Origin: Candidatus Methanoperedens sp.
GTDB taxonomy: Archaea; Halobacteriota; Methanosarcinia; Methanosarcinales; Methanoperedenaceae
Direction of reading: 5' to 3'
DNA length: 64,000 bases
NCBI GenBank assembly: GCA_012026835.1
Contig: VEPN01000001.1
Location: 1-64,000 of the forward strand
The first letter of the stretch is position 1. Each line of letters opens with the position of its first letter. The translations under genes were made by a program, and so were the position numbers. The notes beneath the pieces were generated by a model, which was given only the letters and a program-made list of their open reading frames with translations, ran no database searches and had not been told where the DNA came from. Shown here piece by piece: positions 1 through 64,000 of this stretch.

Positions 1-2
1 AG

Positions 3-519
3 GAGGCACTGGAAGAAGAGATGACAACCGAACTTGGCTATTCCAGGTACGATTGGAAGAATAAAACAACGAGCAATTCTCGCAACGGGCACACCAAAAA
101 GACAGTAAAAAGCCAGTTCGGGGAAATACCTCTTGATATTCCAAGAGACACTAATGGCGAATTTGAACCTGTGATCGTGAAAAAACATGAAAGAACTATA
201 TCAAATTCGCTTGAGGACATGATCGTTTCCCTATTTGCTCAAGGGATGAGCAACAGGGATATCGAGCACCATATGAGAAATATCTACGGTATCGATGTAT
301 CGCCTGAAATGGTGACAAGGATGACCGACAAGATCCTTCCCATAGCAAAGGAATGGCAGAGCAGACAGCTTGAGCCAATGTATCCCATAATTTATCTGGA
401 CGGCATTGTCTTCAATGTGAACCAGGATGGCCACGTAACAAAGAAAACAGCGTACACAGTGTTTGCAATAACAATAGAGGGCAAAAAAGAGATACTGGGC
501 ATCTGGATTGGTGAAGCCG
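3..519 (+). CDS. IS256-type transposase, exon 1 (5' partial)
   Basis: First visible exon of a DDE transposase. The frame is open to the left edge (E-A-L-E-E-E precedes the first ATG at 21), so roughly 50 N-terminal residues are probably missing. It carries the first catalytic Asp in the YLDGIVF segment and ends at the first base of a Glu codon completed by exon 2. Read through without splicing, it runs into intron sequence and stops at 617, giving a nonsense tail. Function as a transposase therefore depends on intron removal. Confidence 0.8.
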
Positions 520-1060
520 GTGCGACAAGAAGCTACATCATGAATTATCAATGTGTCTCCCCTTCCATTTGGGGTGATCCTACTGAGGTATGCGTCAGCG
601 GCAACGCTGAGGTGTAAAGCCCTCAGGACAATATGGAGAAATTTGAAAGTCTAAATCAAACAATCTGTTAGGATAAGAATGCCAAGAAGAAACATATGTT
701 AAACCACTGCAAGAGTCGTCACCGATAATAAGCGAAATAAGACTGATACGCTTAACCAAAAGGTATAAAATCAGACTATAATGGCTCGGCTTACATTATA
801 GGAAATGGACGTGCGATTTTCGGCTCATAGGTGGCTTCTAAAGCATTCAAACTATTTACGATGCAGAACTTGGTAAATCCGTTGCGTTCCCAAATATGGG
901 TAGTGACTCTGCAAGGAGTGACAATAACGCAGAGGATAGAGGATATGATAAAAAGCAAATGGCAACTGGTAATAAGTTGCATAGAGGTTCAAAATTTGCC
1001 TCAACATGAAAATGTGCTGACTTATCATTGGTATTTGATTGTGTGAATGAAGGTAAACCT

Positions 1061-2620
1061 ATGAAAGCAAGAAATTCAATTACATCGGAAGATGAGAAGC
1101 TTGCAAACAAGCAACTGAAAAACCAGTGGGATAATATCGACTGGAAGGAAGTTGAAAAACTTGTAAATCGGTTACAGGTCAGGATCACAAAAGCAGTTAA
1201 AGAAGGTAAATGGTACTTGGTAAAAAGACTCCAATATATGTTAACGCATTCGTATTATGCGAAACTGTTAGCAACAAGAAACCCAACTCAAAATAAAGGC
1301 AAAAGAACGGCAGGGATTGACGGTGAAACATGGTCATCACCGGAGACCAAAATGAAAGCCGCTCTCAGTCTAACTGACAAAAAGTATGTTGCAAAGCCAT
1401 TAAAGAGAGTGTACATTGAAAAATATGGGTCAAAGAAGAAACGACCTTTAGGTATCCCGACAATGAATGACAGAGCAATGCAATCGCTCTATGTTCTGGC
1501 GTTAGAACCAATTGCAGAAGCAACTGGAGACAAAGCATCATTTGGCTTCAGAAAATTCAGAAGCACTCATGATGCCTGTGAACAAGCTTTCCATTACCTA
1601 TGCAGAGAAAAATCGCCTGTATGGATTCTGGAAGGAGATATCAAAGGCTGTTTTGACAATATATCTCATCAGTGGCTGATAGACAATATCCCGATGGACA
1701 AATCAATTCTGAAACAATTTCTAAAGGCTGGTTATGTATTTGAACGCCAGTTATTTCCTACAGATGCAGGAACGCCACAGGGCGGTATAATATCACCAAC
1801 CCTGGCCAATCTGACATTGGACGGTATTGAAAAGTCACTGAATGATAAATACCACACGGGCATAAATGGAATAATCTCTCATCGACAAGCATCAAAATAC
1901 AAAGTCAACTATCTGCGCTATGCCGATGACTTCATTGTCACTGCAAAAACAGAGGAAATAGCTAAAGAAGTTAAAGAATTGATTAAGGTATTCCTGAAAG
2001 ATAGAGGTCTTGAACTATCTGAAGGAAAAACGTTGATCACCCATATTAAAGATGGTTTTGACTTTCTCGGATGGAATTTCAGAAAATATAATGGTAAACT
2101 TCTTGTCAAACCGTCCAAGAAATCCATTGATAAAATTACTGAAAAAATCAGTAACACAATCGATATTGGGAAAAACTGGAAACAAGAAATACTGATTGAC
2201 ACCCTCAACCCAATTATAACGGGGTGGGCAAATTATCACCGTTCTGTTGTATCAAGTGAAATATTCCATAAAATAGATCATAAAATATGGAATATGCTAT
2301 GGCATTGGGCTAAAAGAAGACATCCTAATAAACCTAAACACTGGATTGTCAGCAAATACTGGCATTCCTCGAGGAAAAGGAAATGGGTCTTTTCTGAGGG
2401 AGACAAACAACTGAATCTTCTATCTGATACAAAGATAGTCAGGCATACAAAATTGAAGTTAGACATGGATCCCCACCTTGATAAAGACTATTTTGTTTCA
2501 AGAAAGATAAGATTGGGAGTCAGGAAATTAAAAGGTATGGCTAATAAAGTATTGGAGAAAACAGGGAAGGTTTTGCAACCTGAAACTGAGACCATGACAA
2601 ATAACTGCTGCCCGACTTAA
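1061..2620 (+). CDS. ltrA: Group II intron reverse transcriptase/maturase
   Basis: Intron-encoded protein of about 519 residues that supports splicing and retrohoming of its host intron. Reverse transcriptase motifs are clear: GIDGETW near the N-terminus, KKRPLGIP, the DIKGCFD block, GTPQGGIISP, and the catalytic YADD at residues 287-290, followed by FLGWNF. A maturase (domain X) segment follows with GWANYHR. No C-terminal HNH cysteines are visible, so an En domain appears absent. I chose the ATG at 1061, a few bases after a GAAGGT ribosome site, over a TTG at 1028. The frame is intact, so the intron may be active. Confidence 0.9.
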   Translation: MKARNSITSEDEKLANKQLKNQWDNIDWKEVEKLVNRLQVRITKAVKEGKWYLVKRLQYMLTHSYYAKLLATRNPTQNKGKRTAGIDGETWSSPETKMKAALSLTDKKYVAKPLKRVYIEKYGSKKKRPLGIPTMNDRAMQSLYVLALEPIAEATGDKASFGFRKFRSTHDACEQAFHYLCREKSPVWILEGDIKGCFDNISHQWLIDNIPMDKSILKQFLKAGYVFERQLFPTDAGTPQGGIISPTLANLTLDGIEKSLNDKYHTGINGIISHRQASKYKVNYLRYADDFIVTAKTEEIAKEVKELIKVFLKDRGLELSEGKTLITHIKDGFDFLGWNFRKYNGKLLVKPSKKSIDKITEKISNTIDIGKNWKQEILIDTLNPIITGWANYHRSVVSSEIFHKIDHKIWNMLWHWAKRRHPNKPKHWIVSKYWHSSRKRKWVFSEGDKQLNLLSDTKIVRHTKLKLDMDPHLDKDYFVSRKIRLGVRKLKGMANKVLEKTGKVLQPETETMTNNCCPT

Positions 2621-2637
2621 AGGGTTATCGAATGCTT

Positions 2638-2671
2638 GAGCCGTATGCGGTGAAAGTCGCAAGTACGGTTC
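2638..2671 (+). ncRNA. Group II intron domain V catalytic hairpin
   Basis: A 34-nt element starting GAGCCGTATGCGG and ending GTACGGTTC folds into the conserved domain V hairpin with a GAAA-type loop. It is the catalytic core of the intron and fixes the strand and 3' region. Confidence 0.88.
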
Positions 2672-2712
2672 TTAAAGGGCTTGGGGTCGGCAACGACCTC
2701 CGGCTACTTGAC

Positions 2713-3305
2713 AGTCATCCAAATTCTGGATGAATGTATTGTCTGACCTGAAAAACCGCGGAGTAAAGGACATTCTGATCACCTCGGTTGATGGGTTAAC
2801 TGGATTTGAAGTGGCTATCAAAGCATCGTTTCCAAAAACAGAGATACAGAGGTGCATAGTTCACCAGATACGGAACTCAACGAGATTCGTCAATTACAAG
2901 GATAGAAGGGAGTTCTGTGATGATATGAAAGCGATATATACTGCTCCTAATGAAGAGGCAGGATTAGCAGCCCTGGACGAATTTGAGAAAAAATGGGGCA
3001 GTAAATACTCATATGCTATAAAGAGCTGGAGAAGTAACTGGCAGGGTTTATGTACATTCTTTAAGTATCCCCCTGAGATCAGAAGGATGATCTATACCAC
3101 GAATCCGATAGAGAACTTTAACAGGAAAATTAGAAAAGTCACTAAAACCAAGAGTTCGTTCCCAACTGACGATTCACTGTTCAAAATTCTGTATCTGATA
3201 ATCATGGACGCCACCGAGAAATGGACAATGCCTATTCAGAATTGGGGTATGATCCTCAATCAGCTTAGGGTGTACTTCGATGAACGAGCGGATGGATATT
3301 TATAG
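2713..3305 (+). CDS. IS256-type transposase, exon 2
   Basis: C-terminal half of the split transposase (about 197 residues), continuing from the Glu codon begun at 519. It contains LKNRGVKDIL, the second catalytic Asp in SVDGLTGF, CIVHQIRNS typical of the family, and the catalytic Glu in TNPIENFNRKIRKVTK. An internal ATG at 2730 gives the longest free-standing reading frame but is unlikely to be a real start. No frameshift is seen, so the spliced product could be functional. Confidence 0.82.
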
Positions 3306-3539
3306 AGATGGTGAGATATGAAGATTCAAAGTTTCAGCAAATACGATTACACTCCCAAAATTACCTTTTTTCTTGGAAAGTATATATTCCCGATATGATT
3401 TTTGAATTGTCGGACAGCCTGTTAATGTATGAGGCCTGAACATATCGTTTTTGCATGATATTTATCTCGCATCCGGATATGCTTCTCTATCAATTCGGAT
3501 ATTTGTCCGAAGAGCATATAACTATCTGGTAAAAGAACA

Positions 3540-3585
3540 GAACATGGATTGCACAGATAAGCACAAATCTACACGGATGAGAAAA
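3540..3585. repeat. Fragment of a dispersed cacggat-type repeat
   Basis: The stretch around GGATTGCACAGATAAGC and CTACACGGATGAG matches the style of the longer repeat at 51370-51520 (ACACGGATTGCACGGATG). It lies just after the stop of the radical SAM gene on the other strand. The rest of 3306-3586 holds the IS256 right end and no gene. Confidence 0.5.
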
Positions 3586-3586
3586 A

Positions 3587-4945
3587 TTAGAAACTTACTG
3601 CTCCGCCTTTATAAAAATAGTCGTTAATCTGCTGATATATTCCCTCAATCTCCTCAGATGGTATCCTGCTGAGATTATATTTGCATTTTGTAAAATGGAT
3701 ATTATCGCATCTCCAGTCCTCTTTCTTGATAGTTCCATCTTTCAATGAGTTCTCATACAGTTCTGAGCCTGGAAGCGGCTGGAATATGCTCCATGTACTG
3801 CGGTCAAGCTCAAGTTCCCGGGCAAGGTCAAAGGTCAGTTTCACGTCGTCTATGGTCTCGCCCGGAATGCCGATCATGAAGAAACCAAAGACTTTCACAT
3901 ACTTTTTTGCAAGCCTGACAGCTTCTTTTGTCTGCCCTATTGTCACGTTTTTCTTTAGGGTCTTAAGGCTGTTGGGACTTCCGGTCTCTATCCCAAGGTC
4001 AAGCTCTGTGAGCCCTGCCTTCACCATAAGCTTCAGTTCTTCTTCCCTGATGAGATCCACCCTCGTATTGCACTGCCATACTATGTCCAGCTTTCTTTTT
4101 ATTAGCTCCTCGCAGAGCTTCGATGTCCATTTCCAGTTCATGTTCAATATGCTGTCCTTGAACCAGAACCCTTCGAGGTCGTATTCGTTCTTGAGATACT
4201 CAAGTTCGTCTACCACTTTTTCCGGGTATTTGGCTCTCCACTTCACTCCCATGGTCTGTTTCACAGCGCAGAATGAGCAGGAATAAGGACAGCCGCGGGT
4301 TGCGAGCACTGAGATACATCTTATATCCCTTAGGGACTGGTTATGTTTTATATACTCCCTGGCCGGGAAAGAACCGTAATCCGGCATGGGAAGCAGATTT
4401 ATATCTACCAGCGGGGATTTGTCCTTGATTATGATATCCCCGTTCTGCTTATAGCATAATCCTTCAATTTGGTCGATATTGCCTCCTTTTCCAAGCTCTG
4501 TCAGCAGTTGCTCCATAACCACTTCACCTTCTCCCCTGACCACGAAATCAACAAATCCGCTCTCAAGCGTGGTCCGGGGTTCAATAGTGGGATGCACCCC
4601 TCCAAGCGCCACTTTTGCCCGCGGAAGAATATTCTTTGTAATCTTTGCGGCTCTCAGTGCAGCCGGGAACGTTGTGGTCATGGCCGTGATGCCGATAACA
4701 TCGGGTCTTGTCTCAAGCAGCTTCTCTGCAAGCTCGCGTTCATCCATGAGGAATGCCTGCATATCAAGCAGTGATGCATCAAAGCCTTTTGACTTTAGAT
4801 ATGCTACTATAGAAGCGATCCCAAGCGGCGGCTCAAATGCCAGGGGATACAGGTTCCCTCCCTTGATCCAGTCGTTGAAAGACAGGTATCTTTCCTTGAA
4901 TTCATCTTTATTAAAGAATGCAGGATTTATCAGCAGCAGTTTCAT
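3587..4945 (-). CDS. B12-binding domain radical SAM protein
   Basis: A protein of about 452 residues with an N-terminal cobalamin-binding fold (LLLINPAFF, then PPLGIASIVAYLK and GGVHPTIEP) and a radical SAM barrel with CxxxCxxC at C219/C223/C226 (TRGCPYSCSFC). Members of this broad family (related to BchE and P-methylase-like enzymes) methylate or rearrange unactivated carbons; the substrate here cannot be read. The start is the ATG at 4945, which overlaps the upstream TGA (ATGA) and follows a GGGAGG ribosome site, rather than a start at 4987. It is the last gene of a three-gene operon with the promoter element near 6.9 kb. Confidence 0.85.
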   Translation of the reverse strand: MKLLLINPAFFNKDEFKERYLSFNDWIKGGNLYPLAFEPPLGIASIVAYLKSKGFDASLLDMQAFLMDERELAEKLLETRPDVIGITAMTTTFPAALRAAKITKNILPRAKVALGGVHPTIEPRTTLESGFVDFVVRGEGEVVMEQLLTELGKGGNIDQIEGLCYKQNGDIIIKDKSPLVDINLLPMPDYGSFPAREYIKHNQSLRDIRCISVLATRGCPYSCSFCAVKQTMGVKWRAKYPEKVVDELEYLKNEYDLEGFWFKDSILNMNWKWTSKLCEELIKRKLDIVWQCNTRVDLIREEELKLMVKAGLTELDLGIETGSPNSLKTLKKNVTIGQTKEAVRLAKKYVKVFGFFMIGIPGETIDDVKLTFDLARELELDRSTWSIFQPLPGSELYENSLKDGTIKKEDWRCDNIHFTKCKYNLSRIPSEEIEGIYQQINDYFYKGGAVSF

Positions 4946-5652
4946 GAATTCCTCCCTGCCGGGCATGCTACCATGCATTCGCAGCATGCTGAATATCCAT
5001 ACATGCCGTTGTGAGGCTTAATAACCTCATTGCACTTTTCCCACGCAATCCCCTCACCGGACAGGGCATTTCCCGGGCACGCTCTTATGCATCCCTGGCA
5101 TGAGGGGGGACATAGTTTCTCTGCTTCCTTCTTCGTTATTTTCCTGTCAGGGGAAAGCTGTGCATCTGTTATCACAGCCGCTACGCGTTGTCTTGGCCCA
5201 AAGCGCGGGGTTATCAGGAGGCGGCTTTTGCCAAGGATGCCAAGGCCTGCTTCAACAGCCGCATGCCTTGTCGAGATGCCAAACAGCCTGGGATATACGT
5301 TCATGTAGTCCCCGCTTTTGCGAAGGTCAGGATCTAAATTCCCTATCCTGTGAGGTATTATGACCGCACTGTATCCCCTGTCATCAAGGAACCTGCCTAT
5401 ATCATATGCAATCTGGTTATGATACATGTTCAGGGTGATATGATGCAGCGCGGACAGGAGAAGATTAGGTTTGACCGTGTCATGAAGTACCCTCACTCCC
5501 ACTACTATCACTGATCTCGCCCCGGAAAGAAGGTACTCGGGACGTTTTTCCTCAGGATATTCCTTAAATCTGTCTATCGAGGCTATCCCTGTAAGATCCG
5601 CGCCTTCTTTTAAAGCAAAGCGCTTCACAGCATCCGATGAAATTTTTTTCAT
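4942..5652 (-). CDS. QueG-like iron-sulfur protein (epoxyqueuosine reductase/reductive dehalogenase family)
   Basis: A 236-residue protein with the GADLTGIASIDRF start and the ISTRHAAVEAGLGILGKSRLLITPRFGPR block typical of the QueG/reductive dehalogenase superfamily. The C-terminus has two cysteine clusters (CPPSCQGCIRACP and CCECMVACP), as expected for 4Fe-4S clusters. It is shorter than QueG (about 350 residues), so it is probably not a true queuosine enzyme but an electron-transfer or cobalamin-linked relative. It overlaps both neighbours by 4 bp, showing strict cotranscription with two radical SAM genes. Confidence 0.75.
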   Translation of the reverse strand: MKKISSDAVKRFALKEGADLTGIASIDRFKEYPEEKRPEYLLSGARSVIVVGVRVLHDTVKPNLLLSALHHITLNMYHNQIAYDIGRFLDDRGYSAVIIPHRIGNLDPDLRKSGDYMNVYPRLFGISTRHAAVEAGLGILGKSRLLITPRFGPRQRVAAVITDAQLSPDRKITKKEAEKLCPPSCQGCIRACPGNALSGEGIAWEKCNEVIKPHNGMYGYSACCECMVACPAGRNS

Positions 5653-6806
5653 TCGCTGTGCCTTCTCCTGAGTTCATCGTTGTACAGGGTATTGTTAGTG
5701 CATTTGTAGCACCACACGGGTGCACTTGCGTTATAACTCCCAAGACCGTAATCTTCCCATATATCCACAAGCTTTGTGGTCAGGTCAAGATACCATTGCG
5801 CAGAGGGAGGTTTTTGGCCTTCGTAAGCAGAGCCCGGTCCCGGACTCCATACAAAGTTTATGGGCACTACGCCTTTACCTGCAAGGTATTGCGCGCCTTC
5901 AAGGAAAGATTCCTTGGGTTCAAGACCTGTGACAAAACCCGCCGCAACTTTGCCCTGCCCGTGGATTTCTGCAGCCTGAACAAGTGCAGCAAGCCATTTC
6001 TCCCTCCCGATGACCTTGGATTTGCCAGGGCATATTTCCTTAAAGAGTTTAGGATCCCATATCTCAAGATCAAAAGCAAGAAGAGCAATTCCTGAATCAT
6101 GGAGGTCATGTATCTCAGATTCATTGACAGGCGCGCTGGTTATGGCGCAGCCCGGCACATTATTTCCTCCGGTATATTTTTTTATCGCATTTATTGTCTC
6201 TATGCACTGAATTATCTCTTTTCCATCAGGAAGCCATCCGCCGGTCAGGACTGCATGTTTTGCCACATCTTTGAACGCAGCCGAGGCAGTCTGTCCGATC
6301 TGTTCCACGTATTTATGGCTGACCACATCGCCTTTTTTTTCCATCTTTGTGGGAACTATATTGCAGAACCTGCACTGGTCGCCTGTTTTAAAGTAGCCGC
6401 AATAGTTCATATAGCAGATGCTCAGGCAATCAGTGCCCCGTATCTGCGCAACTTTTGACATCGAAGTACCGTCATCTGTTTTGTCTGAATAATATTCCGG
6501 CCTGGGAAGCCATTTTACCTCAGTAACGAACTTTCCTTCATGCAGAAGTTCAAGGGCGTCCTTGTTTGCTTTTATATCAAAAGGTGATTTGCTATGCTTT
6601 CTAAGCTGTACGATGGTCCCGTCCGGCAGCTCAAAATCATCCGGTATTTTTCCTGTATCGTGTCGCTCAAAATCCCATTCAAACAACCAGTGTATCTGTT
6701 CCTTATATTTCTTACCCACTCCTTTGATTGCGGGATCCTCCAGCGTCACGCCGTTGACCAGCAGCTCTGCCTTAAGTTCAATTGCATCAATCTCTTTTCC
6801 GTTCAA
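5649..6806 (-). CDS. Radical SAM protein with atypical cysteine spacing
   Basis: About 385 residues. A radical SAM-like barrel is suggested by the cysteine-rich segment CLSICYMNYC followed by GDQCRFCN, then LTGGWLPDG and a late CYKC pair. The cysteine pattern is not the simple CxxxCxxC; a Cx8CxxC reading is possible. The substrate is unknown. The start is uncertain: the frame opens with TTG at 6806, but a strong AGGAGG sits about 25 bp upstream with no ATG, GTG or TTG at proper spacing in frame. It is the first gene of the operon read from the conserved promoter element at 6928-6863. Confidence 0.65.
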   Translation of the reverse strand: MNGKEIDAIELKAELLVNGVTLEDPAIKGVGKKYKEQIHWLFEWDFERHDTGKIPDDFELPDGTIVQLRKHSKSPFDIKANKDALELLHEGKFVTEVKWLPRPEYYSDKTDDGTSMSKVAQIRGTDCLSICYMNYCGYFKTGDQCRFCNIVPTKMEKKGDVVSHKYVEQIGQTASAAFKDVAKHAVLTGGWLPDGKEIIQCIETINAIKKYTGGNNVPGCAITSAPVNESEIHDLHDSGIALLAFDLEIWDPKLFKEICPGKSKVIGREKWLAALVQAAEIHGQGKVAAGFVTGLEPKESFLEGAQYLAGKGVVPINFVWSPGPGSAYEGQKPPSAQWYLDLTTKLVDIWEDYGLGSYNASAPVWCYKCTNNTLYNDELRRRHSE

Positions 6807-6862
6807 TCGATAATTTTCAACCGTATAAAATCCTCCTGGTTGCTTGTTAAAGGAAATACTTG

Positions 6863-6928
6863 CTTAAAACAGTGTACAAACCGACAATTATTGTTCCAAT
6901 TGTTCTGGAAATGGAAAGATTGCGGCAA
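6863..6928 (-). promoter_or_regulatory. Bipartite regulon promoter, copy 1 (radical SAM operon)
   Basis: On the minus strand TTGCCGCAATC starts at 6928 and TTGTCGGTTTGT starts at 6887, exactly 41 bp later. A TTTTAA box follows at the position where the other copies carry a TATA-like box. The second box is the most divergent minus-strand copy, but its spacing is identical. It lies about 80 bp upstream of the radical SAM reading frame. Confidence 0.7.
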
Positions 6929-6999
6929 AATGTCTCAGAAAGATAATCATGCCCTGGCAAAGAGAATCAAACCAGAACATGATAAAAAACTGGGCCGGT

Positions 7000-7242
7000 T
7001 TATCTGTTTTTCCTGATAAATATGTGATATACCCCCTTTCTTATTACAACATCGATGAACTCATGACCTGATTTTGTGATCCATACATCGATATTCTGCC
7101 ATGCTTCAGGGTCGTTGGCTATGACCTCAAGTACTGAACCCTGTGGTATTTTTTCTATTTCATTTTGCGTCCTGATAAGGGGATAGGGGCATTTTTCACC
7201 CCGCACATCTAACTCAAATTCCGGAACTATAGCCAAAATCAT
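7000..7242 (-). CDS. TusA-family sulfur carrier protein
   Basis: An 80-residue TusA/SirA-like protein with the motif CPYPLIRT; the Cys carries a persulfide in this family. It starts at an ATG preceded by a GGAGG site and is the last gene of the nitrogenase-like operon, 15 bp after the nifX-like stop. It is paralogous to the TusA at 22708-22941 (FELDVRGE-CPYPLIRT shared). Possible roles are sulfur delivery to the cofactor made by NifB or removal of sulfur released from a substrate; both are inference. Confidence 0.9.
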   Translation of the reverse strand: MILAIVPEFELDVRGEKCPYPLIRTQNEIEKIPQGSVLEVIANDPEAWQNIDVWITKSGHEFIDVVIRKGVYHIFIRKNR

Positions 7243-7257
7243 TGCCTCCGTTGACTT

Positions 7258-7440
7258 TTATTTTCCAATTTTTTCAAAGCATCCTGAATGAAATAAGGAG
7301 CTTCCAGGGGCAGGATACCGTTTTTTCTCAACCACCAATTCTGTTTTCCCATCACCAATTTCGAATATCAGGAACCTGGATGCTTTCCCAAAATGCTGGT
7401 TGATGACCTTGCCGTCACTTGAAACAACTGCAACTCTCAT
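7258..7440 (-). CDS. Half-length NifX/NafY-like FeMo-cofactor domain protein
   Basis: A 60-residue protein whose start (MRVAVVSSDGKVINQHFGKA then RFLIFEI) matches the dinitrogenase iron-molybdenum cofactor domain. That domain normally spans about 100 residues; here it stops after SGCFEKIGK, so only the first half is present. No in-frame continuation follows, and the next gene's ribosome site begins at once. It lies between nifB and tusA, as expected for a cofactor carrier. It may be a shortened functional variant or a truncated gene. Confidence 0.75.
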   Translation of the reverse strand: MRVAVVSSDGKVINQHFGKASRFLIFEIGDGKTELVVEKKRYPAPGSSLFHSGCFEKIGK

Positions 7441-7456
7441 TTATCATCTCCTCCTT

Positions 7457-8353
7457 TTACCCGTGAGAAAATGCAAGGGGGGAATCAGTATAAAGCAAAT
7501 GCCTGAATTCGCTAATTCCAGGGACACCGGCAGCGTCCGCACGGCACTGCATGCAATGCCTGAACACAGGGAGATACTTCTCTGCGGCATCCCTTGCCTG
7601 CTGCACTTGATGGCAATCAGGTCCGGGATGTTCATTCAATTCGTACTGGGGTATCAGCGGGATTATATTTATCATGGATGCCCCGGCCCGGGCGGTCGCT
7701 TTTGCTATTTCGCTGATATGCTGATCGTTAATACCGGGTGCAAGAACAGTATTGACCTTCACCACAGCCCCAAGCGTCGTTATCTTACCAATGCCCTGAA
7801 GCTGCGCTTCGATAAGATGGCTTGCAGCATCAATCCCATTTAACACCCTGTTATTTATTATTACATGGGAGCAGAGTCTGGCAAGTATCTCAGGCTGTAC
7901 CGCATTAACTGTGACTGTTACAGTCCTGATCCCTATCTCTGCAATTCTTTCGGCTTTATCAGGAAGATTAAGCCCGTTCGTGCTTAAGCATTTTATCATA
8001 TCAGGATAAGCAGCATCTATCAACTCGAATGTCCGCAGGGCATGGTCTGTAGCAAGAGGGTCTCCGGGTCCTGCAATGCCTGCAACGGTGATCCCAGGAC
8101 AAAGAAGAAGCGCCTTCTCAAGCATTTCAAGCGCATCTTGCGGCGCAAGCACTGATGATGCCACTCCGGGTCGGTTCTCAGTCTTGTTGAAACTTCGCAT
8201 GCAGAATTTACACTGGATATTGCAGGCCGGGGAAACAGGCAGGTGTATCCTGCCTGACCTGCCGTGACCTTCAATGCTGAAACAGGGGTGTATTTGAGAG
8301 ACGTGTAAAATATCTGATGGAACCCTCTTTACGCCAGAAAGATCCGGTTTCAT
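7457..8353 (-). CDS. nifB: NifB-like radical SAM cofactor maturase
   Basis: A 298-residue protein with the NifB signature: HPCF near residue 24, GRIHLPVSPACNIQCKFC with the radical SAM cysteines C44/C48/C51, NRPGVASSVL, and the C-terminal CMQCRADAAG. In nitrogenases NifB fuses two 4Fe-4S clusters into the 8Fe-9S-C NifB-co precursor. Its presence implies that the adjacent NifDK-like protein carries a carbide-type cofactor rather than a simple 4Fe-4S cluster. There is no fused NifX domain. It overlaps the nifK-like stop by 4 bp. The symbol is by homology; this may be the marB-type paralogue. Confidence 0.9.
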   Translation of the reverse strand: MKPDLSGVKRVPSDILHVSQIHPCFSIEGHGRSGRIHLPVSPACNIQCKFCMRSFNKTENRPGVASSVLAPQDALEMLEKALLLCPGITVAGIAGPGDPLATDHALRTFELIDAAYPDMIKCLSTNGLNLPDKAERIAEIGIRTVTVTVNAVQPEILARLCSHVIINNRVLNGIDAASHLIEAQLQGIGKITTLGAVVKVNTVLAPGINDQHISEIAKATARAGASMINIIPLIPQYELNEHPGPDCHQVQQARDAAEKYLPVFRHCMQCRADAAGVPGISEFRHLLYTDSPLAFSHG

Positions 8354-9774
8354 ATGACCTTTGCGAACTGCTCTGCCGGTTTCTTGTATCCATGCCTGGC
8401 AAGGGTACTATCGATTACCAGATGCATGTCCTTCATGAGAACCGTCACAATATCTTCTATCAGGGTGATTGAACCCCGATATCCTGCATAGCCCCTGGAT
8501 AATATGACGCGATCTGTTATCGGATAGGACACGCTTAACCGTGGAATGTCCAGTCTGTCCGCTATTCTCTTATCAAACGATCCGGCCAATAAGAACGTCG
8601 GGTGTGATTCTTCCAGTGCCCTCCATATCTTATTGCCATCGGATTCAATAATTATTTGCGGTTTTAAACCGTAATCCAGGCCAAGAATCTCTTTCCTGAT
8701 TGTATCATGAATCTCTGCCGGAGGTTCATCAGAGACAGCAACAAACGTCGGGTTCATGCCGAAATCATTCGCAAGGAATTTTATCAGGCCTATGGAATAC
8801 GTTGAATCGGCAATTACACCAATGTCCCTTTGCAGGTTAAATCCCGCATACAGATGCCCGAGCCTGTCCAGTTGCTTGAGGAATTGTTCCTCTTCCGAAT
8901 CGATGACAAGATCGACCAGTTCCCTGTCTATGCCAAGTGCTTCTGCGACAATTCTCAGGAATTTTGAAGTTTCTGAGCCTATGGGCAAATTGTATTTTAT
9001 CCACGGGACGCCGAATTTTTGTTTGAATAACTCGGCTGTGGACACGCCGACATACTCGGATAATACAATATTCAGGTCAGCATTTGATGACTTCTTTATT
9101 GTATCTATCGTATCGTAATCCCCCGACCAGCGGACTGACACCCCAAGCCTGTTAAGGAGTCTCTTGATCTCGATAATATTCCCCTGCCAGAACGGGTCCT
9201 GTGCAGGAACGATACCAAATAAATTGACCGAGATCTGTTCATCATTTTCATCCGGAGGTTCGACCAGTTGTTCAACCAGTGCCCTGCCGACCATATCATA
9301 ACCTGCATAGCTGTTTCCTTTAAAACCCGGCGTTTCGACCATGATAATGGTCTGGTCTTTTCGTTCTTTGAACTGGTCAACTATCGTCCTTATATCGTCA
9401 CCTATCAGGGCAACCTGGCAGCCGCTGAGAACAAAATAGAGGTCTGCTTCTGTTATCTCAAAACTTGCTTTCATCTGCTGGACGAGACGCCCCTCACCGC
9501 CAAATATGACGTGTTTTTCCACGAGGCTTGTAGAAGGGGTCATAAGCCCCCTTGCATGGCCGAATGTCTGCCATCCACTGCCAAAGCACTGTCCCATATA
9601 GAGGTTCCTGGAGCAGCCTGCCGAAGAATGGACTATGGGTATGGCTCCGACTATACCCCATACCGTTGCAAGAGCGCCACCAAGAGCACAGGTAAACCTT
9701 GGTGAAATAGTGCATGCAACTCTGGATTCTGTCAGTGGGGAATGGATGTTTCTGGACCCCGGTGTTTTAGACAT
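8350..9774 (-). CDS. Nitrogenase-like component 1 beta subunit (NifK/MarK-like)
   Basis: A 474-residue subunit of the nitrogenase component 1 superfamily. Three cysteines match the NifK P-cluster ligands: C29 (RFTCALGGA), C54 (SSAGCSRN) and C119 (LSGCQVALIGDD). The protein is shorter than NifK because it lacks the long N-terminal extension. It is translated together with the alpha subunit, whose reading frame it overlaps by 8 bp. Sequence outside the ligand blocks is not typical NifK, which argues for a nitrogenase-like reductase rather than N2 fixation; the exact clade needs a tree. Confidence 0.85.
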   Translation of the reverse strand: MSKTPGSRNIHSPLTESRVACTISPRFTCALGGALATVWGIVGAIPIVHSSAGCSRNLYMGQCFGSGWQTFGHARGLMTPSTSLVEKHVIFGGEGRLVQQMKASFEITEADLYFVLSGCQVALIGDDIRTIVDQFKERKDQTIIMVETPGFKGNSYAGYDMVGRALVEQLVEPPDENDEQISVNLFGIVPAQDPFWQGNIIEIKRLLNRLGVSVRWSGDYDTIDTIKKSSNADLNIVLSEYVGVSTAELFKQKFGVPWIKYNLPIGSETSKFLRIVAEALGIDRELVDLVIDSEEEQFLKQLDRLGHLYAGFNLQRDIGVIADSTYSIGLIKFLANDFGMNPTFVAVSDEPPAEIHDTIRKEILGLDYGLKPQIIIESDGNKIWRALEESHPTFLLAGSFDKRIADRLDIPRLSVSYPITDRVILSRGYAGYRGSITLIEDIVTVLMKDMHLVIDSTLARHGYKKPAEQFAKVI

Positions 9775-11308
9775 GGGCTTTCACCTCGCCTTTGACCCCG
9801 AAATCTTTTCCATATACCGCCTCATCAGCCTCATCTATGAGGAACCTGTAGGGATCAGGGTATTGCAGCCATTCTTTCTTATAGGGGAATTTCCCGTATT
9901 TTTTGGTATATAATTCCACTTTTTTATGATACGATGGGTTTTTCAATACATAGGCGAGGCTTCGTGCTGTCTCAAGAGCGCCCGTGTACCCCATATGCGG
10001 CCTTGCAAAATCAAAAGTGGTCAGGGTTACGACCCCGTTCTTGGCAAACCAGATGGATGGTTCGAAATCCCCGAAATAAATATCGGGTTTCTCTCTCTGT
10101 ACCATGTTCTGCGTTTCAGTAATCTGCCCGATACCTGAAATAACGAGAGGGAAGTCCCCGCCTCTTGTTACAAGGTCTTCAAGCGTGTTCTGGTTAATGG
10201 GCGGGTCGTACTGGAAAGCGTTGACACCCATAACTTTCATTCCAAGCTCCATCGCCAGGCTTGCGCATCCGAGGGCCCTCGGGATATTTACGCTTATGAA
10301 TACTTTCTTACCTTCCAGCTCTTTTTTATATTTATTGAATTCCGGAAGTATGCGCCTGTGTTCTTCTTCGATTAATGTTTCAGCTTCTTTCTCTTTCCCG
10401 AAATGGGCCGCAACTTTTCGTACCCAGTCATCCGTGTATTCGATGCTTGCCGCATAGTGCGTGTCGATCAATGGAATGCCCCAGTGTTTCTCAAGCTGTT
10501 CCGCCAGATAATGGGATGCCTGTGAGCACAGGGCGACCGATGCCGCTGATTCGGTTGCATATTCAAGGCTGTCCAGCGAATTATAATTTAATATTACGTT
10601 TGATTTTATTCCAAGCTTCTCCAGCAACTCAATGAACGGCTGTTCGTCTATCGGGCCTATTGTCGGGCCGCTAATGATGTTCACCGTATCTTTTTTCTTT
10701 TCCCTTGGCTCTTTTAGCACATGTTCTATCAATTCATGCCACATGATATCCCACATTGTTCCCACATGCAGTGTTTTATAGCCCTCACAGTGGACAGCAA
10801 AAACATTGGCTTTGACCCGGGACTGGACTTTTTTGATGGATGCTTCCACATCATCCCCTATGATCCCGGCCGCGCATGATATCCCTACTGCGATCGCTCT
10901 GGGATGGAAGAACTCATCTGTTTCAATAATAGCTTGTTCAAGTTTGGCTGCCCCTCCAAAAACAACGTCTTCCTCATTAAGCTCGGTTGTAATGATATCA
11001 GTTGTTGTTTCAGGAACGCCTCTTGACTTTTGCTGTATTGGCCCGAACAGCCCGAATAATATCGCGCCTGCCGTGCAGCCGACAGGAGAGTGGGCCAGCA
11101 CCTTGACCTCAGGAAAAGCGCATGTATTCATAATGGCAGCTATGAACGCGCATGAACCTGAGCCTGAATATGTCCTGCATTTCCGGGGCATATTCTTTCC
11201 CTTTGAGCATTTAATAAGCTCCGATGCAGTGCCGCCAAAATGCACTATCCCGTCAAGCCTTTTTTCTCTTCCCTGGAAAATGCCGATATCTCTTTCAAAA
11301 TTTGCCAT
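9767..11308 (-). CDS. Nitrogenase-like component 1 alpha subunit (NifD/MarD-like)
   Basis: A 513-residue subunit. P-cluster cysteines are C53 (SGSGSCAF), C78 (SPVGC) and C145 (GISCAAGIIGDD), with spacings of 25 and 67, close to NifD (26 and 66). The active-site cofactor ligands also appear kept: C261 in VALCSQASHYL corresponds to NifD Cys275, and H438 in FARPHMGYTG to NifD His442. This sets it apart from CfbD, BchN/ChlN and other relatives without the M-cluster site. The order is H-D-K-B with no nifI genes between H and D and no nifE or nifN after K. Substrate is unknown; a C-S bond reductase is proposed. Confidence 0.87.
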   Translation of the reverse strand: MANFERDIGIFQGREKRLDGIVHFGGTASELIKCSKGKNMPRKCRTYSGSGSCAFIAAIMNTCAFPEVKVLAHSPVGCTAGAILFGLFGPIQQKSRGVPETTTDIITTELNEEDVVFGGAAKLEQAIIETDEFFHPRAIAVGISCAAGIIGDDVEASIKKVQSRVKANVFAVHCEGYKTLHVGTMWDIMWHELIEHVLKEPREKKKDTVNIISGPTIGPIDEQPFIELLEKLGIKSNVILNYNSLDSLEYATESAASVALCSQASHYLAEQLEKHWGIPLIDTHYAASIEYTDDWVRKVAAHFGKEKEAETLIEEEHRRILPEFNKYKKELEGKKVFISVNIPRALGCASLAMELGMKVMGVNAFQYDPPINQNTLEDLVTRGGDFPLVISGIGQITETQNMVQREKPDIYFGDFEPSIWFAKNGVVTLTTFDFARPHMGYTGALETARSLAYVLKNPSYHKKVELYTKKYGKFPYKKEWLQYPDPYRFLIDEADEAVYGKDFGVKGEVKAHV

Positions 11309-11319
11309 CGATATTCACC

Positions 11320-12201
11320 TCAGTTATTCCTATTGTTCCCGTTGTTCCCGTTACTGCCGTTATTCCCTTTTAGCAAACGGTTTGACCATTTATCTGCCCA
11401 TTGCTGGAGGCTGCCGGATTCCAGGGGAGCAGGAATATGGCTGTGGCCGTTCTCAATAATATTTTTAGCCAGTTTCCTGTATATGTTGGCCTGTTTGGAC
11501 TTTGGGGCGCCCTCAAGCACGGACTTGCCTTTGAGCTCGCATTTTGCGACCGTGAGTGACCTTGGAACATACTCCACTATTTTTGTTTTTGTTTCTTTGC
11601 TAAAATCATCGATTATATTCTTATGAATATCCTTGTTTACGGAATTTGCTATAATTCCCCCCAGGAGCGCGCCGCCGTTATTGGAATATTTCCGGATCCC
11701 CTTAAAAAGGTTATTGGCAGCGTATATGGCCATGAAATCCGATGATGTTACCGTATATACCTGCTTGGCAAGCTGCTCACGGATTGGCATTGCAAATCCT
11801 CCGCAGACCACGTCCCCGAGGACATCGTAAATAATAACATCCGGTTTATAGATATCATAGATCTTTTGCTGCTTCAGGATATCAACTGCGCTGATGATAC
11901 CCCTGCCCGCGCAGCCGACTCCGGGTTCCGGACCCCCGGCTTCGACACAAAGGACCCCGCCATACCCTTCATGAACAATATCTTCAGGCTTTATTGCTTT
12001 TCCGCTTCTTAAAGTATCAAGCACGGTCGGGATAAATGCCCCGCCTCGTAGCGTATTTGTTGAATCGCTCTTGGGGTCGCATCCCACCTGCATTACTTTA
12101 TAACCCAATTCACTCAAGGCAACGCTTATATTGGAAGTTGTTGTGGACTTGCCAATACCGCCTTTTCCATAAATGGCGATCTGTTTTATCTCATCTGACA
12201 T
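11320..12201 (-). CDS. Nitrogenase-like iron protein (NifH-family reductase)
   Basis: A 293-residue ATPase that would donate electrons to the NifDK-like complex. It has the P-loop GKGGIGKST at residues 12-20, the bridging 4Fe-4S cysteines C97 (GVGCAGRG) and C133 (DVVCGGFAMP), and Arg100, matching NifH numbering almost exactly. The C-terminus carries a low-complexity Asn/Gly tail (GNNGSNGNNGNNRNN) coded by short tandem repeats. The ATG follows a GGAGG site. It is the first gene of the nifHDKB operon, 72 bp downstream of the second box of the conserved promoter. Confidence 0.92.
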   Translation of the reverse strand: MSDEIKQIAIYGKGGIGKSTTTSNISVALSELGYKVMQVGCDPKSDSTNTLRGGAFIPTVLDTLRSGKAIKPEDIVHEGYGGVLCVEAGGPEPGVGCAGRGIISAVDILKQQKIYDIYKPDVIIYDVLGDVVCGGFAMPIREQLAKQVYTVTSSDFMAIYAANNLFKGIRKYSNNGGALLGGIIANSVNKDIHKNIIDDFSKETKTKIVEYVPRSLTVAKCELKGKSVLEGAPKSKQANIYRKLAKNIIENGHSHIPAPLESGSLQQWADKWSNRLLKGNNGSNGNNGNNRNN

Positions 12202-12248
12202 TTGTTATCCTCCTTTTAGTTTCATTTTGGCAAGATATATCACGGGAT

Positions 12249-12314
12249 AATATAGCATTATAGAAATCAGCAATTATAGACGGTTTTATTCTGTTTTTTT
12301 AATTATAGAGGCAA
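12249..12314 (-). promoter_or_regulatory. Bipartite regulon promoter, copy 2 (nifHDKB operon)
   Basis: On the minus strand TTGCC starts at 12314 and TTGCTGATTTCT at 12273, exactly 41 bp apart. A CTATATTAT box follows about 20 bp after the second box, and the nifH-like ATG is 72 bp downstream of it. Layout and sequence match the other five copies. Confidence 0.85.
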
Positions 12315-12373
12315 TTCTTTCCGATTCGATACCAATATTGGGAAACACTATGAATAGACATTATGAACGGCAT

Positions 12374-13528
12374 TCAATTCCTGGATCTTGACATCACGAT
12401 CACGCCTGCCAGGCACATCACAGGCAGGAATAAAAAAGCAGTTTCCAGGTCGATTTTTTCCGTGACATAACCCATAATAATAGGTGTTAATGCCCCCAAA
12501 AAACCGCCAATTCCAAAAAATATACCAAGCGTTGTACCGCGTGTATCAGGCTGCGTATTATTGGTATATTGAACGATATTTGCAGGATACAGGACTGCAC
12601 AGAAAAATCCTATTGCGATCAGAAATATTATCAGATAGACTGGTGAAATGGAGTTTATGAAGAACAAAAGAAGGAACGCTGTTATGGCAAGGGATATTGA
12701 AATTATCATCTTCAAATTGAATTTATCGACCAGCATGCCTCCGATATATTGCCCGATGATCCCCACTCCAAAAAACGCAGAAATGTAAATACCTATTAAC
12801 GACGGCGAATAATTCAAGAGAGACAACTTCACAGGCAGGAATGTCGTGAAACCAAATGCGACCATCGTCGTTGTACTATAAACAAAAATAATAGCCATGA
12901 TATCCTTTGTGAAAAATCGCATGTTTATTTTTGTTTTGAATTCCGCTTTATTATCTCCCAGGTTCTTTGTAAGAATAAAATAAAGTATGCCTGTGGCCAA
13001 TCCGATGAGAGGTATCAATTTAAAAACAAGCCTCCAGTTATATTCTTCTGTAATAAAACCGGCTATTATGGGAAATATTACCAGCCCTATGCTTCCTGCC
13101 GCCCCGTGTATCCCGATCGCTTTACCTTTATTCCCGAAGACTGTCGAGAGGATCGAAAAACCGACCGGATGATACACGCTTGTAGTAAACCCGACAAGAA
13201 CCGCAAGAACCTGCAACTGGAAATAAGAATCTGATACCCCCACTAAATAAATACTCACGGACGATAAGACCAGCCCGGAGGTCACAAGGTCGCTTCTTCG
13301 TTTGATCCTGTCCGAATAGTACCCGAATATGAATTGTCCGATCCCGTGGCTGATCAGTATCGAACCTGCCAGGACTCCTATTTCAATGTAAGATAGATCA
13401 AGATCTGTTCCTATTAGCGGCAGCAGTATTGGCAGCAGTAATACAAGCCCGTCATTGGTAAAATGCGCCAGCGACAGGATTACAAGATCCTTTGAGGCTG
13501 CTGAAATTTTGACTTCTGGAAAAGTCAT
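12374..13528 (-). CDS. Major facilitator superfamily transporter
   Basis: A 384-residue integral membrane protein with about 12 hydrophobic segments. The MFS loop motif is visible in GYYSDRIKRRSD after the second helix, and KGKAIGIHGAAGSIG resembles the motif of helix 5. Substrate cannot be read; its position 5 bp after a binding-protein gene suggests uptake or export of the same class of compound or its product. It is the last gene of the operon driven by the 15.7 kb promoter, and the next gene (nifH-like) has its own promoter. Confidence 0.85.
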   Translation of the reverse strand: MTFPEVKISAASKDLVILSLAHFTNDGLVLLLPILLPLIGTDLDLSYIEIGVLAGSILISHGIGQFIFGYYSDRIKRRSDLVTSGLVLSSVSIYLVGVSDSYFQLQVLAVLVGFTTSVYHPVGFSILSTVFGNKGKAIGIHGAAGSIGLVIFPIIAGFITEEYNWRLVFKLIPLIGLATGILYFILTKNLGDNKAEFKTKINMRFFTKDIMAIIFVYSTTTMVAFGFTTFLPVKLSLLNYSPSLIGIYISAFFGVGIIGQYIGGMLVDKFNLKMIISISLAITAFLLLFFINSISPVYLIIFLIAIGFFCAVLYPANIVQYTNNTQPDTRGTTLGIFFGIGGFLGALTPIIMGYVTEKIDLETAFLFLPVMCLAGVIVMSRSRN

Positions 13529-13533
13529 ATCAG

Positions 13534-14538
13534 TTATTTATACGGGTTGAATTCATTGGTATAAACGTCTGAGATCTTTATCTCTCCTTCTTTTAAGTTG
13601 CCATATTTAACCATGATATCGATCCATTTCTGGACAATCCCATCTGTCATCAGCCCATGCCCGACCCATACGCGCCGGTCCATATAACGGCTCGTTAAAG
13701 GATCCAGCGCCAGTTCCTCGGAAATTATTTTATCTGCTTCATCAGGATGGGCATTGGTCCAGTCCTCGGCTTTTGCGATCGCAGATACAAATCCTTTCAG
13801 GGCAGCAGGCTTCTCCTTTATGACCCTGTCAGAGGATATGACAAGGGAGACAGCCCCATTCATCGTATCATAATCCGTGAATAATCTCCTTCCGCCTGTA
13901 TTTACGGCTATTCCCGAATATGGCGCGTGCAAAATACCAACATCTATCAATCCCTGTTTTAAAGCCTGCCACTGCTGAGAATCAGGCATTGTCACCAGTT
14001 CGACATCGTTAACTGTCAATCCGCCGGTCTTTAGATAATCAGCAAGGGAATAATACATGCACCCTTCATTTAAGATCACGGATACGCCGATTTTTTTGCC
14101 TTTCAGGTCTTTTGCGCTCCTGATAGTGCTATTTTCCAGGACTGTAGCTGACATATGCGGATGATCCCGTGTGGCATCGCTTCCTGCGGCTATTATTTTA
14201 AAATCCATCCCTGAGAGCCTTGATTTGATTACCGTGTCCGTATGCCATCCAAGAATAACATCAATATCTCCTGAGGCCAATACCGTTTTCACAACAGAGG
14301 ATTGTATAGCACCCACTTTTTCGACCGTTATGCCTTCCTGTTCGAAGAATCCTTTTTTTTCTGCGACTATTGCAATGACTGAAGTGCCAAAATCCGGGGT
14401 CGGGATCCTTACGACAGGTCTCTGTATATCTGTTGAAGGCTTTTCCTGTATATTATCGGCCCTGGAAAAACCGTATATGCCTGCAATTACCAGGACTATG
14501 GCTATTAAACCGATTATCATGGTCAAGTTCTTATTCAT
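13534..14538 (-). CDS. ABC transporter substrate-binding protein (NMT1/SsuA type)
   Basis: A 334-residue binding protein with an N-terminal hydrophobic signal/anchor (MIIGLIAIVLVIAGIYGF) and no lipobox Cys. The mature part has PTPDFGTSVIAIVAEKKGFF, ASGDIDVILGWHTD and VTMPDSQQWQALKQGLIDV, the pattern of nitrate/sulfonate/taurine and THI5-like binding proteins. It overlaps the upstream paralogue by 8 bp. No permease or ATPase is in the same operon, so it probably works with the components at 15.7-20.5 kb. Confidence 0.85.
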   Translation of the reverse strand: MNKNLTMIIGLIAIVLVIAGIYGFSRADNIQEKPSTDIQRPVVRIPTPDFGTSVIAIVAEKKGFFEQEGITVEKVGAIQSSVVKTVLASGDIDVILGWHTDTVIKSRLSGMDFKIIAAGSDATRDHPHMSATVLENSTIRSAKDLKGKKIGVSVILNEGCMYYSLADYLKTGGLTVNDVELVTMPDSQQWQALKQGLIDVGILHAPYSGIAVNTGGRRLFTDYDTMNGAVSLVISSDRVIKEKPAALKGFVSAIAKAEDWTNAHPDEADKIISEELALDPLTSRYMDRRVWVGHGLMTDGIVQKWIDIMVKYGNLKEGEIKISDVYTNEFNPYK

Positions 14539-15550
14539 TTAAACCACCATCTTTAAAATAAGGGTTAAACTCGTTCGTGTATATGTCAGAGGTTTTTACC
14601 TGTCCCTCTTTCAGCAGCCCGTATCTTGTTAATGTGTCAATCCAGTTCTGTACTTCCGTGTCAATTAATAAAGCATGTTCGGGGCTGTTGAACCCTTCCA
14701 TATCCGCAGCATCCAGACCAAGGCGTTTAGCTTCTATTTGATATGCTTCTTCTCGATGTTCATTTGCCCAGTCAAGAGTTTTCGCTGTGGTTTTAACGAA
14801 GCGTTTAACAACATCGGGATGATCTTTGATCGTATCTTCACTTACCCAATAAAGCGCCAGCCCCAGGCTTTCATCAAGATCATTGTCATCGAACAGCTTC
14901 CTGACACCGCCCGCATTGGTCAATTTCTTGTTAAAAGGGGCATGTACGAATACAGCATCTACCTGATGCGAACGAAGTGCCTGTTCCTGTTGCGAATCCG
15001 GCATTGAAGTAAGCTCAATTGATTCTTTTGGAATGGAAGAACCGGCTTTTTGTCGCATATACTCATACATCATGTATTCCGAGCAACCTCCAAATCCCCA
15101 TATAGCCACTTTTTTCCCGGTCAGATCCTGAGCCGTTCTGATACTGCTGTTCTCCAGGACGAACAGGCTCATATGCGGGTAGCCGGGAATTGTTCTTGTC
15201 GTCCCTGCAATACCTTTTATTTTTGCGCCTTTTGCCACTGCATTAATAACCCTGTTGGCATGCCCGCCCCCAACATCGATATCCCCGCTAACGGTCGCAG
15301 TTACATACTGTTCTGTAGGAAGTACTCCAACGAATTCGATATTTAATCCTTCTTCTTTAAAGAATCCTTTTTCAAAACCCACAGAGACAGGGTCGTATGC
15401 AGGACTTGTTACCATTTTTAAAGTGTATAATTCAACATCCTTGGTTGGAGCGATATCCGAATTTGTTCCACTGCTATTTAGCGCGAAGTAAGCACCGATT
15501 AACACCAGTATCACTATTCCGGATATCAAATATTTAATATTATTTTTCAT
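14531..15550 (-). CDS. ABC transporter substrate-binding protein (NMT1/SsuA type)
   Basis: A binding protein of about 339 residues, paralogous to the next gene and to 17656-18837 (shared TSMPDSQQEQALRSHQVDAV and C-terminal SDIYTNEFNPY). I start it at the ATG at 15550, which gives a normal lysine-plus-hydrophobic signal (MKNNIKYLISGIVILVLIG); a GTG at 15586 is an alternative with an unusual leader. It is the first gene after the conserved promoter at 15718-15652. The family binds aliphatic sulfonates, nitrate, taurine or thiamine precursors; the ligand here is unknown. Confidence 0.83.
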   Translation of the reverse strand: MKNNIKYLISGIVILVLIGAYFALNSSGTNSDIAPTKDVELYTLKMVTSPAYDPVSVGFEKGFFKEEGLNIEFVGVLPTEQYVTATVSGDIDVGGGHANRVINAVAKGAKIKGIAGTTRTIPGYPHMSLFVLENSSIRTAQDLTGKKVAIWGFGGCSEYMMYEYMRQKAGSSIPKESIELTSMPDSQQEQALRSHQVDAVFVHAPFNKKLTNAGGVRKLFDDNDLDESLGLALYWVSEDTIKDHPDVVKRFVKTTAKTLDWANEHREEAYQIEAKRLGLDAADMEGFNSPEHALLIDTEVQNWIDTLTRYGLLKEGQVKTSDIYTNEFNPYFKDGGLNE

Positions 15551-15651
15551 TTTTATCAACTCGATTATTAGACCACGCTTTTTCACATTCTACTAAAATT
15601 TTGCAAGCTCAACTCCATGAGCTATCTTTCATTCGGCCTAAGTTCACAGGC

Positions 15652-15718
15652 ATATAAGAAATTATAGAAATCAACAACTTTAGCCGCGTTTCTTTCGAAT
15701 CCGGCGGGAATGCGGCAA
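15652..15718 (-). promoter_or_regulatory. Bipartite regulon promoter, copy 3 (binding-protein/MFS operon)
   Basis: On the minus strand TTGCC starts at 15718 and TTGTTGATTTCT at 15677, exactly 41 bp apart. A CTTATATGC box lies about 20 bp further on. It sits in the gap between the permease stop and the binding-protein start, showing that this gap holds a separate promoter rather than being part of one long operon. Confidence 0.85.
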
Positions 15719-15745
15719 ACCGATGAAAAAAGGAAGCGCTATTTC

Positions 15746-16504
15746 TTATCCCATCGATATATCTTCTTTCCACCTGCTCAATCGTTTTTCAATTGCGACA
15801 AGTGAATAATTAGCAATTACACCGAGAATTGTCATGAAAAGGATCACAGGCCACATCTGTCTATGCAGCAGGATTCCCAATCCCGCATTTGCCCCCAGCA
15901 TTTCAACCGCGATAAGTACAAGAATAACCTCTGTGCTGGCATATCGCAATCCGGAAAAGATCGGAGGAACTGCCGATGGCAGTACGACTTTCCTGAACAT
16001 ATCCAGATGTGACATCCCCATCGACCTTGCAGTTTTCACAAGGAAAGGATCAACGTTCTGTACTGCGCTTATTGTGCTAAGCAGGATCCACCACATGGCG
16101 GCAAGCATTATCAACAGCGTCTTTGGAAGCTCCCCTATTCCAAATAACAGGATAAATACCGGAAATAGAGCTAATAACGGGATCTGTCTTAATGTTTGCA
16201 GGAGGGGGTCAAGATATCTCTCCCATGTTTTAAACCATCCTATTAAAAATCCCAGCGGTATCGCTATTACTACAGCTATTGCATACCCTGAAAAGACCCT
16301 TTGCAGGCTTATCGCAGTATGTTTCAACAATACCCCTGATATAGCAATATCCATCAGATCATTAAATACCCTTGAGACCGGCGGTATGGAAGCAGGATAA
16401 GTCATGCCAGTTCTTACCGCTATCTCCCATATCAGCAGGAATATCATAATCGCTATAAGCCTCTGCAATAGCGCTTTTGCTTTCTTGATGATAGCTGAAA
16501 CCAT
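15746..16504 (-). CDS. ABC transporter permease (SsuC/TauC type)
   Basis: A 252-residue inner membrane permease with about six hydrophobic segments. The cytoplasmic EAA-like loop is seen in VKTARSMGMSHLDMFRKVVL followed by PSAVPPIFSGLRYA, where it contacts the ATPase. It resembles the second permease at 18854-19639 throughout (GYAIAVVIAIPLGFLIGW versus GFAIAALTAIPLGFIVGW), so the pair arose by duplication. It is the last gene of the operon starting at 20.6 kb, and no second ATPase accompanies it. Confidence 0.87.
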   Translation of the reverse strand: MVSAIIKKAKALLQRLIAIMIFLLIWEIAVRTGMTYPASIPPVSRVFNDLMDIAISGVLLKHTAISLQRVFSGYAIAVVIAIPLGFLIGWFKTWERYLDPLLQTLRQIPLLALFPVFILLFGIGELPKTLLIMLAAMWWILLSTISAVQNVDPFLVKTARSMGMSHLDMFRKVVLPSAVPPIFSGLRYASTEVILVLIAVEMLGANAGLGILLHRQMWPVILFMTILGVIANYSLVAIEKRLSRWKEDISMG

Positions 16505-16543
16505 TTTTAGAAATTCTTCGGTTTAGCAAGATACTCTTTGAGT

Positions 16544-16786
16544 TTAATATCGAAAAACCTGACCTAATATTCTCAGGGTGTCAGCTACTATTTGCTCATG
16601 GGAATTACCACCCTTCTCCTTTATTGCCGTACCCAGTCCCCGAAGCGCCATAGTACCGGTATGGACCTTTCCGCCAAGTTCCTCGATTTTCTTTTTTGCA
16701 TCGGGACTGAAAGCCTGAACTCCTTCCTCCCTGATCCCGGTGTTAAGGGTAACAACAATCTCTTTTCCCGCTTTTTCAAAGTACAT
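16544..16786 (-). pseudogene. Remnant of a pyruvate-kinase C-terminal-domain-like protein
   Basis: An 80-residue frame. MYFEKAGKE matches the start of free-standing pyruvate kinase alpha/beta domain proteins found in archaea and clostridia. The rest (GIREEGVQAFSPDAKKKIEELGG and EQIVADTLRILGQ) matches their second half. From memory those proteins have about 180-190 residues, so some 65 internal residues and the C-terminus appear lost. The ATG directly abuts the methyltransferase stop (TAAATG) and has a ribosome site, so a short product may still be made. The assignment is by motif recall only. Confidence 0.5.
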
Positions 16787-17611
16787 TTAATTTGCCTCCT
16801 GCAATGGTTTTTTGGCTGTCGTAAAAATCGTATTTGAAACAAGCTCTATTCCTTCTGCCGTTCTTTTCTTCTCAAGTTCCTTTTCGATGTCATGCCGTGC
16901 AGCAGGCCGAAGATGCTCAGGTACATGGATCAGGAAAGTCCCGAAAGAACTGGATTCAATAAAATCGAATACTTCCTGCGGCGTGGGAAAATAAAGCCTG
17001 GTATTTTTAGTAGTTATATTGATGTCCTGATATCCGGTCGATTCGAATAGATCCTGAAGCTCTTTTTGTGTAATAGGCTTGTTCGGGTCTTCATCCGGGT
17101 TCACCTGGCCAGCATAGGGATCTCGCTTGAAAAGTTCATTTGTGATCTGTCTTAAAGTAAATGGATTATCCTTATCACCTGTAGTCAGACCCACCCTTCC
17201 ACCCGGCTTTAGTACTTTATGTATCTCCTTCAGCGCTGTTTTCTTATCAGCGATCCAGTGGAAAACAGCGCATAGATAAGCAACATCAAAACTGTTATCT
17301 GCAAAACCGTTCAGATATTCAGCACGTCCTACCATAAAAGAGGTATTATCAAAGGATTTGTCGTTGATTTTCCTTCTTGCTGTTTCAATGCGAAGCGGCG
17401 AAGGGTCAATTCCCACGATCCTTCCGGATTTCCCGACTATCCCTGCTGCATGCAAAGCAAGACGTCCTGTACCGCACCCGATATCCAGCACATTATTGCC
17501 TCCATTTATCCCAAGTTTGTCAACAAGAACAATTCCGTTTTCAAACTGGCTATTACTGATTCTGTCGTATTTTTCTGCTAATTCCGGTGTATCATATTCA
17601 ATATTACTCAT
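16787..17611 (-). CDS. Class I SAM-dependent methyltransferase
   Basis: A 274-residue protein. Motif I VLDIGCGTGRLALHAA near residue 40, the acidic post-I segment GRIVGIDPSPLR, FDVAYLCAVFHW and LKEIHKVLKPGGRVGLTTG define a UbiE/Methyltransf_11-type fold. The C-terminal domain (TPQEVFDFIESSSFG onward) is not one I can assign. Substrate is unknown; position inside an importer operon that shares a promoter with nifHDKB hints at an S- or metal-directed methyl transfer. It lies 44 bp after a binding-protein gene. Confidence 0.85.
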   Translation of the reverse strand: MSNIEYDTPELAEKYDRISNSQFENGIVLVDKLGINGGNNVLDIGCGTGRLALHAAGIVGKSGRIVGIDPSPLRIETARRKINDKSFDNTSFMVGRAEYLNGFADNSFDVAYLCAVFHWIADKKTALKEIHKVLKPGGRVGLTTGDKDNPFTLRQITNELFKRDPYAGQVNPDEDPNKPITQKELQDLFESTGYQDINITTKNTRLYFPTPQEVFDFIESSSFGTFLIHVPEHLRPAARHDIEKELEKKRTAEGIELVSNTIFTTAKKPLQEAN

Positions 17612-17655
17612 TTATATCACTTATCCTGAATAAAAAAAATCGAAGTAGAGAATCC

Positions 17656-18837
17656 CTATTTTGATGTGAGGTTAACATCTCTCTTCTTCGCCCATTCGAG
17701 CTGGTAAGTATCATAGAAAGTGGGATTCTTCACCGGGTCGTTGACCTTGTATCTGTCATACGGGTTGAACTCGTTCGTGTAAAGGTCTTTTAATTTGACA
17801 TCCCCCGGTTTCAGGAGCCCGATATCTTCATACCAGTCAATCCATTGCTGCAACGCTCTTTCTCTGACAAGACCTGTAGCTGAAAGATGATGCTCTCCTT
17901 CGACAGCAGGCGGCCAGCCATTCAGCGCCCCTATGTATTCGGCGCTTATTTCATGATTGTCGTCCGTCCATGCCTGTGATTTCACATATGCCCTGACAAG
18001 ACCTCTTACTGCTTCCGGGTTCTTGTCTATGAATTCCTGTGTAAACCCGATCATGCCGATCTCAGCATCCTGTTTATCGACAGGGCTTTTACCGAATACA
18101 TCCCAGCTTGACCATAATTTCCTGAATCCTCCCTTCTTCTGGTAAACCGCGGAATAAGTCGGACCTGCAGTAATGGCATCCACCAGTCCCTGTTTTAATG
18201 CTTGTTCATGCTGCGGTTCGGGAACGTTGACCGGGATGACCTGATCCCTGGGTATATTGTATTCTTTGAAATATGCAGTCCAGTAAAAACCTCCGCATCC
18301 AAGGTCCCATGAACCCACCTGGGATGGGCTGGTAGCTACTTTTTTCCCGATCAGGTCTTTTGGTTCCTTGATCGAGCTGTTCTCCAGTACATATATATCG
18401 TGATGAGGATAAACAGGATGTCCGAAGCTGGCAGTCATTACTCCTTTTATTTTCATCCCGCCTTTGTTCGCATTAATAAAAAAATCAGGATGAGCAGATA
18501 CAAAATCGATCTTACCTGTTTTCAGGGCAACAAGCTGGTCGGCCCATGGGATTGCGCCGACTCGCTCTAACCTGATACCCTCTTCCTCAAGAAACCCGTA
18601 TTTCTCTGCAATTACTTCCTGTCCGCTGTGGAATGTGGGAGGGATCGGGATCTTCAGAGTTATTATCTCCTCTGGCTTTTCCCCTGCAAAAAGATCATCT
18701 TTTGATTGCGCCGGTACTGCGCCGGATTTTTCCTGTACTTTGTTCAAATCACTTTTTCCCAGGCTCCATCCGATGGTGCCTGCCAGGATTATTACGATCA
18801 CTAAACCCGAAATCAGATATGTCTTATTTTTTTCCAT
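17656..18837 (-). CDS. ABC transporter substrate-binding protein (NMT1/SsuA type)
   Basis: A 393-residue binding protein, the longest of three paralogues in the region. It has a signal/anchor (TYLISGLVIVIILAGTIGW), FHSGQEVIAEKYGFLEEEG, and the shared C-terminal KDLYTNEFNPYDRY. The segment WDLGCGGFYWTAYF is distinctive and holds the only conserved Cys. It lies 17 bp downstream of the permease gene, giving the order ATPase-permease-binding protein. Ligand is unknown; the family covers sulfonates, taurine, nitrate and aromatic acids. Confidence 0.85.
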   Translation of the reverse strand: MEKNKTYLISGLVIVIILAGTIGWSLGKSDLNKVQEKSGAVPAQSKDDLFAGEKPEEIITLKIPIPPTFHSGQEVIAEKYGFLEEEGIRLERVGAIPWADQLVALKTGKIDFVSAHPDFFINANKGGMKIKGVMTASFGHPVYPHHDIYVLENSSIKEPKDLIGKKVATSPSQVGSWDLGCGGFYWTAYFKEYNIPRDQVIPVNVPEPQHEQALKQGLVDAITAGPTYSAVYQKKGGFRKLWSSWDVFGKSPVDKQDAEIGMIGFTQEFIDKNPEAVRGLVRAYVKSQAWTDDNHEISAEYIGALNGWPPAVEGEHHLSATGLVRERALQQWIDWYEDIGLLKPGDVKLKDLYTNEFNPYDRYKVNDPVKNPTFYDTYQLEWAKKRDVNLTSK

Positions 18838-18853
18838 TTTTTCCCTCCGTTTT

Positions 18854-19639
18854 TTAACTGCGAACTATCTCCTCTTTCCATTTGCTTACACTTCTCTCAA
18901 CGCCAATCAGGAGGTAGTTGATAACTACACCCAGTATTGTCAGCGCCACTATCGCTGCGTACATATCCGGGATAGCGAATTTTGCCTCTGAGTTGATCAC
19001 AAAAAAACCCAGTCCCGCATTTGCCCCGATCATCTCGGCAGCTACCAGGACTATCAATGATACTGTGCCAGCATATCTCAGGCCGGTAAATATGGCAGGG
19101 GCGGCTGCAGGCAGAACTACTTTCCTGAACATGCCTGTATGAGGAATTCCCATAGACCTTGCCGATTTTATTAAAAGGGGGTCAACATTCAGTACTCCGC
19201 TCACGGTGTTCAGGAAGATCGACCAGAAGCATGCCAGCGCAATTATAGCAAGTTTTGAAACCTCCCCGATCCCGAAGAACAGGATAAATACCGGAAATAA
19301 AGCAAGAATAGGAAGCTGTCTCATTGTTTGCAGCAGGGGGTCCATATACTTCTCGAAAGTCTTGAACCACCCGACGATGAAACCAAGAGGTATGGCTGTC
19401 AACGCCGCTATAGCAAATCCACCAAAAGCCCGCTGTAAACTTATTGAAGTATGTTTGAACAAAACCCCTGTTATGACAAGGTCATAAAGAGCCGAAAATA
19501 CGACCGATGCCGGCGGAAGAAAAACCGGATCGACCAGACCGGTTCTTGGAGCTATTTCCCAGATTAACAGAAATAGTATAATGGCAAATACTTTCTGTGG
19601 TAATAATTTTAACTGTTTAACAATATTTGCTGATCCCAT
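18854..19639 (-). CDS. ABC transporter permease (SsuC/TauC type)
   Basis: A permease of about 261 residues with six predicted membrane segments and the coupling loop IKSARSMGIPHTGMFRKVVL. I start it at the ATG at 19639, which follows a GTGAGGG ribosome site made from the end of the ATPase gene; a GTG at 19663 would overlap that gene by 19 bp. It is paralogous to 15746-16504. It forms the membrane part of the importer with the ATPase just upstream. Confidence 0.87.
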   Translation of the reverse strand: MGSANIVKQLKLLPQKVFAIILFLLIWEIAPRTGLVDPVFLPPASVVFSALYDLVITGVLFKHTSISLQRAFGGFAIAALTAIPLGFIVGWFKTFEKYMDPLLQTMRQLPILALFPVFILFFGIGEVSKLAIIALACFWSIFLNTVSGVLNVDPLLIKSARSMGIPHTGMFRKVVLPAAAPAIFTGLRYAGTVSLIVLVAAEMIGANAGLGFFVINSEAKFAIPDMYAAIVALTILGVVINYLLIGVERSVSKWKEEIVRS

Positions 19640-19644
19640 ATCCC

Positions 19645-20505
19645 TCACTTTGCCGTTTCCCACTTCGAAAAATTCGAAACTGCATTTCCTGATATCTGCT
19701 GTGCCCTGACAACTTCCTCTTTTAGAAGTTCCCAGAGTTTATATCTTGATTTGACAAAATCCTGTGATGACCTGATGTCGTCTTCGAACCTGTCGTTCCT
19801 TGCTATGGGGATATCTTCCATTTTTTTTATGACCCCCGGCCTTGCCGTCATGATCGCAACCTTATCAGAGAGGAATACGGCTTCATCGATGCTGTGGGTA
19901 ATGAATAATATTGTTTTGTGCGTCTCCTCCCAGATGTGCAGCAGTTCACGCTGCAGTATCTCTCTTGTCTGGGCATCCAGTGCGCCGAATGGCTCATCCA
20001 TCAGCAGTATATCGGGATCAAAAGCAAGCGCTCTTGCTATCGCTACGCGCTGTTTCATCCCGCCGCTGAGTTCATACGGATATCTGTCCTCAAAACTGTT
20101 AAGTCCGACAAGTGTCAGGTATTTCTGGGCGGTCCCTCTTCTCTCATTTTTCGGGATATTCTGGCTCTCAAGCCCGAACTCCACATTCTCAAGGGCTGTT
20201 CTCCACGGGAAAAGCGCGTATTGCTGGAACACGATACCCCTGTCAAGACCCGGTCCTTCTACGGGCTTGCCATCGATGTATATATTACCTTCGTTAGGCT
20301 TTGATAATCCCCCCACGAGATCCAAGAACGTGGATTTTCCGCATCCGCTTGGACCTACAATGGATATGAACTCACCCTTGTTGATTGCCAGGTTTACCCC
20401 TCCCAGCGCCAGCAATTCGTTCGAAGAGTTGCCATTATTTCTTGAATTTCCATTGGTTCTGATCTTGAATGTTTTTTTGATGTTTTCTGCCTTTATTTTC
20501 GTCAT
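19645..20505 (-). CDS. ABC transporter ATP-binding protein (SsuB/TauB type)
   Basis: A 286-residue ATPase with Walker A GPSGCGKST, the Q-loop in VFQQYALFPWRTALENVEFG, signature LSGGMKQRVAIARALA, Walker B DILLMDEPFGALD and the H-loop FITHSIDEAV. These are typical of nitrate/sulfonate/taurine importers. It is the only ATPase for two permeases and three binding proteins in the region. An Asn/Gly-rich insert (NGNSRNNGNSSN) lies after the first beta strand, similar to the tail of the NifH-like protein. Confidence 0.92.
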   Translation of the reverse strand: MTKIKAENIKKTFKIRTNGNSRNNGNSSNELLALGGVNLAINKGEFISIVGPSGCGKSTFLDLVGGLSKPNEGNIYIDGKPVEGPGLDRGIVFQQYALFPWRTALENVEFGLESQNIPKNERRGTAQKYLTLVGLNSFEDRYPYELSGGMKQRVAIARALAFDPDILLMDEPFGALDAQTREILQRELLHIWEETHKTILFITHSIDEAVFLSDKVAIMTARPGVIKKMEDIPIARNDRFEDDIRSSQDFVKSRYKLWELLKEEVVRAQQISGNAVSNFSKWETAK

Positions 20506-20517
20506 ATAATCACCATT

Positions 20518-20604
20518 TTATTTTTGAGCGATCGCAAAAACATTGTTGCTTATCCCGTCATATTTTTCAGCAAGCAAAGGCGTATCCAGTTTTAAATTAG
20601 TCAT
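20518..20604 (-). CDS. 28-residue leader peptide, probable methyltransferase N-terminal remnant
   Basis: A short frame with a strong AAGGAGG site, 12 bp upstream of the ATPase. Its sequence (LDTPLLAEKYDGISN) matches the first residues of the methyltransferase at 16787-17611 (YDTPELAEKYDRISN). It then stops. The simplest reading is that a second methyltransferase gene stood here and was deleted down to its start, leaving a translated leader that may couple translation to the ATPase. It is the first frame after the 20.7 kb promoter. Confidence 0.55.
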   Translation of the reverse strand: MTNLKLDTPLLAEKYDGISNNVFAIAQK

Positions 20605-20680
20605 CCCAGGCGCCTCCTTTTTCCATTTCAGAATGTTGTTTTGATGCCATGAACCTCTTTCTTGCCTTATGACATCACGT

Positions 20681-20747
20681 ATATAAGAGAATATAGAAAT
20701 CAGCAATAGTTGACCGAAAAATTCGTTTTTCTGAATTAATCGGGCAA
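20681..20747 (-). promoter_or_regulatory. Bipartite regulon promoter, copy 4 (ABC importer operon)
   Basis: On the minus strand TTGCC starts at 20747 and TTGCTGATTTCT at 20706, exactly 41 bp apart, with a CTTATATAC box about 20 bp further. The six bases before the second box (CAACTA) are identical to those in the metYXW copy. The 28-residue leader starts 102 bp downstream. Confidence 0.85.
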
Positions 20748-20803
20748 TATTTTCTCCATTAATTACAATACCATGTAGGTGATTTTGAAATAACAAAAAT
20801 AAA

Positions 20804-21022
20804 TCAATGTTTTCTTATGACAAATTTGACCTCGCTGCCCGATTCCTTGATATTTACTACTTCATGCCCGTGTTCCCTTATCCACTGAGGTATCGTGCTT
20901 TTCGCCACAGCATCATCTGTCAATACTTCAAGCTCTTCCCCGGATTTTAATTTCTCTATCTCTTTCTTGGTATAAAAAAGCGGCAGCGGGCAAACCCTGC
21001 CTCTTGCGTCCAGTTTATGCAT
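20804..21022 (-). CDS. TusA-family sulfur carrier protein
   Basis: A 72-residue protein with the LDARGRVCPLPLFYTKKEIEKL pattern of TusA and SirA-like proteins; the Cys in CPLP is the expected persulfide carrier. It is less like the other two TusA proteins here than they are like each other. It ends about 60 bp upstream of the 20.7 kb promoter element. A TTGCC occurs upstream of it, but without the second box, so it is not an obvious member of the shared regulon. Confidence 0.88.
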   Translation of the reverse strand: MHKLDARGRVCPLPLFYTKKEIEKLKSGEELEVLTDDAVAKSTIPQWIREHGHEVVNIKESGSEVKFVIRKH

Positions 21023-21241
21023 GTGTTATTTCATGAATCACTGCTTTATTGTAATTTTCGGTGCAGGCAAGAATTGCACTGATTGTTCGTTTTTTGTTTT
21101 AAATCTATTCAAGGTTGCCTGCCGCAAGTGTAAATACTCAGCCCCTGTCCAAAATACGAGTCGTATATATGCTGATCGATTGCTGCGCGCGATTGCTGTC
21201 TCCTTCTCCAGTCGAGTACAAGTCTTTCCTTTTTAAGCGTT

Positions 21242-22262
21242 TCAAGAAGTTTTAGCCTCATGCATTGCCGATAAACTGTTGATATATTGCCGATAAATTG
21301 CCGATAAGCCATATGAACGTTTCCGGTTAGATGGATTTGCCATGACCAGCCAGCCATCTTTAACCCAACCATTGAGCAGCAGGCGCGCCATACGTTCTGA
21401 AAGTCCCAGAGTATCGGCGACCTGGGACGTAGTAACCTGTTCGGTTTTGGAAAACAGCGCCAGTCGCGAAATATTCAAGCCATGGTGTAAGGTCAGCTTC
21501 TGCCCGCCCTTCGTAATAGTTGTGATGCGGATGTACCGCAAGTGAGTGATAATATCCCTCCAGGTCGCGCGCATGGTGTTCTTCCAGCGAGAAGAAACCG
21601 CTCAGTCCATAGCCACCCTGGTGCAGGATAAAGGTTGCAAACAGGCGCGCCGTCCTGCCATTGCCGTCATAGTAAGGATGAATGGTGACAAACTGATAAT
21701 GCACAAGACCAGCGATAAGGGGCGCAGGCAGACCTTCTTTTTCAGCGTTATTTATCCATTCAACAAATGCAGCCATGAGCGCAGGTACATCCTTTGCTTC
21801 AGGCGGCAAATAAACGATCGCACCCGATGCAGAATCACGGATCACGTTTTGTCCATCCCGGTATGGTGTGGGTTTAGCATGCGCACCTTTCTCGATGAGA
21901 GCATGAAGCCTTTTAATAAGCTCCTCTGTGAGCGGCATTTTTTTCGCAGCCCATTCCTCAACGCGCAGCAGCGCATTCCAGTAGTTTTTTACTTCACTGC
22001 CATCTCTTTCTCGTCCGTGGAATTGCGCCTTTTTTCCTTCGATGACCTGTTCAGCCTCTGCCAGTGTCAGGCGATTGCCTTCGATGCGTGTGGAATAATG
22101 TGTGGAACGGATGCGTGCGCGGTGCCGCAGTTCAGCCTCGGCTGCCGGAGGCAGGGGCGTGTGCTCGACAACGGCGCGCGCCGCTTCGATATCCATGAGT
22201 GCGCGGGCGATGGCTGGCGTAAGGGTGTAGCGAGGGTGCCAGGGGGGCAAAGATTGGGTCAT
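21242..22262 (-). pseudogene. Fic-domain protein, frameshifted
   Basis: The first 21360-22262 frame carries an intact Fic core: an N-terminal segment with STRIEGNRLT, then HPYYDGNGRTARLFA, the HPFxDGNGRxxR AMPylation motif. After TPWLEYF the frame slips and ends in nonsense. A second frame (21242-21574) continues with a winged-helix domain (TSQVADTLGLSERMARLLLNG). Fic-winged-helix proteins are common, so this was one gene. The region is richer in G+C than its neighbours and uses GCG/CGC-rich codons, suggesting transfer from a bacterium. Confidence 0.8.
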
Positions 22263-22707
22263 AGTGCTCCTGAATCGCTATTGATTTAAAGTTTCAATGA
22301 TTTTCTCGTTGGTTAAACTTTTATCAATATAATCGTAAGATGATGGCGTGTGGAAATGCAAATCCCACTTGCGCCAAATTGACCCTTTTGGATCGTTCAT
22401 AATAATCCACCACCGATGATAAACACCTTCTAATTATATATAAGTACTCCATCTTTGAATCATTAGAGCGCGTTAAGTTATTTATTTTCCTAATTTTATG
22501 ATAAATTACTGTGATAGTTTATGGATATAACCTCCAGTAATATCAATATTATTCACGTATCATTGTTAATGAAGTTTTGCGATTGCAAGTTATAATAAAT
22601 ATAAGGTAGCGGGATTATGCTCTTTACATAATAAAAAAGCCCTTACCATAAAAGGTGGCGCTCCACTTCTGGCGCGCCACATCAGCAGATATTTGTTAAA
22701 CGTCTGG
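22263..22707. other. Gene-free spacer
   Basis: 445 bp between the Fic remnant and a tusA gene. It is AT-rich with no supported reading frame. Near 22640-22685 there is a short GC-rich stretch (GGTGGCGC and GGCGCGCCACC-like) that can pair with itself and could be a terminator or repeat end. I see no RNA gene. Confidence 0.5.
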
Positions 22708-22941
22708 TCAGCCCTTCCGGACAAAGATATTGTAAATACTGTTATTCAATTCCACAGCAAGCAATTGATTCCCTGATTTCTTTGCCCACGCATCGATATT
22801 CTCCGGAGCCACAGGGTCGCTGGCAAGAACCTTTAGCACCTCACCTTTCTGGAGCTTATCTACATGCTGCTTTGTCCTGATCAAAGGATAGGGGCAGGCT
22901 TCGCCCCTGACATCCAGTTCGAAGTCGTGAACAATTACCAT
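22708..22941 (-). CDS. TusA-family sulfur carrier protein
   Basis: A 77-residue TusA-like protein with FELDVRGEACPYPLIRT; the Cys is the expected persulfide site. It lies 2 bp after a DsrE-type gene and closes a run of three DsrE-family genes plus tusA, the classical partnership in which TusA passes sulfur to DsrEFH/TusBCD proteins. It is a close paralogue of the TusA at the end of the nitrogenase-like operon. Confidence 0.9.
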   Translation of the reverse strand: MVIVHDFELDVRGEACPYPLIRTKQHVDKLQKGEVLKVLASDPVAPENIDAWAKKSGNQLLAVELNNSIYNIFVRKG

Positions 22942-22943
22942 CT

Positions 22944-23318
22944 TTAGAACACCAGCGTGACTTCGCTCTCCAGTATCTTGTTTGTGAGGTCATCGAGGCT
23001 CAACTTTGATATCCCATCGATGATCTCGCTCTCAACTACACCTCTCTTCTTCAGGTCAGTTTCAAGCGCATAGAACTTGACGCTGTCCTTTGCCTTTATG
23101 ATAGAAGCTTCGATGCTCGGTATGTCTTTCTGCCATACGGCAGCATCGCCGTAGCTGGTCTTCTGTCCTTTCACGATTGAATGCACTCCTCCGCTCACGA
23201 AAGTGATGGAAGGGGAATTGCCTGCCGCAGCCTGCGTCTCGGCAAGAGGAATTGCGCTGTAGGCGTCCTCTTTGCCGTATGGAGGCTGGGTCACGATTAT
23301 GTTTACTTTCTTGCTCAT
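22944..23318 (-). CDS. DsrE/DsrF-family sulfur relay protein
   Basis: About 124 residues starting MSKKVNIIVTQPPYGKEDAYSAI, a DsrE/TusD-type fold. The ATG at 23318 lies 4 bp after the upstream stop; a longer frame from 23375 would overlap the upstream gene and is rejected. No Cys is present in the usual active position, so it may be a structural subunit. It follows two other DsrE-like genes and precedes tusA. Confidence 0.78.
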   Translation of the reverse strand: MSKKVNIIVTQPPYGKEDAYSAIPLAETQAAAGNSPSITFVSGGVHSIVKGQKTSYGDAAVWQKDIPSIEASIIKAKDSVKFYALETDLKKRGVVESEIIDGISKLSLDDLTNKILESEVTLVF

Positions 23319-23322
23319 GTTC

Positions 23323-23703
23323 TCATCCCAGTAATATTGTCTTGTCTGATTCTGCTGTCCATTCCCCGAGGTCATAGAGACCGCCGATAACTACACCCTC
23401 GGTCTGCTGCTTTGTCACACCGCGGGCATCGGTGCATTTGATGCATGCGATCGCATCGGTTTTTGGAGTCTTGAGCCCTTTCTTAAGTATGGTGCCAAAG
23501 AGCTGCTCTACGACTGGGAACTCTTTTGGTCCCTGGTCTTTGTGCCCGATGATCGTGCCGTCAAGGTAGTTGAAGAAATTGACGTTGATACCCTTCTCCT
23601 TTGCAGCATGGGCGAGCCTGATGAGTGTGTATGCCGCCTCATCCCTGTAAGGTCCGTTTATGGAGACAATTGTTAAAGTTTTGCTGTTGCCGTTGTTTGC
23701 CAT
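23323..23703 (-). CDS. DsrE-family sulfur relay protein
   Basis: About 126 residues starting MANNGNSKTLTIVSINGPYRDEAAYTLI, typical of DsrE/TusD. It has cysteines in AIACIKCTDARGV, where DsrE carries its reactive Cys, so this is the likely sulfur-binding subunit. The ATG at 23703 follows GGTGACTG. The N-terminus contains another NNGN tract. It sits 11 bp downstream of the DsrH-like gene. Confidence 0.8.
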   Translation of the reverse strand: MANNGNSKTLTIVSINGPYRDEAAYTLIRLAHAAKEKGINVNFFNYLDGTIIGHKDQGPKEFPVVEQLFGTILKKGLKTPKTDAIACIKCTDARGVTKQQTEGVVIGGLYDLGEWTAESDKTILLG

Positions 23704-23714
23704 ATCAGTCACCT

Positions 23715-24041
23715 TTAGAACCATGCCACCCTGGTATTATCCTCAACTATATGGTCAAGGAGAGTGCCGATTTCCTTTACTTCCACGCCTGCTATCAGGT
23801 TGCCGTCAAGTCCCCTTGATTGCACAGCCCTGTCGTCTGCGAGTATCCTGATGCCTTTCTTTTTGGCATCCAGAAGTTTATTTCCGAATTCGCTTTTCCT
23901 TACAGCGGTAACACCGTCCTCGACAAGATAAAGAGAGACGTCATTACCTTTTGTCTTGGCCTTTAACCCAATATCCAGCACCAGATTCGGTATCTCGGTT
24001 GTATATGGGTCTTTGGACAATACTAACAATAGATTTGCCAT
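23715..24041 (-). CDS. DsrE/DsrH-like sulfur relay protein
   Basis: A 108-residue protein (LLLVLSKDPYTTEIPNLVL, then DVSLYLVEDGVTAVR) of the DsrE/DsrH/TusB-like fold. The last part (GVEVKEIGTLLDHIVED) resembles the C-terminus of small DsrE proteins. No Cys is seen. It begins 2 bp after the stop of the broken first gene of the operon (TAA-AC-ATG), so translation is coupled. Confidence 0.75.
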   Translation of the reverse strand: MANLLLVLSKDPYTTEIPNLVLDIGLKAKTKGNDVSLYLVEDGVTAVRKSEFGNKLLDAKKKGIRILADDRAVQSRGLDGNLIAGVEVKEIGTLLDHIVEDNTRVAWF

Positions 24042-24043
24042 GT

Positions 24044-24266
24044 TTATCGACCTCTAAAATAAATTTTGTGTTTGTTATTTGGTTCACCTGCCAATTCCTG
24101 CTCGACTCTTGCTATCATTGCATCGAGTGTTTCAAGTATCGGCGTTTTTCGTAGCGTCCGGGAGCGTTCAAACTCACGCCATTCCTTCAGTGTTTCAAGA
24201 ACCGGAGCTTTCTGTACTTTACCTTTATCAGAGACAAAGGCGATCCCTTCTTTTGATGTGATTCAT
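24044..24266 (-). pseudogene. Small first gene of the DsrE operon, start frameshifted
   Basis: An open frame coding about 72 residues (TSKEGIAFVSDKGKVQKAPV then LETLKEWREFERSR) ends with a TAA 2 bp before the DsrH-like ATG. It has no usable start: the ATG at 24266, well placed after GGTGAT, is one base out of frame, and the true frame has TGA at that spot. A single-base deletion would give an intact protein starting M-ITSKEG. It is either a recent frameshift, a base-calling error, or a gene using an unusual start. I do not recognise the family. Confidence 0.5.
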
Positions 24267-24301
24267 ATTGTATCACCTGATACCCGATAGAGAACTCAGT
24301 A

Positions 24302-24367
24302 CATATATCAGTTCAGAAATCAGCAACTTTTGATGGTTCTATTATGGATTCGTAGTAATAGGGGCAA
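24302..24367 (-). promoter_or_regulatory. Bipartite regulon promoter, copy 5 (DsrE/TusA operon)
   Basis: On the minus strand TTGCC starts at 24367 and TTGCTGATTTCT at 24326, exactly 41 bp apart, followed by GATATATG about 18 bp later. The first ATG of the operon is 60 bp downstream of the second box. Confidence 0.85.
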
Positions 24368-24410
24368 GTTTTGTCACAAAAATTTGATATATAAATAACA
24401 GTATCACATT

Positions 24411-24983
24411 TCAAAACCACTTGCCTGGCAATTGCTTTGGAGTATAATATTTTATATACCCGATAGCATCCTCGACTGATTTTGAAACATAATATAGCTC
24501 TTTATATTCTTTTTTCGCAAAATTCTCCTGATATCCAGTTTCAAATTGAGCGATCAGATTATCATAAAAACTGTTCGTATTAATAAAAACAACAGGTTTG
24601 TTGTGGAACATGAGCTGCTTCAGGGTGAGTACTTCAATAATTTCCTCAAGCGTCCCGAACCCCCCAGGCAATGCAATAAAGGCATCCGATCTTGATTCGA
24701 TAATTTCTTTCCTGTCGCGCAAGTTATTTGATATTATCAGTTCATCAGCCTGCTGATAGGCAATTCCTTTTTCTAAAAATGACCTGGGAATCACCCCGAC
24801 AACTTTAGTCCCGCTATTTTTTGCCGCTCTTGCCGTAATTCCCATCAATCCTACATCGGCCCCTCCGAAAACCAGGTCAAAACTTTCCCGGCCGAGCATT
24901 TCTCCCAATTCCACAGCCGTATCACAATACACAGAATTTACCGCTGAACTTGAAGAGCAAAAGACACAGATTGATTTGATCAT
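24411..24983 (-). CDS. LOG-family nucleotide hydrolase
   Basis: A 190-residue protein starting SICVFCSSSSAVNSVYCDTAVELG, with GGADVGLMG and the PGGFGTLEEI motif of the LOG family (once called lysine decarboxylases). Characterised members hydrolyse nucleoside 5'-monophosphates to free base and ribose phosphate. Length is normal. It ends about 45 bp from the upstream side of the 24.3 kb regulon promoter; transcription there continues away from it, so it is a separate unit. Confidence 0.9.
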   Translation of the reverse strand: MIKSICVFCSSSSAVNSVYCDTAVELGEMLGRESFDLVFGGADVGLMGITARAAKNSGTKVVGVIPRSFLEKGIAYQQADELIISNNLRDRKEIIESRSDAFIALPGGFGTLEEIIEVLTLKQLMFHNKPVVFINTNSFYDNLIAQFETGYQENFAKKEYKELYYVSKSVEDAIGYIKYYTPKQLPGKWF

Positions 24984-25081
24984 AATTTCTCATAATATTC
25001 TTCAACCAGATAAACCTATTAACATTAACTGTCGATATATTTATATACGACTAAAAAGTATTTCATTCAGAGGGTATTACA

Positions 25082-25789
25082 ATGGAAGATAAGTGTCCAA
25101 AATGCGGTAATTTCTTAATTACAAAAACAATTAAAAAGGAATTGGGTCATGGCAGTATTGATTATCCAGTTTCCCAGATGTGCCCGAAATGCAACTGGAG
25201 CAAAGACTTAACAGGTGCCGGGGATATAGCCCCGAAACCTCTTGCAGTACCGGAGGAAGAAATAAAAAAAGAGGTGGTAAAACCTGCGGCGGCGCCTGTC
25301 AAGATACGGCCAAAATCAGAATCCCCATCATCAGGTATGAATACGGTCATAATTGTTGTTCTTGCCATATTTGTGATTGCAGTGCTTGCATGGGTTTTTT
25401 TGCCGCCTGCCCCAAAACAATCTTCTGAAGCCCCAACCCCGACACCGACCCCGGCAATCACAGGAAGTCCTGTTGCCACTGCTACAGTTGTTATCGCTAA
25501 TACGCCTGTTATTGAAGTTACGCCAACCGGCGTCCAGAAATGGATACAGCTTGACAGCTACAGGATTTTTAGAAATGATGCATCAAATATAAAGGTAGGG
25601 GATAAGGTGACATGGAAAAATATAGGAAAAGACCCATTCACGCTTCTTAGCAATAATATACCTGATTTCGGGGAAAAACTTCTGGATAATGAAAAAATAA
25701 CCTCATATATATTTAAAAAAGCAGGAACTTATGGTTTCTACCTTAAAAATAATGAAAACCTGAACGGGACTATTATTGTCGAAACTTAA
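25082..25789 (+). CDS. Zinc-ribbon membrane-anchored protein with cupredoxin-like C-terminal domain
   Basis: A 235-residue protein. Residues 4-45 form a zinc ribbon (CPKCGN ... CPKCNW). A single membrane segment (VIIVVLAIFVIAVLAWVFL) lies near residue 90, followed by a Pro/Thr-rich linker (TPTPTPAITG). The C-terminal part (VGDKVTWKNIGKDPFTLLSN ... KKAGTYGFYLKN) has the strand pattern of a plastocyanin-like fold, but no Cys and no full set of copper ligands is visible. The zinc ribbon would be inside the cell and the beta domain outside. Confidence 0.65.
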   Translation: MEDKCPKCGNFLITKTIKKELGHGSIDYPVSQMCPKCNWSKDLTGAGDIAPKPLAVPEEEIKKEVVKPAAAPVKIRPKSESPSSGMNTVIIVVLAIFVIAVLAWVFLPPAPKQSSEAPTPTPTPAITGSPVATATVVIANTPVIEVTPTGVQKWIQLDSYRIFRNDASNIKVGDKVTWKNIGKDPFTLLSNNIPDFGEKLLDNEKITSYIFKKAGTYGFYLKNNENLNGTIIVET

Positions 25790-26106
25790 ACCATAGTCCA
25801 GTCAAGCTGCATACCATCAAGCGTCATCAGGATTATCTTATTTTTCCTATCAGGTAACTCGTATGGCAGGTCTTCAAAACCTATAAACAGTTCGTCTCCG
25901 GGATTGATTTCCGGCTGCGGTTTTATAACCTTGCCAAAAAAATACTTCTTTTTTGTTTTTGAATCCTCAACCACTACGTTTCTCCAGCCTTTGGCTTCTG
26001 CAACGCGAACCACAGTGCATTTCCTTTTTATCTTCTTTAGTGTCTTTCTAAGGCCGCCGATCTCAGTTTCAACAGTTTGTACGACATCAATATCTTCATT
26101 GTTCAT
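25786..26106 (-). CDS. Conserved hypothetical protein
   Basis: A 106-residue basic protein that I do not recognise. It has a lysine-rich start (LRKTLKKIKRKCTVVRVAEA) and a beta-rich body (WRNVVVEDSKTKKKYFFGKV, NPGDELFIGFEDL). It overlaps the convergent upstream gene by 4 bp at their stops. Codon use resembles the neighbours, supporting a real gene. Confidence 0.6.
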   Translation of the reverse strand: MNNEDIDVVQTVETEIGGLRKTLKKIKRKCTVVRVAEAKGWRNVVVEDSKTKKKYFFGKVIKPQPEINPGDELFIGFEDLPYELPDRKNKIILMTLDGMQLDWTMV

Positions 26107-26177
26107 TTATTATTCCACCGTAAGATACCTTGATATACTTGTTTCATGTATTAAAGTTCCTATTACAGGTGATCAAA

Positions 26178-26396
26178 ATGGTACTTTCTCCCACAAAACG
26201 CTATTTGATTGAATTATTTCATAAACATAAACTTACCTATGAACAGGTTGGAAAATATTCAGGCATACCCGCTGAAAGGATTAAAGCCATCAAGAAAGGT
26301 GAAACACCTACTGACGAAGAAACAACAAGGCTTAAACAACTTTCGTTTTCTCTATCCGAGCTATTACAGAAAGATACAGGCGAAACGATGGATTAA
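26178..26396 (+). CDS. Small helix-turn-helix protein
   Basis: About 72 residues from the ATG at 26178 (MVLSPTKRYLIELFHKHKLTY). The segment YEQVGKYSGIPAERIKAIKKG has the spacing of a Cro/XRE-like helix-turn-helix with weak similarity only. It is a possible small regulator; nothing ties it to a target. It is convergent with the PAN gene, whose stop is 23 bp away. Confidence 0.55.
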   Translation: MVLSPTKRYLIELFHKHKLTYEQVGKYSGIPAERIKAIKKGETPTDEETTRLKQLSFSLSELLQKDTGETMD

Positions 26397-26418
26397 AAAT
26401 CCTGCCTGTAACTTTTTT

Positions 26419-27627
26419 TTAAACGAACATTCCTGTTGAATCTTCTTTTGACTCTTTGATTATTATCTTGGTATAGGCATCCTTGAAGTCCTGCATTGTA
26501 ACAGCTTTGCCTTTCCGCCTTATTACAAACATGCCTGCTTCAGTAACGATCGCTTTTAAATCTGCGCCGCTTAATCCTTCAGTCATTTCCAGCAACTCTT
26601 CAAAATCCACGTCTTCAAGTTTCATGTTCCTCGAATGGATTTTAAATATCTCCTTGCGTCCCTCGGCATCTGGCAAGGGTATTTCAATTATCCTGTCAAA
26701 CCTTCCGGGCCGCATCAACGCCGGGTCAAGCAGGTCGATACGGTTTGTGGCTGCAACGATTTTCACATCCCCCCTCTTGTCAAAGCCATCAAGCTCAGCA
26801 AGAAGCTGCACCATTGTCCGGTTGACTTCAGACGAACCTGTAGTGCCATCATAGGTCCTGCGGCTTCCCACGGCATCTATCTCATCAATAAAAACGATAC
26901 TGGGTGCTTTTTCACGCGCAATATCAAATACATCCCTTACAAGATGCGCTCCCTCACCAATATATTTCTGCACAAGCTCTGTTCCGCTCATCCTGATAAA
27001 AGTGGCTTTTGCCCTGTGTGCTACGGCCTTGGCTATCAGTGTCTTGCCAGTCCCTGGAGGCCCATATAGCAAAATGCCGTGAGGCGGCTCTATCCCGACC
27101 TCTATAAAAAGCTCCGGATTCGTAAGTGGAAGTTCAAGTGTCTCAATGACTTCGTCTATCTGCCTACGCAGGCCGCCTATCATATGGTAGTCTACATCCG
27201 GGGCTTCTATCAATTCCATTACCCTCGCACGGACATCAGCAGATTTAGATAAAACCTTCACAATGGCCAGGTTGCCTGTGACTGCGACACGTATCCCGTT
27301 TTCAGTCACGGGTATATCATCCGGTATCTTTGTGACAATCTCCTGGTTGCTCCCATGCTGTCTGAGAAGCACCATATCCCCAAGCAGCTCCACAACACTG
27401 CAAATGAAGAGTGGAGGTTTTTTAAGTTGTTCTATCTGTTTCTGGTACTCCTGTATCGTCTGGACATATTTATTGTTCAAAACGGCAGCTTCAAGAAGTC
27501 TTGAGTGCATCTCTTTTACCTGGTTCTTGAGCGAATCAACCGTCTCCTGCAATTCTTCGAACTTCACACCATTATCATCTTTTATTGTGCTTCTCGTCAC
27601 AGCAGTCTTTGCTATTGCATCTTCCAT
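26419..27627 (-). CDS. pan: Proteasome-activating nucleotidase
   Basis: A 402-residue AAA+ ATPase that unfolds proteins for the archaeal 20S proteasome. It has an N-terminal coiled coil (about 22-70), an OB domain, IGGLRRQIDEVIETLELPL, Walker A GPPGTGKT at 189-196, Walker B VFIDEIDAVGSRR and the arginine finger region RPGRFDRIIEI. The C-terminus ends Met-Phe-Val. PAN usually ends in a hydrophobic-Tyr-X motif that opens the proteasome gate; here Tyr is replaced by Phe, so docking may differ. Confidence 0.95.
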   Translation of the reverse strand: MEDAIAKTAVTRSTIKDDNGVKFEELQETVDSLKNQVKEMHSRLLEAAVLNNKYVQTIQEYQKQIEQLKKPPLFICSVVELLGDMVLLRQHGSNQEIVTKIPDDIPVTENGIRVAVTGNLAIVKVLSKSADVRARVMELIEAPDVDYHMIGGLRRQIDEVIETLELPLTNPELFIEVGIEPPHGILLYGPPGTGKTLIAKAVAHRAKATFIRMSGTELVQKYIGEGAHLVRDVFDIAREKAPSIVFIDEIDAVGSRRTYDGTTGSSEVNRTMVQLLAELDGFDKRGDVKIVAATNRIDLLDPALMRPGRFDRIIEIPLPDAEGRKEIFKIHSRNMKLEDVDFEELLEMTEGLSGADLKAIVTEAGMFVIRRKGKAVTMQDFKDAYTKIIIKESKEDSTGMFV

Positions 27628-27726
27628 GACGAGTCAGTATGGATTTATACCATATAAATATTAGGTTAAACTCAGGTACATATGGGTACATACGTTTATT
27701 ATCTTCCAGCTAAATTAAAACGTCCC

Positions 27727-28266
27727 ATGAAGCTCATAGCTTTTGTTGGAATGCCGGCATCAGGAAAATCCGAAGCATCGGCTGTTATAAAGAAGATGAA
27801 CATCCCTGTGATAAATATGGGGGATATCGTAAGGGAAGAGACTGCCAGGCGGGGACTGCCCCCAACTGATGAAAATATAGGAGGAACCGGAACGAAGCTA
27901 CGTGGCGAAGAAGGTATGGATGCGGTAGCCATACGTTGTGTTCCCAGGATACGTTCGATAGATTCTTCTATCGTGGTTGTTGACGGGATAAGGAATAAAG
28001 AAGAAATAAGTTACTTTAAGAAACAATTCGGGAGCGATTTTAAACTCATAGCCATCCGTACGCCTCTTGAAATCAGGTTTGAGCGAGTGATAAAGCGCGC
28101 CCGTTCGGATGATATGTGCAAGGTAGAAGAGTTAAAAAGACGGGATGAACGTGAAAGAGGCTGGGGATTGGAAAAGGCTATCAAAACTGCCGACGTAACC
28201 ATAGAAAATACCGGTACTATTGAAAAATTTCAGGATGAAATAAAAAAGCTGATCAGGACATTATGA
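27727..28266 (+). CDS. Archaeal P-loop kinase-like protein (UPF0200, dephospho-CoA kinase-like)
   Basis: About 179 residues from the ATG at 27727 (MKLIAFVGMPASGKSEASAV); a start at 27682 adds an unlikely leader. The P-loop GMPASGKS and the later RRDERERGWGLEKAI and ADVTIENTGTIEKF segments are typical of the archaeal UPF0200 group, which resembles dephospho-CoA and nucleoside monophosphate kinases. It overlaps the next gene by 4 bp, as these two genes do in many archaea. Confidence 0.85.
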   Translation: MKLIAFVGMPASGKSEASAVIKKMNIPVINMGDIVREETARRGLPPTDENIGGTGTKLRGEEGMDAVAIRCVPRIRSIDSSIVVVDGIRNKEEISYFKKQFGSDFKLIAIRTPLEIRFERVIKRARSDDMCKVEELKRRDERERGWGLEKAIKTADVTIENTGTIEKFQDEIKKLIRTL

Positions 28267-28685
28267 ACGTGATAGTCAACGTCTCAGCGCTTGTATATCC
28301 GACAGAAATGGAGGAAAAAGTTAAGACTGCGATTAACAATATTGTTCAGGTAGATCTCGATTTCGAGGACTTTGGGGTCCCACGTCTTTACGGGGAAGGT
28401 AACATCGAACATCTCCGGAAACTGCATTTGCTTTTAAGAGAAGAGCGCATTCTTGATACTGCGCGCCATATCTTCTTAACAGGGATTGAAGGAAATACCA
28501 TACAGTTTTGCATGAGCAAACAGGTGGCATTTGTTGGAAAGGTGAATTTCCCGGCAGGAGAGGAGAGCCTGGGTTCAATAGATATCGAGATTTTTGCTGA
28601 AAATAAAGAGGAACTCATGAGAATCATCGACTGGCTGGCTCCTGAGACCATCGATGGCAAGCCTGCCGTGGAGATTGAATTGTAA
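28263..28685 (+). CDS. UPF0201 family RNA-binding-type protein
   Basis: A 140-residue protein (VNVSALVYPTEMEEKVKTAI, then LHLLLREERILDTARHIF) of the archaeal UPF0201/exosome-associated RNA-binding family. Biochemical function is not established. The last base of its stop codon is the first base of the next gene's ATG (TAATG), so three genes are read as one operon. Confidence 0.85.
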   Translation: MNVIVNVSALVYPTEMEEKVKTAINNIVQVDLDFEDFGVPRLYGEGNIEHLRKLHLLLREERILDTARHIFLTGIEGNTIQFCMSKQVAFVGKVNFPAGEESLGSIDIEIFAENKEELMRIIDWLAPETIDGKPAVEIEL

Positions 28686-29671
28686 TGACCTTTTCGGAAT
28701 ATCTCGCAGCAAGGGATTTCCTGACAAATATCGGACAGCCTGTAATTACATATATCCTTCTGGTTTCAATCCTGCAGGTTTTGTTCTCCATAGTCTATTT
28801 TCTAAAACGCAAAGATAATTATTATAGATATTTAATAAAATCTGTTTATATTAGCACATCACTCTATGTGCTTGGATTTCTTTTTCTTATATGGTTCCAT
28901 TTACAAATATATAATACAGTCTTGATAGAATATCCTGAATTTCTGCGTCAAGCTATCCCCGTCGAGAGCAGCCGTTTGATCATACCCATGTGGATAGAGT
29001 CGGAAAAGCTGTATTTCTGGTCAATGGCAGCCTCGGTTTTTGTATTGACCGTGCAGCGCAGGAAAGAATTAGTATCCTTTCTCGGAATAGTATTATCTGT
29101 ATTTTCAGCCATAGTTTTTTTCTTATCGAATCCTTTTAAAGAGCCGCTGCCGATAGTTCATAATGAGATTACCATGTGGTATTCCGCCCTCTCATCAGGA
29201 GACGGGAGAATTTTTGAAATGGCGGGGAATCTCTTCGGGCGCATAACATTCTATTATAATTCCACGTACATGTGGACTCATCCGCCAATGCTTTTTATAG
29301 CGTATGCCTCCCTTATCATTACCGCTGCGGCATGTGTTTACATGCTCATCAGGCGGGATCCGATGTATGATGAGATTGCCTACAGGTATGCGAAGGCAGG
29401 GTATATCCTTCTTACGCTTGGAATGCTCATCGGTTACCCGTGGGCTATTGAGGCATGGAAAGATAGTGCATGGTGGTGGGACCCCAAGATAAGCGGCTCG
29501 ATAATGATGTGGGTGCTTTATACTGCCTACCTGCATGCCCACATCTATGTGGGCCGGGGAAAGATGTGGAATGCAACAGCATACCTGGGGATTATCTGTT
29601 TTGCATCATTATTATTTACCTATTTACTTACATATATTGTACCGGGGATACATTCGGTGGTGCAGCCATGA
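28685..29671 (+). CDS. ccsA: CcsA/CcmF-type cytochrome c assembly protein
   Basis: A 328-residue polytopic membrane protein with the tryptophan-rich heme-handling motif DSAWWWDPK (WWD domain) in a periplasmic loop, and His residues in flanking loops (TMWTHPPMLFI, YLHAHIYVG). Proteins of this family present heme to apocytochrome c. Its presence implies c-type cytochromes, expected in methanotrophic or cytochrome-bearing Methanosarcinales. It overlaps the next membrane gene by 4 bp (ATGA). Confidence 0.9.
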   Translation: MTFSEYLAARDFLTNIGQPVITYILLVSILQVLFSIVYFLKRKDNYYRYLIKSVYISTSLYVLGFLFLIWFHLQIYNTVLIEYPEFLRQAIPVESSRLIIPMWIESEKLYFWSMAASVFVLTVQRRKELVSFLGIVLSVFSAIVFFLSNPFKEPLPIVHNEITMWYSALSSGDGRIFEMAGNLFGRITFYYNSTYMWTHPPMLFIAYASLIITAAACVYMLIRRDPMYDEIAYRYAKAGYILLTLGMLIGYPWAIEAWKDSAWWWDPKISGSIMMWVLYTAYLHAHIYVGRGKMWNATAYLGIICFASLLFTYLLTYIVPGIHSVVQP

Positions 29672-30270
29672 AATACCTGAAAAATTATGATTATGGCTTG
29701 ATAATCCTTACGACCCTGGTTCTATTTTCTATAGGACTGGTATGTGTTTACGGAATTGCTTATTATAATTATCTTACAGTAAACCCGCAGTGGCAGCATA
29801 CTCTCCTATACGTTCAATACATTAATAATATGAATTCATACCTTTATCCTTTCCTTGTATTGCTCCTCATTTCTCTTGGCCTGTGCATACCGAAAAGGCT
29901 GTTCGAACAGGATATTCTGGTAAAATTCTGGGCTCTTGCGCTTGGAATTACGGTTATATTAACGTTCTTATCCGGGATAGAAACAGGTTTGGGTTTTATT
30001 GTTGCAATTATGATAGTTATCCAGTCCGTTGTTTTTATATTAACAATTAACAAAAGCAAAAAGATCAGGTTTGAGAAAGAAGGTTATATTATGAGGCTGG
30101 GTTCGGTCCTCCTGCACCTGGGAGTGGTGATCCTGATTTTTAATTTTGTGACATTCAGGGAGAATCCGTTCCATATTCTAATATTCTGGATTGGGACACT
30201 CTTGGTAATGGGTGGGAATATCTTTTCTTTTTATCCTGGAAAGACTAATTCATTGCTGCAACTTAAATAA
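29668..30270 (+). CDS. Membrane protein partner of CcsA-type heme lyase
   Basis: About 200 residues from the ATG at 29668 with roughly five membrane segments (YGLIILTTLVLFSIGLVCVY, LVLLLISLGLCIPK and others). A frame from 29470 contains sequence shadowing ccsA and is rejected. It is coupled to ccsA and may play the ResB/CcsB-like role in cytochrome c maturation, though no recognisable ResB domain is seen. Confidence 0.7.
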   Translation: MKYLKNYDYGLIILTTLVLFSIGLVCVYGIAYYNYLTVNPQWQHTLLYVQYINNMNSYLYPFLVLLLISLGLCIPKRLFEQDILVKFWALALGITVILTFLSGIETGLGFIVAIMIVIQSVVFILTINKSKKIRFEKEGYIMRLGSVLLHLGVVILIFNFVTFRENPFHILIFWIGTLLVMGGNIFSFYPGKTNSLLQLK

Positions 30271-30334
30271 TTTTACTAATTAAAGAAAAGCAGCAGGGGA
30301 GAGGTTTTATATTAACATACACAATTAGTATTTG

Positions 30335-31063
30335 ATGAAGGAGAATATTCTGGAATTCGGAGCAAGGAGAGTAGAGCCCACGGTGCGAATGCTATCTGAC
30401 ATGGGAGAAGTCATATATGACCGGGAATGGTTCTCAAGTGCAAAAAATTGCGAATTATATTATATGTACCGTGACCTGTCACTCAGTAAAAACGATTCGC
30501 TTCTGGTGAAGGAACACGGTTTGAGATATGATATTACTATCATCCCTCCCCGAATGCTGGGGAGTGAATTTGTAAAAACGGCAGGGCATTACCACCCGAT
30601 AGTACCCGGTACTGATACAACGTACCCTGAGATATACGAAGTCCTGAGCGGGGAAGCGCATTATATTATGCAAAGACCTGAAAACGATATGATAAAAGAT
30701 GTTATTCTCATAAAAGCTACACAGGGGGACAAAGTAATTATCCCCCCCGGATACGGGCACCTTACTATCAACGCCTCAAATAAAGTACTGAAAATGGCGA
30801 ACTGGGTGGCACGGGATTTTGAATCGATATATTTACCCATAAAGGAAAAAGGCGGGGGAGCGTATTTTATCCTCCAAAACAGGATTATAAGAAATAAAAA
30901 TTACGCTGTTGTGCCTGAAATAAGGTTCTGCGAGCCCAATAATCTCAGGGGAACCGCATTACAAAAAGGCAAGGAGATGTACGGGCTTGTGAGGTGTCTG
31001 GAAAAACTTGAGTTTCTGACAAGACCTACGGAATATCTGCATTTATTTGAAGATTATAGTTAG
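30335..31063 (+). CDS. pgi: Cupin-type glucose-6-phosphate isomerase
   Basis: About 242 residues. The cupin metal site is clear: TAGHYHPIVPGT with two His, TYPEIYEVLSGEAHYIMQ with the Glu, and GYGHLTIN with the last His. The archaeal cupin isomerase interconverts glucose 6-phosphate and fructose 6-phosphate with a bound metal. The C-terminal extension (KNYAVVPEIRFCEP onward) makes it longer than the usual 190 residues. The start is the ATG at 30335. Confidence 0.88.
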   Translation: MKENILEFGARRVEPTVRMLSDMGEVIYDREWFSSAKNCELYYMYRDLSLSKNDSLLVKEHGLRYDITIIPPRMLGSEFVKTAGHYHPIVPGTDTTYPEIYEVLSGEAHYIMQRPENDMIKDVILIKATQGDKVIIPPGYGHLTINASNKVLKMANWVARDFESIYLPIKEKGGGAYFILQNRIIRNKNYAVVPEIRFCEPNNLRGTALQKGKEMYGLVRCLEKLEFLTRPTEYLHLFEDYS

Positions 31064-31133
31064 ATGAAAACTTTATATAATGTTTCATTGCAAGCGTAAC
31101 CATTAATATGGATTAAAACTTTATCAGGCCAAG

Positions 31134-31442
31134 ATGAGTGAAACAGTGGCAATTGACTCAAATGGCAGTCCATTGCATGTGGGAACTTCTGTGGTATATA
31201 GTGCGACCGGGACAAAAGGGACAGTAACCGAACTCATGTCAGATGAGGAAGGAACCTGGGCTCTTGTAGATAAGACAAACCTTTATTATAAAACTGAAGC
31301 TCTTACAATAATAAGCAGGGCAGAAGAGAAAGAAATTGGCGAGAGAGAATTCACGGTTGAAGAAGTGGAGAAAACATTAGAAAAGCAGAAAGAATTTGTT
31401 CCAACTGAGATGGATCATTCTAATGTTGAAAGTGGCGGATAA
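31134..31442 (+). CDS. DUF2098 family protein
   Basis: A 102-residue protein starting with a small beta domain (GSPLHVGTSVVYSATGTKGT, TWALVDKTNLYYK) followed by an acidic helical tail (EREFTVEEVEKTLEKQ). It matches the DUF2098 pattern of methanogens; function is unknown. It lies upstream of mcrB but is separated from it by a 294-bp leader. Confidence 0.75.
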   Translation: MSETVAIDSNGSPLHVGTSVVYSATGTKGTVTELMSDEEGTWALVDKTNLYYKTEALTIISRAEEKEIGEREFTVEEVEKTLEKQKEFVPTEMDHSNVESGG

Positions 31443-31736
31443 CCTGCTTTAATCAGTACACACCTTTTGAGAAAGCTATGGCTGTAGCCTTGATTCAGTT
31501 TATAATGTATTATCATGATTGATTCGCAAGATTTAAGTACTATAAGTGAGTAGGTTGGGAATACAAGGGATTGTAATGGTCGTTCGATACAATAAAAAAC
31601 AATACGGGTCCGGGTTAAATAGAACGTAAATATCTTTTTTGGAGTTCTATACTCTCTCGTGTTGTTGTCGCTCGTTTGTTGTATCGATGCCAAGTGATCA
31701 ATCGCTTGGAAAATAAAACATAGGAGGTAAATAAAC
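31443..31736 (+). promoter_or_regulatory. mcr operon promoter and leader
   Basis: 294 bp without a gene before mcrB. TATA-like candidates are GTTAAATAG (about 31613) and GTAAATATC (about 31626); I cannot choose between them. The leader contains a hairpin at 31690-31709 and an AGGAGGT ribosome site just before the GTG start. Confidence 0.55.
31690..31709 (+). promoter_or_regulatory. Hairpin in the mcr leader
   Basis: CCAAGTGA and TCGCTTGG form an 8-bp stem (one G-T pair) closed by a TCAA tetraloop, ending 13 bp before the AGGAGGT site of mcrB. It could stabilise the mRNA or tune translation. Confidence 0.5.
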
Positions 31737-33041
31737 GTGGCTGACACAATAGACCTATATAGCGACAGAGGAGCAAAACTTCAATCAGGTGTGGACATAA
31801 GCGCCATAAGCCCGATGAAGAATGCCGCTATCAAGAAAATAGTCACCGGTATAAAGCGAACAGCAGCCGTTGACTTAGCCGGAATCGAGAAAACCTTGGC
31901 AACCGCAGCAATAGGCGGCAAGGGCAGAAAGATTCCCGGAAGAGAAATGAAGTTGGATATAGTAAAGAACTCAGATAAGATCAAGAGTGCAGTTGCCGAC
32001 ATGATAAAGGTAGAGAGCGGCGACGACACAAATGTAGAGTCCTTAAACGGAGGAAAGCAGTTACTCGTTCAGGTACCATCTGCCAGAATCGATGTAGCAG
32101 CTGAATATGTATCCTCACTTACCTGCGCAGCATCAGCAACCACACAGGCCATAATCGACCAGTTCAAGATTGGAATGTTTGATGCACCAACCGTCAAGTC
32201 CGCAGTCTGGGGACAGTACCCACAGACCCTTGATATGGTAGGCGGAAACGTAAAGTCAATCGTTGAAATCCCACAGAAAGATGAAGGCTTCGGTTATACA
32301 TTGAGAAACGTCATGGCAAACCACCTTGCAGCAACCTGCAAGAACAACGCCATGAACACCGCAGCACTGTGCTCAATCCTTGAGAACACAGGTGTCTTTG
32401 AAATGGGAGACGCAATCGGCATACAGGAGAGACACAGATTACTGGCATTCTCATACCAGGGCTTGAATGCAAATAACCTTGTATATGGAACAGTAAAGGC
32501 ACAGGGCAAGACCGGAACAATCGGTACAGTTGTCCATGCATGTGTCGAGAAAGCAATCGCTGATAAAGTAATCACCGCTGATAAGAAATTCGCATCAGGC
32601 TATACAACATATAAGACCGCTGATGTAGGAAAGTGGAATGCATACTGCGCAGCAGCAACACTTGCAGCAACACTCGTGAACTGCGGTGCAATGAGAGCCC
32701 CACAGTCAGTATCAGCAGTATTGCTGTACACCAACGACCTCATTGAGAAAGAGACCTCACTCCCAGGATGCGACTTCGGTAAGGTAGAAGGAGCTGCAGT
32801 CGGCTTCTCGTTCTTCTCGCACTCCATCTATGGTGGCGGAGGACCTGGTGTCTTCAACGGCAACCACGTCGTTACCAGACACTCAAAGGGTCTTGCAGTA
32901 CCATGCGTAGCAGCAGCAGTTGCTCTTGACGCAGGTGTTCAGATCTACAGCCCGGCAAAGACATCCGGATTAGTAGGAGATGTCTTCAGCGCTGTCGATG
33001 AGTTCAGAGAGCCAATCAAGGCAGTTGCGGAGGCCGTATAA
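31737..33041 (+). CDS. mcrB: Methyl-coenzyme M reductase beta subunit
   Basis: 434 residues, normal length for McrB. It starts with GTG after AGGAGGT and contains DTIDLYSDRGAKLQSGVDI near the N-terminus and the active-site stretch VGFSFFSHSIYGGGGPGVFNG, whose Tyr lines the substrate channel. McrB pairs with McrA and McrG in the alpha2-beta2-gamma2 enzyme that makes or activates methane. It is the first gene of mcrBDGA; codon choice is strongly biased, as in highly expressed genes. Confidence 0.98.
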   Translation: MADTIDLYSDRGAKLQSGVDISAISPMKNAAIKKIVTGIKRTAAVDLAGIEKTLATAAIGGKGRKIPGREMKLDIVKNSDKIKSAVADMIKVESGDDTNVESLNGGKQLLVQVPSARIDVAAEYVSSLTCAASATTQAIIDQFKIGMFDAPTVKSAVWGQYPQTLDMVGGNVKSIVEIPQKDEGFGYTLRNVMANHLAATCKNNAMNTAALCSILENTGVFEMGDAIGIQERHRLLAFSYQGLNANNLVYGTVKAQGKTGTIGTVVHACVEKAIADKVITADKKFASGYTTYKTADVGKWNAYCAAATLAATLVNCGAMRAPQSVSAVLLYTNDLIEKETSLPGCDFGKVEGAAVGFSFFSHSIYGGGGPGVFNGNHVVTRHSKGLAVPCVAAAVALDAGVQIYSPAKTSGLVGDVFSAVDEFREPIKAVAEAV

Positions 33042-33051
33042 GGAGAATTGA

Positions 33052-33573
33052 ATGGTAAAAACTGCTTCAGTCACGGATAAACCCATACAGCTAAGAGTGT
33101 TTCCATACAGGATGTTACAGCCCCAGACCGCTGAGAAGATCCTAAATGAGATCGACCAGGTCAAAGGCGTATCAAGAATGCTCGTCAGTGGAAAAAATCT
33201 GCCAAGAAAGGTCACTTGCGGACCCGGTACTGGCTCAGATGTAAACCATCCCGACAGGGTAATAATCCATGTTGGTGGATGCGCATTCGAATTGCATGTT
33301 ATAGTGGGAGATATATATGTCGAAGTGGATGATGAAAGTGCTATTGAAGGTGTCAGAGCCGCGTGCGAGCGAGCGCTCCCCTTCCCCTTTGAACTCAAAA
33401 GAGGGCATTTCATCAAGAGAAAACCCACTCTGACCGATTTCGGTAAGTACGGCTTCAAGAGCAAGACTGATGAAAGTATCAATCTTGAAGATGAACGAAT
33501 ACTTGGCCTGACAGACCCCCATGCAAAACTGGAAACAAACCTCTGTTTAGTCAAATCAGAGGAAAATTCATGA
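33052..33573 (+). CDS. mcrD: Methyl-coenzyme M reductase operon protein D
   Basis: 173 residues with IQLRVFPYRMLQPQTAEKIL, GPGTGSDVNHPDR and FPFELKRGHFIKRKPTLTDF, as in McrD. It is not part of the mature enzyme; it is thought to assist assembly or F430 delivery. Usually mcrC follows mcrD in Methanosarcina; here mcrG follows after 54 bp and no mcrC is present between them. Confidence 0.95.
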   Translation: MVKTASVTDKPIQLRVFPYRMLQPQTAEKILNEIDQVKGVSRMLVSGKNLPRKVTCGPGTGSDVNHPDRVIIHVGGCAFELHVIVGDIYVEVDDESAIEGVRAACERALPFPFELKRGHFIKRKPTLTDFGKYGFKSKTDESINLEDERILGLTDPHAKLETNLCLVKSEENS

Positions 33574-33627
33574 GTTTATCCAGGCAGGCGGAAAGAACCA
33601 ATTCAAAAATAATAAGGAGGAAAAAAT

Positions 33628-34377
33628 ATGGCTTATAAACCACAATATTATCCTGGCAATACCTCAGTTGCTAAGAATAGAAGAAAACATATGTCAGATG
33701 ACGTCGAGAAACTGCGCGATATCTCAGATGAGGACTTAACCGCAATTCTCGGACACAGAGCACCCGGTTCCGACTATCCGAGCACACATCCACCTCTGGC
33801 AGAAATGGGAGAACCAGACTGCCCGGTAAGAGAGGTTGTTGAACCAACTCCAGGTGCAGCAGCAGGTGACAGGGTCAGATATTCACAGTTCGCTGACTCA
33901 ATGTATAATGCACCAGCAGTACCATACTGGAGATCGTACCATGCAGCTATCAACTTCAGAGGAGTTGACCCAGGTACACTGTCAGGCAGACAGGTCAATG
34001 AAATGAGAGAGAGAGATCTTGAAGAGTACACCAAGAGACAGGCAGAAACCGAGATCACAGACTGGGGCCTGGCTGGACTCAGGGGCTGTACAGTTCACGG
34101 ACACTCCCTCAGATTGCAGGAAGACGGCACCATGTTCGATATGCTGGACAGGCGCAGACTGGAAGGCGGCGTAATAGTAATGGACAAAGACCAGGTCGGC
34201 GTACCAATTGACAGAAAAGTCAACCTTGGAAAGCCAATCAGCGAGTCCGAAGCAGCCAAGAGAACCACCATATATAGAGTGGACAACGTTCCCTTCAGGA
34301 GCGACAAGGAAGTAGTCGAACACGTACAGAGAGTCTGGGAGTTAAGAACCAAATATGGCTTCCAGCCAAAGGCGTGA
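33628..34377 (+). CDS. mcrG: Methyl-coenzyme M reductase gamma subunit
   Basis: 249 residues beginning [20 protein letters not shown], with [18 protein letters not shown] and the [20 protein letters not shown] block of McrG. It follows an AAGGAGGAAA site and lies 10 bp upstream of mcrA. All expected segments are present. Confidence 0.98.
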
Positions 34378-34387
34378 GGTGATTCAA

Positions 34388-36091
34388 ATGGCAGAACCAA
34401 GATTTAAGAAAGCAATGGAAATCAAATACGCAAAAGAATGGGGATCCAACAAATGCGGCTCCACAGCAAAGCCAAAGTCAATACAGGATAAGAAGACCAA
34501 ATACCTCAGACTTGGATACACACAGAACCCAAGAAAGGTAGAAATGGCAAAGTGCGGAGCAGCAATCACCAAGAAGAGAGGATTACAGGCATATGATCCA
34601 AAGTTGCATCTTGCCGGTATCCCCATGGGTCAGAGACAGTTGACCCCATACGTAATATCTGGAACAGATATCGTATGCGATGGTGACGATCTCCACTTCG
34701 TCAACAATGCTGCAATGCAGCAGGAATGGGACGACATAAGGAGAACATGCGTCGTAGGACTTGACCTGGCACACGAGACTCTTGAGAAGAGATTGGGCAA
34801 GGAAGTTACCCCTGAGACAATCAACTACTATCTTGAAGTCTTAAACCATGCAATGCCCGGCGCAGCAATTGTCCAGGAACACATGGTCGAAACCCATCCG
34901 GCACTGGTAGATGACTGCTATGTGAAAGTATTCACAGGCGACGAAACCCTGCAGGATGAAATCGATAAGCAGTTCGTTATCAATATCGACAACGAGTTCC
35001 CGGCAGACCAGGCAAAGCAGATCAAGGCAGCCGTTGGCAAGACATCATGGCAGGCAGTGCACATCCCAACCATAGTCACAAGGACTGAGGACGGACCAGG
35101 CACAAGCCGCTGGATGGCAATGCAGGTCGGTATGACCTTTATCAGCGCATACCACATGTGCGCCGGTGAAGCAGCAGTCGGTGAACTTGCATTCACAGCC
35201 AAGCACGCAGGACTTGTCGAAATGGGTGATATGATCCCAGCCCGCAGAGCAAGGGGACCAAATGAGCCCGGAGGATTGTCCTTCGGTCACATGGCAGATA
35301 TCGTCCAGACAAACAGAAAGACACCAGATGAACCAGAGAATGTAGTCTGTGCAGTCGCATCAGCAGCATCAATGCTGTATGACCAGATCTGGCTCGGCGG
35401 CTACATGTCAGGCGGCGTCGGATTCACAATGTATGCAACACCAGCATACACCAATGATATCCTTGATGACTACCTGTACTGGGGCTACGAGTATGCAAGA
35501 AAGAAATACGGCAAGCTCGGAAGCGCAAAGGCCACAATCGAGACAGTAAAGGATATCGGCACAGAAACCACCCTCTACGGTCTTGAAGCATATGAGAAGT
35601 ACCCAACCACACTCGAAGACCACTTCGGTGGCTCACAGAGAGCAACAGTACTGGCTCTGGCATCTGGCTGCGCAACAGCAGCAGCAACCGGACACAGCAA
35701 TGCCGGTCTATCCGCATGGTACCTGTCCATGTACCTCCACAAAGAGGCATGGGGCAGACTCGGATTCTACGGATACGACCTGCAGGATCAGTGCGGCGCA
35801 ACCAACGTGTTCTCAATCGGCTCAGATGAGGGCTGCATAGGAGAATGCAGAGGTGCTAACTACCCGAACTACGCCATGAACGTAGGCCACCAGGGCGGAT
35901 ACACCTCAGTAGTCGCAGCAACACACGCTGGCAAAGATGCATTCTGCGTCAACCCGTTAGTCAAACTCTGCTTCGCAGATGAATTGATCAACTTTGACTT
36001 CGCAGACCCAAGAGCAGCATTCGGCAAGGCAGCACTCAGAGAGTGGGATCGCTGCGCCGGTGAGAGAGCATTCGTTATCCCAGCAAAGTAA
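34388..36091 (+). CDS. mcrA: Methyl-coenzyme M reductase alpha subunit
   Basis: 567 residues from the ATG at 34388; an upstream start at 34355 lies inside mcrG. Positions of the known modified residues are kept: His273 ([10 protein letters not shown]), Arg287 ([13 protein letters not shown]), Gln417 (FGGSQRATV), the thioglycine region ([11 protein letters not shown]) and Cys469. The active-site Tyr349 follows Met348 in [10 protein letters not shown], where methanogens I recall have Gln. The enzyme catalyses methane formation or its reversal. A hairpin terminator follows. An ANME-2d-like origin is my inference. Confidence 0.97.
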
Positions 36092-36099
36092 ATCTATAA

Positions 36100-36131
36100 G
36101 TAGGCTTTATGCCTACTTTTCTTATTTTTTT
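36100..36131 (+). terminator. Terminator after mcrA
   Basis: GTAGGC, a TTTAT loop, GCCTAC, then a T-rich run (TTTTCTTATTTTTTT) directly after mcrA. This is the form of an intrinsic terminator; archaea also terminate on the T-run alone. Confidence 0.8.
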
Positions 36132-36196
36132 GGGATACCAGGATTAAAAGGAAAGAAATATATTATAGTTTGATATTCATGGCGGTGTGATTTAAA

Positions 36197-36454
36197 ATGG
36201 CAGAAGCAAAAGCAGAAGTAAAAAGAGCGCCGAAAGTACCCGGAGAAGTAAAATGTATGTACTGCGACGGGACAGGAAAGCATCAGGGTAAGGAATGTGT
36301 TGTCTGCGGCGGGGCTGGAAAAGTAACCGTCGTTGACATGACAAGAAAATGCCAGTGGTGCAAGGGTAGAGGTTTCTCGATGCCCGGTATTCCGTGCACC
36401 AATTGCGGCGGAACTGGCTATACACGACCTCTCGGCAAAGAGCGCTTGTTTTAA
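36197..36454 (+). CDS. DnaJ-type zinc-finger protein
   Basis: An 85-residue protein with four CxxCxGxG-like repeats (CMYCDGTG, CVVCGGAG, CQWCKGRG, CTNCGGTG), like the cysteine-rich domain of DnaJ but without a J domain. The cysteines should bind two zinc ions. Placed directly after the mcr operon; it might help fold or assemble a protein, which is a guess. Confidence 0.85.
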   Translation: MAEAKAEVKRAPKVPGEVKCMYCDGTGKHQGKECVVCGGAGKVTVVDMTRKCQWCKGRGFSMPGIPCTNCGGTGYTRPLGKERLF

Positions 36455-36527
36455 CTTATAGAGAGATAGGGGGTTAAGAAGTCCCCTAAATCTTTATTGA
36501 AATTAATTTAAAAAAAGAAATTTAATA

Positions 36528-36845
36528 CTATTTACTGTCTCTCTTATACTTGAATCTTTCACTCATTTTCTGATAAATAAAATCGTGGGCGTTGTTAACA
36601 GATTCCAGGTCCCCGCGCAGTACCAGAAGATTATCAGGTTCTACATCGATAGTTTTAATTGCACATCTTCGGGTAGTTACTTCCAGGTTAAACTTATCAA
36701 TAGCTTCGATTATTACTTTATGGGGTACTCCGGGCGGTAAAACCAGATCATACATGCCTTCGAGTGCCTTCTCTTTTTCGTCAACAACGGTTTCATCCTC
36801 TTCAACGAATTCATCGCCAACATATTTAGGGTCATTATCGCTCAT
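36528..36845 (-). CDS. Conserved hypothetical protein
   Basis: About 105 residues from the ATG at 36845. The N-terminal third is acidic (EFVEEDETVVDEKEKALEG); the rest (LVLPPGVPHKVIIEAIDKFN, then VTTRRCAIKTIDVEPDNLLV) looks like a small alpha/beta fold. I do not recognise the family. It is convergent with the zinc-finger gene after mcrA and lies upstream of nothing obvious. Confidence 0.6.
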   Translation of the reverse strand: MSDNDPKYVGDEFVEEDETVVDEKEKALEGMYDLVLPPGVPHKVIIEAIDKFNLEVTTRRCAIKTIDVEPDNLLVLRGDLESVNNAHDFIYQKMSERFKYKRDSK

Positions 36846-36899
36846 AGAAATCACTATTGGTGTGAAATCAATACCAAATCACATAAAGTTTGTGGTGAT

Positions 36900-38507
36900 T
36901 TAATGGAAAAAATGCCTCATTCCGGTAAATACCAGTGAAACGCCTAACCTGTTTGCTGTGGCGATAACCTCTTTATCCCGGATCGAACCCCCAGGCGACA
37001 CGATATATCTTATGTTACTCTCAGCCGAGTAAACGATGCTGTCATCGAAAGGGAAGAAAGCATCGCTTGCAAGAACGCACTCATTCATGATACCTTTGAT
37101 AAAGTCGTCCATGCTTATTTCCGGCTTTTCCCTCTCATATAAAAGCTTCAGGTTCTCCCAGGCTTTTGTTACAGCCAGCTTCCTTATCGCATCCACCCTG
37201 TTGGGCTGGCCCGCACCTATGCTGAGCACCTGATGAAACCCTTTTTCATATTCCCGTGCAATTATTACAGCGTTTGATTTAGTGTGCTTGCAGGCCGTCA
37301 TGGTAAATTCTGCAAGTTTCCTTTTCCCTTCAGGGAATGGTTGTTCTGTAACAACATCCCATTTTTCATATAATCCCCTGTTCCTTGACTGTACAAGCAT
37401 TCCGCCAACTATGTAGCGGTAAGTGTTCTCAAGCGACACCCCGTCATCCATGGAAAGTTCAAGAATACGCAGGTCTTTACTCTTATTCTTCAGGAAAAGA
37501 AGGGCATCCTCATCATATCCTGGGGCGATTATCAATTCCACGAACCTATTCTTCAGAAATTCCGCTGTCTTGAGGTCAGGTTTTCGTGTGAGACATATGA
37601 TGCTTCCAAATGAGGATACGGGGTCGCCATCCCATGCCCGCAAGAGTGCCTCAGGTAACGTATTTCCGGTGGCTACCCCGCAGGGGTTGCTGTGCTTGAC
37701 AACCACGGCAGCAATTTCATTCCTGAATTCAAGAGCCACGTTCAGGGCGCCCTCAGCATCTACATAATTATTGTAGGATAGCGCCTTTCCGTGAAGCTGT
37801 TTTGCACTGGCAACTGAAGGCTCGGTCACACCCGGCTCTTTATAGAACTTTGCGGTCTGATGCCAGTTCTCCCCGTACCGAAGCGTTCTTCCCTCCACAA
37901 ATTTAAGGCGCAGTATATCTTCACCGCAAAGGTGGAGACTCAGGTACGTGTCAATTGCGCAATCATAATCTGCTATCCTGCGGAATGCCTTGACCGCAAG
38001 GTATTCTCTCGTCTTTTGGCTGAGTTCTCCTGATTCAAGTTCTTTTAAAATAAGCGGGTAATCTTGCGGGTCGGTTATCACAGCAACATGGCGGTAATTT
38101 TTCGCTGCCGCCCTCACAAGCGCAGGCCCACCTATATCAATATTTTCAATAGCATCGCTCAGCGCGGCGTCTTTCCTGGTGACGGTTTTCTCAAAAGGGT
38201 ACAGATTCACAACAACAATATCGATGAAATCGATTCCTTCACTTTTTGCTTCCTTTACATGCTGCGGATTATCCCGTAACGCGAGTATTCCCCCGTGTAT
38301 CTTCGGGTGAAGGGTCTTTACTCTGCCATCCATCATCTCGGGAAACCCTGTAATATCAGATATATCTTTTACTTTAACGCCAGCATTTTTCAGAAATTGT
38401 GATGTCCCGCCTGTTGAAATTATCTCAAAACCAAGCATGGAAAGACCAGTTGTGAATTCAACTATACCGTTTTTATCAGAAACGCTGACTAAAGCCTTCT
38501 TTTGCAG
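36900..38507 (-). CDS. purH: Bifunctional AICAR transformylase/IMP cyclohydrolase
   Basis: About 535 residues catalysing the last two steps of IMP synthesis. The IMP cyclohydrolase part has STGGTSQFLKNAGVKVKDIS and DGRVKTLHPKIHGGIL; the transformylase part has KALSYNNYVDAEGAL and VVKHSNPCGVA. The first ATG in frame is at 38438, but the conserved N-terminus (KKALVSVSDKNGIVEF) is encoded upstream in the same frame to about 38507, where only GTT and CTG precede it. CTG, 7 bp after AAGGTGAT, is the likely start, or one base has been lost. Confidence 0.9.
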   Translation of the reverse strand: MQKKALVSVSDKNGIVEFTTGLSMLGFEIISTGGTSQFLKNAGVKVKDISDITGFPEMMDGRVKTLHPKIHGGILALRDNPQHVKEAKSEGIDFIDIVVVNLYPFEKTVTRKDAALSDAIENIDIGGPALVRAAAKNYRHVAVITDPQDYPLILKELESGELSQKTREYLAVKAFRRIADYDCAIDTYLSLHLCGEDILRLKFVEGRTLRYGENWHQTAKFYKEPGVTEPSVASAKQLHGKALSYNNYVDAEGALNVALEFRNEIAAVVVKHSNPCGVATGNTLPEALLRAWDGDPVSSFGSIICLTRKPDLKTAEFLKNRFVELIIAPGYDEDALLFLKNKSKDLRILELSMDDGVSLENTYRYIVGGMLVQSRNRGLYEKWDVVTEQPFPEGKRKLAEFTMTACKHTKSNAVIIAREYEKGFHQVLSIGAGQPNRVDAIRKLAVTKAWENLKLLYEREKPEISMDDFIKGIMNECVLASDAFFPFDDSIVYSAESNIRYIVSPGGSIRDKEVIATANRLGVSLVFTGMRHFFH

Positions 38508-38616
38508 AACATCACCTTATATGAATAGAAAAAGGAAGTTATAAACTTTTCTGAAAAATTGGTTGTGCATGATTGTGGCAAAACATATAAATACCTTTGG
38601 AGATTAGGTAAGCAAT

Positions 38617-39330
38617 ATGGATAAGTTCTCAAATATACGGAAGAAAGTACAACTCATATCGGTTGTTGCAAGCTCAATTATCCTTGCGGTCGCGCTACAC
38701 GGTATAATAACACACAATGAGCATTATTTCGAGATAGGACTCCTCCTAATAGGGGCCATGCTGGCTGGGGGGCTCCTACTTGCGCCCGTACTTGGAAGGT
38801 TCTGGTGTGGATGGCTCTGCCCGCGCGGGACATTTCTTGAGTACGTGCTGGGGAAAGTATCAAACAGGTCAAGCATCCCGAAAAAAATGAGGACTACAGA
38901 ATTCAAATTGCTCATTGCATCTATAATGGCGGTAATGTTCCTTATGGTACTTCTTGGTAAAAACCCGCTTCTTGCCTCCCAGGATAAGCTTGCCTCAGTA
39001 GGCGGGTTCATAGTATTCCTGTGTGTAGTCACAACCGCTCTAATATCGATCCCGCTCGGGATAATTTACATGCCAAGGACCTGGTGCAGTTTCTGTCCTG
39101 TGGGGTACGCGCAATCTCTGCTCTCGAAAAATAAAATACTCCACGTTTCAATTGAAGATTGCAGGAATTGTAAAAAATGTCATGGTTCATGCCATCTTGA
39201 TATTTGCAGGGATTACACAGGTAAAAGCAAGATAATAGAAGACCCTGATTGCTTTGCATGCATGAAATGTACGGATGCATGCAAATTGGGAGCTAACAAA
39301 CCTGTGATATCGCTACATTCAATGCATTAA
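38617..39330 (+). CDS. NapH/MauN-type membrane ferredoxin
   Basis: A 237-residue protein with four to five membrane segments, the FWCGWLCPRGTFLEY motif and MPRTWCSFCPVGYAQSLL, then a C-terminal bis-ferredoxin region (CRNCKKCHGSCHLDIC and CFACMKCTDACKLG). Such proteins pass electrons from the quinone/methanophenazine pool to periplasmic or membrane reductases. No partner reductase is adjacent. Its stop overlaps the convergent DUF169 remnant by about 12 bp. Confidence 0.87.
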   Translation: MDKFSNIRKKVQLISVVASSIILAVALHGIITHNEHYFEIGLLLIGAMLAGGLLLAPVLGRFWCGWLCPRGTFLEYVLGKVSNRSSIPKKMRTTEFKLLIASIMAVMFLMVLLGKNPLLASQDKLASVGGFIVFLCVVTTALISIPLGIIYMPRTWCSFCPVGYAQSLLSKNKILHVSIEDCRNCKKCHGSCHLDICRDYTGKSKIIEDPDCFACMKCTDACKLGANKPVISLHSMH

Positions 39331-39874
39331 CCTTTCCTTCATTTTTTTCCATGATTCCGTGGTAAGAAAGCTCTCCTCCATGTTTTCGACCATGCTTATG
39401 AATTTGTTCACAGGCACTGAGAATGTTAACTCGTTCCCGGCAACATAGGGACGCGCCGAGACGTCAAACATCCCGATTACACCTCTTGAATACGATAAAT
39501 TCAGCCGGCGCCTTGAACTTGGGTTGCTTTTTCATCAGTTCTTTTACAATTTCAGGCGACTTTTTATAGCGTTCACCTTCAAGTTTGCCGGGAATACCGC
39601 AGGAAAGGAAATATTCGAAGTTCGGCCTGATATTTTCATCAAAACCAAGATACCTTTTTCCGCCAAAGCAGCCTACTGATTCAACATTAAAACAAAGAGA
39701 TTTGCCTTTTCTGATTTTTGAAAGCGCCCCTATTACACATCTTGATACAGAACCGGGTTCGACAATTTCTGCGTGGTCTTTTTCATCCGTGTAATAAAAG
39801 GTGATCGGAAGTTCTGCATCATTAAAATATTTATTCCACAGTTCAATGAATTGCTTTTTAATTCCCATGTCCAT
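39319..39874 (-). pseudogene. DUF169 family protein, frameshifted
   Basis: The 5' part (39464-39874) codes 136 residues of DUF169 (AELPITFYYTDEKDHAE, KSLCFNVESVGCFGG) and then ends in RCNRDV. In another frame the same DNA continues with VIGMFDVSARPYVAGNEL and TFSVPVNKFISMVENM, the usual DUF169 C-terminus, to a TGA at 39319. About 190 residues are accounted for against roughly 230, so a short deletion plus frameshift is likely. Confidence 0.75.
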
Positions 39875-40087
39875 AAATTGATTCTCCTGTCTGCGATGTG
39901 TATTGCGCCGGCAGTATATATTATCTCAGTGGGAGAGCTTAAAATTAGTCATCTGTGTGTTTGTTCCACAGGTGACTGGTTAGAGAGCCCCGGTATTTCA
40001 GGTGTACATTATATTGTAGTACTGAACATCTAATTATAATTAAGTTATTCGGGCGATTACAAATTAAAGATTCACATAATCTTCTTA

Positions 40088-41146
40088 TCAGGCTGTAGCA
40101 GCAGCCACCTGGTTGATATATTCGCTGGTTGACAGCTTGGGCATTGCAAATAGCTTATCCGTAGCCTTGAATTTCGCGGCTGATCCATAGGCGCTATAGA
40201 CATCCGTGAGCCAGTCCAGGTGCTCCTTGTCTTCTTCCAGCGCGTATTCATGCGCATCCCTTGCGCTGTCACTCTTTGCGAACTGCATTCCTTGCCTGTG
40301 GTTTTTTATCTCCATCAGTTCGCCGATCATCGCATGCTCTAAATGGTTTGTCGTTGGGTCCATTAATGATTCAAGCATTACTATATGGATGTTCTCGACA
40401 GCTGTCCCCATATTGAGAAGCCTTCGCACGTCGGTGGAGGGTATCATTCTCCTGAACATCTGGTACTCGTTCCGAAGCTGCATCTCATTTGCCAGAAGAG
40501 TATGTGCATTCACGAAGCTTGCCATATCCACAGTATCTTTATTAAGCGGTTGCTTAAAGATAGCACTCATCGGTATGATTTGCTTCTCTACAGGTCTTCC
40601 CTCCATAATCTGAAGAGTCCCTTTTGTGATATCTTCAGGTTTAGCTTTTGTCTTGGCAGCCGTGCCTGCCCCCAGGGTGATCATCATAGTCTCAAAAATC
40701 CCACCTTTTGATCCCATTCCTGACGCACTATCAGAGAGTGACTTCATCTGGGTAAGATGGTCTAAAAGTATGTAATCATAGGTATCTTTCAGGATATCGT
40801 TCATCTCAAGCTGGGCAGCCTCGGAGAAACCGTGGATTGCGGTCATCTGGAGAGCTATACTTGATTCCATAGGTGTCATACTGGGGTCTGCTAGCGAACC
40901 TATTTTTGAAAGATGTTCCTCTTCCTGGAAGGCGATTTTGCCAAATAATTTTTGTATATCCTTATCCTGTGTCATGGTCAGGAATTTGTAATAACTCTCC
41001 CACTGAAATTGCTCTACAGCGTAACCTGTCGCCAGTTCAATAAGCTCCATAGAGCTTACTTTGTTCTTATCTATAGGTTTTAAAGTCCATCCATTAATCT
41101 CTTCTTTTATTTTACTGAAATCTTTCATTTCGTTAAACAATGTCAT
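40088..41146 (-). CDS. Tandem ferritin-like domain protein
   Basis: A 352-residue, almost all-helical protein. Two halves each look like a four-helix ferritin-like bundle: the first has an E-x-x-Y/E-x-x-H pattern (VEQFQWESYYKFL, AFQEEEHLSKIG) and the second has NEMQLRNEYQMF, ENIHIVMLESL and EYALEEDKEHLDWL. A diiron site is plausible. It is divergent from the catalase gene across a 248-bp shared promoter region, which suggests a role in peroxide or iron stress. Confidence 0.65.
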   Translation of the reverse strand: MTLFNEMKDFSKIKEEINGWTLKPIDKNKVSSMELIELATGYAVEQFQWESYYKFLTMTQDKDIQKLFGKIAFQEEEHLSKIGSLADPSMTPMESSIALQMTAIHGFSEAAQLEMNDILKDTYDYILLDHLTQMKSLSDSASGMGSKGGIFETMMITLGAGTAAKTKAKPEDITKGTLQIMEGRPVEKQIIPMSAIFKQPLNKDTVDMASFVNAHTLLANEMQLRNEYQMFRRMIPSTDVRRLLNMGTAVENIHIVMLESLMDPTTNHLEHAMIGELMEIKNHRQGMQFAKSDSARDAHEYALEEDKEHLDWLTDVYSAYGSAAKFKATDKLFAMPKLSTSEYINQVAAATA

Positions 41147-41279
41147 AACTTCACTCCCGATTCAAAAGTAGGTTATTATGTTATATATACCTGCTGGTAG
41201 AGATATCGATAGCGGTAGCGCTTGCTTGAGCTTGTCTAAAAACGATAATGATATATTTTCTTGCATCTGGGAATCTACC

Positions 41280-41313
41280 TATGGTTATAAATAGCATCAA
41301 TCGTATAACCATA
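41280..41313. promoter_or_regulatory. Inverted repeat between ferritin-like and catalase genes
   Basis: TATGGTTATA and TATAACCATA form perfect 10-bp arms 14 bp apart in the divergent intergenic region, about 80 bp before the catalase start. This is a candidate operator for a dimeric redox regulator, or less likely a hairpin. Confidence 0.6.
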
Positions 41314-41394
41314 AAATGTGGAGTGAAAGACTTATAAATAATAGTAGCTTAACGTTTTAAAAATTGGGGAAAATTTTACGGGAGTGGATAAAAT

Positions 41395-43629
41395 ATGAAA
41401 GAAAGAGTTGAGAAGATAAAATATAGAAAAACATCGGATATACGGGCGGCTGATGAAGAAAAAACCGGAATAGATAGCACTAACGAAAAAGTTAGCAGCC
41501 TGATGCATTATACTGAACTCTCTGCTGAAGAATTTCTCACAACCAACCAGGGTATACGAGTTAATGATAACCATAACTCTTTGAAAGCCGGGGAAAGGGG
41601 TCCAACGCTTTTAGAAGATTTCCTATTTCGCGAAAAAATTACCCATTTTGACCATGAGCGCATTCCTGAAAGGGTTGTGCACGCCCGGGGTGCGGGAGCG
41701 CATGGTTACTTCCAGGTGTATAAATCAATGGCTAAATATACGAAAGCAAAATTCCTGACTGATCCCACGGAAAAAACGCCTGTATTTGTACGCTTTTCTA
41801 CAGTCGCCGGTTCTCGCGGTTCTACAGACCTGGCAAGAGATGTGAGGGGATTTGCAGTGAAATTTTATACAAAAGAGGGTAATTACGATTTAGTGGCTAA
41901 TAATATGCCGGTTTTTTTTATTCAGGATGCAATTAAATTTCCTGACTTTGTTCATGCAGTCAAACCTGAACCTCACAATGAAATCCCGCAGGCATCTTCT
42001 GCACATGATACCTTCTGGGACTTTATATCATTGACTCCCGAATCGATGCATATGGTCATGTGGCTAATGTCCGACCGTGCAATTCCGCGCAGCTTCCGCA
42101 TGATGGAAGGCTTTGGGGTGCATACATTCCGCTTGATCAACGAAGATGGGGAGTCAGTTTTCGTTAAATTTCACTGGAAACCCCTGCTGGGTGTTCATTC
42201 GGTAGTCTGGGAAGAAGCTCAAATGATATCAGGCAAAGACCCGGATTTCCATCGCAGGGATTTGTGGAAAGCTATTGAAACAGGTGCGTTTCCTGAATGG
42301 GAATTGGGTGTGCAGATAATTCCTGAAGATGATGAAGATAAATATGAATTTGATTTGCTCGATCCTACTAAAATAGTTCCAGAAGAATTAGTTCCTGTGC
42401 AGTGTATCGGTAAAATGACTCTCAACCGGAATCCCGATAATTTCTTTGCCGAGACCGAACAGGTTGCCTTTCACCCCGGAAATGTTGTGCCAGGTATCGA
42501 TTTTACCAATGACCCGCTTTTGCAGGGAAGATTGTTCTCTTATATTGATACGCAACTTACCCGTTTAGGCGGTCCAAACTTCCATGAAATCCCGATTAAC
42601 CGTCCGATAGCTCCTGTACATAATAACCAACGTGATGGGCATATGAGGCAAACCATTAATCGTGGTAACACCAGTTATCAACCCAATACTATCGAAGATG
42701 GATATCCCATCCAGGCAAAATCTGTAGAAGGCGGATTTACCAGTTACACAGAGCGAATTGAAGCAAATAAGATTCGCGGAAGAAGCCGCAGTTTCTTTGA
42801 TCATTTCAGTCAGGCAACGCTATTTTATAATAGCCAATCGAACGCAGAGAAAAAACACATTATCGATGCTTTCAGTTTTGAATTAGGAAAAGTGAAGCGT
42901 GTTGAGATCCGCCAGCGCATGCTGGGATTACTCAACCAGGTTGATGAAACACTGGCCACAAACGTTGCAGATGCTCTTGGACTTGCTGTACCAGGGAAAC
43001 CCGAATACCCGATGAACCATATCATTCCCGCGGATGGCGATCCGAAGGAGTATCAGCCTGTAAAGGTAGAACAGTCAATCAAAAGATCAGAGGCATTGAG
43101 CATGGCCAACACTGTAAAAAATACAATTAAGTCTAGACAAATAGCCATACTTGCCGCAGATGGCGTGGATGGATATTCAATCAGTCAGATGAAATCTGCA
43201 TTGGCAGCCGAAGGTGCAAAAACAGCAATAATAGCTCCTACGCTTGGGTATATAGAAAGCGCAACAGGAGAAGAAATAAAAGTTGATATGAGTTTTTTAA
43301 CAGCAGCTTCAGTCCTATTCGATGCTGTATATGTACCTGGAGGGCCTAAAAGTTCGGCATCCTTAAAACAAAGTACCTATGCTATACAGTTCATCTATGA
43401 GGCATATAAACACTGCAAAGCCATTGCTGTAGATGATGAGGGTGTTGAGTTATTGAAAGTATTATATCCTGGAAATAAAACGTTTTCAGATACCTTGCAA
43501 GCAACCGATCTTGCCGCAAAGGGAATAATCATGAACGTAAATAAAAAAGGGGTAACATCAAAGGACTTTATTAAGGCTATAGCACAACATCGTTTCTGGA
43601 TCAGAGAGGAGTTTTTTGCAGTGGTGTGA
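41395..43629 (+). CDS. katE: Large-subunit (HPII-type) catalase
   Basis: 744 residues, the length of bacterial HPII (about 750). The catalase core has the distal His segment VHARGAGAHGYFQV, RFSTVAGSRGSTDLARDVRG, NNMPVFFIQDAIKFPD and the heme-ligand Tyr segment RLFSYIDTQLTRLG. From about residue 580 there is a DJ-1/PfpI-like domain (RQIAILAADGVDGYSISQMK). It removes hydrogen peroxide. A large catalase is unusual in a strict anaerobe, and acquisition from bacteria is likely. An inverted repeat lies in its promoter region. Confidence 0.95.
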   Translation: MKERVEKIKYRKTSDIRAADEEKTGIDSTNEKVSSLMHYTELSAEEFLTTNQGIRVNDNHNSLKAGERGPTLLEDFLFREKITHFDHERIPERVVHARGAGAHGYFQVYKSMAKYTKAKFLTDPTEKTPVFVRFSTVAGSRGSTDLARDVRGFAVKFYTKEGNYDLVANNMPVFFIQDAIKFPDFVHAVKPEPHNEIPQASSAHDTFWDFISLTPESMHMVMWLMSDRAIPRSFRMMEGFGVHTFRLINEDGESVFVKFHWKPLLGVHSVVWEEAQMISGKDPDFHRRDLWKAIETGAFPEWELGVQIIPEDDEDKYEFDLLDPTKIVPEELVPVQCIGKMTLNRNPDNFFAETEQVAFHPGNVVPGIDFTNDPLLQGRLFSYIDTQLTRLGGPNFHEIPINRPIAPVHNNQRDGHMRQTINRGNTSYQPNTIEDGYPIQAKSVEGGFTSYTERIEANKIRGRSRSFFDHFSQATLFYNSQSNAEKKHIIDAFSFELGKVKRVEIRQRMLGLLNQVDETLATNVADALGLAVPGKPEYPMNHIIPADGDPKEYQPVKVEQSIKRSEALSMANTVKNTIKSRQIAILAADGVDGYSISQMKSALAAEGAKTAIIAPTLGYIESATGEEIKVDMSFLTAASVLFDAVYVPGGPKSSASLKQSTYAIQFIYEAYKHCKAIAVDDEGVELLKVLYPGNKTFSDTLQATDLAAKGIIMNVNKKGVTSKDFIKAIAQHRFWIREEFFAVV

Positions 43630-43798
43630 AGGGAGAGTATTGTATTGGATTCCAAGACGAGCTTGCGAAATTGGGGTGACACATCGCGCACTGGGGACAA
43701 AATTACTCAAGGGAATCGAGCGCCGATAGAACCATTTACCTTTCACGCGCCGGGCATCATTGTAAGGCTGACTAATCGATGCTACCGACATTATAAGA

Positions 43799-45043
43799 AT
43801 AGCCCCCTCTCCGAACTTACATCTCAGCAAGCTCTCTGACACCTATATTAAACAATTTGGCAGTTCTTATAAGCTCAGAAGTTAAATGGAAGGCTCTAAT
43901 AACCTTCTTTAATATACTTTCTTTTGTGAACTGGTGTACCTTGTTCAGCCGCACATAATTTTTTGCCACATTGAAAAAAAGTTCAATATTTGATCTGATT
44001 TCTCTAAAACCTGTCCATATTTCTGCTATTTGAATAAATTCCCTAACAATTTTCTTCCAGATATCTAATAAATATGGCTTTCCACTCCAAATATCGAGAG
44101 GTGGAGTTAAGATTGCCAATATTCTTTTTAGATCAGTATTTTTTCTGGCAAATATCATGGGAACCAGTAAAAACCTGCTTATCAAAATATGGTAATTCTG
44201 AATTGAAGTAAAACCTCTGTCACAAATGACGAAGTCCCCCATTCTCAGTTTTCTCGAATTACGGAGATTTTCAATGAATTTTCCCAGGAGTTTTGAATCA
44301 TTCGGGGAACCTTCGTAGATCTCAAATCCCAATACATCGAAAGTTATGGCGTCCATCGCCAGGATAAGCTTGTATCCCACATAATAGCTGTCGGATGATG
44401 AATATGACCACGTATATTTTTTGCCTTTAACGATATCGAATCTTTTTCTCCAGGTATTGATATCAACTGGAATTGCAGTAGTATCGATTATTACTTATTT
44501 TCTACCTTTTCTACGGGTATTTGATACCACTTTGAAGACATTTCTGAAAAAAGCGTTTATGCACCTACTATCTAATTTTGAGATATATTTGTAGAGATAT
44601 TCGATTTCAGGTACATTTTTTAACTCCATGAAGCTTTTAAGTTTCTTATTGGTCTGTATTTCAGAAATAACTTATGAATAATCAAGTTCAAAGGTATCAC
44701 TGAGATGAGTATTTTTATGCAATCTAAGAATATTTTTACATCTGGAATTTTCAATCTGCTTGCAATTTTTTTAGCATGTGCTGAACTGATTGATTTAAGC
44801 ATTTCTTGAACAATTAACCACTTTGGATTGGATAAATCCGGTATTAAAGGTATTTCCATTATCTATTCACCAAAAATACCTTTAATATCTAATTATTTAT
44901 TAATATTGCGGTTTTAATCGGCGATATAACTTAAATAATCTTTATTTCTTTTTCTTTTTAATTTAAAGTGTATGAAATTACTTAAAATAAGTATCAGAGC
45001 ATTTTAGCTGAATAGAAATGACATGGGTTGGAGAGGGGGCTAT
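43799..45043. mobile_element. Decayed insertion sequence with intact inverted repeats
   Basis: The ends ATAGCCCCCTCTCC (43799-43812) and GGAGAGGGGGCTAT (45030-45043) are perfect 14-bp inverted repeats enclosing a broken transposase gene. Element length is about 1.24 kb. A short ATAA-type duplication may flank it but the exact border is ambiguous. Its right end is about 107 bp before the metYXW regulon promoter. Confidence 0.8.
43817..44859 (-). pseudogene. DDE transposase, degenerate
   Basis: An IS4/IS5-like DDE transposase broken by at least one frameshift and one stop. The N-terminal piece starts at 44859 (MEIPLIPDLSNPKWLIVQEM). The middle runs in another frame with an in-frame TAA just before VIIDTTAIPVDINTW, which carries the first catalytic Asp. 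The longest piece, 43817-44380, has YKLILAMDAITFDVLGFEI and the second Asp in GDFVICDRGF. No active enzyme can be made from this copy. Confidence 0.8.
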
Positions 45044-45149
45044 AAAGAGTTTAAGCTTTGCATAAAGCTGGATTGGATTGTTCTTATTTGGTACTTATTT
45101 TTACCAGATGTTATGCGGATAACTATAATATAGATTTTCCTAACATCAT

Positions 45150-45215
45150 TTGCCGCAATCATTCCCCTTGTGTAATACTCTTAACAACTATCGCCTGTTT
45201 CTGTGCATATTTAAC
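45150..45215 (+). promoter_or_regulatory. Bipartite regulon promoter, copy 6 (metYXW operon)
   Basis: On the plus strand TTGCCGCAATC starts at 45150 and TCGCCTGTTTCT at 45191, exactly 41 bp apart, with ATATTTAA at the TATA position. The first box extends to TTGCCGCAATCATTCC, matching copy 1 in 15 of 16 positions, and CAACTA before the second box matches copy 4. The second box matches consensus at 8 of 12 positions, so this copy rests mainly on spacing and the flanking matches. metY starts 74 bp downstream. From 45044 to 45264 there is no gene. Confidence 0.65.
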
Positions 45216-45264
45216 CCTGCGTGCCAATCAATCTCCACCAGAACCACATTAAAGGAGAATTTAA

Positions 45265-46563
<1,299 letters not shown>

Positions 46564-46578
46564 CTTTTGCCTGTCCAC

Positions 46579-47769
46579 ATGAGCAAGACAATTGCAATAG
46601 AGAGCCCGGAAAACAAAAAACAGAGCGAAGGCATAGGGATCATAGAGACCGGATATTATACTTTTTCGAATCCTCCTGACGAGTTGATACTTGAATCCGG
46701 TAAGCCATTTGGTCCCGTGACCCTTGCATACGAGACATACGGGAAACTCAATAACCAGAAAACCAATGCGATCCTTGTTCTCCACGCCCTGTCGGGAGAT
46801 GCCCATGCTGCGGGATATCACCAGGGAGATATAAAACCAGGCTGGTGGGATGAGATGATAGGACCCGGGAAAGCATTTGATACAGATACTTATTTTGTGA
46901 TATGCTCCAATGTAATCGGCGGGTGCAGGGGCTCGACGGGTCCATCCTCAATTAATCCCGATACGAACAAACCATATGGGCTGGGTTTCCCCACGATCAC
47001 AATCAAAGATATGGTCAATGCCCAGAGGCGCCTGATAGACCATCTCGGCATCCCAAAACTTCTGTGTGTTGTCGGTGGCTCGATGGGAGGTATGCAGGCG
47101 CTACAATGGGCGGCATCTTATCCCGACAGAGTGCGTTCTGTTATTCCCATTGCCACGACCCTGAAGCATTCTCCGCAGCAGATCGCTTTCAATGAGGTGG
47201 GGCGGCAGGCAATCATGGCTGATCCCGACTGGAACGGGGGCAATTATTATGCTAAAGTTCCTCCTGTAAAGGGCCTTGCAGTGGCACGGATGATCGGTCA
47301 TATCACTTATATGAGTGATATTTCCATGAACAATAAATTCGGGAGGCGCTTTAATAATGGAAAAAAACATCCCAGGTTCGGCGCTGAGTTTGAGGTGGAA
47401 GGATATCTTCATTATCACGGGGATAATTTTGTTAAGAGGTTCGATGCTAATTCGTATCTTTATATAACCAGGGCACTTGATTATTTTGATCTCTCAAACG
47501 GCAGGACGCTCTTTGAAGTTTTTAAAGGGATCAAAGCACAATTTCTCATAATTGCGTTTAAATCCGACTGGTTATATCCTGCTTATCAATCAAAAGATAT
47601 CCTGAAAATATGTAAATTAGCAGGCATTGAGGCTACATATTGCGAAATAAATTCTACATACGGGCATGATGCGTTCCTCCTGGAGATTGAGGAAGAGACT
47701 TATCTTATCAGGCATTTTTTGAAAAGAGTATATAACGGGTATGTAATGGTCGAGGCACACGGGATATGA
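46579..47769 (+). CDS. metX: Homoserine O-acetyltransferase
   Basis: About 396 residues from the ATG at 46579, 15 bp after metY. An alpha/beta hydrolase fold with [11 protein letters not shown]-type start ([18 protein letters not shown]), the nucleophile Ser in [15 protein letters not shown] and the catalytic His in YGHDAFLLE. It makes O-acetylhomoserine for MetY. Its end overlaps metW by 4 bp. Confidence 0.95.
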
Positions 47770-48350
47770 TTCCACTAATAGAATACAGAATTATTCTTAA
47801 CTGGATATTAGACAAGTCCTCTGTGCTTGATCTTGGATGCCACGAAGGAGAATTACTGTCCCTGATAGTGAAAGAAAAGAATGCCAGAGTGCATGGTATT
47901 GAAATTAATGAACAAGCTATTTATAAATGCGTAGAGCTGGGTTTGAGCGTATCCCATCAGGACATTGATAATGGTCTTTCAGAGTACGGCGATGAATCAT
48001 TTGATTATGTGATACTGAACCAGAGCCTCCAGCAGGTAAAAAAACCGGATGTAGTTTTGAAAGAGTCTTTAAGAGTGGGGAAAAAGGTGATTATTGGATT
48101 TCCAAATTTTGCACATTATAAGGTACGGTGTCAGATATTCTTCAGAGGAAAGACGCCAGTTACCCCTTCATTACCATATGAATGGTATGAAACGCCTAAC
48201 CTGCATTTCCTTAGTATCTCTGATTTCATTGGCTATTGTCAGAGACAAAATATCAGGATAATAAGAACCGCTTTTATTAATAATAATGGAAAAGCCGGTA
48301 TACTCCCTAATCTATTGGCACAAACCGGTCTATTCCTTATTTCTAAATAA
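47766..48350 (+). CDS. metW: Methionine biosynthesis protein MetW
   Basis: 194 residues with a methyltransferase fold: [19 protein letters not shown] (motif I), [16 protein letters not shown], and [18 protein letters not shown]. MetW is commonly paired with MetX and is needed for its activity in some bacteria. It starts inside the metX stop (ATGA). The gyrA gene ends 11 bp away on the other strand. Confidence 0.92.
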
Positions 48351-48360
48351 AAAGTAACTT

Positions 48361-50865
48361 CTATTCTCCCTTTTTTCCCTCCATTTCTTCCAGTTTCACC
48401 TGTACCGCCTTCTCCTCTTCCTTCGCAAGCCTCGCCACACCCACGACCCTGTCTCCCCCCTCGACGTTCATTATCTTCACGCCCTGTGTTGCCCTGCCCT
48501 GTACACGGATACCTTTGACTGGCACACGGATGATGATACCTTTTGAGGTCGTCACCATTATCTCGTCATCCTCATGAACGCTCCTTATATCTACCACGTT
48601 CCCGTTCCTGACATTAACATCTATGGTGATAACGCCCTGACCTCCGCGGTTGCTGGTGCGGTACTCCTCGAACCCCGTGCGCTTTCCGAAGCCATTCTCC
48701 GTGACAGTAAGAAGTGTGGCGCCTTCCTCAACTATGGCTGCGCTTACAACTTCATCCTCTCCTACAAGTTTCATGCCCCTGACACCGTAAGCACCCCTGC
48801 CCATATCGCGCACATCATCTTCGTTGAACCTGATAGCCTTCCCATGCTTTGTTCCTACGACTACTTCCTTTGTGCCATCTGTGAGCTTCACGGATACAAG
48901 CTTATCACCTTCATCCAGAGATATTGCGATTATCCCTGATTTCCTTGGATTCGAGTATTCGGTGAGCGCGGTTTTCTTGGCAGTGCCTTTCTTCGTGACC
49001 ATAAGCAGGAAATGCTTCTCGTCGAACTTGCTGATTGGCACATACGCATTAATCTTTTCACCCTGCTCTATCTGGAGCAGGTTGACTATCGCCGTTCCCC
49101 GTGCCTGCCTGCCGGCTGTTGGTATCTCGTACACTTTGAGCCAGTACACCTTGCCCCTGTCGGTAAAGAAAAGTAGATAATCATGCGTGTTGGCGATGAA
49201 AAGGTCGCCCACAAAATCCTCTTCCTTGGTCTCCATGCCTATGACTCCCTTCCCGCCGCGGCGTTGCTGTTTATAAGCATCCACAGGGATGCGTTTGATG
49301 TAGCCGCTGTTCGTTATCGTAATAACATCGTCCTCTTTGGGAATCAGGTCCTCTGTGATAAGTTCCCCCGTGCTTTCGATTATCTCTGTCCGCCTCTTGT
49401 CAGCAAAGCGTGCTTTGATGTCAGCAAGCTCGGTTTTTATTACAGCAAGTATCTTGAGTTCGCTTGCAAGGAGTTCTTTCAGCCATGCAATGGTCTTTAA
49501 GAGTTCATTATATTCGGCGTCTATCTTCTCGCGTTCAAGACCTGTCAGGCGCTGGAGTCTCATATCAAGTATTGCTTTTGCCTGCTCTTCACTTAAGTTA
49601 AACTTCGCGACAAGACCTGCGCGCGCCTCATCCGGCGTTTTTGAGGCCTTTATGAGTTTTATGACTTCATCAATATTGGAAAGTGCAATCCTCAAACCTT
49701 CCAGGATATGGGCGCGCTGTTCAGCTTTCTTGAGTTCGAACTGGCTGCGCCTTATTATAATTTGCTTCCTGTGGGCTATGTAATGAACGATAAGATCTTT
49801 TAACGGAAGGAGCCTGGGCTGGCCGTCAACGAGAGCGAGATTGATAACCCCGAAGGTATCTTCAAGCTGCGTGTGAGAATACAGTTGATTGAGAATAATA
49901 TTGGCCTGCGCCTGCCTGGAAACCTCCATGACTATCCTGATGCCGTCTTTGTCCGATTCATCGCGCAGGTCGGTGATGCCTGCTATCTTTTTATCCCTGA
50001 CAAGTCCGGCGATTGTCTCTATCAATTTTGCCTTGTTCACCTGGTAGGGCAGTTCTGTTATGATTATCTGTTCCTTGTTCTTTATCTCCTCTATCACGGC
50101 ACGGGCGCGCATCTTTATTGAACCGCGGCCTGTGGTATACGCGTCGCGTATCCCCTGCCGTCCGTAAATGAAACCCGCTGTTGGGAAATCAGGGCCTTTG
50201 ACCACTTTGATGAGTTCATCCAGTCCGATATCCGGCCTGTCTATGACCATTGTTATGCCGTCTATCACCTCGCCAAGATTGTGCGGCGGCATGTTGGTCG
50301 CCATGCCCACTGCTATCCCTGTGGAGCCGTTGATAAGGAGATTAGGGAGTTTGCACGGCAGAACTGTCGGCTCTTTTAAGGACTCATCGTAGTTGGGCAC
50401 GAAGTCCACGGTCTCCTTGTCGATGTCAACAAGGATTTCCTCTGCGATCTTTGCGAGCCGTACTTCGGTGTATCTCATCGCTGCAGCGCTGTCTCCATCG
50501 ATACTGCCAAAATTTCCCTGTCCGTCTATCAATGGATAGCGAAGCGAAAAGGTCTGGACCATCCTGACAATCGTATCATAAACCGCTATATCCCCATGCG
50601 GGTGGTACTTACCCAGGACATCTCCCACTATCCTTGCTGATTTCTTGTACGGCTTGTCAGATGTCATCCCCTGCTCGTTCATCGCGTAAAGGATGCGCCT
50701 GTGGACGGGTTTCAGGCCGTCCCTGACATCGGGCAGGGCGCGCCCCACAATAACGCTCATGGCGTAGTCGATATACGAGCGTTTCATCTCGTCTTCTATG
50801 TTGACGGGGCTGATCTTTTCCTGTACGAGTTTCTGCTGGGGGTTTATGGGTTCCTGGTCGGTCAT
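48361..50865 (-). CDS. gyrA: DNA gyrase subunit A
   Basis: 834 residues. It has the breakage-reunion domain with [39 protein letters not shown] containing the catalytic Tyr, and the C-terminal beta-pinwheel with the GyrA box QRRGGKG, so it is a gyrase and not topoisomerase IV. The protein ends in an acidic/basic tail. It is of bacterial type, as in other Methanosarcinales. It is separated from gyrB by three small toxin-antitoxin-like genes on the same strand. Confidence 0.97.
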
Positions 50866-50902
50866 GGTATCAGATCAAATTCATTATTAGACTAATTTTT
50901 TA

Positions 50903-51211
50903 TTAATTTTGAAACAAATTCCTTTTTTCTTTTTTCATGGTTTCAAGTTCTGATGGTGAATACACCAATGGTTCAAGTGAAAGGAAAGTATTATTCAGCT
51001 TTATCACATCCGCAATCCTATCAATGAACCTTTTGGAAGTTTCCTTTACCAGCATCAGGTCTATATCGCTGCCTTCATGAGCTTCTCCTCTTGCATAAGA
51101 GCCAAAAAGCACGATTTTCTGGGGAGCATAATTACTGATAATGCTATGAATGATATCGGTGAATGCATCCTGAATTACCTTATCTTTTGATATTTTTGCG
51201 ATGTTTAGCAT
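50903..51211 (-). CDS. MNT-type nucleotidyltransferase
   Basis: A 102-residue protein with the minimal nucleotidyltransferase motif VLFGSYARGEAHEGSDIDLMLV (GSx10DxD). Such proteins act as antitoxins of HEPN RNases, often by modifying them. It lies 5 bp downstream of the HEPN gene and 37 bp upstream of gyrA, within what would otherwise be a gyrB-gyrA operon. Confidence 0.88.
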   Translation of the reverse strand: MLNIAKISKDKVIQDAFTDIIHSIISNYAPQKIVLFGSYARGEAHEGSDIDLMLVKETSKRFIDRIADVIKLNNTFLSLEPLVYSPSELETMKKEKRNLFQN

Positions 51212-51216
51212 GACGG

Positions 51217-51810
51217 TTATCCTGCCTTTTGTGCGTTGCTGTCCATGTTAATTGACGTGATTTGCAGATGAACGCTGGTGAACGCAGAAATTCTCTTCAC
51301 AGAGTCGGATAAGAACGATAGTTCAAAGATAGGAATGAAAAATCCATTATTGTTAGCCAGTTTAATGTGAGATAGAACACGGATTGCACGGATGACACGG
51401 ATGCACACGGATTTCGCATCCCTGAAAATCCGTCCAATCCGTGTCCTTTGCGGTGACTTATTCGATTCTGATGAGAAAACTTCAAATCTGTGTTCATCCG
51501 CGTTTATCTGCGGTTTTTTTAATAAATCTGTAAAATAGTAACCTGATACACGCTCACATAAATCTCGATAATATTCTAATTCCGGATTATATTTTACAGC
51601 ATTATCCAATAAAGCATCAAGTTCGTGAATTTTCCGAAGTTTCCATCCATGCTGTATAAGAAATGCTTTAAGATATTTTTCCAGTGATTGTTGAAGGAAT
51701 AGAGCAGACGCAACCGCATCATCATATTCAAGCATACGATGAATACGATTCCAGTCTTTCCTTGCAACGTCCAACCATTCGGAGAGCAAAGAATCTTGCT
51801 GTTCATTCAT
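51217..51810 (-). CDS. HEPN-domain protein with a repeat-derived C-terminus
   Basis: Residues 1-105 are a HEPN domain (EWLDVARKDWNRIHRMLEYD, ALFLQQSLEKYLKAFLIQHG). After SGYYFTDLL the sequence switches to a translation of a dispersed repeat (51370-51520) and then unrelated sequence, making the protein 197 residues instead of about 130. The C-terminal helix of the HEPN fold seems lost. It overlaps the upstream nucleotidyltransferase gene by 4 bp. The toxin may be inactive. Confidence 0.75.
   Translation of the reverse strand: MNEQQDSLLSEWLDVARKDWNRIHRMLEYDDAVASALFLQQSLEKYLKAFLIQHGWKLRKIHELDALLDNAVKYNPELEYYRDLCERVSGYYFTDLLKKPQINADEHRFEVFSSESNKSPQRTRIGRIFRDAKSVCIRVIRAIRVLSHIKLANNNGFFIPIFELSFLSDSVKRISAFTSVHLQITSINMDSNAQKAG
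51370..51520. repeat. Dispersed ACACGGAT-type repeat inside the HEPN gene
   Basis: A cluster of related short units (ACACGGATTGCACGGATG, CACGGATGCACACGGATTT, CCGTCCAATCCGTGTCC, GTTCATCCGCGTTTATC) with inverted orientation between its two halves. Similar units occur at 3540-3585. It interrupts the HEPN coding sequence without a stop. Confidence 0.65.
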
Positions 51811-52124
51811 AAACTTACTCCGTTTTCCAGTATGTCTATTATGAATTGGTCGCCAATATTCTTTCTCTTTTCAGCTTCTTGCGGGGTAAGTACAATTGGC
51901 GCAACTGGTAAACCATCTCTCAGGTCGCGGATGAGACGCTTTGCGGATGCTATCCTTTCGAAAAATCTTTCTTTTCGAGGGGCGATGACCAGCAGATCTA
52001 CATCACTATCTTCGGTTTCTTCACCTCTGGCATACGAGCCGAAAAGAATGACACTTTCTGCATTGTAAGTCTTCTTTAAACGTTCGCTTATTTTTTTCAG
52101 CCTGCTAAATATTTCCTTTTTCAT
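51807..52124 (-). CDS. MNT-type nucleotidyltransferase
   Basis: A 105-residue protein with SVILFGSYARGEETEDSDVDLLVI, the GSx10DxD nucleotidyltransferase motif. It overlaps the HEPN gene by 4 bp and is the expected antitoxin partner. It starts 24 bp after the gyrB stop, so it is probably cotranscribed with gyrB. A second, divergent MNT gene lies on the other side of the HEPN gene. Confidence 0.88.
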   Translation of the reverse strand: MKKEIFSRLKKISERLKKTYNAESVILFGSYARGEETEDSDVDLLVIAPRKERFFERIASAKRLIRDLRDGLPVAPIVLTPQEAEKRKNIGDQFIIDILENGVSL

Positions 52125-52148
52125 GAGATCTTTTGCACACCTTGTCCC

Positions 52149-55643
<3,495 letters not shown>

Positions 55644-57971
55644 ATGCACAGACCCGAACTGCTGGCTCCGGCAGGCAGCAAAGAAGCCCTCATAGCGGCG
55701 GTTGAGAACGGAGCGGATGCAGTCTATTTCGGTGGAACCCTTTTTAGCGCGCGCCAGTATGCCTCGAACTTTACCCGTCCGGACATGGAATGGGCTATCG
55801 ATTATGCGCATATAAGAGGTATCAGGGCTTATGTAACTGTGAACACCCTGATAAAAGATTCTGAGCTTGAAAAAGCGGGTGACTATTTACAGTTCCTCTG
55901 CAACTTCGGCGCAGACGCAGTTATTGTGCAGGATCTTGGAATTCTGGAACTATTGCGGGAGCAACTTCCTGACCTACCCATCCATGCAAGTACACAGATG
56001 ACCATCCATAACGCGGAAGGAGTAAAATTCCTTCAGGAGATGAGGGTGAAGCGTGTTGTGCCTGCCCGTGAACTCTCACTTGATGAGATAAAGAGGATAA
56101 AATCGCAAACTGCCATAGAGATTGAAACCTTTATCCACGGCGCATTATGTTTTTCATATTCGGGGCAATGTCTCCTCAGCAGCATGATTGGGGGAAGGAG
56201 CGGGAACCGGGGATACTGTGCACAGCCGTGCAGAAAAAAATACAGGATAGATGAAACCTGTGGTTATCTCCTGAGCCCAAAAGATCTCAATATGAGCGAA
56301 CACATCCCGGATTTAGTAGAGGCTGGTATCGATTCCTTCAAAATCGAAGGGAGGATGAAGCGGCCGGAATACGTTGCCGGGGTGGTCAGGATTTACAGGA
56401 AACTTATCGACAGATATCTTGATGCACCTTCAGACTTCATCGTAACAGATGAAGAGAAACATAATCTTGCCCAGCTTTTCAACCGGGGATTTACAACAGG
56501 GTATTTTTTCGGGAACCCTGGAAACGACCTGATGAGCCGGAAATATCCCCACAATATCGGGACCGAGCTTGGAAAAGTCATTGATTATGAACCGCGAAGG
56601 AAATTTGTTTCAATACATCTCACGGCTCCTTTGAGAAAAGGGGACGGCATCGGCATAGGGGGAAAAGATACCGGGATTATAATCAGGAATATCTATGTAA
56701 ACAATAAAAGCGTAGTATCGGCAGGCCCTTATTCCACAGTAAAAGTGCCTCTGGAAGGAGAGGTCGCAAAGGGCGATATGGTTTATAAGACAAGCGACTG
56801 CCAGCTTATGGCTTCCCTGGAATCAAAAAATGGCAGGAAAATCCCGGTAAAGATGTCAATTAAAGCAAGGGCCGGGGAGCCTGTTGAACTCTTTGTAAGC
56901 GACGGTGAAAACGAAGTTACGGTACAGGAAGGGATTGCCTGCAGGGCGGAAAGAAAATCCCTGTCCAGTGGATCGATAGAAGACCAGTTGAAAAAGCTTG
57001 GCAGTACTATTTTTGAATCGCGGGAGATAACATTTGATATTGAGGAAAATATCTTTATTCCTGTTTCGGTACTTAACTCACTTCGAAGGTCGGGGATCGC
57101 CCAACTTGAGAGAACACGCGCGCAGAAATGGAAACGCCCCTGCAGCATGCCAACAATTCCTGCCGGAAAAAGAAAGATGGTCTCCAAAACAGTACTCTCG
57201 GTAAGCACCGGCTCAGTCGATTGCTTTGAGGCAGCCGCAGACAACGGCGCTGATATTGTTTATATAGGAGGGGGGGAAGATTTTCTTAAAAAAGAGGATT
57301 ATATGCAAGCCATCGAATTTGGAAAGAAAAAAGGCGTGAGCGTATTTTTCAATACGCCCAGGATCATCAAGGAAATAAAGGATTTAAATACGGACATGGA
57401 GCCTGACGGTTTCCTTGTCTCAAATCCCGGTATTTTATATTATCTTCGCAGCCTGAAAACTACCAGGCCCGTTGTAATAGATTATCCCTTCAACGTCCTG
57501 AACAGGCTGTCAATGGAATATCTTTTGAAATACGGCCAGAGAATAACGTTATCACCTGAACTTACGCTCAAAGAAATAAGGAACCTGGAAACGCATGGCC
57601 AGACTGAATGCATCGTGCACGGTTTTTTCCCGCTGATGGTTTCAGAGCACGGCCTTGCAGGGTGCCTCTTTCCTGGCAGGAAATCAAAGGATGTATTCAT
57701 GAAGGATGAAAAAGGATTTGTTTTCCCTGTTAAAACAGATTCAAAAAATCGCACTTTTATTATGAACTCACGCGAGCTGTGTATGCTGGATTATGTGCCT
57801 GACATTGTCAGGGCAGGCGTTGACTGCCTCAGGATCGAAGCAAAAACATATGATAAGGAAAAAACTGGGAAAACAACCCGTGCTTACAGGAAAGTTCTGG
57901 ACAGCATGAACAGTAATACCAAATGCGAAGGAGAGCACACCACAGGCCATTATTTCAGGGGAGTTTTATGA
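55644..57971 (+). CDS. Peptidase U32 family protein
   Basis: 775 residues. The N-terminal half has ELLAPAGSKEALIAAVENGADAVYFGG and the U32 signature HGALCFSYSGQCLLSSMIGG with GNRGYCAQPCRKKY, whose cysteines may bind an Fe-S cluster. The C-terminal half contains a second, partly similar barrel (VDCFEAAADNGADIVYIGG, IVHGFFPLMVSEHGLAGC). Members of this family act in tRNA/rRNA hydroxylation and ubiquinone hydroxylation; the role in archaea is not settled. It overlaps the next gene by 4 bp. Confidence 0.9.
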   Translation: MHRPELLAPAGSKEALIAAVENGADAVYFGGTLFSARQYASNFTRPDMEWAIDYAHIRGIRAYVTVNTLIKDSELEKAGDYLQFLCNFGADAVIVQDLGILELLREQLPDLPIHASTQMTIHNAEGVKFLQEMRVKRVVPARELSLDEIKRIKSQTAIEIETFIHGALCFSYSGQCLLSSMIGGRSGNRGYCAQPCRKKYRIDETCGYLLSPKDLNMSEHIPDLVEAGIDSFKIEGRMKRPEYVAGVVRIYRKLIDRYLDAPSDFIVTDEEKHNLAQLFNRGFTTGYFFGNPGNDLMSRKYPHNIGTELGKVIDYEPRRKFVSIHLTAPLRKGDGIGIGGKDTGIIIRNIYVNNKSVVSAGPYSTVKVPLEGEVAKGDMVYKTSDCQLMASLESKNGRKIPVKMSIKARAGEPVELFVSDGENEVTVQEGIACRAERKSLSSGSIEDQLKKLGSTIFESREITFDIEENIFIPVSVLNSLRRSGIAQLERTRAQKWKRPCSMPTIPAGKRKMVSKTVLSVSTGSVDCFEAAADNGADIVYIGGGEDFLKKEDYMQAIEFGKKKGVSVFFNTPRIIKEIKDLNTDMEPDGFLVSNPGILYYLRSLKTTRPVVIDYPFNVLNRLSMEYLLKYGQRITLSPELTLKEIRNLETHGQTECIVHGFFPLMVSEHGLAGCLFPGRKSKDVFMKDEKGFVFPVKTDSKNRTFIMNSRELCMLDYVPDIVRAGVDCLRIEAKTYDKEKTGKTTRAYRKVLDSMNSNTKCEGEHTTGHYFRGVL

Positions 57972-58378
57972 AAATCTTTTTTGCAGGCTCGATACGGGGA
58001 GGAAGGCAACTGATTCCTACGTATCAATATATAGTTGGCTTTCTGAAATCCCATGACCAGGCAGTAATGAGCGAACATGTTACCTCAAAGGACCTTGAAA
58101 AAACAGAGGCAAAGATGCCTGAAAATGATATCTTTGAAAAGGATATTAACTGGATAAAAGAAGCTGATTGTGTCATCGCTGAGATTACAGTACCCTCAAT
58201 AGGCGTTGGTTATGAGATCTGCTATGCTGTTACCCTTGGTAAACCTGTGCTGTGCCTTTATGAGAAAGGAGCAAAAGCATCGGCTATGGTGCTTGGAAAT
58301 AGAGAAGTAACCGCAAATCAATATTCAGACAAGGTGGAGCTTGAACAGGTACTGCTTGATTTCATGGGAGTTTGCTAA
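57968..58378 (+). CDS. Nucleoside 2-deoxyribosyltransferase-like (DNPH1/RCL type) protein
   Basis: About 136 residues from the ATG at 57968 (MKIFFAGSIRGGRQLIPTYQ). It has SEHVTSKDLEKTEAKM, the DCVIAEITVPSIGVGYEICYA segment with the catalytic Glu, and KPVLCLYEKG. DNPH1-like enzymes hydrolyse deoxynucleoside monophosphates. It is coupled to the U32 gene by an ATGA overlap. Confidence 0.85.
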   Translation: MKIFFAGSIRGGRQLIPTYQYIVGFLKSHDQAVMSEHVTSKDLEKTEAKMPENDIFEKDINWIKEADCVIAEITVPSIGVGYEICYAVTLGKPVLCLYEKGAKASAMVLGNREVTANQYSDKVELEQVLLDFMGVC

Positions 58379-58399
58379 AAATTTTTTCCTTAAGTGAAT

Positions 58400-58476
58400 G
58401 GACAGGTTATAGCCTGATGTCGCTCAGTTGATGGTATGTTGGTGGTATCATTCAAAATAATCGCTCTAACCTGCCC
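58400..58476. repeat. Inverted repeat, probable IS end remnant
   Basis: GGACAGGTTATAGC (58400-58413) and GCTCTAACCTGCCC (58463-58476) are imperfect inverted repeats about 50 bp apart, just upstream of a transposase fragment. They resemble IS termini brought together by deletion. Together with the fragment they account for the otherwise gene-free 58379-58749. Confidence 0.5.
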
Positions 58477-58550
58477 ACAATAAGTATTAAGTGCTTCATC
58501 AATTATAAATCTTGCGTTTGGTATGAACCTATCCGATAAATAGAATAAAA

Positions 58551-58725
58551 AGTTTGTAAAAGGTTACAGGGCAAGAAGGTGGTTAGTAGAAAGAACGCAT
58601 TCGTGGTTGAATCGCTTCAGAAGGCTGCTTATACGATGGGAAAAGAAAATTGAGAATTATTCTGCAATGCTTCATTTTGCATGTGCCTGGATAACGTTCA
58701 GAGCGGCAGGACTTTTCGGATAAGC
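58551..58725 (+). pseudogene. IS5-family transposase C-terminal remnant
   Basis: An open frame coding KGYRARRWLVERTHSWLNRF, then RRLLIRWEKKIENY and SAMLHFACAWITFRAAGLFG before a TAA. This is the characteristic C-terminus of IS5-group transposases, with the catalytic Glu in VERTHSWLNRF. The rest of the gene is absent, so it is a fragment. Confidence 0.8.
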
Positions 58726-58749
58726 TCTTAATTTGGGCAGAGTTGGGGA

Positions 58750-59304
58750 TTAACTTTTTTTCATGTGGCTCAGTATGAGTTCCCTTATTTCATTCGGATG
58801 TCCGAGCACTGTTATCCCGTTCATCTTCCGGAGTTTCTCAACTGCCTCAATGTCAACATCGCGCATTGTCAGGGTGAGTTTCTTTCCGCCAGGTAAATCT
58901 GTTGTAATATCGCCTCTTCTCTGGTCTGCCGGGAATATGTACACAGGCACTTTCGCTTTCATGGCCTGAGCGACCGCATTGGTAAGGAGGGTATCAGATA
59001 TCCCGGCAGCAATTTTTGCGACTGTGTTGGAGGTTGACGGCATAATCAGCAGGAAATCGTACCTGCCAAGCTGAAGGTCCCCGACAAGGAACGGAATGTT
59101 GGGTGATTTTTCAGTATACGTCTTCGGAAAACTGGCTTTCAATTCACCATAGAGCTTGTACCATTTTATGACCATTTCGCCTGCCTGCGAAAGGAATACC
59201 TTGACTTCAAGATTATGCTCTTTTGAGAGGGCTTTTATTATTTCCAGGCTTTCTTTGAGATAATCGCCGCAGCCCGTTATCCCCCATGCTATCCTCAGAG
59301 TCAT
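58750..59304 (-). CDS. afpA: Archaeoflavoprotein AfpA
   Basis: About 184 residues from the ATG at 59304 (MTLRIAWGITGCGDYLKESL). The fold is that of flavoprotein/decarboxylases such as Dfp and UbiX (DFLLIMPSTSNTVAKIAAGI, FPADQRRGDITT). AfpA was described in Archaeoglobus as an FMN protein that exchanges electrons with ferredoxin and an iron-sulfur flavoprotein; the gene for such a protein lies 2 bp upstream here. A longer frame to 59688 is a shadow of that gene. Confidence 0.87.
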   Translation of the reverse strand: MTLRIAWGITGCGDYLKESLEIIKALSKEHNLEVKVFLSQAGEMVIKWYKLYGELKASFPKTYTEKSPNIPFLVGDLQLGRYDFLLIMPSTSNTVAKIAAGISDTLLTNAVAQAMKAKVPVYIFPADQRRGDITTDLPGGKKLTLTMRDVDIEAVEKLRKMNGITVLGHPNEIRELILSHMKKS

Positions 59305-59306
59305 TA

Positions 59307-59915
59307 TTATCTTTTCTCCTTGATAACTAAAGCCATATTCATTAACCTGTTGACCGTCTTTTGCATGCTTTTGCGGCCTTCCTCGTCCCCCTCTGCGCCC
59401 TCTGCACCGCGGTCTTTTGACCAGAAAGCGCCGCCAAGATTTGCCCCGAAAGAGCCACCGCCTACAGGTATCGCTTCGTTGATGATATAGAAATTGAGTA
59501 TCGCCTGTATCGATGGTTCCTGCCCGCCTGTGCGGTCGCCCCCTACTGCAAGCGCCGCGCCAGGTTTGTTCATGATAAAATGAATATCCTGCGCAGCTAT
59601 CGCCCTGCACCTGTCCATTATGACCTTTGTCTGGCCGCTCACCATTCCCTGGTACACTGGCGTGCCGATGATTAGCGCATCTGCCCATTTTAATTTTTCA
59701 TATACCTCCTGCATGTCGTCGTTGTGGACGCAGCCTTTCCTGTTCTTTATGCAGAAATCGCAGTGGATGCAGAAGTTGAGCTTCTTTCCCATTGCAGAAA
59801 AGTATGAGGTTTCAACAGGATATTTTTCAGAGGCGTATCTCAGCGCTTCCCTCACAATGTAATCGGTTGCTGCTTTTCGCGGGCTGCCTGAGATGCCGAA
59901 GAGTTTTAGTCCCAT
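59307..59915 (-). CDS. Iron-sulfur flavoprotein (Isf family)
   Basis: 202 residues with a flavodoxin fold (LFGISGSPRKAATDYIV) and the compact 4Fe-4S motif CIHCDFCIKNRKGC typical of Isf. ADALIIGTPVYQGMVSGQTK is the FMN-contacting segment. An insert with acidic residues (KDRGAEGAEGDEEGRK) lies near the C-terminus. Isf proteins transfer electrons from ferredoxin to oxygen, peroxide or other acceptors. It forms a pair with afpA. Confidence 0.9.
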   Translation of the reverse strand: MGLKLFGISGSPRKAATDYIVREALRYASEKYPVETSYFSAMGKKLNFCIHCDFCIKNRKGCVHNDDMQEVYEKLKWADALIIGTPVYQGMVSGQTKVIMDRCRAIAAQDIHFIMNKPGAALAVGGDRTGGQEPSIQAILNFYIINEAIPVGGGSFGANLGGAFWSKDRGAEGAEGDEEGRKSMQKTVNRLMNMALVIKEKR

Positions 59916-60075
59916 ATTGTTCTCACTTCCCCTGATTTAGAGATTTCACTATCATTTGTTATCAATGGGACTTTATATTTCTTTGCTAAAGCTGTCACCA
60001 TCCTGTCATGCAGTTCAGGGATTTTTGAGACCTTTAATCTCCTTACTCCAGGTATTACTTTTTTCTTAATATATA
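59906..60075 (-). pseudogene. PIN-domain (VapC-like) C-terminal remnant
   Basis: A frame without a start reading GVRRLKVSKIPELHDRMVTA then LAKKYKVPLITNDSEI and ending VRTIWD. This is the usual PIN-domain C-terminus with the conserved HDRM and the Asp pair of the active site. It overlaps the Isf start by about 10 bp. The N-terminal half is gone, so it is a decayed toxin gene. Confidence 0.7.
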
Positions 60076-60210
60076 TCTATCCATGAAATTCTATTTGGTG
60101 GCTACCAGCGCCTGCTCAAAATCATTGGCAACTTATTTCATATAAGATTAACTACCACGCAAAGTTTATATTATCTGAAACCAGATTTCTATGTAGAGCG
60201 GGAGGTTAGT

Positions 60211-60966
60211 ATGAAAATATTGATTTTTGGATTGTTGTTGATTTTTTTTGCAGTATCGGGCTGCGTAGAAAATAGTGTAACAGGGACTCCTATACAGAAC
60301 GCTACAGTGAATGTTATGAGCGGGAACCTGACATATCCAGCCTATCTTGCATCTCCTTCAGCTGAAGGGAAAAAACCAGCTATAGTCCTGGTACATTCTT
60401 TCAACGGTCTTGAACCGGGTTACCGTGATATGACCGATGATTTGGCCCGGGATGGATATGTCGTTCTCTCCCCGGAATGGCAGACTTTCGAAAAAAGGCC
60501 GGGAGATGAAATGATAGATAATCTTATCAGAGATTCGGTTGCGTATCTGCGGGCAAGACCTGATGTTGATGCCGATCGCCTGGGACTTACCGGGTTCTGC
60601 GCAGGCGGAAGGTACACCATGCTCTTTCTGCCGCAGATGGCTGAATTCAGGTCAGGGGTTGCATGGTATGGATTTCCCTACTCAGGTGGATTTTCGAACC
60701 AGTCCAGGCCGGCAGATTTTATAGACCAGTTGAGGGCTCCGATGTTGATAATCCACGGAACCTACGATCAGTCCAGTCCTGTAGCCGACATCTATAGTTA
60801 TGCTGAGGCACTGAATGCTTCAGGCAAATACTTCGAGCTTAAGGTATATCAGGGCAAGCCTCATGGTTTTATGATAGAGAACGGCCAGTTGGCCCGGAAT
60901 CCTGAAGCGAGGGATGCTTACAGGGAGATGGTAAATTTCTTCAACCGCACACTTCGTGGGATTTGA
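60211..60966 (+). CDS. Dienelactone hydrolase family lipoprotein
   Basis: A 251-residue protein with a lipoprotein signal (LLLIFFAVSGC; Cys about 18) so probably anchored outside the cell. The alpha/beta hydrolase domain has VLVHSFNGLEPGYRDMTDDL, the nucleophile Cys in GFCAGGRYTM, Asp in HGTYDQSSPV and His in KPHGFM, the Cys-Asp-His triad of dienelactone hydrolases. Substrate is unknown. It stands alone with its own ribosome site (GGGAGG). Confidence 0.88.
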   Translation: MKILIFGLLLIFFAVSGCVENSVTGTPIQNATVNVMSGNLTYPAYLASPSAEGKKPAIVLVHSFNGLEPGYRDMTDDLARDGYVVLSPEWQTFEKRPGDEMIDNLIRDSVAYLRARPDVDADRLGLTGFCAGGRYTMLFLPQMAEFRSGVAWYGFPYSGGFSNQSRPADFIDQLRAPMLIIHGTYDQSSPVADIYSYAEALNASGKYFELKVYQGKPHGFMIENGQLARNPEARDAYREMVNFFNRTLRGI

Positions 60967-61004
60967 GGCTTTCAGAAATTAATACAAAAGTGAAGGTAAA
61001 ATCT

Positions 61005-62138
61005 TCACTTTTCAATTATCGTCTCGTCTATCTTTATCCCGAAATGCCTCGCCGCAGCCTCAAAATACACCAGCACCTCATCTCCTTCCTTGAGAGATGT
61101 CACAGGAACGGGCTTTCCGTCGCTGCCAACAAGCTTTATGGTCTCAGCGTTCTGAAGCAGTGTCTTTATCCTCGTTCCTTCAATTTCAGCTTCAACAAGC
61201 ATCAGCGGTCGCCGTTCTATCTTGACCCTCCCCACAACTGCCGGCCGGGTTTCACCCTCCCTGTCCACTATCAGGACATCGTCACCTGAAGTGAGTTCAG
61301 ACAGATACCGGGTCTTCTCACCGACCCTGATATATGCATGCACCGCACCTGCGTTCACCCTGAAGGGCCGCGCGGCTACATAGGGGCTTTCCTCGGATTC
61401 CGAGTGTACGAGGAAGAGGCCGTTGCTCTGCGAGCCTATAAGCATTCCTTCCCCCGGTACCATCAGCGAAGCCGTATCAACGCATACCCTGTCGCCCATA
61501 CCAACCTGCTTCACCTTTGTCACGCTGGCTTTTGCGAGTGGTATTTTTTCCATTCCTGACCTGTCCCTGACAGCTATCACTTTCTTTATCTCAGACAGGT
61601 CATCAGTATCAAGAAGCACGCCGTCTGAGCCATGCTCCAGGGTCTCAAGTGCAAGTTTAGCCTCTTGGGCGCTGCGGACACCTGCAATTATTTCCACGTC
61701 GAGCTTTTGCAGACCAGCTATCAGGTTCTCAAGCGGGATGACCTTCCAGTCCGTACCGATAACTATCAGGTAATCGCAGGTCTTCCCGAGTTCGGCTGCA
61801 AATTCCTCATATTTCTTATTTTTGATTACAACGTATCCTGCAACTGTTTTTCCGTCTTTTGCAAGATGTTGCGCCCTGGATATATCGTCGGAATGAGAGA
61901 AATCAGAAGGCAGTTTTTTCGTCCCGTCACCTTCACTACCTTTTCCCACGATTATGATGTCGGCTTCCTGGCCGGGTGCCGCAATCCTGATATTGCCCAG
62001 TTCCCTTACTTTGTGCACATCCTCAGTATTTAATATAATACAATCTGCGCCTGACTCAAGACCTGTTGTTATCCGGGGCTTATTTTCCTCCCATGCTCCA
62101 CTGTCGGCTTTTATCCATACGGTTTTTTCTTTTTTCAC
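61005..62138 (-). CDS. aroB': 3-Dehydroquinate synthase II
   Basis: 377 residues of the archaeal-type enzyme that oxidises and cyclises ADTH to 3-dehydroquinate, replacing AroB. It has [58 protein letters not shown], the [13 protein letters not shown] segment and [10 protein letters not shown]. It overlaps the upstream ADTH synthase gene by 4 bp, the standard pairing. Regulation is probably through the palindrome upstream of that gene. Confidence 0.95.
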
Positions 62139-62998
62139 TGTTTCGCTTCCAATTTTTCTTCAATTTTCTTTATGACATCCCGAATCTCTTCCAGCGACCA
62201 ATCAAAAGCTTCCATTGCCTTATCGACACTCTTATTATCATGCACTATAAGTGTCAAAGCGCAGGTCATAGCAGTGGGATTGTCATGCTGGAAAACATTG
62301 CGGCCTATCGCCACACCACTACCTCCTGCCTCTACTGCATCGTAAACATTTTTAAGGAATTCCTCGTCTGTATTGGTCTTGGGTCCTCCGGCCATGACTA
62401 CGGGAGCCGGGTTGCAGCCTTCCACGACAGTCCTAAATGATTCGACATCACCAGTGAAATTGGTTTTTATGATATCCGCACCAAGCTCGACACCAACGCG
62501 TGCAACATGGCTGACAAGCTCCGGGTCGTTTGAGTTCTTTATGTCTTTTCCTCTGGGATACATCATTGCTATCAGGGGCATTCCCCAGTTATTGCACTGT
62601 TCTGCCACAATACCCAGATTACTTAATTGAGCAGTTTCGGTCTCAGAACCTATATTAATATGGACGCTCACGGCATCAGCTCCCATTTTTATGGCTTCCT
62701 CAACAGTGCAAACCAATACTTTATCATTGGGATCAGGAGCAAGGGAAGTAGCAGCGCTTAAATGTATTATAAGCCCGATATCGCGTCCATATCCCCTGTG
62801 GGAATGTTGAGGCATTCCTTTTTGCAGAAGAACAGCATTTGCTCCCCCATCTGCCACCGTATTAACCATATCCCCAAGATTGACAAGACCCTTCACAGGT
62901 CCTAAAGATACCCCGTGATCCATAGGGATTATAACGGTTTTTTTTGTATTTCGATTCATTATGCGCTCAAGTCGTATTCTCTTACCAAGTTCTGACAA
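62135..62998 (-). CDS. 2-Amino-3,7-dideoxy-D-threo-hept-6-ulosonate synthase
   Basis: 287 residues with a DeoC/FbaB-type aldolase barrel: [32 protein letters not shown], the Schiff-base Lys in [11 protein letters not shown], and [15 protein letters not shown]. It makes ADTH from a 6-deoxy sugar phosphate and aspartate semialdehyde, the first step of the archaeal shikimate route. It is the first gene of a two-gene operon with 3-dehydroquinate synthase II. The ATG lies 21 bp from a perfect palindrome. Confidence 0.95.
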
Positions 62999-63018
62999 TT
63001 AAATCACCTGTTTATATT

Positions 63019-63045
63019 CGTGTTAGTGTGTAACACACTAACACG
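63019..63045. promoter_or_regulatory. Perfect palindromic operator upstream of aromatic biosynthesis operon
   Basis: CGTGTTAGTGTG, a TAA spacer, and CACACTAACACG form 12-bp perfect arms. The site lies between a TATATAT stretch (about 63056) and the ADTH synthase start, where a bound repressor would block the transcription start. No regulator gene is adjacent. Confidence 0.75.
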
Positions 63046-63154
63046 GTAATTGTGATATATATATTTTTGCAAATGTTGGTGTTCCTTTGAATTAGTAACG
63101 TTTATAAGTATGGATATATTATAAAATAAATTTGTAAAATTTAATGAGTCGAAA

Positions 63155-63415
63155 ATGATTTGTCCGTACTGTAAAGAAGAAAAAGATGTAATAAGACGTG
63201 GAACTCGCAAGAATAAATTCGTCAAAAAGCAGCAATACTGGTGCAATAAATGTAAGAATTATTTTATAGAGCATGATGGTTTTGAGGGGATGACCTATCC
63301 GAAGGAGATCATAGCAAAGACCCTTCATTTGTATGTGGAAGGTTTATCTCTCAGTCAAATCAGAGATTACATAATTCAGCATGAGGGGTACTATCTTTAT
63401 GATGCCTCTTGGTAA
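63155..63415 (+). pseudogene. Zinc-ribbon N-terminal fragment of a transposase
   Basis: 86 residues. The start has a zinc ribbon (CPYCKEEKDVIRRGTRKNK, then YWCNKCKNYF), followed by a helix-turn-helix (TLHLYVEGLSLSQIRDYI), the layout of IS1/ISNCY-type transposase N-termini. The frame ends shortly after, and the catalytic domain is absent, so it is a truncated copy. Confidence 0.7.
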
Positions 63416-63794
63416 CAATAGGTTATTAAGTCTTATATCCCTGTCTAATTCTCTATTAGCATGGACGTATTCGACTACATATGTAGAGGATGCATTTAAA
63501 AATCCAATGTGTTACGGATTTTGAGGAATACCGCAAATACTTTCGTGTGTAACAAGCCAAAACTCCTTATTTATAAACAGAAAATCAATCTTGTCCATGA
63601 ACAATGGAAAAGTTTAATATGCTATATGCGACTATATATAATTGGGGCGTAAGTGAAAACATTATTGAAGCGATAAGATAATATAGTTTGATGACATAAG
63701 AAACATTTTGGTAATTTATATGATAATGATATGATAATTATCATAGAATGAAACGAAATGATCATAAGAGAAAAGATAGAGAGGTTGTTTTAGT
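63416..63794. other. Gene-free AT-rich spacer
   Basis: About 380 bp following the transposase fragment. No frame with convincing similarity is seen; it is probably the decayed remainder of the element plus spacer. Confidence 0.45.
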
Positions 63795-63932
63795 ATGATG
63801 AGGTGTGGAAAAAATCTTGGGTCTTTGAATCGGGAAACAAATAAAATATATTTAATGTACTCAGCAGAAGAAACTAAGTTTTCCAAGGAATTTCTAAAAA
63901 AAGCAAAAGATGGAAAATTCATCGAGGATTAG
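63795..63932 (+). CDS. Short hypothetical protein
   Basis: A 45-residue frame (MMRCGKNLGSLNRETNKIYL then SAEETKFSKEFLKKA) with a lysine-rich end. Two ATG codons are adjacent. There is a weak AGAGAGG site about 10 bp upstream. I do not recognise it; coding status is doubtful. Confidence 0.25.
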   Translation: MMRCGKNLGSLNRETNKIYLMYSAEETKFSKEFLKKAKDGKFIED

Positions 63933-64000
63933 ATTTCAAATAATTAATAATTATTTTTTCACGTTATATTCATTAAAATCTGCTAACCGTCTTTTTATAT

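Follow-up and report, generated by a model that had tools for sequence, protein, structure and literature searches.

A two-box promoter element upstream of metYXW suggests a sulfur-limitation regulon in Methanoperedenaceae

The methionine-synthesis genes metYXW of Candidatus Methanoperedens sp., a methane-oxidising archaeon, lie 21 kb from a nitrogenase-like gene region, on the opposite strand, and both carry the same promoter element. The nearest named neighbours of this metY come from MAGs of the genus. The window analysed here is a stretch of 64,000 nucleotides (contig VEPN01000001.1, positions 1 to 64,000). A first-pass annotation of this window had placed the two loci correctly, had linked methionine synthesis to the nitrogenase-like region through the element, and had regarded metY as its least certain member. 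Our analysis suggests that the metY site is probably a promoter element of a sulfur-limitation regulon of the Methanoperedenaceae, with two boxes that would be bound by an activator-type regulator and with metYXW among the members. The features are listed in Table 1.

Table 1. Positions of the metY element, its counterparts and the genes discussed in the text (window coordinates unless a locus is named)
Feature	Position	Strand	Remark
Box 1 at metY, TTGCCGCAATCATTCC	45150-45165 (core TTGCCGCAATCATTC, 45150..45164)	+	kept upstream of metY in six genomes
Box 2 at metY, CAACTA + TCGCCTGTTTCT	45185..45202	+	conserved form of CAAnnnTTGCTGATTTCT specific to metY; 41 bp from box 1
TATA-like box CATATTTAA	45206-45214	+	position within ~3 bp of TATA in other copies
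metY, O-acetylhomoserine sulfhydrylase	45265..46563	+	TIGR01326 667 bits, cut-off 495; PF01053
metX, homoserine O-acetyltransferase	46567..47769	+	NF001209 520 bits, cut-off 331
metW	47766..48350	+	TIGR02081 225 bits, cut-off 189.5; PF07021
Element copy upstream of radical-SAM cluster (3587-6806)	6861..6938	-	
Element copy upstream of MAR-like marHDK and nifB-like gene	12247..12324	-	
Element copy upstream of sulfonate-type substrate-binding protein genes	15651..15728	-	
Element copy upstream of Ssu/Tau-type ABC transporter operon	20680..20757	-	
Element copy upstream of three DsrE-family genes	24300..24377	-	
TusA-family protein	7000..7242	-	PF01206
nifB-like radical SAM	7457..8353	-	TIGR01290 272 bits, below cut-off 344
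marK-like	8350..9774	-	best PDB 9d9u/9fmg chain, E 8e-74; next 2.5e-28
marD-like	9767..11308	-	best PDB 9d9u/9fmg, E 5e-60; next = nitrogenase, 1e-37
marH-like (NifH-type reductase)	11320..12201	-	only PDB match at E<=1e-90 = MAR 9fmg_D, E 3e-122
Two SsuA/NMT1-type substrate-binding proteins	13534..15586	-	
SsuA-, SsuC-, SsuB/TauB-like transporter genes	17656..20505	-	
TusA-family protein	20804..21022	-	PF01206; just upstream of the 20.7-kb element, hence not clearly its target
Three DsrE/DsrF-family genes	22944..24041	-	PF02635 x3
Element-linked S-layer frames	L173:2050-4245 (G006); L181:5203-6777 (G012); L186:11636-13717 (G019); L177:15075-15896 (G009)		

The element consists of box 1 (TTGCCkCAATnnTTC), box 2 (CAAnnnTTGCTGATTTCT) 41 bp downstream, start to start, a TATA box about 20 bp past the start of TTGC in box 2, a short leader and the gene. 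The six copies in the window align without a gap over 78 bp. The spacing of the boxes is 41 bp, about four helical turns, in 28 of the 29 copies measured and 42 bp in the other. No part is more constant than box 1, which lies about 60 bp before TATA and has TTGCC in 29 of 30 copies; box 2 contains an imperfect CAA-N3-TTG dyad. The box 1 of metY is identical to the copy at 6.9 kb at 15 of 16 positions, and TTGCCGCAATCWTTCC occurs without mismatch at just two sites in the 3.3 Mb genome, namely here and in the 6.9-kb copy. The CAACTA that precedes box 2 (45185-45190) is also present in the 20.7-kb copy. Box 2 itself, TCGCCTGTTTCT, has its first base at 45191, exactly 41 bp from that of box 1, and agrees with TTGCTGATTTCT at 8 of 12 positions. 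The first-pass annotation had reported this near identity, the CAACTA, the exact spacing, the TATA box in register and the weak second box, and all of these observations were reproduced. The start codon of metY is at 45265, with AGGAG at 45253-45257, and archaeal promoter geometry would place the transcription start at approximately 45232-45240.

Scoring with profiles that exclude metY confirmed that its site belongs to the element, with scores well above those expected by chance. A weight matrix made from the four strongest window copies ranks metY sixth (64-bp core) or seventh (78 bp) among ~128,000 window positions, and a five-copy matrix without metY, again over the 64-bp core, ranks it sixth with 21.2 bits, compared to 6.7 for the next site. 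Two models were used beyond the window. R1 was made from the five window copies other than metY and served to find copies in other genomes; R2 was made from 24 R1 matches, from which the window's genome and all metY sites were left out (one site is represented by two of the 24 rows because it falls in two overlapping stretches, leaving 23 distinct copies). With the matrix of these 23 foreign copies, metY scores 17.8 and ranks sixth in the window, with only the five known copies above it. Dinucleotide shuffling of the window (150 shuffles) gave maxima that average -12.9 and reach 11.0 at most, and none of the shuffles reached the metY score. A profile search of the whole 3.3 Mb genome with R2 found the metY site as the tenth best (E 0.0025).

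Conservation upstream of metY, which the first-pass annotation had proposed as a check, was found throughout the close relatives. A metY of at least 87% identity is present in six of the Methanoperedens genomes searched (G000, which is the window's own, G006, G009, G012, G019 and G021); the relatives compared are MAGs, and in G009 the metY reading frame is interrupted near the C-terminus. The element precedes metY in all six at the same distance, with ~54-61 bp between the end of the match (R1 in five genomes, R2 in G021) and the start codon. The R2 scores are 19.6 (G000), 25.2 (G006), 27.9 (G009), 26.0 (G012), 24.0 (G019) and 28.6 bits (G021). When the six promoters are aligned, they agree from TTGCC to the TATA box and again at the leader, and show no overall alignment upstream of box 1. 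The box 2 variant ACAACTATCGCCTGTTTCT is near-invariant across the six genomes and is therefore best read as a metY-specific conserved form, not as a decayed box. This removes the doubt that had been attached to the membership of metY. A YeiH-family gene, annotated as ‘putative sulfate exporter’, lies upstream of metY in G009 and G012 and has no counterpart there in G000. In G006 (C129, L176), G009 (C63, L179) and G012 (C73, L183), a PstS-family binding protein with an element of its own adjoins metYXW; the substrate of the PstSCAB-like system may be a sulfur oxyanion instead of phosphate.

The element is largely confined to the Methanoperedenaceae. With R2 at E<=0.001, it was found in 26 of 30 other members of the genus, in all three other members of the family and, weakly, in one of 26 outgroup genomes, which represent four further families of the order. 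No element was obtained at E<=1 for distant metY loci, archaeal or bacterial, or at E<=0.001 for two genomes of the same order whose MetY is 72% identical. We rejected the idea that the element is a by-product of metY homology, as these distant and same-order metY loci are without it.

In the clusters annotated, the genes behind the element are largely related to sulfur. Copies orthologous to the one before the window's DsrE genes are present in G006, G009, G012 and G019, and the orthologous radical-SAM cluster of G019 is also preceded by a copy. This cluster encodes a B12-binding radical SAM protein, an RDH/QueG-like protein and a variant radical SAM protein; it is conserved at 87–89% identity in G019, where it adjoins the MAR-like genes. 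Elsewhere in the window's genome, the element is located before another SsuA-type operon with a CO-dehydrogenase-like gene (C101:327), before a PstSCAB-like operon (C97:47444) and, with 40 bits, directly before the gene of a 111-amino-acid protein without a Pfam match (C101:4775; L170:4882-5217). A strong copy of 46 bits (C97:45381-45449; L169:5382-5450) has no evident gene on the same strand for more than 2 kb; it may belong to a small RNA or a tiny gene, or may be a relic. The targets in relatives are SsuABC, DsrE genes, S-adenosylhomocysteine hydrolase, methyltransferases, HGD-D/BcrAD-type proteins, MFS and molybdate-type transporters and S-layer proteins. An aconitase-family protein, the PstSCAB-like transporter and the CO-dehydrogenase-like gene are exceptions, not obviously connected with sulfur.

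The nitrogenase-like genes had been named nifHDKB, a name that does not fit the comparison with known structures: among PDB sequences, to which this comparison is limited, H, D and K are all far closer to methylthio-alkane reductase (MAR) of Rhodospirillum rubrum than to any nitrogenase. The R. rubrum system (MarBHDK; PMC12552129, PDB 9FMG) has the same nitrogenase-like H, D and K with a nifB-like gene, and is the best PDB match of all three subunits. The system in the window differs from it in being archaeal, in its strongly diverged D subunit, in an archaeal TATA promoter with the new two-box element and in its linkage to ABC importers and DsrE genes. In an alignment, the MarD-like protein has the cysteines equivalent to C66, C91, C158 and C270 of MarD. 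It has no histidine at the position of His429, a ligand of the [Fe8S9C] cluster in R. rubrum MAR; strict membership in MAR was rejected on this ground, and we use the term ‘MAR-like’. The HDK proteins are closest to MAR and not to nitrogenase, and the absence of the His429 ligand makes the substrate of the MarD-like protein uncertain. The MarD-like proteins may form a separate archaeal branch among MAR-like enzymes, acting on other substrates. Four diverged MarD-like paralogues in G019 likewise lack an equivalent of His429. A short NifX/NafY-like frame (7258-7440), flanked by the TusA and nifB-like genes, appears truncated by eye. The proposed link between methionine synthesis and the nitrogenase-like region stands insofar as the element is common to both. 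The coupling is wider, however: G006, G012 and G021 have metY with the element, but their D-subunit matches are just at the NifDK level, without a close MAR-like homologue. With three of the six genomes in this state, the coupling of metY would therefore be to sulfur scavenging in general, and the link to MAR would not be obligatory.

S-layer genes are located behind the element, alone or in an operon headed by it, in G006, G009, G012 and G019. The mature parts of these proteins contain 0–0.69% Cys+Met, with none in the 658 residues of the G019 protein. Across the same five genomes, the content of the 21 other S-layer frames is 0.72–4.17%, and the two groups do not overlap. A rank test gives P 8e-5, which is indicative only, as some of the 21 frames overlap each other and two of the four element-linked frames are partial. 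Changes of the proteome that spare sulfur under sulfur starvation are known from bacteria and yeast. The feature in common is a version of an abundant surface protein with hardly any Cys or Met; the difference is that here the genes are those of archaeal S-layers and the case is made from sequence. The element-linked S-layer is possibly a sulfur-sparing cell coat, and its low Cys and Met content would be an independent sign of sulfur limitation.

We propose that a sequence-specific regulator would bind the two boxes from the same helical face, immediately upstream of BRE/TATA, and would touch and recruit TBP/TFB when sulfur or methionine is scarce. The regulator would co-induce sulfonate-type uptake, the MAR-like C–S bond-cleaving enzyme, sulfur-carrier proteins and metYXW and, in relatives, Cys/Met-poor S-layer proteins as well. 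O-acetylhomoserine from MetX can be combined by MetY with methanethiol or sulfide. As a recruited member of the regulon, metYXW would turn scavenged reduced sulfur, for example methanethiol derived from MAR, into methionine. The O-acetylhomoserine sulfhydrylase family is able to use methanethiol. When sulfate runs low, R. rubrum MAR makes methanethiol, described as the ‘direct precursor to methionine’ (PMC12552129). Co-regulation of the MAR-like genes with metY would therefore be sensible. A gene for the regulator was sought beside the element clusters by eye and with Pfam, and none stood out.

The same element and regulon could be controlled by a repressor that comes off the DNA once sulfur or methionine is exhausted. 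Box 2 abuts BRE/TATA, where a bound protein could block TBP/TFB, and the imperfect dyad would suit a dimeric repressor. Two boxes in an invariant 41-bp phase and at a fixed distance from TATA are, however, more typical of activators, and the TATA sequences vary, several of them being weak. We consider repression rather unlikely; the fixed geometry, taken by itself, is the basis for proposing that the regulator probably activates. It is much less likely still that the element has no regulatory function and is just a strong promoter in general use across the genus, made up of BRE, TATA and upstream context. It does include the TATA region and sits at a normal promoter distance, but its copies in the 3.3 Mb genome number only about ten and are concentrated ahead of operons for sulfur uptake and sulfur transfer, and box 1 is more constant than any other part. 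No ribosomal, mcr or other housekeeping promoter with both boxes was noticed among the annotated matches.

The name nifHDKB would suggest nitrogen control, with an NrpR-type operator tying the synthesis of methionine to nitrogen fixation. In methanogens, the operators of NrpR (GGAA-N6-TTCC) are likewise sequence-specific sites near archaeal TATA promoters of nitrogenase-related genes, and NrpR is present in the genus, in G009 (C65) beside one of the element clusters, more simply because NifDK-like genes adjoin. The operator, sought as GGAA-N5..7-TTCC, is however in none of 30 element copies, HDK are MAR-like, and the R2 search gave no element match on C64, which carries the other NifDK-like pair of the genome. 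Nitrogen control is strongly disfavoured on these grounds and is very improbable. Given that box 2 of metY is off consensus at 4 of 12 positions, the metY site taken singly might be a chance or residual similarity. Against this, none of the 150 shuffles reaches its score, and the variant box hardly changes across the six genomes, although their flanking sequences cannot be aligned; conservation in the six genomes refutes a chance match, to which we assign a negligible probability. Equally little weight falls on a switch in the metY leader RNA (SAM or methionine riboswitch) in place of a DNA element. Bacterial methionine genes often carry riboswitches, but the conserved block at metY is located upstream of the TATA box and so is probably not transcribed, and no Rfam match was obtained in 44900-45400; the riboswitch was rejected.

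Regulation by an activator in response to sulfur limitation has parallels in bacteria, where CysB/Cbl control the ssu, tau and cys genes under sulfate starvation. Here too, sulfonate importers and sulfur-assimilation genes would be grouped under one control, through a common element. The difference lies in the regulator: no LysR substrate-binding domain (PF03466) was found above the cut-off in the 45 genomes searched, the element-bearing ones included, and a LysR-type (CysB/Cbl) protein is unlikely to be involved. A search of the open-licence literature gave no account of such a sulfur-limitation regulon for anaerobic methanotrophic archaea, which points to a regulon of the Methanoperedenaceae that is undescribed so far.

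On balance, although with less assurance than for the metY site, we favour the view that the Methanoperedenaceae would have an archaeal sulfur-starvation response of their own. Through the two-box element, this response would join organosulfur uptake, nitrogenase-like C–S cleavage, recruited methionine synthesis and a near sulfur-free S-layer that replaces the cell coat. The element gives a short list of promoters to look up in metatranscriptomes that may already exist, and is a genome-based handle for predicting the genes with which uncultured Methanoperedens find sulfur. It also suggests a role other than nitrogen fixation for the nitrogenase-like enzymes of Methanoperedens.
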